Shown: positions 1-37,963 of the stretch, one piece after another
Layout of the letters: each line of letters starts with the position of its first letter
Position numbering within the stretch: position 1 is the first letter of the stretch
NCBI GenBank assembly: GCA_945870155.1
Contig: CAMBSB010000034.1
Coordinates: 1-37,963 of the forward strand
Reading direction: 5' to 3'
Source of the DNA: Paludibacter jiangxiensis
Lineage (GTDB): Bacteria > Bacteroidota > Bacteroidia > Bacteroidales > Paludibacteraceae
Length of the DNA: 37,963 bases
Notes under the pieces: generated by a model
Told to the model about the DNA's origin: nothing
What the model saw: only the letters and a program-made list of their open reading frames with translations
The model's database searches: none
Position numbers and translations under genes: made by a program

Positions 1-914
1 TTGAGCCATTTTTTTAATGGCGCCTGTGTATCTTTGTATTTAAGTGTTTTAAAGACTTTCTCACTTGACTCTCCAGGGCTTCCAATTAATTCGAAAGTTT
101 CTTCATTAAGTGGCATAGTTTCAAAACCTTTAGTTTTCTTCTGTCTAAAGCGAATTACAGCATCACCGGCAACGTCCTTTTGAATTTCGCTCCAAGTTAG
201 TTTTTCGATATCCGAAAATCTTAAACCGGTGAGGCAAGAAAACAAAGAAGCTTTTTTAATTACATCGCTTTCGCATGGTGTTTCATTCAATTTGAATACT
301 TCTTCAATTGTAAGAAAATCTCGGGAGGTTTCTTCTTCTTTGATTCCTTCAATAAAATCATTGACATTTGAGGTTAATTTCTTCTCCTTATATGCTTGCT
401 TTAACAATGCTCGAAATTTACCATAATATGATAATGCAGAATTAACAGCAAGCTTTGTAGGATTCTTCTTGCTTTTAATTTGATTGGCATTAAGTAAGTA
501 TTCTCTAAAACGATTTGAAAGCTCAGGTGTAACATCACCAAATGTACAAACGCCTTTTGTAAAATTGAGAAAATGCAAATATGATACCTCCCAATTGTTA
601 TCGCTCCTTTTATTAGCCACTTCCTTGAAGTAGGCCAGAAAGTTCTGTTTTGGTAGGGATTTATCAATAAAATCGAATTTTTCATTGATAATCTGCATTT
701 CTCTTAGACCTCTAACTGCCTCAGCTTTTGCAATTTTTTCTTTATTAAGCTCCTTCTCAAATTCGTTGAGTGGTTTTGTGAGTATGTAAATACCCAAAAA
801 CTCACGCCTTGAATATTCACTTGTAACCGGATTCTTTACAGCTGGATAAAAATCTAAATATAATGATTGCTGTGAGCCGTTTTTAATTGGCTTTTTTCTT
901 AATGTGACTCCCAT
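1..914 (-). CDS. Tyrosine recombinase (integrase), C-terminus beyond window edge
   Basis: Site-specific recombinase expected to integrate and excise the mobile element it lies in. The frame is open from the ATG at 914 to the left edge (304 residues visible; relatives are about 400). The N-terminal ~80 residues (MGVTLRKKPIKNGSQQSLYL...) look like the arm-type DNA-binding domain of Bacteroidota integrases. A SAM-like core-binding region follows at about 100-200. The catalytic domain begins near 205 and shows the first catalytic Arg in TGLRFSDIEKLTW (about R232). The HxxR and Tyr motifs lie outside the window, so intactness cannot be judged. Its start is 12 bases after the stop of the upstream excisionase-like gene, suggesting co-transcription. 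The family call is firm; the type of element (ICE, mobilizable island or prophage) is unknown. Confidence 0.9.
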   Translation of the reverse strand, partial: MGVTLRKKPIKNGSQQSLYLDFYPAVKNPVTSEYSRREFLGIYILTKPLNEFEKELNKEKIAKAEAVRGLREMQIINEKFDFIDKSLPKQNFLAYFKEVANKRSDNNWEVSYLHFLNFTKGVCTFGDVTPELSNRFREYLLNANQIKSKKNPTKLAVNSALSYYGKFRALLKQAYKEKKLTSNVNDFIEGIKEEETSRDFLTIEEVFKLNETPCESDVIKKASLFSCLTGLRFSDIEKLTWSEIQKDVAGDAVIRFRQKKTKGFETMPLNEETFELIGSPGESSEKVFKTLKYKDTQAPLKKWL

Positions 915-926
915 AATACTAAGATT

Positions 927-1601
927 TTAGTTAGTAAGATAATTTTGATTAGTGATAAAGCGAGGGTAGTAGTGTGCTATTTCTTCTCTGACTTGTTTTG
1001 ATTTTACTCCAATTTCATTAGTGTATAATGGAGCTTTGTTCTTCTTGGAGAAGTATTTATCAATATGCTTTTGACTTACGTGTGTGAACTTTCCGATTTT
1101 TTTTGTAGGTATGTTCAATCTTGCAATAATTGCCCAAATTTGCCTAGTCTTAACCCCATATTTTTCTGATATTTGAGCTAATGTATAAAAGTCTGTTATT
1201 GGCTTAGGTTCTGCCTTTACCTGCTTTTCGAATGGTTCTGCCACTTGTAACAGATTGTCAATATCTGACCTTCTAATTACTGTCATACGGCTTGATAAAC
1301 GGACCGCTTTGAGTTGCTTGTTATAAATAAGATTGTAGATTGTTTGTTTACAAACTCCTAATAAAACTGCTGCTTGAGCACACTTTAAAAATTCATTGTC
1401 TTTGAATTTTTCAATTGGCTTGTTTTTGATAATCTCATCTGTTACTTTTTCGACAGCAACTTTTTTTTGAAGTCGAGCATTTGCTTTATATGCTCGGCTG
1501 TTACATGTGTGTGAACAGTACTTTGTACTTTTGGTAAGTGCGTCAAATTCGCTGCCACACCATTCACAAACTTTTCTCATAACTACTAATGATCTGCTCA
1601 T
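927..1601 (-). CDS. Excisionase-like DNA-binding protein with zinc finger and two HTH segments
   Basis: Probable excisionase or regulator of the neighbouring integrase. The 224 residues start with a small zinc-finger-like segment (Cys12, Cys15, Cys29, Cys33). Next comes an excisionase-type MerR-like HTH at about 70-118 (FLKCAQAAVLLGVCKQTIYN, then a wing around VRLSSRMTVIRRSDID). A second, weaker HTH-like stretch lies at about 138-185 (YTLAQISEKYGVKTRQIWAI). The same order, with the integrase immediately downstream, is common at the ends of Bacteroidota integrative elements. Met8 is an alternative start. DNA binding is well supported; the excisionase role is inferred from context. Confidence 0.75.
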   Translation of the reverse strand: MSRSLVVMRKVCEWCGSEFDALTKSTKYCSHTCNSRAYKANARLQKKVAVEKVTDEIIKNKPIEKFKDNEFLKCAQAAVLLGVCKQTIYNLIYNKQLKAVRLSSRMTVIRRSDIDNLLQVAEPFEKQVKAEPKPITDFYTLAQISEKYGVKTRQIWAIIARLNIPTKKIGKFTHVSQKHIDKYFSKKNKAPLYTNEIGVKSKQVREEIAHYYPRFITNQNYLTN

Positions 1602-1653
1602 AATTTCGCCTTTTTTAGTCTACTATAATCTATCTTATTACACCATAGTCCAA

Positions 1654-1676
1654 AAGTGTGCAGTCAAGTGTGCAGT
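1654..1676. repeat. Two 11-base direct repeats near the element end
   Basis: AAGTGTGCAGT occurs at 1654-1664 and again at 1666-1676, a 12-base step. The repeats lie in the 245-base non-coding stretch between the excisionase-like gene and mnmE. A second short direct repeat, GGTACAA, lies at 1709-1715 and 1720-1726. Repeats like these beside an integrase often bind integrase arms or excisionase. That role is inferred here. Confidence 0.5.
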
Positions 1677-1715
1677 TTTTTAGTTTGGACTCCCTCTCTA
1701 ACTGTCGAGGTACAA

Positions 1716-1723
1716 CAAAGGTA
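1716..1723 (-). promoter_or_regulatory. Possible -7 element for the excisionase/integrase pair
   Basis: Read on the minus strand this is TACCTTTG, which fits the Bacteroidota -7 consensus TAnnTTTG. No TTTG is seen at the expected distance upstream, and the leader to the ATG at 1601 would be about 100 bases. Confidence 0.3.
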
Positions 1724-1780
1724 CAAAAAATATATTTACAAGCATCATCATTGATTAAAAATAATAGTTATAAATACTAA

Positions 1781-1805
1781 AAAAGCCCTGTTTATCAGGG
1801 CTTTT
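1781..1805 (-). terminator. Rho-independent terminator after mnmE
   Basis: A perfect 10-base stem (AAAAGCCCTG / CAGGGCTTTT) closes a 5-base loop. On the minus strand a run of T follows. It lies 42 bases beyond the mnmE stop and could also act on transcription from the other side. Confidence 0.85.
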
Positions 1806-1846
1806 AGTATCAATGGTAATTGATAGTAATTAGTGAAAATTCGGGA

Positions 1847-3340
1847 TTATTTTCCGATACAGAATTTTCCGAAAATATTGCCCAATATTTCATCGGTAGA
1901 AATCTGTCCGGTAATTTCACCTAAAAAATGCATACATTCACGAATATCCTGCGATAGAAAATCGCCAGAAATTCCTTGAATCATACCTTCCTTAACTCTT
2001 TCTATCGAATTTAGGGCTTTTTGAAGTGCCTGGTAATGACGAATATTATTTACAACCACATCACCGGCTTGAATTTCGGGTAACTGTGCCGATTTTACCA
2101 AAGCATCCTGAAGTTCATCGGTATTGATTCTGTTTTTTGCTGAAATATAAATTCTTTCACCATCAAATTGTTCGAAAAGCAAATTTAACACTTCGCGTTC
2201 TTCTTCAATAATTTTGTCTATTTTATTGAAAACAAGTATGATTTTTTTTCCTTCAGCTTTTTTTTCAATTTTATCGGTAAGCCATTCAATATGTTCACTC
2301 AACTGAGTACAATCGAGTATCCAAAGTACAATGGCAGCTTGCTCAATTTTTTGATAAGTACGTTCAATTCCCATACTTTCAATTTTATCTCTGGTATCGC
2401 GTATGCCGGCAGTATCAATAAATCGAAATGTTATCCCTTTAATTGAAATCAAATCCTCAATAACATCACGTGTAGTACCATGAATATCAGACACTATGGC
2501 ACGTTCCTCATTAAGCAGAACATTTAACAAAGTGGATTTCCCAACATTTGTTTCACCCACCAAGGCTACCGGAATTCCATTTTTAATTGCATTTCCTATT
2601 CTGAACGAATCGGATAATTTGGTAATTATTTGTTCAATTTCCAACACCAAATGATTGAGTTGAATACGATCGGCAAATTCTACATCTTCTTCCGAAAAAT
2701 CAAGTTCTAATTCAACCAATGAAACAAAATCGAGCAATCTTGAGCGCAATTTCATCAGTTCATTTGAAAATCCACCACGCATCTGATTCATTGCCATACG
2801 ATGCGAAGCTGCTGATGTAGACGCAATTAAATCTGCAACAGCTTCGGCTTGTGAAAGATCCATCTTACCATTGAGAAAAGCCCTTTGAGTAAATTCACCG
2901 GCTTGTGCCAGGTTACAACCCTGATCTATTAATAATTGAAGAGTTTTTTGTTGAATAAATACCGAGCCATGACATGAAATTTCTACAATATCTTCACCAG
3001 TAAACGAGTGTGGATTTCGAAAAACTGTTAGTAACACATCATCAATAATTTCATCGTTCTTGTCAACTATACTACCATAACTTACTGTATTTGTAAATTG
3101 TTTGAAAATATCTGTTTTTTCATTCTTTGCTTTGAAAATTGAATTACAAATTTTAAAAGTATCATTTCCCGAAACACGAATTACAGCAATTCCACCTACT
3201 CCATTTGCTGTAGAAATGGCAGCAATGGTAGAAGATGTATTCCTATCCCTAAGCCCTCCCGAATTTATCGGGATAGATTGTGGGGAGTTAGAGATAGCTC
3301 CATCTGATTTATTATTCTGTATATTTTCAATTTCGTTCAT
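1847..3340 (-). CDS. mnmE: tRNA uridine-5-carboxymethylaminomethyl(34) synthesis GTPase MnmE
   Basis: With MnmG, MnmE modifies the wobble uridine (U34) of certain tRNAs, using GTP hydrolysis and a methylene-folate donor. The N-terminal folate-binding domain begins at TIAAISTANGVGGIAVIRVSG (about residue 38). The embedded Ras-like G domain shows G1 (GETNVGKS), the G2 Thr (HGTTRD), G3 (DTAG) and G4 (NKID). The protein ends in the invariant FCIGK, whose Cys is required for the reaction. At 497 residues it is about 40 longer than usual. The extra N-terminus (residues 1-37) is partly encoded by a palindromic repeat at 3257-3273, and no later ATG precedes the conserved domain. It lies 59 bases after the uridine phosphorylase gene on the same strand. 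The 3' end borders a probable mobile element. Confidence 0.96.
   Translation of the reverse strand: MNEIENIQNNKSDGAISNSPQSIPINSGGLRDRNTSSTIAAISTANGVGGIAVIRVSGNDTFKICNSIFKAKNEKTDIFKQFTNTVSYGSIVDKNDEIIDDVLLTVFRNPHSFTGEDIVEISCHGSVFIQQKTLQLLIDQGCNLAQAGEFTQRAFLNGKMDLSQAEAVADLIASTSAASHRMAMNQMRGGFSNELMKLRSRLLDFVSLVELELDFSEEDVEFADRIQLNHLVLEIEQIITKLSDSFRIGNAIKNGIPVALVGETNVGKSTLLNVLLNEERAIVSDIHGTTRDVIEDLISIKGITFRFIDTAGIRDTRDKIESMGIERTYQKIEQAAIVLWILDCTQLSEHIEWLTDKIEKKAEGKKIILVFNKIDKIIEEEREVLNLLFEQFDGERIYISAKNRINTDELQDALVKSAQLPEIQAGDVVVNNIRHYQALQKALNSIERVKEGMIQGISGDFLSQDIRECMHFLGEITGQISTDEILGNIFGKFCIGK
3257..3273. repeat. Palindrome inside the 5' coding end of mnmE
   Basis: TCCCGA and TCGGGA flank ATTTA. 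The surrounding stretch (about 3243-3295) is richer in G and C than its neighbours and encodes NSPQSIPINSGGLRDRN, which is not part of the MnmE fold. It resembles an intergenic palindromic repeat that has become coding; that origin is an inference. Confidence 0.5.
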
Positions 3341-3399
3341 AATATCATGTATTTAACAACATTAACAATATCCTTATTCCCCTTTAAGGTTAGGGGTTT

Positions 3400-4269
3400 T
3401 TATATCCTATCCAAAACAGTTGTTACCAATTTTTCGATATAAGGTTTATAATCGGTATTAGCGGCTTCAACTCTTCTGTTTGCTATTATGCAACAAACTG
3501 TCATGGCTTTATGACCCATAAGTTTAGCTAATCCGGCAATGGCTGAACCTTCCATCTCATAATTTGTAATTTTATATTGATCAAAGCGGAAACTTTCAAT
3601 TTTATCATTTATATCTTTCTCGGCTAAATCTATACGCAAAACCCGACCTTGTGGACCATAAAAACCATTGGCTGAAATAGTTACACCACGTAACATATCA
3701 TCTTTTCCAATTCTATTCACCAATTCAGTATCAGCATCTACCACATAAGGTGCAGCCCATTGTGCATTCCAATTCAAATGTTTTTTCATAGCTTCTTCAA
3801 AATGCAAATCGCTTACCGTATCGCGTCCGGCATAAAAATTAAGCATACCATCAAAGCCGATAGATTTTTCAGAGATCAAAAAACTACCAAGAGGAATATC
3901 GGGTTGCATACCACCTGAAGTTCCAATCCTCACAATTGTTAATTGACGGAATTCGGCTTTTTCAATGCGAGTTTGAAGATCAATATTGGATAAAGCATCT
4001 ATTTCATTCATCACAATGTCAATATTATCGGTACCAATTCCGGTAGAAATGACAGAAATTCGTTTGCCTTTGTATGTACCTGTAATTGTGTTAAATTCTC
4101 GGCTTGAAACTGAACATTCTTGTGTATCGAAATAAGCGGCAACCAGCGCAACACGACCCGGATCACCAACTAAAATCACATTATCTGCTAATTGTTCTGG
4201 TTTTATATGTAAATGAAAAATACTTCCATCGCTATTGATTATGAGCTCTGAAGGAGCGAAATGTTTCAT
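3400..4269 (-). CDS. udp: Uridine phosphorylase (nucleoside phosphorylase family)
   Basis: Cytosolic enzyme that reversibly splits a nucleoside, probably uridine, with phosphate into base and ribose-1-phosphate for pyrimidine salvage. The 289-residue protein spans the whole PNP/UDP phosphorylase domain. Visible motifs are the phosphate-binding VILVGDPGRV near residue 32, VISTGIGTDNIDIV near 74, the RIGTSGG loop near 115, and the nucleoside-binding NYEMEGSAI near 238. It is slightly longer than the E. coli enzyme (253), as in other Bacteroidota. The phosphorylase call is firm; preference for uridine over other nucleosides is inferred from overall resemblance. Confidence 0.85.
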   Translation of the reverse strand: MKHFAPSELIINSDGSIFHLHIKPEQLADNVILVGDPGRVALVAAYFDTQECSVSSREFNTITGTYKGKRISVISTGIGTDNIDIVMNEIDALSNIDLQTRIEKAEFRQLTIVRIGTSGGMQPDIPLGSFLISEKSIGFDGMLNFYAGRDTVSDLHFEEAMKKHLNWNAQWAAPYVVDADTELVNRIGKDDMLRGVTISANGFYGPQGRVLRIDLAEKDINDKIESFRFDQYKITNYEMEGSAIAGLAKLMGHKAMTVCCIIANRRVEAANTDYKPYIEKLVTTVLDRI

Positions 4270-4354
4270 GTTAAATTGTTTTATATTTGTTTTTATTCGT
4301 TTTTTCTGAAAATAAATGGAAATTTTGTCGAGATAAAATATGCAATACTTATTA

Positions 4355-4362
4355 CAAATATA
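4355..4362 (-). promoter_or_regulatory. Possible -7 element upstream of udp
   Basis: Read on the minus strand this is TATATTTG, fitting TAnnTTTG, about 85 bases before the udp start. No TTTG is seen at 19-21 bases upstream. The rest of 4270-4518 is AT-rich and I see no gene in it. Confidence 0.3.
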
Positions 4363-4518
4363 TTGCTAATCTTAATTAGAGTACTTTCAAAAATGAAATT
4401 AAAATTTAAAAAAATAAAATTGACTTACGAGAAAGACAGCAAATCTAGTAAAAAATTAATGATTATACAAATTAAATAAACAGCTTATTTGTAAACATTA
4501 AAAATCAATATTCATAAT

Positions 4519-5814
4519 TCATTCTTTAAAGAAATCAGTATTCAAGGCTTCACCAACAATAAAATTACTTCCACCAATGAAAACTAAATCATTTTTAAGT
4601 GCATTTTTAAGTGCAGATGCTATCGCTTCATCTACAGTTAAAAACACTTTACCCTTTAAACCAAAATCAAAGGCTTTTTGTTCTAATTCATTTGCTGACA
4701 AAGCTCTGGCAATTTGAGCTTGAGTAAAATAGTATTGAGCATGAGCGGGTAAAACAGCCAACACAGCTTGAATATCTTTGTCGTTTACCATACCAATAAC
4801 AATATGCAATTTGTTGAATTTTTGCTTTGCCAATTGTTCAACAACAAAGCTTATTCCGGCCAAATTGTGTCCTGTATCAGCTATTACCATTGGATGTTTA
4901 TTTAAAACTTGCCAACGACCATTTAAACCGGTTAATTCTACCACATTTTCAATGCCATTAAATATCTGACTTTCAGTCAATTCAACTCCTAATTTTCGAA
5001 GTTGATTGAGGCTAGCAAGTACAGTTGCTAAGTTTTTGAGTTGATATAATCCATTTAAACCAAGCATCATTTTGGATTCATCATTCAAAGTAACCAACAT
5101 TTTATCATGTATATATTTTTCAAATTTTATATGATAAAATTCATCAGCAAAAATTATTGGAGCATTCATCTCCAAAGCTTTTTTAATAAATACAGGACGT
5201 GTTTCAGTCTGAGTTTCACCAATTACAACTGATGTATTCATTTTAATAATTCCGGCTTTTTCATAAGCAATTTTTTCGAGCGTATCGCCCAAAAATGAAA
5301 CATGATCAAAACTAATATTTGTTATAATTGATAAAATGGGATTAATAATGTTGGTACTATCTAAACGCCCTCCTAAGCCGACTTCAATAACTGCTATATC
5401 TACTTCTTTATCAGCAAAATACTTAAATGACATAGCCATGGTGGCTTCAAAAAATGAAGGTTTAATTTCATCAAACAAATTTGAATTATTTTCAACAAAA
5501 TCTACAACATATTGTTGGTCAATCATTACTCCATTTACTTTAATTCTCTCACCAAAATCGACCAAATGAGGCGAAGTGTACAAACCAACTTTATAACCAG
5601 CCGACTGCAAAACTGATGCAATTAAATGTGATACAGAACCTTTGCCATTTGTTCCGGCTATGTGTATGGTTTTATAATTCTGAAAAGGATTACCTAAAGC
5701 ATTCATTAAGCGTATAGTATTATCCAATCCAGGTTTATAAGCATTGCTACCTATATGATGAAATACGGGTAAACAATCGTATAAATATTGTATAGTTTCA
5801 GAATAAGATTTCAT
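4519..5814 (-). CDS. folC: Bifunctional folylpolyglutamate synthase / dihydrofolate synthase
   Basis: Adds glutamate to dihydropteroate and to folates, using ATP, in folate synthesis and retention. Visible are the Mur-ligase-type P-loop TIHIAGTNGKGSVSHL (near residue 50), the family motif YTSPHLVDFGERI, the substrate-loop region FDHVSFLGDTLEKIAYEKAGI, and the C-terminal domain with ADTGHNLAGI. I chose the ATG at 5814 (431 residues, the usual length). The frame stays open to 5898, but the extra 28 residues (rich in SNSQIFKFSNFSN) are only a translation of an 8-base tandem repeat. Upstream on the same strand lies a nitroreductase gene, separated by about 157 bases of repeats. Confidence 0.94.
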   Translation of the reverse strand: MKSYSETIQYLYDCLPVFHHIGSNAYKPGLDNTIRLMNALGNPFQNYKTIHIAGTNGKGSVSHLIASVLQSAGYKVGLYTSPHLVDFGERIKVNGVMIDQQYVVDFVENNSNLFDEIKPSFFEATMAMSFKYFADKEVDIAVIEVGLGGRLDSTNIINPILSIITNISFDHVSFLGDTLEKIAYEKAGIIKMNTSVVIGETQTETRPVFIKKALEMNAPIIFADEFYHIKFEKYIHDKMLVTLNDESKMMLGLNGLYQLKNLATVLASLNQLRKLGVELTESQIFNGIENVVELTGLNGRWQVLNKHPMVIADTGHNLAGISFVVEQLAKQKFNKLHIVIGMVNDKDIQAVLAVLPAHAQYYFTQAQIARALSANELEQKAFDFGLKGKVFLTVDEAIASALKNALKNDLVFIGGSNFIVGEALNTDFFKE

Positions 5815-5823
5815 TAAAAAATA

Positions 5824-5883
5824 ATTTGAAAAATTTGAAAATTTGAAAATTTGAGAGTTTGAAAATTTGAGAGTTTGAGAGTT
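5824..5883. repeat. 8-base tandem repeat (TTTGAAAA / TTTGAGAG) just before folC
   Basis: About seven units with an 8-base period, alternating TTTGAAAA and TTTGAGAG on the plus strand. The array ends about 10 bases before the folC ATG, so it would lie in the leader of that transcript. It is read-through in the folC frame, which produces a false N-terminal extension. Confidence 0.85.
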
Positions 5884-5904
5884 CATAATTATCAACATAT
5901 CATA

Positions 5905-5974
5905 ACATCAACACATCATCACATCAACACATCATCACATCAACACATCAACACATCAACACATCAACACATCA
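5905..5974. repeat. 8-base tandem repeat (ACATCAAC) between nitroreductase and folC
   Basis: About nine near-perfect units of ACATCAAC or ACATCATC (GTTGATGT or GATGATGT on the coding strand of folC), phased at 8 bases. The array touches the nitroreductase stop codon at 5972-5974. With 5824-5883 it fills almost the whole gap between the two genes. Confidence 0.9.
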
Positions 5975-6514
5975 ATACTTCTCCCACGACACAATATCTT
6001 CCAGTTTTTTTCTTTTCTTTTCTCTTAATTCCTGTGCTGAATATCCCAATAAAATTACAAGCATCACCTTTTTATTTTTGGGAATATCAAGTATTTTGGC
6101 CACCTTTTTCTCATTACACCAACCTATCATACACGAACCGAGTCCCTCATAGGAAGCTGCCAGGCAAATATGCGATGCAAGAATTCCCAAATCGATATGT
6201 GGATAATGCTTACCTTGAGCCCATCCACCAACTTTTGAAGTAAAATTTGCTTCCTCTTCAACTAAAACAATTTGAACGGGTGCTTGTTTAGTAAAATGAT
6301 TCATTGATAGCATTTTGCTTGTGGCTGCATCGGCAATTTGCGATCGTTTTTCAGCATCGGTTACCACTATGAGTTTCCAGGGTTGTGCGTTGCAAGCCGA
6401 AGGAGCTAAATGTGCCACTTCAATAATCCTATTAATTTTCTCTATTTCAACAGCTTTGTCTAAATAAGCCCTATCACTTTGTCGTGATTTAACTAATTCA
6501 ATTAATGATTTCAT
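5972..6514 (-). CDS. Nitroreductase-family FMN protein
   Basis: Predicted FMN-dependent NAD(P)H oxidoreductase; the substrate is unknown. The 180 residues match the short, single-domain nitroreductase family. Visible are the N-terminal FMN-phosphate contact SRQSDRAYLDKAV (about 10-22), APSACNAQPWKLIVV (about 37-51), and GLGSCMIGWCNEKKVAKILDIPKNKKV (written here in part), the usual C-terminal flavin and dimer region. It also has four Cys residues that could reflect a metal- or redox-sensitive variant, which is speculative. The stop is formed by the last unit of the ACATCAAC repeat. FolC follows on the same strand. Confidence 0.85.
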   Translation of the reverse strand: MKSLIELVKSRQSDRAYLDKAVEIEKINRIIEVAHLAPSACNAQPWKLIVVTDAEKRSQIADAATSKMLSMNHFTKQAPVQIVLVEEEANFTSKVGGWAQGKHYPHIDLGILASHICLAASYEGLGSCMIGWCNEKKVAKILDIPKNKKVMLVILLGYSAQELREKKRKKLEDIVSWEKY

Positions 6515-6681
6515 AAAATTTGCGATTATATTTGAGTTGATATCTTAAACACTTTTCTATTTGACATTTATTAAGCAATAAACCTACAAATTCAATGTAC
6601 AATTAAAATACAGCAAAATTCATAAATTAATGTATATCAATAAGTCGTACCAGAACTTATTAGAATTAAGCAAAAATACTT

Positions 6682-6689
6682 TATCTTTG
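6682..6689 (+). promoter_or_regulatory. Possible -7 element upstream of tilS
   Basis: TATCTTTG fits TAnnTTTG and lies about 77 bases before the tilS ATG. No good TTTG is seen at the -33 position. The divergent gap 6515-6765 must hold promoters for tilS and for the nitroreductase; a minus-strand TATTTTTG at 6671-6678 is a weaker candidate for the latter. Confidence 0.4.
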
Positions 6690-6765
6690 TAAATCAAAAA
6701 TTTGCTAACAAAAAAAATAAATCTTTCTACTTCAAACAAAGATACATCAAATTAACTCAAATAAT

Positions 6766-8094
6766 ATGCTAAAGAAAGTTGAAAATTATATTCAAAAACT
6801 GCAATTACTAAATTTAAACGATAAAGTAATTGTAGGAGTAAGCGGTGGTGCCGATTCTATAGCATTGTTACATATTTTGCATACGCTTGGTTATCATTGC
6901 ATTGTGGCCCACTGTAATTTCAAATTGAGAATGGATGAATCAGACACTGATGAAGAATTTGTACGAACGAATGCTTTAAGTTTAAAAATACCTTATTATA
7001 GCATCAATTTTGAGACTATTGAATATGCCAAAGCACATAAAATTTCTACTGAAATGGCTGCCAGGGACTTAAGGTACAATTGGTTTACAAAATTAATGAC
7101 TGATAACCAGGCGCAAGCCATTGCAGTGGCTCACCATGCCGATGATAGCATCGAAACTTTACTAATGAATTTAGTGCGAGGAACCGGATTAAAAGGAATG
7201 ACCGGCATTTCAGCTCGAAATGGAAATGTGGTACGTCCCCTACTCTGCTCAACCCGCATCGAAATAGAAAATTATTTAATGAAATATAATTTGGAATATC
7301 GAACTGATTCGAGCAATGCCACTTTAGATTATACCAGGAATAAATTCAGAAATCAGGTTTTACCTCTGTTAAGGGAAATAAATCCTTCTGTACAACAAAC
7401 ACTTTACAATACTACAAAAAGATTTGAAGATATTAATGCTGTTTATAATAATGCCATTGAAAGTATTAAAAATGACATAATTGTAAAAACTGACTCGGGC
7501 ATAATTATCAATATTCAAAAATTAAAAAAACATGATCATATAGATTCCATATTATTCGAAATTCTTTATAGCTATGGTTTTCATCCTGATACAATACAAA
7601 AAATCAGTACAATTATTGAGGGAGAGACTGGCAAAGTATTTTATTCGGAAAAATATAGATTGTTGAAAAATAGAGACCAACTTATTGTAAGTAAAATTGT
7701 TAATTTGGATAAAAAACAATTCCAAATTTCAGAATCGGACAATATAATTTTTGAACCTTTTACATTGGAAATAAAGCGTTTAGAAAACACTGCAGATTTT
7801 ATACTTTCAAAAAATCCATACATTATTCATGTTGATGCTGAAAAAATTTCATTTCCGCTAACAATTCGGAAATGGACAATTGGCGATAGTTTTTTCCCTT
7901 ATGGTATGAAAAACCGGAAAAAATTAAGTGATTTTTTTATTGACAATAAATTAAGTTTAATTGATAAAGAAAATGTTTGGCTATTGCTCACTGGAAACGA
8001 AATTTTATGGATTGTGGGATATAGAAGTGATAATAGATTCAGAATTTCGGATAAAACAGAACAAATTTTAGAAATTAGTGTTTCTAATATATAA
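6766..8094 (+). CDS. tilS: tRNA(Ile)-lysidine synthase
   Basis: Attaches lysine to C34 of the CAU-anticodon tRNA-Ile with ATP, switching its reading from AUG to AUA. The N-terminal PP-loop is intact (VIVGVSGGADSIAL, residues about 22-35). It is followed by the family motifs VAHCNFKLR, STEMAARDLRYNWF and VAHHADDSIETLLMNLVRG, and by DYTRNKFRNQVLPLL. The C-terminal TilS domain is present (IRKWTIGDSFFPYGM, KKLSDFFIDNKL). At 442 residues it has normal length for Bacteroidota. It is the first gene of a plus-strand run; the DUF1905-type gene starts 39 bases after its stop. Confidence 0.96.
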   Translation: MLKKVENYIQKLQLLNLNDKVIVGVSGGADSIALLHILHTLGYHCIVAHCNFKLRMDESDTDEEFVRTNALSLKIPYYSINFETIEYAKAHKISTEMAARDLRYNWFTKLMTDNQAQAIAVAHHADDSIETLLMNLVRGTGLKGMTGISARNGNVVRPLLCSTRIEIENYLMKYNLEYRTDSSNATLDYTRNKFRNQVLPLLREINPSVQQTLYNTTKRFEDINAVYNNAIESIKNDIIVKTDSGIIINIQKLKKHDHIDSILFEILYSYGFHPDTIQKISTIIEGETGKVFYSEKYRLLKNRDQLIVSKIVNLDKKQFQISESDNIIFEPFTLEIKRLENTADFILSKNPYIIHVDAEKISFPLTIRKWTIGDSFFPYGMKNRKKLSDFFIDNKLSLIDKENVWLLLTGNEILWIVGYRSDNRFRISDKTEQILEISVSNI

Positions 8095-8133
8095 ACATTT
8101 ATTAACATTGCATTTTTAAAAGTTTAAAAACCA

Positions 8134-8619
8134 ATGAATAACGAAAATACTCAGGATTTACCATTAGTTGATAAGGACTATTTGCTTCAAAAAATGCCCG
8201 GTAAGGGTGGCTGGACTTATGTAATGCTACCCGAAATATCGTCGGATAAACATACACATTTTGGTTTGGTAAAAGTTAAAGGAACGATAGATAATTATGA
8301 AATCGAAAATTACAATTTAATGCCTATGGGAAATGGCAATTTAATTTTATCGGTTAAAGCTGAAATTCGCAAAATAATTGCAAAGCAAGAAGGAGATTGG
8401 GTACATGTTAAACTCTATTCACAAAGTTTACCACAAGTAAGTAAAAAAGATTTTCATATTTGCTTAAATGACGACCCAACAGCATTGATTAACTACAACC
8501 AACTAACTGAAAATGAACAAAAAACAATCATAGACTGGATTTTTTCGGTAAAAAACGATGATTTGCGAGTTGAAAGAATTGCCCTTAGCTTGGAAAAATT
8601 GAGCAATAGTCATAAGTAA
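8134..8619 (+). CDS. DUF1905 / YdeI-like (OmdA family) protein
   Basis: Function unknown. The 161 residues show a DUF1905-type N-terminal domain (about 15-105; GKGGWTYVMLPE, FGLVKVKGTID, PMGNGNLILSVKAEIRKI). A short helical C-terminal YdeI/OmpD-associated segment follows at about 112-158 (LTENEQKTIIDWIFSVKNDD). No signal peptide or membrane segment is seen, so it is probably cytosolic. Relatives have been linked loosely to bacteriocin protection, but that role is not shown here. It lies 39 bases after tilS and may be co-transcribed with it. Confidence 0.7.
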   Translation: MNNENTQDLPLVDKDYLLQKMPGKGGWTYVMLPEISSDKHTHFGLVKVKGTIDNYEIENYNLMPMGNGNLILSVKAEIRKIIAKQEGDWVHVKLYSQSLPQVSKKDFHICLNDDPTALINYNQLTENEQKTIIDWIFSVKNDDLRVERIALSLEKLSNSHK

Positions 8620-8697
8620 CTAAAGTTCAATATGTCACCAATAAATTTGCTAAAATAAATTGATTTAAAAAATATTATAAAAAAAACTGTCATTTAA

Positions 8698-8728
8698 TTT
8701 GCTTAATCCAAAATTAGTAGTAATTTTG
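8698..8728 (+). promoter_or_regulatory. Bacteroides-type promoter of rho
   Basis: TTTG at 8698-8701 and TAATTTTG at 8721-8728 are separated by exactly 19 bases, matching the -33/-7 consensus TTTG-N19-21-TAnnTTTG of the phylum. Transcription would start near 8735, giving a leader of about 120 bases. The leader holds AAACGTTT twice (about 8803-8810 and 8834-8841); the first lies in a larger palindrome of A and T runs around CG. Confidence 0.75.
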
Positions 8729-8853
8729 CAAAGATTTCAAATCAAACAAGAAGCAAACCTGCTTTTACCAAAATAATCAACAAATAAAATTCATTCACAA
8801 AAAAACGTTTTTTCCATTAGGAAAATTGCCTCTAAACGTTTATTTATTACCTT

Positions 8854-10806
8854 ATGAGTAACTACAACATTTTGCAATTGAATGCGAAAGAACTGTCTGA
8901 ACTAAAAGACATCGCAACTGAATTAGGACTTAAAGTATCTAATTCGGCAAAAAAAGAATCATTGGTTTATGAAATATTAGATCAACAAGCAGTTGCCAAT
9001 GCGCAACGCAAAATCTCCACTGAAAAACCCGATGCCGACCGCAGAAAAAGGCTTCGTGTACCGGTAAAAAAAGATGCAGAACAAAAAGCACCGGTAGTTA
9101 ATACCGAAAAAGCAAAAGTAAGCACCAAAGAAATTCAGGCTAAAAAAGCTGAAACACCCAAAGTTATTGAAAAATCAATAAACTCTTCCGAAATTAAATC
9201 AACCCCTGCTCCTACTACACCTAATGCAGCTGCTCCGGTTCAGACACAAACTCCGGCAAATAAAAAGCCAAAAGCTAAAACACCCAAAAAGCCAGTTCTA
9301 AAACCTGTAGAAGTAAATGTCGACTCACAATCTCCACAAGTTTCGGAAATTGTAACAACTCCACATACTGAAGTTATAGAAGAGTCAAAGAAAAATGATG
9401 AAATCATACCTTTCACAAAAAAAATTATATTAGCACCTGCTATTGATGCTGAAAATGGAGAATCTGAAAGTATTGATATACAAGAATCTACAAGTGAAAA
9501 TGATACTGAAACTGTTTCATCTATTGTGGAAAAAACAAAAGTCATCAACGTTGATTCAAAATTCAGCAAACAAGTTATTGTTAACAATCAGGGAAATGGA
9601 AATGGAAATGGCAACAATAACAATAATAATAATAATCGGAATAAATTTAATCAACAAAGACCTGAAAAACAGGAAAAACAATTCGATTTTGATGGCATAT
9701 TAGAAGGAACCGGAACACTTGAAATGATGGCTGATGGATATGGTTTTTTACGTTCGGCCGATTATAATTATTTAGCTTCGCCTGATGATATTTATGTATC
9801 ACAATCACAAATTAAATTATTTGGACTTAAAACCGGCGATACCGTTAATGGCGCTATTCGTCCGCCAAAAGAAGGTGAAAAGTATTTCCCATTAATCAAA
9901 GTAAATAAAATTAACGGTCGTTCACCTGAATATGTACGCGACAGAGTACCTTTTGAGCACCTTACGCCTCTTTTTCCGGATGTAAAATTCAATTTAACAA
10001 CAGGAAAAAACGACTCATTATCAGCTCGTATGGTTGATTTATTTTCACCAATAGGCAAAGGTCAACGTGGATTAATTGTAGCTCAACCCAAAACAGGTAA
10101 AACAGTTTTACTTAAAGAAATTGCAAATGCCATAGCTGCAAATCACCCTGAGGTGTATATGATAGTTTTATTAATTGATGAAAGGCCTGAAGAAGTTACA
10201 GATATGGCCAGAAGCGTACGCGCAGAAGTAGTTTCTTCAACTTTTGACGAACCGGCCGAACGACATGTAAAAGTGGCATCTATGGTACACGAAAAAGCCA
10301 AAAGAATGGTAGAATGTGGACAAGATGTTGTTATTTTACTCGATTCAATTACACGCTTAGCCCGTGCATATAATACTGTTTCACCTGCTTCAGGTAAAAT
10401 ACTTTCGGGCGGTGTTGATGCCAATGCATTACATAAACCCAAACGTTTTTTTGGAGCTGCTCGTAATATCGAAAATGGAGGAAGCTTAACAATTATTGCA
10501 ACTGCATTAACCGAAACCGGATCAAAAATGGACGAAGTAATTTTCGAAGAATTTAAAGGTACCGGTAATATGGAACTTCAACTCGACCGTAAATTATCGA
10601 ACAAACGAATTTTCCCTGCTGTTGATATTATGGCTTCGAGTACTCGTCGCGACGATTTATTGCTTGATAAGGATACATTGAACCGCATGTGGATTTTACG
10701 CCGTCATTTATCAGACATGAACTCAATTGAAGCCATGGAATTCTTAAAAGATCGTATGGAACGAACTGAGAATAACGATGAATTTTTAGTTTCGATGAAT
10801 GCTTAA
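8854..10806 (+). CDS. rho: Transcription termination factor Rho, with long disordered insertion
   Basis: RNA-dependent ATPase and hexameric helicase that ends transcription. Residues about 1-50 are the Rho N-terminal helical domain ([20 protein letters not shown]). Residues about 50-265 are an insertion absent from E. coli Rho (419 residues against 650 here). It is rich in Lys, Pro, Ala, Glu and Thr and ends in an Asn/Gly run near 247-266. The RNA-binding cold-shock fold follows ([20 protein letters not shown]), then the ATPase core: Walker [14 protein letters not shown] near 409, [11 protein letters not shown], and the Q/R-loop region [22 protein letters not shown] typical promoter precedes it and a strong terminator follows, so it is probably monocistronic. 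Confidence 0.97.
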
Positions 10807-10835
10807 TTAGAATTAAATAAAAAAATATCTTCAAC

Positions 10836-10862
10836 AGCCTCATTGCAAAAAACAATGAGGCT
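10836..10862 (+). terminator. Rho-independent terminator after rho
   Basis: A perfect 10-base stem (AGCCTCATTG / CAATGAGGCT) with a 7-base loop, followed by TTTTCTTT. It starts 30 bases after the rho stop. Confidence 0.9.
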
Positions 10863-10901
10863 TTTCTTTAAAAATACATAATAATTAAAATACAAAACAC
10901 A

Positions 10902-11705
10902 ATGACAAAAACAAATAAATTCAGTTCTATAATTCTAATATTCAGCATAATACTTTTTGTTTCGTGTGAGAAAAACGAAGTTACAAGCGTAAGTATGAGT
11001 AGTGCTAGCAAGATTTTAAATATTGGTGATATTGATTCATTATATGCAAAAACAGCGTACAAAGGTGATATTGTTCCATCTGTTACTTGGAGTACAAGCG
11101 ATAATTCGGTTGTAAAAGTAAAAGATGGTGAAATTGAAGCAATTAAAAAAGGTACTGCAGTTATTACCGCCAAAGCTGGTGATAAATCAGCAATATGCAA
11201 CATAACCGTAAGTGATGAATTTTCACCAAAAATGACACAAGGTGAACTCTGGTATTATGGCGATGCTTATGAAACAAATATATCGAATAATTTCGTAGTG
11301 TATTTGGCTACAAGTGGAATTAAAATGGAAGACTTTTCGGGTAATGGTGAAATAATGTATTTAGAATTTAACACTTCATTGACTGCAAAAAACGCTCTTC
11401 CTGCTGGAACTTACAACATGACAACTTTTGATATTGAAAAATTCAGTCCTTTTTCAATAGTACCTGGTTTTGAATATGAAGGGAATAAATTTGGGACTTG
11501 GTACTTTGGTAAAATGGCAAATGATGTAATAAATGGTATTGCAATTGTAAGCTTAAGCAATAATATATACACAATTCAATATGATTTAGTTGATTATTAT
11601 GGAAACTTAATCACCGGATCATTTGTTGGAAATTTACAATGGTACGATGGTAGCGGAACTGCTCAAACTGTAAAAAAGAAGCTAAAACCTGTTTTTAAAA
11701 GATAA
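10902..11705 (+). CDS. Lipoprotein with bacterial Ig-like (Big2) domain
   Basis: Predicted envelope lipoprotein of unknown function. An N-terminal signal (SSIILIFSIILFVSC) ends in a lipobox with Cys at about residue 22, followed by EKNEV. Residues about 28-105 form a Big2-type Ig-like domain (VTWSTSDNSVVKVKDGEIEA, then KGTAVITAKAGDKSAICNITV). The remaining ~160 residues show repeated Tyr/Gly-rich beta strands and match no family I recognise. It starts 39 bases beyond the rho terminator, and I see no matching promoter in that space. Adhesion or carbohydrate-binding roles are possible but not shown. Confidence 0.75.
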   Translation: MTKTNKFSSIILIFSIILFVSCEKNEVTSVSMSSASKILNIGDIDSLYAKTAYKGDIVPSVTWSTSDNSVVKVKDGEIEAIKKGTAVITAKAGDKSAICNITVSDEFSPKMTQGELWYYGDAYETNISNNFVVYLATSGIKMEDFSGNGEIMYLEFNTSLTAKNALPAGTYNMTTFDIEKFSPFSIVPGFEYEGNKFGTWYFGKMANDVINGIAIVSLSNNIYTIQYDLVDYYGNLITGSFVGNLQWYDGSGTAQTVKKKLKPVFKR

Positions 11706-11726
11706 AGGTTGTAGTGTGGTTTGGAG

Positions 11727-11777
11727 TTTGATGTTTGATGTTTGATGTTAGAAGATTTGAAGATTTGAAGATTTGAA
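11727..11777. repeat. Heptamer TTTGATG and octamer GATTTGAA tandem repeats
   Basis: Three TTTGATG units with a 7-base period at about 11727-11749, followed by three GATTTGAA units with an 8-base period at about 11753-11777. They lie between the lipoprotein gene and the permease gene. Confidence 0.85.
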
Positions 11778-11814
11778 ATTGACAGAAAATCTAACACATT
11801 AGTTATAAAGCCTT

Positions 11815-11905
11815 TAATCTTGGTTCTTGATTCTTGGTTCTTGAATCTTGAATCTTGAATCTTGAATCTTTATTCTTTGCTCTTTAATCTTTGCTCTTTA
11901 ATCTA
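11815..11905. repeat. Heptamer repeats (TTGAATC, then TTTGCTC / TTTAATC) before the permease
   Basis: A nearly unbroken run of 7-base units drifts from TTGGTTC through TTGAATC (about four copies) to TTTGCTC and TTTAATC. It ends about 10 bases before the permease ATG at 11915, so it would be leader sequence of that gene. Confidence 0.85.
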
Positions 11906-11914
11906 TTAAAAAAA

Positions 11915-14900
11915 ATGAACCCTTTCATGCTAATAATACGCAACCTAAAATATTTTAAAAAAGAGCATTTACTGCTCTTTTTGGGTTTAGCTCTAAGTAC
12001 CGCTATTCTAACTTCGGCGCTTATTATTGGTGATTCGGTAAAGTTTAGTTTAAATAATATTGTTGAAAAACGACTGGGCAAAACTCAACAAATAGTTATC
12101 ACGCAAGAAAAATTTTTTCCATCCACTTTTGCAAAAACTTTATCGAAAGAATTAAATCTGAACATTGCTCCAATACTTCAGTTGCGCGGAATGGCTTCGA
12201 GTGATAATTCAGACCAAAGCGCACCAGATGTTCAAATATGTGGCGTAGACAATAGATTTTGGGATATTGGAAATTGCAAAATGCCCTATTTGATAGATAA
12301 TGAAGTTATTATCAATTCAAAATTAGCTGACAAACTACAATTAAAAGTAGGAGATGAAATTTTTATCAGAGTTGAAAAAGTTAGTTTTGTTACAGAAAAT
12401 GCTCCTTTTGTTCCTACCGAAAATAATAGCAATGCGCTAAGAATGAAAATAAAAGCCATTGCTGACAAGGAAAAGTTTGGAAATTTTGATATTCAAGCTA
12501 ATCAAATAACACCATTCACTATTTATTTTTCAATAACTAAATTATCAAGCTTAAATTTCAAGGGAAGTTTTGCAAATATGATGCTTATTCCTAAAAATGA
12601 AAAAAACATTGAAGAAATAAATTCAGCAATAAAGAAGTGTTGGACTATTGATGTTATTAACTTGAAAATAAGACCAATAACAAATCAAAATAAGCTTGAG
12701 TTAAGTTCTGATAAAGTATTTATAGAAGATAGCATTCTCCATATTTTGCAGAAAAACAACTTAAATCCTGAACCACATTTTACTTATTTGATAAACTATA
12801 TTAGTGCAAAAAACAAAGTTACACCATATTCATTTGTCTCAGCATTATCACATTACCCAGGGTATGAATTAAAAAACAACGAAATTATTATCAATTCGTG
12901 GTTAGCTGATGATCTGGGAGTTAACATCAACGATACAATTAGTTTACAATACTTTACGCTAGAAACTTTTAGAAAATTAGAAGAAAAATCAAGTAAATTT
13001 ATTGTAAAACATATTATAGAAATTAAGGGGTTTGCTGCCGATAGTCTGTTAATGCCTGCATTCGAAGGTCTTACAGGTGTTGATAAATGTAGTGATTGGG
13101 AGGCCGGAGTTCCCGTAGACTATTCCAAAATTAGAGATAAGGATGAAGCTTGGTGGAAAAATCATAAAGGTACGCCTAAAGCATTTATAAATTACGAAAA
13201 AGCTATTGAATTATGGGGAATGAGTTTTGGAAATTCAACAAGTATTCGTTTTGATAATCAAACAGATACAACAAAAATTAAAAAAGCAATTTTGAAAAAC
13301 CTACAACCATCTAATGTTGGTTTAAATGTTTTTGACATTAAAAATGATTCAACTTGGTCGGCTTCTAATGCAGTTGATTTTTCTCAATTATTCCTGGGTT
13401 TAAGTTTTTTCCTTATAATTGCTGCATTTTTATTAAGTGGATTACTTTTTTCAATGATGGTGGTTCAACGTAAAAAGGAACAAGGCATTTATCTTTCGAT
13501 AGGATTATCACGACAACTAATTTATAAATTATTCTTTACTGAAGGGGTTTTAAATGCTGTAATCAGTAGTTTTGCAGGAGTTTTTTTGGGAGTTCTTTTC
13601 AGTCAATTCATATTGTTTTTCTTAAATTCTATTTGGTTCGATATAGTTCGAACGTCATCTATATTACTGTATATCAATCCGATTTCTTTAGTAATTGGTT
13701 TTTTAAGCAATATATTGATTTCTTCTATTGTGATTTTTTTAATTCTAAAATCACATTTCAAAAAACAAATTAATGAATTAAACAGAAATACAAATAACAA
13801 ACAATTTATCGAAATGCTGCGAAACAGAAAAATTAGTTTCTGGACAGGTTTAATTTCAGCATTTGCAATTATTACATTAACTATATTTAGTTTTCAAAAT
13901 AATTTAAACCAAAATAGCACAATTTTCTTTATTGTTGGTTTTTTGCTTTTAATCTCACTTAGCGCTTGGTTTGCATTTTTTCTATTAAGAAGCAACAATT
14001 CTTTACCTGCAAATATGACTAATTCATATTTGGCAATTAGAAACCTTAAATACGACTACAAACGCAATGTACTAATTACAAGTATTTTATCTATAGGAAT
14101 TTTTATAGTTATCTCAACGGGAGCAAACAGAGCTGATTTTAAAAGAAATGCCAATAATAACAGTTCAGGTACCGGAGGTTTTACATTTTTTATTGAAACA
14201 AATTTAGCTATTAATACCGACTTGTCAACTTCCGAAGGTAGAGAAAAATTAGGTATTAATGAAAATTATACTGATTTGTCCTTTGTACAACTACTTAGAA
14301 ATAAGAATGATGATGCAAGTTGCTTAAACCTTAACAGAATAATTCAACCGAGCATTCTGGGTGTTAAAACTTCTGAATTTTCAAAAAGGAATTCCTTCTT
14401 TTTTGTTAACTCGCTAAATGACAGTAATTTGTCATGGGACATACTTAATCGCCCTATGGCCGGAAACTGTATCCCTGCAATTTGCGATCAGACAGTAATA
14501 ACCTGGGGATTAGGTAAAATGCTAGGTGATAGCATAATATATACCAACGAAAAAGGAAAAACAATTTATTTGGTTCTTGTGGGTGGTTTAGAAAGCTCTA
14601 TTTTTCAGGGAAATCTAATAATTTCGCAAAAAGAATTTGAAAAACATTTTCCGTCTATCAGCGGTAGTAATATTATTTTAGCAGATGTTGTTCATAATCA
14701 ATCTACCGAATTATATGAAAACCTCGAAAATGCTCTGAAAAACTATGGTGCGAAAATTGAAAGTGCTCCGGAGCGACTAGCTACATTTAATTCTGTTACA
14801 AACACTTATCTCGATATTTTTCTGGCTTTAGGTGGAATAGCTTTAATACTCGGCACATTTGGTATTGCCATTGTATTGATTCGAAGTATAAAATTGCGAG

Positions 14901-15184
14901 AAAATAATTATGCCATGATGCAGGCTTTTGGCATTTCACAAAGAAATATTCGCAAAATTATCATTATAGAATTTTCAATTATTCTGTTTGTTGGAATATG
15001 TATCGGATTGTTCGCAGCAATTACTTCCAGTTTTCAAAGTTTAATTACAAACAATGCAGATGTTCCCTATTTACTTCTTATTTCAATAGTTTTATTATTC
15101 ACAATCAATGGATTAACTTGGATATTTATAGGAAGTAAATTGAGTATTAAAAAGAATTTTATTTCTAATCTGAGGAATGAGTAA
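11915..15184 (+). CDS. Large FtsX/MacB-type ABC transporter permease
   Basis: Inner-membrane permease of an ABC system, probably acting on a lipid, lipoprotein or envelope substrate; the substrate is unknown. I start it at the ATG at 11915 (1089 residues). A TTG 24 bases earlier lies in a repeat and adds only LFNLLKK. One membrane helix lies near residues 20-40 and a large periplasmic region follows. A first FtsX-type set of helices (from about 480; FFLIIAAFLLSGLLFSMMVV) carries the MacB-like motif QGIYLSIGLSRQLIYKLFFT. Further helices lie at about 640-730. A second FtsX domain at about 960-1085 has MMQAFGISQRNIRKIIIIEF. About ten helices are seen in all. No ATPase gene is adjacent, so its ATP-binding partner must be encoded elsewhere. 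Confidence 0.85.
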   Translation: MNPFMLIIRNLKYFKKEHLLLFLGLALSTAILTSALIIGDSVKFSLNNIVEKRLGKTQQIVITQEKFFPSTFAKTLSKELNLNIAPILQLRGMASSDNSDQSAPDVQICGVDNRFWDIGNCKMPYLIDNEVIINSKLADKLQLKVGDEIFIRVEKVSFVTENAPFVPTENNSNALRMKIKAIADKEKFGNFDIQANQITPFTIYFSITKLSSLNFKGSFANMMLIPKNEKNIEEINSAIKKCWTIDVINLKIRPITNQNKLELSSDKVFIEDSILHILQKNNLNPEPHFTYLINYISAKNKVTPYSFVSALSHYPGYELKNNEIIINSWLADDLGVNINDTISLQYFTLETFRKLEEKSSKFIVKHIIEIKGFAADSLLMPAFEGLTGVDKCSDWEAGVPVDYSKIRDKDEAWWKNHKGTPKAFINYEKAIELWGMSFGNSTSIRFDNQTDTTKIKKAILKNLQPSNVGLNVFDIKNDSTWSASNAVDFSQLFLGLSFFLIIAAFLLSGLLFSMMVVQRKKEQGIYLSIGLSRQLIYKLFFTEGVLNAVISSFAGVFLGVLFSQFILFFLNSIWFDIVRTSSILLYINPISLVIGFLSNILISSIVIFLILKSHFKKQINELNRNTNNKQFIEMLRNRKISFWTGLISAFAIITLTIFSFQNNLNQNSTIFFIVGFLLLISLSAWFAFFLLRSNNSLPANMTNSYLAIRNLKYDYKRNVLITSILSIGIFIVISTGANRADFKRNANNNSSGTGGFTFFIETNLAINTDLSTSEGREKLGINENYTDLSFVQLLRNKNDDASCLNLNRIIQPSILGVKTSEFSKRNSFFFVNSLNDSNLSWDILNRPMAGNCIPAICDQTVITWGLGKMLGDSIIYTNEKGKTIYLVLVGGLESSIFQGNLIISQKEFEKHFPSISGSNIILADVVHNQSTELYENLENALKNYGAKIESAPERLATFNSVTNTYLDIFLALGGIALILGTFGIAIVLIRSIKLRENNYAMMQAFGISQRNIRKIIIIEFSIILFVGICIGLFAAITSSFQSLITNNADVPYLLLISIVLLFTINGLTWIFIGSKLSIKKNFISNLRNE

Positions 15185-15327
15185 TTTTAGGTTATAATTT
15201 AGACTAAAAAGGATTAACGCAGTTTTATGTAAAATATTTATATGTAATATGCAAAAATAAATGATTTAAAAGTATTATCTTTTTCAATATTTAAATACTT
15301 ATACTAGCCAAAATTAATAGCAGGAAT

Positions 15328-17595
15328 TTATTCAAAACACTTAAATAAATGTTTATCTAATATACCTTTAAGTAGTATTGAATCGATAGGTTTAGTAAGA
15401 AAATCATTCATTCCTGAATTTATAGCTTTCTCTTTTTCTTCATCAAGCGCACCAGCTGTAAGCGCAATTATTGGTGTATCTTTAATTATTTCCATGTCGA
15501 GTGCACGAATAGTTCTTGTCGCTTCCATACCATCCATTTCGGGCATTTGTACGTCCATTAGTACCAAATCAATATGCCTTTGCTTTACAATTTCAACTGC
15601 TTCGAGTCCATTGTTTGCTTCTACAATTTCAACATCAGGTAATATACTCCTTATCATAGCTTTAGCTAAAAGCATATTCATCTCTACATCCTCAGCTATC
15701 AGTATCACTTTTCTGCTTATATCGCTTTCAATTTCATTATTAATAATTTCTTCTTCAAAAATCGAATCTGAAATTTGTTCTTCATTACAAATTTTATCTG
15801 TTATTAATTCAAATAAATCATCAGTTTTAATAGGTTTCATAAACTTACACTTAATCCCATATTGATTTGATTCTTTATTAACATGATCCTCATCTGTTGC
15901 ATTATACATTAAAGCTATAATTAATTTACTCGAGCATATATCCAGTTTATTCCTAATTAAAGATGTTATTTCAAAACCATCCATATCCGACATATTAAAA
16001 TTGCTAAGAAACAAATCGTATTTATTAGATTTTAGTTTTAACAACGCATCGAAAGAACTCTCGCAAAGCGTATAATTTACACCCCAATAATCAAAGTGAG
16101 TAGAAATATTTTTTAAGTTATGTACGTTATTATCAAGCACTAACACGTTTTTATTAACCACCACAAATTTATTATCAACAGATTGACTTTTAAACTCTGC
16201 ATCAACACTAAAATGGAAAGTACTCCCTTTACCCCAAACGCTATCAAGCTTTAGTGGGCATCCCATTTTTTCGGCAAGTAAATTTGAAATAACCAAACCA
16301 AGTCCAGTACCACCAAATTTTCGTGTAGTTGAAACATCGGCTTGGGTAAAAGCTTTAAAAAGTCTTTGTTTTTGTTCCTGTGTAATTCCAATACCGGTAT
16401 CACGTACCGAGAACTGAAATGTACCTTTGTTGCCAACAACATTATTAAACTCAAGTTTCATTTCAATTTCACCTTTATTGGTAAATTTGATAGCATTACT
16501 CAACAGATTAATTAAAATTTGTTTTAAACGGACTGGGTCAACAAGTATAGTTCGTGGTAGGTTGGGTTGGGTAGTTAATAGCAATTCAAGTCCTTTACTT
16601 GCAGCTAGATACCGAACAATTTCAATGGTTTTTTCGAGTAAATCGTAAATGTCAGTTTCTACAATTTCCAAATCGAGTCTCCCCGCCTCTATTTTTGAAA
16701 AATCAAGAATATCGTTAATAATATCCAGCAATGCCTTGCCTGCATGACTTACATTCTCTGTAAATTGTTTTTGAGTTTTATTTAATTGTGATTTAAGCAG
16801 TAACTCAGTAAATCCCAATATCGAGTTCATTGGAGTTCTGATTTCGTGGCTCATATGCGCCAAAAATTCACTTTTAGCTCGATTAGCTTGTTCAGCTTGT
16901 TGTTTGGCTTTGTCAATTGCTAAAGCCTTGTCTTCCAATTCTCTATTTAATGCCAGAACACCTTTATTTGTTTCTTCCAGCTCATTGTTAATAATTTCAA
17001 TTTCTTCGTTCCTTTCCTGCAAATTCTTGAGCAGAAATACCAATTCATTGTTTTGAGCATGAATTGTTTCAACCATACTCGAATCGCCTCGCTCAATTGT
17101 TTTTCCAAACGCAACTTGTATTGAATGAAGCATTTCAATATTAATTGATTCTGAAAATACCGGAAGCCATTTAGCAATGGTTATTTTAGTGCCTTTTCCT
17201 GTAGCTGTTTGAATGTCAAAGTCATCCATCAATCGTTGAGAACCGCTTAAGCCGACTCCCATTCCGTTTTTAGATACAAATGAACCGTTTCTTATTTCAT
17301 CTAATTGTTGAATTCCATGACCTTGGTCTTTAAATTCAATCACCACTCCATCCGAATTATCCGATCGTTTAGCAATAAAAAAAATTATATTACCACCATT
17401 GGCATGTTCCATCATGTTGCGACTCAACTCAGAAACAGCTGTACCAATACGAATGCAAGAAGTCTTGTCGAATTTAATTTCTTGTGCAAGAATGGAGCCC
17501 AAATTACGTGCACGTACTACGTCCGATTCAAATTGAATCGGGATAGTACCTACTTTATGTAGAGTAGTTGATAATAAGAACGGTGGCATCATCAT
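15328..17595 (-). CDS. Hybrid histidine kinase with N-terminal RsbT-like ATPase domain and two receivers
   Basis: Probable output kinase of the stressosome operon; soluble, with no membrane helix. Residues about 15-145 form an RsbT/RsbW-like GHKL ATPase domain (N box [10 protein letters not shown], then KDQGHGI and [14 protein letters not shown]). A coiled coil follows at about 180-240. Then come HisKA with phospho-His H250 in [14 protein letters not shown], and HATPase_c ([23 protein letters not shown]) to about 465. The first receiver (about 482-605) is degenerate: N532 replaces the phospho-acceptor Asp ([12 protein letters not shown]) and Met replaces the usual Thr/Ser in IIALM. The second receiver (about 628-750) is complete: ED at 635-636, D681 in [12 protein letters not shown]735. 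No DNA-binding or HPt domain is present. Its start overlaps the previous gene by 41 bases. Confidence 0.93.
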
Positions 17596-18616
17596 TAATT
17601 CTTGAATAGTTATTAATTAAAAAATCAGCATTCTTTTGTGGATGTTCTTTCCAGTCAATATCATCATTGTTCCAACGGGTATTTATACCATCGCTAAAAA
17701 GACAAAGTGAGTCTCCTTGATCAAAAGTCAATTCAAAAACATTTGGTGTACGAATATTGTGTCCTAATATCCCACCAAAAGAAATTAAACTTTTTTTGCC
17801 ATTTGATGTTTGTATAAAACCTTCGATATTACCTACTCCAACAAAATAGATTTTTGATGTTTCAATATTAATTATGGCAATCCCCACTACAGCTCCCCGG
17901 GTTCCTCGGGCTGCTTGATGTATATATTTTACCAATTTATCAAGAGGAAGGTCACTTTTAAGGAGAATTTGTTCCTTTATTAAATTCGATGCCAAATGTG
18001 CTTCTTTACCATGACCTAAACCATCAATTATGGCTACCATAGTTTTTGTTGGACTTAAATGACTTATTAAATAAGTATCTCCATTCAGAGTTTCGCCGGG
18101 TTTTGGACGAGAAACTGCACCTGTTATCAAACTATGATTTGTTCCTAACCAACGATTATCAGGAACCCATTTTACAATACGTATACAATGTTTATAATTA
18201 TGTGAGGTTTGAAAATCTAATCCATTTACCGATACGTCTAAAGTAGGGTTTACTTCGAAAATATCTGAAAATCTGCGAATTGTGCCCAATCCGATTCCTA
18301 GTGTTTTTGTATCGGTAACACCGTCGAGTATGGCATCATCAACATTCACAATTCCATTTCCTCCATCACAGCACCATATTTCAATGGCCTTACTATCATC
18401 ATCGCTTTGTAACTGGCAAATCATTATTTTGCCCTTACCTCCACCATGTTTTAAAACATTTGTTACTAATTCAGAAACTAGGATTGCAACTTCACCGGTT
18501 TTCACACTATCAAATCCTAGTTGACCTGCTAAACTTACAGCTTTTCGTCTACATACACCCACATCAGCATCACTATCTATCTCAAGTATGAGTATTTGTT
18601 CACGATTCATCTCCAT
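17555..18616 (-). CDS. RsbT/RsbW-like ATPase fused to RsbX/SpoIIE-like PP2C phosphatase
   Basis: Two regulators in one chain of 353 residues. Residues about 8-150 are a GHKL ATPase domain (N box [12 protein letters not shown] with E49 and N53, [18 protein letters not shown]). Residues about 160-352 are a PP2C-type phosphatase with the metal-site acids in place: D180 in NGDTY, IDGLGHG (D198), SDGI (D309) and NDDATV (342-347). In Gram-positive stressosomes RsbX resets phosphorylated RsbS and RsbR; the same job is inferred here. Met3 (ATG at 18610) gives an ATGA overlap with the rsbT stop and is an equally good start. The downstream kinase overlaps its 3' end, so the genes are probably translationally coupled. 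Confidence 0.88.
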
Positions 18617-19038
18617 TTTGTTATTCTTACAGTTGTTCCTACATTTAGCTTGGAATATATCTCAAAAATATCAACAAGTCTTTTCGACCCTGGTAAACCA
18701 TAGCCCATTCCTTGTCCAGACGTATATCCATCGGTCATCACTAAATCAATATTTTCAATTCCAGGTCCTTTATCAATACAGGTTATTATCAATGCATTAC
18801 GCTCCTGAACAAGACCTTTTTCAATAATCACCTCACCTCCACCAGCATACATATACATATTTCTAAAAAGCTCGGAAACTGCTGTAGTTATACGGGTTTG
18901 ATCAACAATTCCCATACCGGCTTCTTTAGCGTATTGACGCACTATCTGCCTGGCTTTTACAATGTCATATTCGTTTTGAATTGGACAATTTTCGAGCAAT
19001 TCCCAGCTTTTATCTGATACTATTTCATGCATTTGCAA
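18607..19038 (-). CDS. rsbT: Stressosome switch protein kinase RsbT
   Basis: Serine/threonine kinase of the GHKL fold, known in Bacillus to be held by the RsbR-RsbS stressosome and released once it has phosphorylated their STAS domains. The 143 residues align over the full family length. The N box SELFRNMYMY (E56, N60), the Mg/ATP motif CIDKGPGI (D89, G91, G93) and the G2 loop GQGMGYGLPGSKRLVD (about 108-123) are all intact. Its partners rsbS and rsbR lie directly upstream. The downstream fusion gene overlaps its stop by up to 10 bases. The downstream target here is probably not an RsbU phosphatase, since none is present. Confidence 0.93.
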   Translation of the reverse strand: MQMHEIVSDKSWELLENCPIQNEYDIVKARQIVRQYAKEAGMGIVDQTRITTAVSELFRNMYMYAGGGEVIIEKGLVQERNALIITCIDKGPGIENIDLVMTDGYTSGQGMGYGLPGSKRLVDIFEIYSKLNVGTTVRITKWR

Positions 19039-19043
19039 GTAAT

Positions 19044-19418
19044 TTAATCCTTATTTAATCGTTTCTCAAGCATTTCCATTCCATACTCCATATTTAGAGC
19101 TGTATCAACACCAGGCATTTCAAGTCCAAGTTCTACCAATGTAATAGCTACAGCCGGCTGCATACCAACAATAACAACTGCTGCATCCATTATAGCCGCC
19201 ATAGATGCCATACCCGAAAGAACTCTTCCAATAAATGAGTCTACCATTTCGAGTGTAGAAATATCAATTAATACTCCCTTTGCACCTGTACGATGAATTT
19301 CTTCTAAAATTTGCGATTGCAACTGGATGGCTAATCTGTCATGCATATCTACTTGAATTGAGACAATTAAGTAGTCGCGAATTTTAATAATCGGGATTCT
19401 TTTTTCGTTAAAAATCAT
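19044..19418 (-). CDS. rsbS: Stressosome core antagonist RsbS (single STAS domain)
   Basis: Core structural protein of the stressosome, a STAS-domain protein that sequesters RsbT until phosphorylated. The 124 residues form one STAS domain. The signature GVLIDISTLEMVDSFIGRVL contains S61 in VDSF, equivalent to the Ser phosphorylated by RsbT in Bacillus, and GMQPAVAITLVELGL forms the following strand and helix. It starts 3 bases after the end of the RsbR-type gene and ends 5 bases before rsbT, the conserved R-S-T order. Confidence 0.93.
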   Translation of the reverse strand: MIFNEKRIPIIKIRDYLIVSIQVDMHDRLAIQLQSQILEEIHRTGAKGVLIDISTLEMVDSFIGRVLSGMASMAAIMDAAVVIVGMQPAVAITLVELGLEMPGVDTALNMEYGMEMLEKRLNKD

Positions 19419-19421
19419 AGC

Positions 19422-20111
19422 TTATAATTGATTTTCTTCTTGTTCGAAAAAGTTTGTTTTAATTTTTCCACCAACGAGTTGATCGTTTTTCTTCATAGCA
19501 TAAATCATGGCATCTTGAAGTGTGGCTTTAGTAAGTATATTGGATAAATTAATACCCAAATGCACTATAGTTTGAGCAATGGCAGGGCTAATACCACTTA
19601 CAATACACTCAGCTCCCAATAAACGTGCCGCAGTTACTGTTTTAAGCAAGTGATTAGCAACTTGTGTATCAACAGTTGGAACACCAGTAATATCAAGAAT
19701 AGCAGTAGTACAACCTGTTGCAACAATTTTTTGCAACAAATTTTCCATCATTATTTGAGTTCGCTGGCTATCGAGGGTACCAATAACAGGTAAAATAAGT
19801 ATATTGTCCCAAACTTTGGAAACAGGACTCGACAACTCCATTAAATCTTCTTGCTGTTGAAGTATCGTTTTTTGTTGAACCTGAATTTTCTGAAGTTTTT
19901 CTTCCATTTCAGCTTTCATTTTAAGACTTTTTTTCAACTCATGGGTTAAGTCGTCAATCAATAGGTTGATTGCTTGTTCTACACCGGTTAAATCATCTTC
20001 AATGTCAGATTCGATTCTAATGTCCAGATCGCCTGCGGCAACTGATGATAGCACATCTTCAATATGATCGATACGTGCTTTGGCATTTTTAATTTGAGTG
20101 TTTGCTTCCAT
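19422..20111 (-). CDS. rsbR: RsbR-type stressosome scaffold with HAMP-like input domain and STAS domain
   Basis: Forms the stressosome shell with RsbS; its N-terminus should carry the input signal. Residues about 8-60 resemble a soluble HAMP domain (DVLSSVAAGDLDIRIESD, then LTGVEQAINLLIDDL). A coiled coil follows at about 55-95. The STAS domain lies at about 100-215, with LDITGVPTVDTQVANHL and GISPAIAQTIVHLGI matching the RsbR family closely. T149 (in VDT) and T181 (in AQT) are candidate RsbT phosphorylation sites. No membrane segment is present. This differs from Bacillus RsbRA-RD, whose input domains are globin-like, and from blue-light LOV types. It starts 8 bases after the second SpoIIAA-like gene. 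Confidence 0.9.
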   Translation of the reverse strand: MEANTQIKNAKARIDHIEDVLSSVAAGDLDIRIESDIEDDLTGVEQAINLLIDDLTHELKKSLKMKAEMEEKLQKIQVQQKTILQQQEDLMELSSPVSKVWDNILILPVIGTLDSQRTQIMMENLLQKIVATGCTTAILDITGVPTVDTQVANHLLKTVTAARLLGAECIVSGISPAIAQTIVHLGINLSNILTKATLQDAMIYAMKKNDQLVGGKIKTNFFEQEENQL

Positions 20112-20119
20112 AATATATT

Positions 20120-20482
20120 TTATCTTTTACTTTTTAACCATTTTATTGCTTCCTCATTTGTTTTGAAGAAATCTCCGTTTAATTTTACTATACCTGTTTT
20201 TATTAATACTTTAGCCATAATTCTGTTGTAAGCTGAACCTCCAACAAAAGCCACTTCCGATAAATTTAGTTTGCTTAAAGCCTCAGCCAGTGCTTCTCTT
20301 GTTTCTCGGTTTTCGACAACATAAACATCACTTATTATTGATATTAATTGTCTGAATCTTTTATCTTCTAATAAAGATCTAAGATTTTCGGACAATGGTT
20401 CAATATCAATAAGTTTTAAGTTCGCATTTGAACTAAGAACAACCACTTCATTTTCTTCGTCGTACTTTAATTCGTGATCCAT
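20120..20482 (-). CDS. SpoIIAA-like (STAS/SEC14-type) protein, second of two tandem paralogues
   Basis: Small 120-residue protein that resembles the SpoIIAA-like (STAS/SEC14) family: a beta-alpha core, NRIMAKVLIKTG, and the C-terminal FFKTNEEAIKWLKSKR. It is clearly homologous to the gene just upstream. The first 11 residues and the last ~60 are nearly identical, while about 12-45 has diverged. It carries the stretch LSEVAFVGGSAYNRIMAKV. Function is unknown; the position directly before rsbR suggests an accessory or input role in the stressosome. Confidence 0.6.
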   Translation of the reverse strand: MDHELKYDEENEVVVLSSNANLKLIDIEPLSENLRSLLEDKRFRQLISIISDVYVVENRETREALAEALSKLNLSEVAFVGGSAYNRIMAKVLIKTGIVKLNGDFFKTNEEAIKWLKSKR

Positions 20483-20563
20483 AATATTCTGTTTATTTAA
20501 ATTGAAAAATTAATTTAGCTTTAAATTTATAATCTTTTCTTTTTATTTTGCAAGCCTAAAAAA

Positions 20564-20926
20564 TCATCTTTTACTTTTCAACCATTTAATTGCATCTTCA
20601 TAAGTTTTAAAAAAATCTCCATTAATTTTTATCAAACCAGTTTTAATAAGTACACGGGCAATCATTCTATTTGCTGCACTACCCCCGACAAAAGCAACTT
20701 CCGTAATTTTCAGTTTGGATAATTGCTCACTTGTTGCTTCACGTGTATCACGATTTTCAACATTGTGTGTATCGCTCATCACCACCAACAATTGTCGATA
20801 AGGTTTGTTTTCGAACATATTTTTTACTTCTATAAAAATCGGATCAACTTCTTTTTGCAAGAAGTGATTCTTAAAAATTAGTACTCCAATGGCGTTTTCT
20901 TCGTCATACTTTAATTCATGTTCCAT
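20564..20926 (-). CDS. SpoIIAA-like (STAS/SEC14-type) protein, first gene of the stressosome operon
   Basis: Paralogue of the following gene, also 120 residues, with the same start (M-HELKYDEEN) and end (FFKT-E-AIKWLKSKR). The shared centre reads VENRDTREA, then VAFVGGSAANRM. The variable part (about residues 12-50) lies in the first strands of the predicted fold. The two genes are 81 bases apart, the longest gap inside this operon, and the gap is AT-rich without a clear promoter. Family assignment rests on pattern only. Its place behind the likely operon promoter suggests it is made together with the stressosome proteins. Confidence 0.6.
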   Translation of the reverse strand: MEHELKYDEENAIGVLIFKNHFLQKEVDPIFIEVKNMFENKPYRQLLVVMSDTHNVENRDTREATSEQLSKLKITEVAFVGGSAANRMIARVLIKTGLIKINGDFFKTYEDAIKWLKSKR

Positions 20927-20967
20927 GCTATACTGATTTTAAATAAATGATTTTGTTATGTAATGGG

Positions 20968-20975
20968 CAAAGATA
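20968..20975 (-). promoter_or_regulatory. Probable -7 element of the stressosome operon
   Basis: On the minus strand this reads TATCTTTG, a strong match to TAnnTTTG, 41 bases before the first ATG. A TTTG lies upstream (20991-20994), but the spacer is only 15 bases instead of 19-21. Confidence 0.45.
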
Positions 20976-21140
20976 ATGAAAATAAATTCACAAATGAATA
21001 AAAGAATAGTTTGTTTTATGTTAATATATGCATATTTTTAAAACTTGAAATTAAAATGCAATATTTATCTAATTTTTTGCACATTTTAGCTTAATTTGTG
21101 CTCTAAAAACTAATGTTTCATTAGTTCTAAAAATTTTTAA

Positions 21141-21194
21141 AATAATACCACAACAGGGCGATAATTTGTATTATCGCCCTGTTGTGGTATTATT
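21141..21194 (-). terminator. Very long perfect hairpin, terminator of the Wzz-like gene
   Basis: A perfect 25-base stem (21141-21165 pairs with 21170-21194) closes a 4-base loop TTGT. It lies 10 bases beyond the stop of the Wzz-like gene. On the minus strand it is followed by TTTTAAAAATTTTT. The stem is more than twice as long as the other terminators in this window. Confidence 0.8.
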
Positions 21195-21204
21195 AAGAAG
21201 TAAT

Positions 21205-22170
21205 TTATTCGCTTTTCAAATAGGTAATTAAATATTTAAAATTTTCAATTAAAATTGATATCAACAAAGCAATGACAAATCCTATCAAAATACTAATTAC
21301 TCCATATTTCACTCTTCCATTCTCAGGTATTGGATTTACAACAAAATTTGAAGGCAAAATAATCGGAGCTTTAAACCCCTCTAATCTAAATTGAACTCCT
21401 GCTTTAATATTTTGTAATTCTATAAGTTCCCCGTAAAATAACTGTTTTCTTTGCTCTCCTATTAACAATTTATTGTTTTCAATATTGAGTTGTTGGTCAT
21501 TCTGTTTAAAATAATTAACTCTTGCTAAACTATCAATGCGTTTTGATTCCGTCTCGCAAATATTAATTGTTGACAACATATTGCTTTTTTCAATATTATA
21601 ACTGTTAAGTAAAACTGAATTTGTATTTAAAAAATTTAGTATTGCGTTTTGAACAATGGGAACTTGATTTATATTTTTTGTTTTAATTACAAAATACAAT
21701 CTATCTTTCATTTTCAAATTTAAAGTATCGCTAAGCGAATGTTTGTTATCAAAATCAACTTCATCAGCGACATCATCATCTAAATAATCAATAACATCAT
21801 AACTGCTAATTTGCACAATATTTTTTGCAATGCTATCGGGTAATGATAATTTAATTCCAAAACTCAATGATTTATTCCTTGTAGAAGAAGCTTGTAATTG
21901 TTTCATAACTTCTTTAACTGTTTGTGCTTGCGGTCCGTTAATCATTGCCATTGCTTCTGCTCTATAAATTCTAGCTGACGAACGGGAGAAGTATTGACCC
22001 AAAATTATAGCCAAAACAAGAATGATTATTACTACAATTCTATTTCTATAACAAAGTTTTAATGCTTTACCAATTGTTTTAAAAATGTTTTGGAAAATAT
22101 TACCTAGCCAATTAAAAATTATGGTTAGTAATTGTAATAAATTGATTTCCTTAGAGTTATTTTCTTCCAT
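21205..22170 (-). CDS. Wzz-like chain-length determinant family membrane protein
   Basis: Predicted inner-membrane protein with the Wzz/polysaccharide co-polymerase layout. A first helix lies at about 46-62 (NRIVVIIILVLAIILGQYF). A long periplasmic part with a helical, coiled-coil-prone stretch (about 190-255) follows, then a second helix near the C-terminus (about 288-310, YGVISILIGFVIALLISILI) preceded by a Pro-containing VVNPIPENGRVKYG. The N-terminal cytoplasmic tail (about 45 residues) includes an amphipathic segment. No tyrosine-kinase domain is present. No polysaccharide genes lie nearby, so a role in chain length is uncertain. The rhomboid gene lies 68 bases upstream on the same strand. 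Confidence 0.65.
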   Translation of the reverse strand: MEENNSKEINLLQLLTIIFNWLGNIFQNIFKTIGKALKLCYRNRIVVIIILVLAIILGQYFSRSSARIYRAEAMAMINGPQAQTVKEVMKQLQASSTRNKSLSFGIKLSLPDSIAKNIVQISSYDVIDYLDDDVADEVDFDNKHSLSDTLNLKMKDRLYFVIKTKNINQVPIVQNAILNFLNTNSVLLNSYNIEKSNMLSTINICETESKRIDSLARVNYFKQNDQQLNIENNKLLIGEQRKQLFYGELIELQNIKAGVQFRLEGFKAPIILPSNFVVNPIPENGRVKYGVISILIGFVIALLISILIENFKYLITYLKSE

Positions 22171-22238
22171 AATACAACAATTTATGTGTTTTTAGTGTCA
22201 AAATTCATAATTATTAAAACAGTACAATTATGAAAGAT

Positions 22239-22946
22239 TTAGTTCAGACTTTTGTCATCAAAATTTTCTTCGTCTGTATTTATTTCTTCATAATTCAAAT
22301 CATCTTCTACATTTATTTCATCATCATCTTCTTCCCAAACTTTTAATGGTTTTTGTGGACCTGCATTTTTATATAAAAAAGATAATAACAAACCAGATAT
22401 TCCTCCGGACAAGTGACCTTCCCAAGATATTGGATCATTAATTTCCCATGGGAATAAATGCCATATCATACTTCCATATAGAAATGTAACAGTTAATGAT
22501 ATTGCAATTAAAGGTATGTGTTTTCGGATTATTCCACTAAAAAAAAGAAAAAAAGCAACAGAATAAATTAAACCACTTGCTCCAATATGCCAACTTTCAC
22601 GACCTATTACCCACAGAATGACACCACTAATAAGATAAGAAAAAATCAGAATTTTAGTTGCTATTTGTTTATAAAAAAAATACAAACATACGACTAAAGC
22701 CCAGAATGACAATACATTATTTATTAAATGCCCCCAACCTGAATGTATAAAAATATATGTAAAAATGCCCCAAATGTGATTAAAATCTCTTGGATATACA
22801 CCAGCTTTATGAAAATCTAAATCTAACCCAAACTCAATAATAAAAACCAATATAAAGCTAATACATATTAGAGTTGGGATAAATATAGCATGTATAAATT
22901 GTCTGCGCTCAGGGCTTAGTTTTTCATTGAAAATCATAAATTTCAA
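22239..22946 (-). CDS. Rhomboid-family intramembrane serine protease
   Basis: Membrane protease that cuts substrates within or beside their membrane helix. About six helices are seen. The expected motifs are present: HSGWGHLINN in the helix-2 region (about 73-82), the catalytic Ser in GASGLIYSV (about 122-130), and the catalytic His in GHLSGGISGLLLSF. The C-terminal ~45 residues are a cytoplasmic, strongly acidic tail (EEDDDEINVEDDLNYEE...), not part of the protease. Substrate unknown. It precedes the Wzz-like gene on the same strand. Confidence 0.88.
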   Translation of the reverse strand: MKFMIFNEKLSPERRQFIHAIFIPTLICISFILVFIIEFGLDLDFHKAGVYPRDFNHIWGIFTYIFIHSGWGHLINNVLSFWALVVCLYFFYKQIATKILIFSYLISGVILWVIGRESWHIGASGLIYSVAFFLFFSGIIRKHIPLIAISLTVTFLYGSMIWHLFPWEINDPISWEGHLSGGISGLLLSFLYKNAGPQKPLKVWEEDDDEINVEDDLNYEEINTDEENFDDKSLN

Positions 22947-23254
22947 ACTATTTTTACATTACTATGTTTTGTATAACGTAGATATTATTTGAAAATTATA
23001 AATATTACTCTATTTTTTTGATTATATTTTCAAATAATTTGCAATTTATTAAACATCAATGCTTTATAAATACTAAAAAATAATTTTCGAATATTTAGTT
23101 TAAATTTTCACAAATGAAGGAATTAAACTTAAGGAAAATTGATTTGCAGGTCTTATTCATAAGTTTAATAGCAATCAACTGTTCTATATTTAACATTTTA
23201 AAATAAATACGCAAATTTTCAATATTAACAAATATACTTAAAACGAATTGAAAA
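22947..23254. other. Non-coding gap between rhomboid and PurF-like genes
   Basis: 308 AT-rich bases. I see no gene, RNA or strong hairpin. It must carry the rhomboid promoter, but no TAnnTTTG element lies close to that start. The only minus-strand match (TATATTTG at 23229-23236) is near the PurF-like stop and far from the rhomboid ATG. Confidence 0.5.
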
Positions 23255-25063
23255 TTAGTTCAAAATACTGTCTATTCCTTCGTAGTAATTAATAAAAGCT
23301 TTATTAACTAATCTATTTCCTCCAGCTGTTGGATAATTTCCTGTAAAATACCAATCGCCTGTATGATTAGGACAAGCAGCATGTAAACCATCAATTGTTT
23401 GATAAACTAATTCTACCGGACAATCAACATCTGTAGGCGTTAACATATGTGCTATCTGAACTGAAATTTCATCTTGAGTAAAAGGTTTATAAATTTCTGT
23501 AACGTAATTAATTATCTCTTCCTTTGGTAAATTTTCCTGAGCTTTCGATTTAGAATAAACCTCATCAATTATTGATTGACGACCCGTATTTTTCAATAAT
23601 TCTATGGCAGCTCTAAAAGCACAAAACTCATTCATACGCGCCATATCTATACCATAATAATCGGGATAACGAACTTGAGGCGAAGATGAAACTATGACAA
23701 TTTTTTTTGGTTCTAAACGGTTCAAAATTTTCAAAATACTTTGTTTGAGTGTAGTGCCTCTAACAATTGAATCGTCAATAGCAACCAAATTATCAACTTT
23801 TGCTCTACGAATTGAGCCATAAGTAACATCGTAAACGTGTGTTGCTAAATCGTTTCGCTCATTATTTGTAGAGATGAACGTACGTAATTTGATATCCTTT
23901 ATTAATACCTTTTCAACTCTAATCGGTGCATTATTTGTCGCTTTTTTTATTCCATCTGTCATTCCATAAAAAGCAACTTCGGCCGTGTTTGGAATAAATG
24001 AAAAAACAGTATTTTCTATATCGTTATTTATTGCTTTTAAAATTGGTTGTGCCAATGTCTCACCTAGCCGTTTGCGTTCTTTGTAAATATCAATATCGCT
24101 TCCTCGTGAAAAATATATACGTTCGAAAGAGCATTTAGTTAAATTGAGTGATTCGGGTCTGATAGTTTCAAATTTGACAGTTCCATCCTTTTTAATTATC
24201 ATTGCTTCACCCGGTTTCAATTCATGTACTTCTTCTTCTTTCACATTCATAGCAGTCTGAATCACAGGTCTTTCAGATGCAGTTACCACAGTTTCATCAT
24301 TTATAAAATAATAAACCGGACGAATACCTTTGTGATCGCGAAAAACAAATGAATCGCCATGTCCTAACATTCCACAAATTGCATATCCACCATCCCACGT
24401 TTTTTCCGATTTGCGAATGAATGATGCAATATCAAGATTATCTTCAATTTTTTTGGTTATAACCAAATCGTTTGTGTAGCGTTGTCTTATTTTATTATAC
24501 TCTTTTTGTACTTCTCTATCAAGCTGAAATCCAAGCGATTCAAGCATCAGAAAAGTATCACCTTTATCGCGTGGATGTTGACCTTTTAGTGTGAGATGCT
24601 CAAATATTTCTTCCACATTAGTTAAATTGAAATTTCCTGCCAGTACCATTGTTCTATTCTTCCAGTTATGACGACGTAGAAAAGGGTGAACATAAGACAA
24701 TCCACTTTTACCCGTGGTACTGTAGCGTAAATGACCCAAATAAAGTTCTCCGGCAAACGGTAATTCAAGTTTTGCTTTTTCAGTATTTGATAAAACTTCA
24801 TGTGAGACATTGGACATTTTTTTGTTTATAGTTGCAAAAATTTCCTGAATAGCATTTTTGCCTTCAACTCTATCGCGCCATATATATTCCTCACCCGGAG
24901 GCATATCGAGTTTAACTGTAGCCAGTCCTGCACCCTCTTGGCCTCTATTATGTTGTTTCTCCATAAGCAAATACATTTTTTGCAATCCGTACTGCCAGGT
25001 ACCATATTTTTCTTGATAATAATTAAGAGGCTTTAAAAGCCTAATCATTGCTATACCGCACAT
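23255..25063 (-). CDS. Amidophosphoribosyltransferase (PurF) family protein, long form
   Basis: PurF-type enzyme, which would make 5-phosphoribosylamine from PRPP and glutamine in purine synthesis. The start MCGIAM places the nucleophile Cys2 correctly. The glutaminase domain shows QHNRGQEGAGLATV, GHLRYSTTGKSG and AGNFNLTN. The phosphoribosyltransferase domain has an intact PRPP loop, LVAIDDSIVRGTTLKQS, near residue 420. At 602 residues it is about 100 longer than standard PurF (about 470-510), with added length in the glutaminase domain. Bacteroidota often carry this long form beside glutamine enzymes, possibly as well as an ordinary PurF. It follows glmS on the same strand with a terminator between them. 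Whether it is the main PurF cannot be told here. Confidence 0.82.
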   Translation of the reverse strand: MCGIAMIRLLKPLNYYQEKYGTWQYGLQKMYLLMEKQHNRGQEGAGLATVKLDMPPGEEYIWRDRVEGKNAIQEIFATINKKMSNVSHEVLSNTEKAKLELPFAGELYLGHLRYSTTGKSGLSYVHPFLRRHNWKNRTMVLAGNFNLTNVEEIFEHLTLKGQHPRDKGDTFLMLESLGFQLDREVQKEYNKIRQRYTNDLVITKKIEDNLDIASFIRKSEKTWDGGYAICGMLGHGDSFVFRDHKGIRPVYYFINDETVVTASERPVIQTAMNVKEEEVHELKPGEAMIIKKDGTVKFETIRPESLNLTKCSFERIYFSRGSDIDIYKERKRLGETLAQPILKAINNDIENTVFSFIPNTAEVAFYGMTDGIKKATNNAPIRVEKVLIKDIKLRTFISTNNERNDLATHVYDVTYGSIRRAKVDNLVAIDDSIVRGTTLKQSILKILNRLEPKKIVIVSSSPQVRYPDYYGIDMARMNEFCAFRAAIELLKNTGRQSIIDEVYSKSKAQENLPKEEIINYVTEIYKPFTQDEISVQIAHMLTPTDVDCPVELVYQTIDGLHAACPNHTGDWYFTGNYPTAGGNRLVNKAFINYYEGIDSILN

Positions 25064-25143
25064 AAATTTTGAATGGTTTGAAAAATTGAGAAAATGATTT
25101 TTAATTTAAATCTGATTTTAATATTAATTCAACTAAATTTAAT

Positions 25144-25180
25144 AAAAAAACCCTCCAAGAGAAATCCGAAGGGTTTTTTT
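25144..25180 (-). terminator. Rho-independent terminator after glmS
   Basis: An 11-base perfect stem (AAAAAAACCCT / AGGGTTTTTTT) with a 15-base loop, 8 bases beyond the glmS stop. The T run on the minus strand suits termination of glmS. The PurF-like gene would then need its own promoter in the remaining ~80 bases, where I see none that matches. Confidence 0.8.
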
Positions 25181-25188
25181 AATACATT

Positions 25189-27030
25189 TTATTCCACTGT
25201 TACCGATTTTGCAAGGTTTCGGGGTTGGTCAACATCGCAGCCTTTAACAACTGCTATATGATAAGCCATAAGCTGTAATGGAATTGCAGCTAATAATGGA
25301 ACCAAACATTCTTCTGTTTCAGGAATGCTGATAGAATAATCGGATAAATTAGCTACAACAATATCACCCTCAGTAACAATGGAGATGATTTTACCTTTTC
25401 GTGCTTTAATTTCTTGAATATTGCTTACAACTTTTTCGTACATACCTACATTAGGTGCAATAACTACCACAGGCATTTCTTGTGTTATAAGGGCAATCGG
25501 TCCATGTTTCATTTCGGCAGCAGGATATCCTTCGGCATGTATATACGAAATTTCCTTTAACTTCAATGCACCTTCGAGCGCAACAGGAAAATTATATCCT
25601 CGTCCTAAATATATAAAATTCTGTGCATAAGTAAATGTTTTTGCAAACTGTGCTATGCTATCGTTTTGTTTAAGAATGTGATTAATTTTTTCAGGTATCA
25701 ATCCCAATTGATGAGTTATTTTCAAATACTGTTCTTCGGACAATGTACCTTTTTCTTTTCCAATGATAAGAGCTAACATGGTAAGAACAGTAACCTGAGC
25801 GGTAAAAGCTTTGGTTGAAGCAACTCCAATTTCAGGACCGGCATGTGTATAACAACCGGAATCTGTATTGCGAGGTATGGAAGCGCCAACAACATTACAA
25901 ATACCAAAAATAAATGCTCCCTGCGATTTTGCTAATTCTACAGCTGCTAAAGTATCGGCAGTTTCGCCCGATTGAGAAATTGGAATTACAATATCATCCT
26001 TATGAATCACCGGTTTACGATATCGAAACTCTGATGAATATTCCACTTCAACCGGAATACGCGCAAATTCTTCAATAGCATATTTACCTATTAATCCGGC
26101 ATGCCAAGAAGTTCCACAAGCAGTAATAATTATACGTTTTGCATTTAAAAATTTTTCTTTGTTATCAATAAAACCCGACAATGTTATATTGTTTTCTTCA
26201 ACATTTACACGTCCACGCATGCTATCGCTCAAGGTTTTAGGTTGCTCAAAAATTTCCTTAATCATAAAATGCGGATAACCACCTTTTTCGAGCTGACTTA
26301 GTGTCATTTCTAGTTTGTTGATTTCCGGCGTTTTTTCAATATTCGAAATTGTTACAATTTTTATTTCCATGCCTCTACGCAATGTAACTATCTCTTCTTC
26401 ACCTATGTAAACCACTTTATCAGTAAACTCAATTATTGGAGTTGCATCCGATGCTAAAAAATACTCATCTTCGCCTATACCCACTACCAAAGGACTGCCT
26501 TTGCGAGCAGCAACAATAACATCGGGTTCACTCTTCTCAATTACTGCAATAGCATAAGCGCCAACAACCTGATTTAATGCTAATTGTACCGCTGTACTTA
26601 AATCTACTTTATTTGTTTTCTTAACATACTCAATCAACTGAATTAGAACTTCTGTATCTGTTTCGCTCGAAAAAGTATATCCTTGTTCTTTTAAGCCTTC
26701 TTTTAAAACAGCATAATTTTCGATAATACCATTGTGGATAATGGCTAACTCTTCCGATTGTGAATAATGAGGATGAGCGTTTACCTGATTAGGCTCTCCA
26801 TGAGTTGCCCAGCGTGTATGAGCTATTCCAATAGTTCCCTGAATATCTTTTTGTTCAGCAAATTGGATTAACTCAGCCACTTTACCTTTGGCCTTATAAA
26901 CATTCAATTTATCGTTATTGATAAGTGCAATTCCGGCACTGTCATAACCACGATATTCAAGGCGCTGTAATCCTTTTATTAAAATTGGATAAGCCTGCTG
27001 CTTACCAATATAACCTACAATTCCACACAT
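25189..27030 (-). CDS. glmS: Glutamine-fructose-6-phosphate aminotransferase (isomerizing)
   Basis: Makes glucosamine-6-phosphate from fructose-6-phosphate and glutamine, the first step toward UDP-GlcNAc for peptidoglycan and LPS. The start MCGIVGYIG gives the nucleophile Cys2. The glutaminase domain (about 1-240) has LEYRGYDSAGIAL, HTRWATHG, HNGIIENY and SETDTE. Two SIS sugar domains follow, with CGTSWHAG, SQSGETADTLAA and ALEGALKLKEISYIHAEGYP. The C-terminus DQPRNLAKSVTVE is the conserved lid and tail. Length 613 is normal. No glmS ribozyme is visible upstream; the gene is 18 bases after dapL and probably shares its promoter. Confidence 0.97.
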   Translation of the reverse strand: MCGIVGYIGKQQAYPILIKGLQRLEYRGYDSAGIALINNDKLNVYKAKGKVAELIQFAEQKDIQGTIGIAHTRWATHGEPNQVNAHPHYSQSEELAIIHNGIIENYAVLKEGLKEQGYTFSSETDTEVLIQLIEYVKKTNKVDLSTAVQLALNQVVGAYAIAVIEKSEPDVIVAARKGSPLVVGIGEDEYFLASDATPIIEFTDKVVYIGEEEIVTLRRGMEIKIVTISNIEKTPEINKLEMTLSQLEKGGYPHFMIKEIFEQPKTLSDSMRGRVNVEENNITLSGFIDNKEKFLNAKRIIITACGTSWHAGLIGKYAIEEFARIPVEVEYSSEFRYRKPVIHKDDIVIPISQSGETADTLAAVELAKSQGAFIFGICNVVGASIPRNTDSGCYTHAGPEIGVASTKAFTAQVTVLTMLALIIGKEKGTLSEEQYLKITHQLGLIPEKINHILKQNDSIAQFAKTFTYAQNFIYLGRGYNFPVALEGALKLKEISYIHAEGYPAAEMKHGPIALITQEMPVVVIAPNVGMYEKVVSNIQEIKARKGKIISIVTEGDIVVANLSDYSISIPETEECLVPLLAAIPLQLMAYHIAVVKGCDVDQPRNLAKSVTVE

Positions 27031-27048
27031 AAAAATTTTTTATAAAGT

Positions 27049-28275
27049 TTATAATTTATTTCTTAATCTATCCATTGCAATTTCAGTTCCTTCACGACTG
27101 CTAAACCCTGTAAATCGCATAAATCCTTCACCAGCATTACCAAATACAATACCCGGAGTTCCAACTATCTGAAACTCATAAAGTAATTGTTGAAAAAAAC
27201 TCCATGAACTTTGATTTCGTGGTGTTTGAAACCAAATATAAGGCGAATTAACGCCTCCAAAAACCTTTAAACCTGCATTTAAAAGCTCTTGACGGATAAT
27301 GCCAGCGTTAGTTAAATAATACTGAATTAATGATTGCACTTCACTTTTACCCTTTGGTGAATACACTGCTTCAGCACCTCTTTGTACAATGAACGAAACA
27401 CCATTTGTATAATTTGCATTACGGCGTCCCCATAATTTGATAAGTGGAACTTCTTCGCCAATTTTGGTAAAAACTTTTAATTCATTTGGAAAAATTGAAA
27501 ACCCACACCTCAAACCGGTAAAACCAGCTGTTTTTGAATAACTTCGTATTTCAATTGCAACTTTTTTAGCACCTTTAATCTCATAAATACTTTTTGGAAT
27601 ATCATCATCTTTTACATAAGCCTGATAAGCAGCATCATATACAATTATACTTTCGTGCTTAATTGCATAGTCAACCCATTTTTTAAGTTGAGTTTTGTTA
27701 AGCGAAGTTCCGGTAGGATTATTTGGATTGCAAAGGTAGATGACATCCACTTTCTCGGTAGGGAGTTCAGGTGTAAAACAATTATCCTGATTACATTTTA
27801 GGTATACAATATTACTCCATTTCTGCTCATCGGTCAAAAAACCGGCTCTACCACTCATTATGGTTGCATTTTCATATACCGGATAAACAGGTTCGGCTAT
27901 TGCAATAATATTATCGCGACCAAGAATATGACCAATATTTCCAATATCAGATTTAGCACCATCACTTATAAATACACTCTCTTTATTGAGTGAAATACCC
28001 ATTGAACGATAGTCCTTTAATATTTTTTCAATTAAAAAATCATAACCTTGAGGAGGACTGTAGCCTCTAAAAGTTTCCTTTACACCCATTTCAGCAATGG
28101 CTTTTTGCATTGCTAATTGTACTTCGTTAGGTAATGGACGTGTAACATCACCTACACCTAAGCGAATAATTTTGGATTTTGGATGAAGTAATTTGTAAGC
28201 GTTAACACGCTTCTCTATTTCGTCAAAACAATAGATTTCGGGAGTTTTTAGATAATTCTCGTTTGCTAATGCCAT
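27049..28275 (-). CDS. dapL: LL-diaminopimelate aminotransferase
   Basis: PLP enzyme that converts tetrahydrodipicolinate directly to LL-diaminopimelate with glutamate, a one-step route toward lysine and peptidoglycan. The 408 residues match the DapL family along their whole length (GVGDVTRPLPNEVQLAM, KETFRGYSPPQGYDFL, SDGAKSDIGNI). The PLP Lys lies in RSYSKTAGFTGLRCGF, and CNPNNPTGTSLN is the usual fold-I motif. It leads a probable dapL-glmS operon for cell-wall precursors. I see no good promoter match in the first ~100 bases upstream. Confidence 0.95.
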   Translation of the reverse strand: MALANENYLKTPEIYCFDEIEKRVNAYKLLHPKSKIIRLGVGDVTRPLPNEVQLAMQKAIAEMGVKETFRGYSPPQGYDFLIEKILKDYRSMGISLNKESVFISDGAKSDIGNIGHILGRDNIIAIAEPVYPVYENATIMSGRAGFLTDEQKWSNIVYLKCNQDNCFTPELPTEKVDVIYLCNPNNPTGTSLNKTQLKKWVDYAIKHESIIVYDAAYQAYVKDDDIPKSIYEIKGAKKVAIEIRSYSKTAGFTGLRCGFSIFPNELKVFTKIGEEVPLIKLWGRRNANYTNGVSFIVQRGAEAVYSPKGKSEVQSLIQYYLTNAGIIRQELLNAGLKVFGGVNSPYIWFQTPRNQSSWSFFQQLLYEFQIVGTPGIVFGNAGEGFMRFTGFSSREGTEIAMDRLRNKL

Positions 28276-28625
28276 TCGTGAGAAGGGTTATTATTTTTAG
28301 GAAGAAATTTTTTTCGTGAAACAAAGTGCAAAATTGCATTTTTTTTTTGATTAATGAAAGTATTTGTAGTTAAAAAGTCTTCTAAATGATAAGATAATTT
28401 TGAATTAACAAAAAAAGCTAACACTTAATTTGAGAATAAACATTGATTTGATATTGATTGAATTAAAAGTATAATTCTCATATTTTGAATAATTATTATA
28501 AAAAATGATTTTAAGATAGGCTTTTTTGTTATTTTTGCAGATGCAATAAATTCATTTGGACTGTTAAGGATGAATATATTTATTTCTTTTAATTCATTAT
28601 TTTTAAAACATTAGAACAAAAATAA
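28276..28625. other. Non-coding divergent gap between dapL and ftsK
   Basis: 350 AT-rich bases that must hold promoters for both directions. No gene or RNA is seen. The only clear signal is the ftsK -7 candidate at 28530-28537. Confidence 0.5.
28530..28537 (+). promoter_or_regulatory. Possible -7 element of ftsK
   Basis: TATTTTTG fits TAnnTTTG and lies about 88 bases before the ftsK ATG. No TTTG is present at the -33 distance. Confidence 0.4.
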
Positions 28626-31133
28626 ATGGCACCTCGCAAACCTATAAAACCCGGCTCAAATTCTGATTCAAAAAAAGATGCTAAAGTTGAAAACAATCAA
28701 CAAAAAAAGCAAAACACCAATACAAACAATGATAATAATTTGGAAAACATAAAATTGTTTTTTAAAGATGAACGAACACATTTTGTACTTGGGATATTCA
28801 TTTTATTAGGAGTATTGTATTTTTCGTTGGCATTTACTTCATATTTCTTTACGGGTGCTGCCGACCAAAGTAAAATTGAATTGAATCTCAGCGATATGCT
28901 TAAAGAAAGATTTGCTGTTCAAAACTGGACATCTGTTACCGGGGCATTTTTGGCTGAAACATTTATACATAGATGGTTTGGTATATCTTCTTTCGCAATT
29001 ATAGCATTTATAGGTTTAGTTGCATTTAAATTACTGAAAATCGGAAAAATCACTTTGTGGAAAAGCTTTTTTCATGCTTCATTTTGGCTAATATGGACTT
29101 CAATTTTATTAGGTTTTACCGTAAACCCTTATGTTAAAGATTGGCTGTTTTTTGCTCCCGGAGGACAGCACGGAGAAGTAATAAGCTTAATGATAAGCTC
29201 ATACGTAGGCACTCCAGGTACGATAATGATATTGATCGGTTCATTTTTGTTTTATAGTATTATTAGTTCAAAAGCAACGATTCCGTTTCTTAAAAAAATA
29301 TTTTCTAAAAAAGCAAAACATGAAAATATAATTATTGAAAATACAGATGTTGCTGATATTGAAGATTTTAAAGAAAATGAAGTTACTGTAGCAATAGGTA
29401 CTGAAATTCTACAGGAAGATTGGGTTATAAAAGGAAATGACTCGGATGAAGATTTCATTATTGAACCTAAAATTAATACGGTTGAAAATGACATCAATGA
29501 TGTTCCTTTTGAAATTGAAACCGGAAAAGATATTGAAGAGAATGAGCCTGTTGATAGTATTATAGTAGATTCTAAAGTAGATGATGAAAATGGGGATCCA
29601 TTTTACAATGTATCAAAATTGGGAAAATACGACCCAACTATGGATTTATCGCATTATTTGCCGCCAACTATAGATTTACTCAAAATTTATGGCACTGATA
29701 ATGATACCCAAATAGATATGATTGAGCAAAATGCGAATAAAAACCGCATTATTACTACCTTGCAAAACTATGGAATTGAGATAGATACTATAAAAGCCAC
29801 TGTAGGACCTACAATCACCCTTTATGAAATTGTACCAAAAGCAGGTGTTCGTATTTCCAAAATTAGAAATCTGGAATACGATATAATGCTGAGTTTAGCA
29901 GCTACTGGCATACGTATTATTGCACCAATACCAGGAAAAGGAACTATCGGTATAGAAGTTCCTAACTCTGATCCGCAGGTTGTTTCAATGCATTCTATTA
30001 TTGCTTCTAAAAAGTTTCAGGAATCGAAATTTGAATTACCGGTTGCATTTGGTAGGACAATTACAAACGATATTTTTATGGTAGATTTGGCCAAAATGCC
30101 ACACCTCTTGGTTGCCGGAGCTACAGGTCAAGGAAAATCGGTTGGACTAAATGCGATTATTACTTCATTATTGTATAAGAAACATCCTTCGCAATTAAAA
30201 TTGGTACTTGTAGATCCTAAAAAAGTAGAGTTTAATATTTATGCGGACATAGAAAAACATTTTTTAGCAAAATTACCAGATGGAGATGATGCAATTATAA
30301 CCGATACAAGTAAAGTGGTAGAAACGCTCAATTCGCTTTGTAAAGAAATGGATGAAAGGTATGATTTACTTAAAAAAGCACATACAAGGAACATAAAAGA
30401 ATATAACGAAAAGTTTTTTAACAGAAATCTCAACCCCGAAAAAGGCCATAGATTTTTACCTTATATAGTTGTTATTGTTGATGAGTTTGGCGATTTGATA
30501 ATGACGGCCGGAAAAGAAGTTGAAATGCCTATTGCTCGCATTGCACAATTAGCGCGAGCTGTAGGTATTCACATGATTATTGCCACACAACGTCCATCGG
30601 TAAACATAATAACAGGTGTAATTAAAGCCAATTTCCCTGCACGTGTGGCATTTAGGGTATCTTCGATGATAGATTCCAGAACTATTCTTGATGCTCCGGG
30701 AGCAAACCAATTGGTGGGTCGGGGTGATATGTTGTTTTCGCAGGGTAATGACTTAATTCGTGTGCAATGTGCATTTGTTGATACACCAGAAGTGGAAAAC
30801 GTTGTACATCATATTAAAGCTCAACAAAGCTATCCTACGGCATTTTATTTACCTGAATATTTGAGCAATGATGGTGAAGGAATTGATGTAAGTTCAGTAG
30901 ATATGACCAAAAGAGATCCATTATTCGAAGAAGCTGCCCGACTAATTGTTGCCAATCAGCAAGGTTCTACGTCACTCATTCAACGAAAATTTTCGATAGG
31001 TTATAATCGTGCCGGAAGAATTGTTGATCAATTGGAAGTAGTTGGAATAATTGGACCTTTCGAAGGTAGTAAAGCCCGACAAGTACTTGTAATGGATGAT
31101 TATCATTTGGAACAGATTTTGAGGAACTTATAA
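28626..31133 (+). CDS. ftsK: DNA translocase FtsK
   Basis: Septal DNA pump that moves and helps resolve chromosome ends during division. A Lys/Asn-rich N-terminal tail is followed by about four membrane helices (residues about 50-215). A variable acidic linker (about 230-330) follows, then the alpha/beta motor: Walker A GATGQGKSVGLNA near 497, Walker B VVIVDEFGDLI near 617, and ATQRPSVNIITGVIKANFPARV (given in part as its family signature). The C-terminal gamma winged helix (FSIGYNRAGRIVDQLEVVGI) that reads KOPS-type sequences is present. Length 835 is normal for the phylum. The LolA-like gene begins 46 bases downstream. Confidence 0.96.
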   Translation: MAPRKPIKPGSNSDSKKDAKVENNQQKKQNTNTNNDNNLENIKLFFKDERTHFVLGIFILLGVLYFSLAFTSYFFTGAADQSKIELNLSDMLKERFAVQNWTSVTGAFLAETFIHRWFGISSFAIIAFIGLVAFKLLKIGKITLWKSFFHASFWLIWTSILLGFTVNPYVKDWLFFAPGGQHGEVISLMISSYVGTPGTIMILIGSFLFYSIISSKATIPFLKKIFSKKAKHENIIIENTDVADIEDFKENEVTVAIGTEILQEDWVIKGNDSDEDFIIEPKINTVENDINDVPFEIETGKDIEENEPVDSIIVDSKVDDENGDPFYNVSKLGKYDPTMDLSHYLPPTIDLLKIYGTDNDTQIDMIEQNANKNRIITTLQNYGIEIDTIKATVGPTITLYEIVPKAGVRISKIRNLEYDIMLSLAATGIRIIAPIPGKGTIGIEVPNSDPQVVSMHSIIASKKFQESKFELPVAFGRTITNDIFMVDLAKMPHLLVAGATGQGKSVGLNAIITSLLYKKHPSQLKLVLVDPKKVEFNIYADIEKHFLAKLPDGDDAIITDTSKVVETLNSLCKEMDERYDLLKKAHTRNIKEYNEKFFNRNLNPEKGHRFLPYIVVIVDEFGDLIMTAGKEVEMPIARIAQLARAVGIHMIIATQRPSVNIITGVIKANFPARVAFRVSSMIDSRTILDAPGANQLVGRGDMLFSQGNDLIRVQCAFVDTPEVENVVHHIKAQQSYPTAFYLPEYLSNDGEGIDVSSVDMTKRDPLFEEAARLIVANQQGSTSLIQRKFSIGYNRAGRIVDQLEVVGIIGPFEGSKARQVLVMDDYHLEQILRNL

Positions 31134-31179
31134 ATATGTTCTAAAATTATAATCCAAAACTAAAGCAAAAACATAAAAA

Positions 31180-31812
31180 ATGAAACGATTAAAAATTTCT
31201 ATATTTTTATCACTATTATCGATATTCTGTATATTTTCTCAAAAAAACATTGCTGCTGAGCAAGTTATAAATAATTTAATTGCTAATGCAAATAACAATG
31301 TTATCAAAACAGAATTCATACTTTCTGTAATTGATAAAAAGACAGTAAATTCGCAGTCTAATTCAGGAGTGTTCATCATTAAAGGCACTAAATTTATGCT
31401 CGAAATGGATGATAACAAAGTTTGGTTTGATGGAAAAACTCAGTGGGCACTCATGTTACAAAATAATGAGGTTTCGATAACGGAACCAACTGTAGCTGAA
31501 ATTGCTGAAATAAATCCGATGGCAATTCTTTCGGGATTCAAAGCCAAAAGCAATTTGAAATTTAGCAAATTGAAATCAGTAAAAAATCACATAGTAGAAT
31601 TAACTCCAAAACAAAAAGCGAATGATTTTACTAAAATTGAAGTACAAATTGAAAAAAATACAGGAAATTTAAAATCGATGAAACTTTTTACTAAAAATGG
31701 ATCAACATTATTGACTTTAAATAATTATAAAAGTGGGTTGAAAATACCGGATGATACTTTTACATTTAATAAATTGAAATATAAAGGTATAACAATAAAC
31801 GATTTAAGATAA
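31180..31812 (+). CDS. LolA-like outer-membrane lipoprotein carrier protein
   Basis: Predicted periplasmic protein of the LolA/LolB fold, which would ferry lipoproteins across the periplasm. A signal peptide is visible (residues about 1-26, KISIFLSLLSIFCIFS, ending near AAA/EQ). The rest reads as the half-barrel of strands typical of LolA (SGVFIIKGTKFMLEMDDNKV, WFDGKTQWALM). The C-terminus has LNNYKSGLKIPDDTFTFN, close to the usual ending PDDTFTF. Its place between ftsK and trxB is often seen in Bacteroidota. Length 210 is normal. Confidence 0.8.
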   Translation: MKRLKISIFLSLLSIFCIFSQKNIAAEQVINNLIANANNNVIKTEFILSVIDKKTVNSQSNSGVFIIKGTKFMLEMDDNKVWFDGKTQWALMLQNNEVSITEPTVAEIAEINPMAILSGFKAKSNLKFSKLKSVKNHIVELTPKQKANDFTKIEVQIEKNTGNLKSMKLFTKNGSTLLTLNNYKSGLKIPDDTFTFNKLKYKGITINDLR

Positions 31813-31832
31813 TAAAACAAATATATATATAT

Positions 31833-32774
31833 ATGACAGAAAAAGTTCGTTGCCTGATTATTGGTTCAGGCCCTGCGGGATATACAGCCGCTATTTATGC
31901 TTCAAGAGCAAACCTTTCGCCCGTACTTTATGAGGGAATGCAACCCGGAGGACAGCTCACAACTACGAATGATGTAGAAAATTTTCCCGGTTATCCTGCT
32001 GGTATAACTGGACCTGAATTGATGGAAGACTTAAAAAAGCAAGCCGTAAGATTTGGTGCCGATATTCGTTTTGGTATGGCAACTGCTACAGATTTAAGCG
32101 CGTCGCCATTTAAGGTTACCATCGATGGCGAAAAGATAATCGAAACTGATACTTTAATTATTTCGACTGGAGCAACAGCCAAATACCTGGGATTAGCTGA
32201 TGAAACAAAATATGCAGGATCTGGAGTTTCTGCATGTGCAACTTGTGATGGGTTCTTTTATCGCAAACGTAAAGTTGCAGTTGTTGGCGGTGGCGACACA
32301 GCATGCGAGGAAGCTACTTATTTAGCAGGTTTAGCCGATAAAGTATTTTTAATCGTTCGCAAACCATTTCTTCGTGCATCCAAAATTATGCAGGAGCGTG
32401 TGTTGAGCAATCCGAAAATTGAAGTCTTGTTTGAGCATGAAACTTTAGGATTAACCGGGGATAAGGTAGTTCAGGGAGCTAATTTAGTAAAACGCAAAGG
32501 ACAAGCCGATGAATCACAAGTTCAAATTGAAATTGATGGATTTTTCCTTGCTATAGGACACAAACCAAACTCTGATATTTTCAAACCATGGATTGAAACC
32601 GACGAAGTTGGATATATTAAAACGATACCAGGAACTCCAAGAACTAACGTACCAGGGGTTTTTGCTTCGGGCGATGTAGCTGATCCTCATTATCGTCAAG
32701 CTATAACAGCGGCAGGAAGTGGCTGTCAGGCTGCAATCGAAGCCGAAAGATATTTAACTGAAAAAGGGATATAA
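31833..32774 (+). CDS. trxB: Thioredoxin reductase
   Basis: FAD enzyme that passes electrons from NADPH to thioredoxin. The FAD site IIGSGPAGYTAAIYA is near residue 8, and the redox-active dithiol is in SACATCDGFFYRK near residue 133. The NADPH site is VVGGGDTACEEATYL near 150, and the C-terminal FAD motif is GVFASGDVADPHYRQ near 277. Length 313 is standard. It starts 20 bases after the LolA-like gene, whose short gap contains a TA repeat, and closes the ftsK-lolA-trxB run; a strong terminator follows. Confidence 0.96.
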   Translation: MTEKVRCLIIGSGPAGYTAAIYASRANLSPVLYEGMQPGGQLTTTNDVENFPGYPAGITGPELMEDLKKQAVRFGADIRFGMATATDLSASPFKVTIDGEKIIETDTLIISTGATAKYLGLADETKYAGSGVSACATCDGFFYRKRKVAVVGGGDTACEEATYLAGLADKVFLIVRKPFLRASKIMQERVLSNPKIEVLFEHETLGLTGDKVVQGANLVKRKGQADESQVQIEIDGFFLAIGHKPNSDIFKPWIETDEVGYIKTIPGTPRTNVPGVFASGDVADPHYRQAITAAGSGCQAAIEAERYLTEKGI

Positions 32775-32875
32775 AACAGCAATACTAAAATTTAATTGAA
32801 AAGCATGGTTTATATATTAAGTATCTGATTTTAAGCCTTAAAAACATATTTAAAATAAGCTTTTTTAATCATTGA

Positions 32876-32906
32876 AGCGAAACTAAAAATCAAATTTAGT
32901 TTCGCT
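32876..32906 (+). terminator. Rho-independent terminator after trxB
   Basis: A perfect 12-base stem (AGCGAAACTAAA / TTTAGTTTCGCT) with a 7-base loop, followed by TTTT. It lies about 100 bases beyond the trxB stop. Confidence 0.85.
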
Positions 32907-32928
32907 TTTTATTTTGCCGTTTTTTTTG

Positions 32929-32936
32929 TACTTTTG
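32929..32936 (+). promoter_or_regulatory. Possible -7 element of the DUF4199 gene
   Basis: TACTTTTG fits TAnnTTTG, between the trxB terminator and the ATG at 32960; the leader would be short. A TTTG at 32913-32916 is too close (12 bases) to be a standard -33 element. Confidence 0.45.
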
Positions 32937-32959
32937 TCGGATTATTAAAAAAAAACGAT

Positions 32960-33460
32960 ATGCAACAAAACATGAATAAATCAGCAATGATAAACGGACT
33001 AATTATTGGAGCCATGTTATCATTAAAATTCTTATTATCAAGCTTTAATAATAGTACTTTATCAATAATTGGGTTTTTTATATCAGTATCTATTGTTTTT
33101 GCATTGTACAAATTTGCTACAAATTACAGAGATAAAGTAAATGATGGTTTTATTAAGTATTCTCAAGCATTTGTATACATTTTCCAAATGTATTTATATG
33201 GTTCTGTTGTTATGTCATTGGTAGTCTTAATATACACTAGCTTTAATCAGGAATTTCTAAGTTCAATGCTGAACCAAATACTGACAATGTATGACAAATT
33301 TAATATCCCAATTGAAGATGAGGCTGTAAGTTTTCTTGAAAGTATTTATAAACCAGCGCCTTTTGCATTATTCAACTTATTCTCAAGCACTATAGGTGCA
33401 GCATTTTGGGGATTGATTTTAGCAGCTTTTGTAAAAAAAGAAAAAAGTATTTTTGAATAA
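32960..33460 (+). CDS. DUF4199 family membrane protein
   Basis: Function unknown. The 166 residues show about four membrane helices (about 10-28, 33-52, 75-95 and 138-158) and match the DUF4199 family of Bacteroidota in layout and in the central motif (YRDKVNDGFIKYSQAF, then the loop that ends in a final LILAAFVKKE). Met5 is an alternative start. In this phylum it commonly lies directly before a GT2 glycosyltransferase like the one here, so the two may act together, for example in membrane-linked sugar transfer. Confidence 0.75.
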   Translation: MQQNMNKSAMINGLIIGAMLSLKFLLSSFNNSTLSIIGFFISVSIVFALYKFATNYRDKVNDGFIKYSQAFVYIFQMYLYGSVVMSLVVLIYTSFNQEFLSSMLNQILTMYDKFNIPIEDEAVSFLESIYKPAPFALFNLFSSTIGAAFWGLILAAFVKKEKSIFE

Positions 33461-33525
33461 AACGGGTAACTCCATCGGGGTTTCACGTTTTATTTGACAT
33501 TAGAGTTAGCCATGCGGTGTAACTC
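33456..33525. repeat. Two inverted repeats after the DUF4199 gene
   Basis: AATAAAACG (33456-33464, overlapping the stop codon) pairs with CGTTTTATT (33486-33494) around a 21-base loop. GAGTTA (33503-33508) pairs with TAACTC (33520-33525). The first may be a weak terminator, although no T run follows. The stretch is richer in G and C than its surroundings. Confidence 0.4.
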
Positions 33526-33526
33526 G

Positions 33527-33560
33527 GAACGCGAAACTTGAAACACGAAACACAAAATAA
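33527..33560. repeat. 7-base repeat (GAAACNN) just before the GT2 gene
   Basis: GAAACTT, GAAACAC and GAAACAC follow each other with a 7-base period and end about 15 bases before the ATG at 33570. This is a short member of the leader-repeat group in this window. Confidence 0.55.
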
Positions 33561-33569
33561 CAAACTAAC

Positions 33570-34520
33570 ATGGATATTTCAGTAATAGTACCTCTTTACA
33601 ACGAAGATGAGTCCATTCCAAAGCTTTTTGAATGGATAGAAAAAGTTATGAATGCTAACAAATACAGCTATGAAGTAATTTTTGTAAACGATGGAAGTAC
33701 TGATAAATCGTGGGATGTAATAGAATCGTTACAGAAAAAATCAAAAAACGTAAGAGGCATCAAATTTAGAAATAACTATGGTAAATCACCTGCATTATTT
33801 TGTGGATTTAAAGCTGCTACAGGTGATGTTGTTATTACTATGGATGCCGATTTACAGGACAGTCCGGACGAGATACCTGAGCTTTACAAAATGATTAAAG
33901 AAGATGGTTTCGATCTGGTTTCAGGCTGGAAGAAAAAACGTTACGATTCAAAATTCGCTAAAAATATTCCTTCAAAAATTTACAATGCTACAGCCCGCAA
34001 AGTGACAGGACTAAAACTGCATGATATGAATTGTGGACTCAAAGCATATCGTATTGATGTGGTTAAAAACATTGAAGTATATGGCGAAATGCACAGATAT
34101 ATCCCATTTTTGGCAAAAAATGCCGGATTTAACAAAATTGGCGAAAAAGTGGTTACTCATCGTAAAAGGGAGTATGGCGAAACCAAATTTGGTTTGAGCC
34201 GTTTTGTAAATGGTTACCTCGATTTAATGTCCTTGTGGTTTCTTTCAAAATTCGGAAAAAAACCTATGCATTTTTTCGGTATGGTAGGCAGTGTTATGTT
34301 TATTTTAGGCTTTTTTTCGACCGTAGCAGTTGGAGTTTATAAAATTATTGCATTAATAAATCATGTTCCGGCAGCTTTAGTTACAAATAATCCATTTTTC
34401 TATTTATCATTGTTAGCGATGATTTTAGGTACTCAATTATTTTTAACCGGTTTTATTGGCGAACTTGTAGCACGCAGTTCTACCGAAAGAAATAACTATC
34501 TGATAGAGAAAGAGATATAG
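33570..34520 (+). CDS. GT2 glycosyltransferase of the DPM1/ArnC-like group
   Basis: Inner-membrane enzyme that would move a sugar from a nucleotide donor to a lipid carrier such as undecaprenyl phosphate. The GT-A domain occupies residues about 1-225. It begins ISVIVPLYNEDESIPKLFEW, and carries VNDGSTDKSW, the metal-binding MDADLQDSPDEIP, and SGWKKKRYDS. The KREYGETKFGLSRF segment belongs to the DPM-like acceptor loop. Two C-terminal membrane helices follow (about 233-255 and 270-295, HFFGMVGSVMFILGFFSTV and FYLSLLAMILGTQLFLTGFI). Length 316 is typical. It follows the DUF4199 gene at about 109 bases. Confidence 0.9.
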   Translation: MDISVIVPLYNEDESIPKLFEWIEKVMNANKYSYEVIFVNDGSTDKSWDVIESLQKKSKNVRGIKFRNNYGKSPALFCGFKAATGDVVITMDADLQDSPDEIPELYKMIKEDGFDLVSGWKKKRYDSKFAKNIPSKIYNATARKVTGLKLHDMNCGLKAYRIDVVKNIEVYGEMHRYIPFLAKNAGFNKIGEKVVTHRKREYGETKFGLSRFVNGYLDLMSLWFLSKFGKKPMHFFGMVGSVMFILGFFSTVAVGVYKIIALINHVPAALVTNNPFFYLSLLAMILGTQLFLTGFIGELVARSSTERNNYLIEKEI

Positions 34521-34527
34521 TTAGAAT

Positions 34528-34546
34528 AAAGAACAAAGAGCAAAGA
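34528..34546. repeat. 19-base arm, inverted copy of the crcB leader repeat
   Basis: Its reverse complement occurs exactly at 34762-34780. It begins 8 bases after the stop codon of the GT2 gene. The two arms are about 215 bases apart. Confidence 0.8.
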
Positions 34547-34761
34547 TAAGATGCATAACATCAGGAAACTGAATATTTGGATTAATTCTATATCTCTTAT
34601 GAATGAATTAACAATTGCATTAACTTATAATATATTGATTCAAAGACTTTTGAATATACTCAAAATAAAATTATTGACTTACAAAAAATGATATATAACT
34701 TAAAAATTCTGTTAGCAACGGAATGAAATTATGTCCTTTTAATGTCTTTATTCCAAGTTTG

Positions 34762-34813
34762 TCTTTGCTCTTTGTTCTTTGCTCTTTGTTCTTTGTTCTT
34801 TGCTCTTTGTTCT
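34762..34813. repeat. 7-base tandem repeat (TTTGCTC / TTTGTTC) just before crcB
   Basis: About seven units of TTTGCTC or TTTGTTC with a 7-base period, ending about 12 bases before the crcB ATG. They are open in the crcB frame and give a false Cys/Phe-rich extension. TTTG is itself the -33 and -7 core of the phylum's promoters, but no TAnnTTTG match lies in the array. Confidence 0.9.
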
Positions 34814-34825
34814 ATATTCAATTGT

Positions 34826-35200
34826 ATGAAAGAAATTTTATTAGTTGGTTTTGGTGGTTTTATAGGAAGTGTTGCCCGCTATTTGGTTTCAAAACTAAAT
34901 ATTACCTGGCAATTTCTATCTATACCCATGGGAACACTGACTGTAAATATATTAGGCAGTTTAATTATTGGTTTTTTGGTGGGTATTTCGGTAAAGTCGG
35001 AATTGATTAGCAATGATTTACGATTGTTTTTGATGGTTGGTTTTTGTGGAGGATTTACAACTTTTTCATCATTTACCAATGAAAACTTTATGTTAATGCA
35101 AAACGGACAATTTTTGACTGTTTTTCTTTATACGACCTTGAGTATAGTGCTGGGATTTTTAGCTGTTTATTTTGGATATGTTCTATCTAATCTATTATAA
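34826..35200 (+). CDS. crcB: Fluoride ion channel CrcB/Fluc
   Basis: Small dimeric inner-membrane channel that lets fluoride out of the cell. I start it at the ATG at 34826 (124 residues, the family norm), not at the open ATG at 34742, which runs through a tandem repeat. Four membrane helices are seen. The family motifs are present: GFGGFIGSVARY at the N-terminus, GTLTVNILGS (the pore Asn), and GFCGGFTTFSSFTNE with the central Phe and Thr residues. Only one copy is present here, consistent with a homodimer. A DUF190 gene follows 23 bases later, a frequent partner of crcB. Confidence 0.95.
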   Translation: MKEILLVGFGGFIGSVARYLVSKLNITWQFLSIPMGTLTVNILGSLIIGFLVGISVKSELISNDLRLFLMVGFCGGFTTFSSFTNENFMLMQNGQFLTVFLYTTLSIVLGFLAVYFGYVLSNLL

Positions 35201-35223
35201 AACTATTATTTTAGTCTAAAACT

Positions 35224-35565
35224 ATGGAAAACAGCATATTAAAAATTTATATAAGTAATACCGATCGCTTTGGAAGTGAATTGCTCTACGAGCATATTGT
35301 TAAAAAAGCCAAAGAATTTGGAATCGCAGGTGCAACGGTTTATCGGGGAATAATGGGTTACGGCAAAAGTAGTCAACTTATCAGCTCATCCAGATTTTGG
35401 GAATTAACAGAAAAATTGCCAGTTATAATAGAATTGATTGATGAAACTAATCTTATTAACTTGTTCTGCGAAAAGATTAAAATTGACATAATTGATTCAC
35501 CAAAAGGCTGTTTGATAAGTATTCAACCCATTGAAATACTGTTACATAAATCAGGAAAAAATTAA
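35224..35565 (+). CDS. DUF190 family PII-like protein
   Basis: Cytosolic protein of 113 residues with the DUF190 fold, related to PII and CutA. Typical segments are LLYEHIVKKAKEFGIAGATV, YRGIMGYGKSS, and LPVIIELIDETNLINLFCEK. Members near crcB are thought to regulate or assist the channel, but the mechanism is not settled. It lies 23 bases after crcB, and the next gene begins 24 bases later, so all three may share a transcript. Confidence 0.85.
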   Translation: MENSILKIYISNTDRFGSELLYEHIVKKAKEFGIAGATVYRGIMGYGKSSQLISSSRFWELTEKLPVIIELIDETNLINLFCEKIKIDIIDSPKGCLISIQPIEILLHKSGKN

Positions 35566-35589
35566 TTTGATTTTTTTGAAAACAAAAAA

Positions 35590-36102
35590 ATGATTGAAAT
35601 ACTAAAATATACCATACCGGCCTTGTTGGTTCTTGTAACAGCTTATGTTTTACTCGACATAATGTTCAAGAACGAAGAAAAACGAAGAGCATTTGAGATA
35701 AATAAAAAAAACAGTTCCATTGTAACTCCTATTCGCTTACGTGCTTATGAAAGATTAATTTTGGTTTTAGAACGCACTTCTCCTAACATAATGGTAGTGA
35801 GCAATATAAAACCAGGCATGACTTGTTTTGAATTACAATCAATTTTAATAAATTATATACGTCAGGAATTTGGTCATAATGTAGCGCAACAAATTTATGT
35901 GTCGGACGAATTGTGGACTAGCTTTAGAAGCACGCAAGAAAGTTTGATTCAACTGATTAACAACTGTGCTTCAAAGTTTCAAGCTGAAAGTGAAGCAACT
36001 AAATTGGCCGAATTAATTATCAACGTTTTTGCTTCGAGCGATGAAACACCTACTGAAATATCGATTAATCTTCTAAAAAAAGAAACTCGAATTTTAATGT
36101 AA
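35590..36102 (+). CDS. Unknown single-pass membrane protein
   Basis: I do not recognise the family with certainty. The 170 residues have one N-terminal membrane helix (about 6-26, YTIPALLVLVTAYVLLDIMF). A Lys/Glu-rich linker and a cytosolic helical domain follow, including RLRAYERLILVLERTSPN, IKPGMTCFELQSILINYIRQ and FGHNVAQQIYVSDELW. The pattern looks like a conserved Bacteroidota protein. It lies 24 bases after the DUF190 gene and 24 bases before a lipoprotein gene. Confidence 0.6.
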   Translation: MIEILKYTIPALLVLVTAYVLLDIMFKNEEKRRAFEINKKNSSIVTPIRLRAYERLILVLERTSPNIMVVSNIKPGMTCFELQSILINYIRQEFGHNVAQQIYVSDELWTSFRSTQESLIQLINNCASKFQAESEATKLAELIINVFASSDETPTEISINLLKKETRILM

Positions 36103-36126
36103 ATTTACATTTTCAAAAAAATAAAC

Positions 36127-36597
36127 ATGAAGATATTTAAGCTAATTACATTTTTAACTTTAGTCGCATTTGGTTTTATAGCATGTACTACTACCGAAAA
36201 CTGTACTGAGGAAAAAAGTGTTAATATGCAAATTGGTTTTTATACAAACAATCCTACTAGTACAAATGCTTTAAATATCGATAGTATTTGGGTAAGAGGT
36301 TTGGGAGTTGATTCATTTTTATATAAAAAAAAGACTGCGATAAAATCAATTTTAGTTCCGTTAAAAGACTTGGATATTCATACCGATTACATTGTTCGTT
36401 TTAATAATATAACAGACACAATTTCAGTGTTTTACCAAAGCAACAATCAATATTATTTATCATTAGAATGTGGTTGTGTTGTTTCTCACACCATAGATGA
36501 AGTGATTTTTACAAAAAATTTCATCAAATCTGTAATTATCACAAACAGGAATATTAATACATTAAGCACCGAAAATGTACAAATTTTTAATAATTAG
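36127..36597 (+). CDS. Lipoprotein of the DUF6452 type
   Basis: Predicted envelope lipoprotein of 156 residues. A signal of about 19 residues (KLITFLTLVAFGFIAC) has its lipobox Cys near residue 20. The mature part is a small beta-rich domain with three more Cys (NCTEE and ECGCVVSHTIDEV), a layout like the DUF6452 family. Its last 23 bases overlap the next gene, an arrangement that points to co-translation with the DUF6048-like partner. The family name is from memory of the pair and not certain. Confidence 0.6.
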   Translation: MKIFKLITFLTLVAFGFIACTTTENCTEEKSVNMQIGFYTNNPTSTNALNIDSIWVRGLGVDSFLYKKKTAIKSILVPLKDLDIHTDYIVRFNNITDTISVFYQSNNQYYLSLECGCVVSHTIDEVIFTKNFIKSVIITNRNINTLSTENVQIFNN

Positions 36598-37288
36598 CAT
36601 TTTGTCTTTGTTTAGTGTATTTAGCACTCAAGCGCAGTCAAAACAAACAAATAAACCCGAAACAGCTTTAAAAAAAAGCAAGCCTGATTCAGTAAAAGTA
36701 TCTACTCCCATTTTTAAAAATTTAAGATTGGATATTGATGTTGCGCCAGTTTTAAAAAACATTTTTGCTGCTGACGATACCTACTCTTTTGAAACCGGAC
36801 TACAAGCCAATTTATTAAATAAATATTATCCAATTATTGAACTTGGATATGGCGGAGCTAATCATACCTCAAGCACTGATATAGGTTTTATAACCAATGG
36901 TTTATTTGGACGAATTGGCCTTGATTTTAATTTATTAAAACAAAAAGAAGGTAAAAAATTGTCATCAAATTTAATTTTAGCAGGCTTGCGACTTGGTTAC
37001 AGTAAATTTAATTATGATTTAACTAATATAGTGATAAATAATGATTATTGGAATGAGAAAACTCAGTATGATATATTAAATGAATCGACTAGTAAACTTT
37101 GGTTCGAGATAGTTTTCGGGGTTAAAGTTGAGATATCTAAAAATATTTATATGGGTTGGACTATTCGAAATAAAAGGACAATAAAAGAAGCAGCACTTGG
37201 AACACTAAATCCTTGGTTTGCACCTGGATATGGCATTAATTCTTTATCCAATATTGGAATAAATTATATGATTGGTTATAAGTTTTAG
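36575..37288 (+). CDS. DUF6048-type outer-membrane beta-barrel protein
   Basis: Predicted outer-membrane or surface protein of 237 residues. A signal peptide ends at STQAQS near residue 21. The mature chain shows alternating strands with Tyr/Gly (PIIELGYGGANH, FGRIGLDFNL, LILAGLRLGYSKFNYDL), and ends in NIGINYMIGYKF, with the terminal Phe typical of barrels. The preceding lipoprotein gene overlaps it by 23 bases, in line with a conserved DUF6452-DUF6048 pair. Function unknown. Confidence 0.65.
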   Translation: MYKFLIISILSLFSVFSTQAQSKQTNKPETALKKSKPDSVKVSTPIFKNLRLDIDVAPVLKNIFAADDTYSFETGLQANLLNKYYPIIELGYGGANHTSSTDIGFITNGLFGRIGLDFNLLKQKEGKKLSSNLILAGLRLGYSKFNYDLTNIVINNDYWNEKTQYDILNESTSKLWFEIVFGVKVEISKNIYMGWTIRNKRTIKEAALGTLNPWFAPGYGINSLSNIGINYMIGYKF

Positions 37289-37296
37289 GATGGGTG

Positions 37297-37600
37297 ATTC
37301 GTTAATTCGTTAATTCGTTAATTGGTTAACTGGTTGATTGGTTAAATAGCTAATTAGATATTAGTTATTTTGTTGATTATAAAGATATTGGATATTAGAA
37401 TACACTTATTTAATTACTTGAAAAGTAAATCAATAAACAACTCAGAATACTATATAGTAAACATATAAACTGATGAACAAATTAACTGATGAACTAATTA
37501 ACTATTTAACAAATCAACTGATGAACTAATTAACTGATGAACAAATCAACTGATAAACAAATCAACTGATGAACTAATTAACAAATAAACAAACAACAAC
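37297..37600. repeat. Two opposed octamer arrays before transketolase
   Basis: The first array (about 37297-37350) consists of GTTAATTC, GTTAATTG, GTTAACTG and GTTGATTG units with an 8-base period. The second (about 37468-37600) consists of AACTGATG, AACAAATC and AACTAATT units, also with an 8-base period. It is the same GTTNATNN type in reverse complement. The ~117 bases between them are AT-rich with no gene. Together they fill the 331-base gap before transketolase. Confidence 0.85.
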
Positions 37601-37619
37601 CAAATAACAACAATTTTTT

Positions 37620-37963
37620 ATGAATTCAATTGAGGTTTTAAACAAAGCAGCGGATAATATCCGTATTCTTGCGGCTTCGGCTGTAGAAAAAGCAAAATCT
37701 GGTCACCCCGGTGGTGCAATGGGTGGTGCTGATTTTATTAATGTGCTGTATTCTGAGTTTTTGGAATACGATCCAAAAAATCCAAAATGGGAAGGACGCG
37801 ACCGCATGTTCCTTGACCCAGGACACATGTCGCCCATGCTTTACTCGGTATTAGCTTGTACAGGTAAATACACTATGGATGAGTTGGCACAGTTCCGTCA
37901 GTGGGATAGTCCAACTCCTGGTCACCCTGAAGTAGATATTATGCGTGGTGTTGAAAACACTTC
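37620..37963 (+). CDS. tkt: Transketolase, N-terminal part (cut by window end)
   Basis: Thiamine diphosphate enzyme of the non-oxidative pentose phosphate pathway. The 114 visible residues show the expected start: DNIRILAASAVEKAKSGHPG (catalytic His of the SGHPGG motif), GADFINVLYSEFLEYDPKNP, and RDRMFLDPGHMSPMLYSVLA. The rest of the enzyme (about 550 residues) lies beyond the window, so intactness cannot be judged. The ATG follows a T run that ends the octamer-repeat leader. Confidence 0.95.
   Translation, partial: MNSIEVLNKAADNIRILAASAVEKAKSGHPGGAMGGADFINVLYSEFLEYDPKNPKWEGRDRMFLDPGHMSPMLYSVLACTGKYTMDELAQFRQWDSPTPGHPEVDIMRGVENT

Follow-up and report, generated by a model that had tools for sequence, protein, structure and literature searches.

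The window, the 37,963-nucleotide stretch of Paludibacter jiangxiensis DNA analysed here (assembly GCA_945870155.1), carries a seven-gene operon that we read, with somewhat better than even confidence, as a stressosome whose output is a hybrid histidine kinase (HK), held and released via an RsbT-like domain of its own and the linker that follows it; this mechanism we infer from the domain make-up of the operon and from its relatives in other genomes (Table 1).

Table 1. Features of the stressosome operon on contig CAMBSB010000034.1 (window positions)
Feature	Position	Strand	Domains and remarks
Whole operon	15328..20926	(-)	seven genes
AA1, small STAS/SpoIIAA-fold protein, 120 aa	20564..20926	(-)	DUF7793 (Pfam); predicted fold
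AA2, AA1 paralogue, 120 aa	20120..20482	(-)	57% identical to AA1
RsbR, short form	19422..20111	(-)	helical (HAMP-like?) N-terminus, coiled coil, STAS
RsbS	19044..19418	(-)	single STAS domain, conserved Ser61
RsbT switch kinase	18607..19032	(-)	HATPase_c/HATPase_c_2, ATP motifs intact
RsbX-like phosphatase	17555..18616	(-)	HATPase_c_2 + SpoIIE, acidic PP2C motifs present
Phosphatase, N-terminal RsbT/RsbW-like ATPase	about 18152-18616	(-)	
Phosphatase, SpoIIE/PP2C domain	about 17558-18151	(-)	
Hybrid histidine kinase (HK), 755 aa	15328..17595	(-)	HATPase_c_2 + HisKA + HATPase_c + two Response_reg
HK N-terminal RsbT-like domain	17146..17568	(-)	HATPase_c_2, ATP motifs intact
HK helical linker, RsbT-like domain to HisKA	16876..17145	(-)	relatives' linker lengths, 3.5-residue periodicity
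HK linker signature TNKGVLAL, residues 209-216	16948..16971	(-)	41 residues before His250
HK HisKA (His250) and catalytic HATPase_c	16198..16878	(-)	
HK receiver 1, degenerate	15781..16158	(-)	Asn532 replaces phospho-accepting Asp
HK receiver 2, intact	15370..15705	(-)	Asp681

All seven minus-strand frames described by an earlier sequence-only reading are present, separated by gaps of 3-81 bases or overlapping by 10 and 41 bases, the latter between the phosphatase and kinase genes. The Pfam matches in Table 1 bear out the identities that it gave to RsbR, RsbS, RsbT, the ATPase-PP2C fusion and the hybrid kinase, and solved chains add to this for RsbR (Vibrio RsbR stressosome chain, 8.3e-34) and RsbS (B. 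subtilis RsbS, 1.2e-31). Ser115 and Thr149 of RsbR align with positions 175 and 209 of the Listeria RsbR chain, which we take to be phosphosites, and Ser61 of RsbS is invariant (14/14). RsbT probably starts at the ATG at 19032 rather than at the TTG at 19038, because all five same-genus relatives (5/5) have 141 residues. Judged from sequence, the RsbRST core is complete and keeps the expected phosphosites and ATP motifs. The PP2C gene stands directly after RsbT, as in RSTX modules, with an ATPase domain added.

The STAS domain of RsbR starts at about residue 92, and neither Pfam nor the structural model places a globin-type sensor in the short, helical N-terminus that precedes it. Such a sensor is common in RsbR without being required, the YtvA-type RsbR having a LOV domain instead. 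A HAMP match in this region lies below the Pfam cut-off (E = 0.019) and the predicted RsbR structure is of low confidence (pLDDT 71.8, pTM 0.47); a HAMP domain is a lead here, not a result.

The two proteins encoded ahead of RsbR had been described as SpoIIAA-like. This stands for the fold, since the structure modelled for AA1 is predicted to be SpoIIAA/STAS, and fails for the family: the SpoIIAA-like Pfam match is below cut-off in both proteins, and DUF7793 is the only family above it. Among the loci compared, every RsbR that accompanies AA proteins is a short one lacking the usual sensor; the AA proteins are putative new subunits of the stressosome.

The sequence-only reading saw no RsbU, RsbV, RsbW or sigma factor near the operon, and considered that its interpretation would fall if SigB/RsbW-type genes elsewhere in the genome had products binding this RsbT. 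Family searches across the whole assembly (97.9% complete, 339 contigs) extend the absence, finding no RsbU, RsbV, RsbW or SigB and thus no SigB-type partner, nor any SigBFG match above cut-off. The only SpoIIE domain above cut-off in the genome is that of the phosphatase, its three HATPase_c_2 domains above cut-off are all in the operon, and its STAS matches are RsbR, RsbS and one 564-residue frame.

We compared the operon with 80 named loci, the nearest to the query RsbS among the matches listed, a sample with many Pseudomonas and no census. The ATPase-PP2C is present in 74/80 of them and is followed by an HK gene in 70 of these best 80 loci, from several phyla. No HK was scored in the other ten: six loci end too early (L053, L065, L068, L077, L098, L128) and four belong to Stahlbacteria/WOR-3; the HK of L117 and the HK frame of L127 are cut. 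The HK gene also follows the RsbRST-phosphatase core in 14/14 other Bacteroidia loci. A cultured relative, Maribellus maritimus (L056), has the operon as well. Because no SigB branch was found and the HK gene follows the core so regularly in both sets, the HK is very probably the stressosome output. The earlier proposal that stress feeds a His-Asp phosphorelay fits with receiver 2, which could accept phosphate; on the other side, only one Hpt domain above cut-off was found in the genome, as part of another HK (a frame of 1336 residues), and no response regulators lie among the genes flanking the operon. We did not retain an Hpt-based relay as a sure output, on a count of one from profiles that may miss divergent members.

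The N-terminal domain of the HK is 39% identical to the RsbT of its own operon. The sequence-only reading mentioned an "RsbT-like-HK" when proposing tests and made no use of the domain in its interpretation. Such a domain is found on 43/70 of the HKs that follow the phosphatase; it is not needed everywhere, since 27/70 (26 Pseudomonas and L067) have none detected. A weak candidate in L067 (hhalign probability 30%, with E = 5.5e-4 against the degenerate set described below and 0.32 against RsbT) was counted as none, and in L051 it is the second HK, not the one immediately downstream of the phosphatase, that carries the domain. Two trees, both poor in columns and with long branches, place the HK-borne domains on a single branch, separate from RsbT and the PP2C-borne ATPase (support 97 with 231 rows and 92 with 75 rows); in the 75-row tree the RsbT group itself has a support of 38. 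Of 58 HK domains, 39 retain all four of the ATP-motif residues that were checked and 19 do not; the motif comparison takes its RsbT row from 71/80 named loci, nine having been dropped whose RsbT frame also matched the HK-core profile (L054, L063, L064, L071, L074, L100, L103, L110, L117). In profile comparisons, eight of the degenerate domains came out as homologues of RsbT (E = 3.4e-13 and 2.8e-12, against 0.14-0.45 for control RsbR N-termini). Because the 19 degenerate domains still keep [ED]xxD (18/19) and the N-box Glu (19/19), docking appears to be the common denominator, and the loss of the ATP motifs from these 19 suggests that the domain serves for docking and not for catalysis.

Between this domain and HisKA lies the helical linker. 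Its signature, TN-x-G[VI]-x-AL, occurs in 63/70 stressosome HKs and in 0/74 other HK frames of the same loci (63/74 spanning at least 150 core residues, with ten frames better matched by RsbT excluded), as well as in 0/29 other HK loci of the P. jiangxiensis genome, a background of 29 of its 39 other HisKA matches. The distance from signature to phospho-His is 34, 41 or 48 residues in 60/62 measured HKs, which corresponds to heptad steps. A linker profile matches exactly the six RsbS-positive genomes among 100 relatives; class-wide, its only two matches besides the window are weak (2.8e-5 and 5.5e-4) and were read as chance, the long frames of L177 having neither the signature nor ELE-x-TN and L178 only an ELERTN coil. 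The signature is missing in 7/70 HKs and in all ten HKs examined of the nine same-class loci L044-L052.

These features can be assembled into a working mechanism. RsbR and RsbS, recognised by homology, would form the STAS core, which in stressosomes is a megadalton pseudo-icosahedral assembly, and whose Ser115/Thr149 (RsbR) and Ser61 (RsbS) RsbT would phosphorylate under stress, with the ATPase-PP2C resetting both proteins as RsbX does. The HK has an RsbT-like domain of its own, by which it could attach straight to the core or else partner RsbT; phosphorylation of the core would free it. The RsbT-like domain, or freed RsbT, would then act on the coiled-coil linker at TN-x-GV-x-AL and switch the autophosphorylation of His250, receiver 2 carrying the output. 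What the short RsbR lacks in sensing or core-tuning would probably come from the AA proteins. In a broader form, to which we give rather less than even credence, the operon would represent an ancient stressosome class in which switch and output are one molecule: the HK would dock by its own RsbT, as active kinase or pseudokinase, and upon release grip the heptad-registered linker, and in a Bacteroidales/Stahlbacteria branch the sensor would have moved from RsbR to separate STAS-fold AA subunits, which might enter the core.

Alternatively, RsbT freed from the core might grip the linker of the HK and so activate the kinase in trans, as it does with RsbU (PMC12143880), leaving the fused domain only a part in dimerisation or fine-tuning. 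This fits with the persistence of the signature in 26/27 HKs without an RsbT-like domain (25/26 Pseudomonas and L067) and with the separate RsbT-type frame, sometimes partial and in L085 inside a longer frame, in all 80 named loci. We nevertheless hold it unlikely: one separate HK-borne branch, kept in several phyla, argues for a specific job, and 11 of the 70 HKs retain even a degenerate copy. Such copies also weigh on the idea that the domain is an active Ser/Thr kinase for RsbS, RsbR or AA, with the HK then serving as input or feedback arm and not as output. The ATP motifs are indeed intact in 39/39 non-degenerate copies, the window's included; the copies without them are still fused at the same place, and we regard this role as improbable.

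ATPase and PP2C are two activities that act on SpoIIAA/STAS-fold proteins, as in RsbW/RsbU and SypE. The ATPase-PP2C carries both and AA1 has the predicted fold, so that the fusion could be the output, a two-headed kinase/phosphatase switching the AA proteins, with the HK as a side branch. AA proteins are, however, present in only 15/80 named loci, far fewer than the fusion, and thus are not its general substrate, and an anti-sigma target was not found in the genome; the chances of this arrangement seem slim, if anything a shade below those of the feedback arm. That the HK is simply a neighbour of the stressosome genes with a function of its own has next to no probability in our view, given the 41-base overlap, the same order in several phyla and the RsbT-like domain that it carries. 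We favour the HK as an output held and released via that domain and the linker.

The operon resembles the Bacillus subtilis/Listeria stressosome in its RsbR-RsbS-RsbT core with phosphosites, and differs in that no RsbU, RsbV, RsbW or SigB was found in the genome. SypE-type proteins, RsbW-kinase/PP2C fusions, likewise unite a GHKL ATPase with PP2C in a single protein; the phosphatase here is a two-domain protein within an RST operon, and any target of SypA type would be hypothetical. A close known counterpart is VvrsbRSTX-D1-D2 of Vibrio vulnificus (available parts of PMC9237108 and PMC10014275), in which RsbR-S-T-phosphatase is at once followed by histidine kinase/receiver proteins and there is no SigB. 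Both are sporadic (4/38 Vibrio species, PMC9237108; 6/48 genomes of the genus here, our own included). Vibrio RSTX has an RsbR with haem globin and a phosphatase called single-domain, in contrast to the short RsbR, the ATPase-bearing phosphatase and the added AA proteins found here, and the accessible text of these two papers yielded no mention of an RsbT-like domain on the kinase. According to PMC9237108, no positive interaction was obtained between VvRsbT and VvD1, a point against the mechanism proposed above, with the reservation that VvD1 may not carry such a domain; most proteins downstream of the Vibrio stressosome are without RsbU_N; in the part of PMC4976288 available, the output of the Vibrio brasiliensis stressosome is given as unknown. 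A Ramlibacter paper (PMC6848086) was, from the part seen, not relevant.

The linker has a precedent in RsbU, which RsbT activates by ordering its coiled-coil linker, and in RsbU_N histidine kinases and diguanylate cyclase (Moorella MtG), output enzymes thought to be regulated via such a linker (PMC12143880, in part). Unlike in those proteins, it is the switch protein itself that is fused here and not its docking partner; RsbU_N is absent from the Pfam matches of the HK up to E = 1, a search whose HMMER filters can drop weak matches.

The suggestion that this precise combination and arrangement of genes might be new to the literature is not supported: RSTX modules with downstream HisKA/REC proteins, and RSTX in Bacteroidetes, are already in the available part of PMC9237108. 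A stressosome beside two-component genes is thus described, Bacteroidetes included, and the gene order, occurring in several phyla, is neither rare nor novel. In the open-access literature, we did not find in print the RsbT-like domain at the HK N-terminus in stressosome loci, the linker signature, the AA-AA-RsbR operon start, or AA-type STAS/SpoIIAA-fold proteins upstream of a short RsbR. The RsbT-like domain and the linker signature provide a concrete, testable route from stressosome to two-component system. In unannotated genomes, the signature could serve as a marker of stressosome output kinases, since stressosome kinases are the only ones on which it was observed here.

The stressosome operon of this Paludibacter jiangxiensis contig encodes, from its 5' end, two small DUF7793/STAS-fold proteins (AA1, AA2), RsbR, RsbS, RsbT, an ATPase-PP2C phosphatase and a 755-residue hybrid histidine kinase (HK). 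Pfam and PDB sequence searches clearly identified RsbR and RsbS and placed RsbT among the HATPases. The seven-gene minus-strand set proposed in the sequence-only reading is confirmed. Functional residues are present in RsbR (Ser115, Thr149), RsbS (Ser61) and HK (His250, and Asp681 in receiver 2), as are the acidic PP2C motifs of the ATPase-PP2C and the ATP motifs of RsbT. Owing to the Asn at its acceptor position, receiver 1 is a pseudo-receiver. By eye, this position is also Asn in the relatives L039-L041, and it is not Asp in L042.

Coordinates of the operon, of other genes in the window and of loci with variant composition
Feature	Position	Strand	Remark
Stressosome operon (window)	15328-20926	minus	Seven ORFs
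HK receiver 1 (window)	15781-16158	minus	Acceptor Asp lost, Asn532 at acceptor position
602-residue protein and adjoining GlmS-like gene with SIS domains (window)	23255-25063 and 25189-27030		602-residue protein has only weak glutamine amidotransferase matches
DUF7935 and DUF6048 genes (window)	35590-36102 and 36575-37288		Families of unknown function
L052 (Bacteroidia stressosome locus)	3537-4160		STAS-only RsbR; single-domain PP2C without ATPase domain
L051 (same class), downstream of phosphatase	5220-8724		Receiver-receiver-HK, HK with intact RsbT-like domain, single receiver
L056 (Maribellus maritimus, named isolate)	9828-13128		Output HK with one receiver scored, then separate receiver-HK protein

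Domain-family searches of the organism's own assembly (5.79 Mb, 97.9% complete) found no RsbU, RsbV, RsbW or SigB, which extends to the whole assembly, as searched, the absence first noticed in the operon; HK is therefore the only evident output. The single SpoIIE domain of the assembly lies in this operon, as do all three HATPase_c_2 domains above the cut-off (RsbT, ATPase-PP2C, HK), with three further matches below it. Besides RsbR and RsbS, the STAS search picked out a single 564-residue frame, which is probably a transporter. Nothing passed the cut-off of the SigB/F/G model (best 109.6 vs 234.35 bits). The earlier interpretation holds in its core, with a His-Asp phosphorelay as a possible route of the output. 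The gene content, the domain homologies and the lack of SigB-branch genes among the families searched are shown directly.

Among 100 near relatives, the own genome counted in, six carry RsbS; all six belong to the window's genus, of which 48 genomes were covered. Across the class, 18 of 395 genomes matched: the own genome, eight others with E < 1e-30, one divergent locus (G145), and eight weak matches whose loci, on inspection, encode STAS proteins but neither an RsbT nor a PP2C partner. We took 14 other Bacteroidia loci (five same-genus, nine same-class); an HK gene follows the phosphatase gene in all 14, and the phosphatase carries an ATPase domain in 13, the exception being L052. Named genomes were scanned with 14 RsbS sequences, and the best 80 loci, those nearest in RsbS, span Bacteroidales, Gemmatimonadota, Acidobacteriota, Verrucomicrobiota, Cyanobacteria and many Proteobacteria. 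Of these loci, 74 have a recognisable PP2C gene, always with an N-terminal RsbT-like ATPase (74/74), and in 70 an HK was scored as the next gene. This gene order is therefore no peculiarity of the genome, and the suggestion that it might be undescribed has to be dropped: it is seen in other Bacteroidia loci and in several phyla, and RSTX with HisKA/REC is published. In the available portions of PMC9237108, RSTX modules are known from Bacteroidetes and other phyla, followed by HisKA/REC, GGDEF or PP2C proteins, some bearing RsbU_N; the present operon shares with them its occurrence in Bacteroidetes and the downstream HisKA/REC protein.

Those portions make no mention of an RsbT-like domain on the RSTX-associated kinase. 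Among the 70 kinases downstream of the phosphatase in the named loci (stressosome HKs), this N-terminal domain is intact in 32, degenerate in 11 and absent from 27 (26 Pseudomonas and L067). When the window and Bacteroidia loci are added (with the second HK standing for L051), all four residues examined in the ATP motifs (N-box Asn, DxGxG) are preserved in 39/39 intact-class vs 0/19 degenerate-class domains, a split partly by construction since the classes were assigned by profile score before the motif count; the existence of degenerate copies is no product of that construction. The four residues are intact in 85/86 stand-alone RsbT and 88/88 phosphatase ATPase domains. Pfam lists no match for the degenerate Bacteroidia HK domains, and profile comparison identifies them as RsbT homologues (E 3.4e-13, 2.8e-12; RsbR N-termini as control, E 0.14-0.45). 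The HK-borne domains fall on one branch, with support of 97 (231 rows) and, by a different method, 92 (75 rows), in trees with few columns and long branches, which suggests that they stem from one old fusion. Retention of the domain after loss of the ATP site suggests a docking role.

The linker between the RsbT-like domain and HisKA has a median of 85 residues (42 HKs, range 68-252); in the 32 linkers of 68-94 residues, hydrophobicity peaks descriptively at a 3.5-residue period. It contains a signature, [TS]N-x-G-[VI]-x-A-L (TNKGVLAL in the window), in 63/70 stressosome HKs and in 0/74 of the remaining HK frames in these loci (0/84 before ten RsbT-type frames were removed). Its spacing to the phospho-His, measured for all signature-bearing HKs but one, is 34 (49 HKs), 41 (nine), 48 (two) or, with a longer insert, 194-195 (two); seven-residue steps are compatible with an uninterrupted coiled coil. 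All but one of the HKs that lack the RsbT-like domain (26/27) retain the signature: 25/26 from Pseudomonas, and L067. The 26 Pseudomonas loci (among L079-L130) encode short HKs, mostly of ~290 residues, with a REC-HK-REC protein next in most. Seven stressosome HKs lack the signature (L073, L092, L100, L109, L117, L127, L131); L100 and L117 miss seven residues at its position, and the L127 frame begins at the HK core. None of 29 other HK loci of the own genome has it. The signature profile matches exactly the six RsbS-positive genomes among 100 relatives; across the class, the own genome alone matches strongly, with two weak matches besides. The nine same-class loci L044-L052, both HKs of L051 included, have no signature, which therefore marks most, not all, of these stressosome kinases.

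AA1 and AA2 share 57% identity, and the AA1 model (pLDDT 82.6) matches known STAS structures, SpoIIAA and RsbS among them. AA proteins occur in 5/60 relatives, the RsbS-positive ones in that set, and in 20/94 loci (L039-L132, the window's own excluded), always upstream of RsbR. All 20 have a short RsbR, its STAS domain ~90 residues after the likely Met. AA is found in none of the 69 loci whose RsbR frame is long (STAS at least 146 residues in), a count that leaves L061, L072, L076 and L103 unjudged; L052, with its STAS-only RsbR, has no AA. The 20 loci fall into two groups, Bacteroidales (16) and Stahlbacteria/WOR-3 (4), so the association may reflect one or two events; the RsbR coil adjoining STAS differs between the groups by seven residues. 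Two Stahlbacteria/WOR-3 loci, L086 and L110, carry AA, short RsbR, RsbS and RsbT, and in the ~7.5 kb that follow neither a PP2C nor an HK was recognised; in L110 the AA-RsbR pair occurs twice in tandem. We propose that the AA proteins replace the sensor of RsbR.

As described in the accessible part of PMC12143880, RsbT activates RsbU through ordering of the RsbU coiled-coil linker, and linker control is proposed there also for RsbU_N-bearing HKs; hence our proposal of a linker mechanism for this HK. RsbT-dependent kinase phosphorylation has been suggested for RSTX modules (PMC9237108, available portions), and Vibrio VvD1-D2 is treated as a stressosome output (PMC10014275, as far as accessible). 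In the stressosome considered here, AA would act as the sensor, and HK would dock via its own RsbT-like domain, be released, and be switched through its linker.
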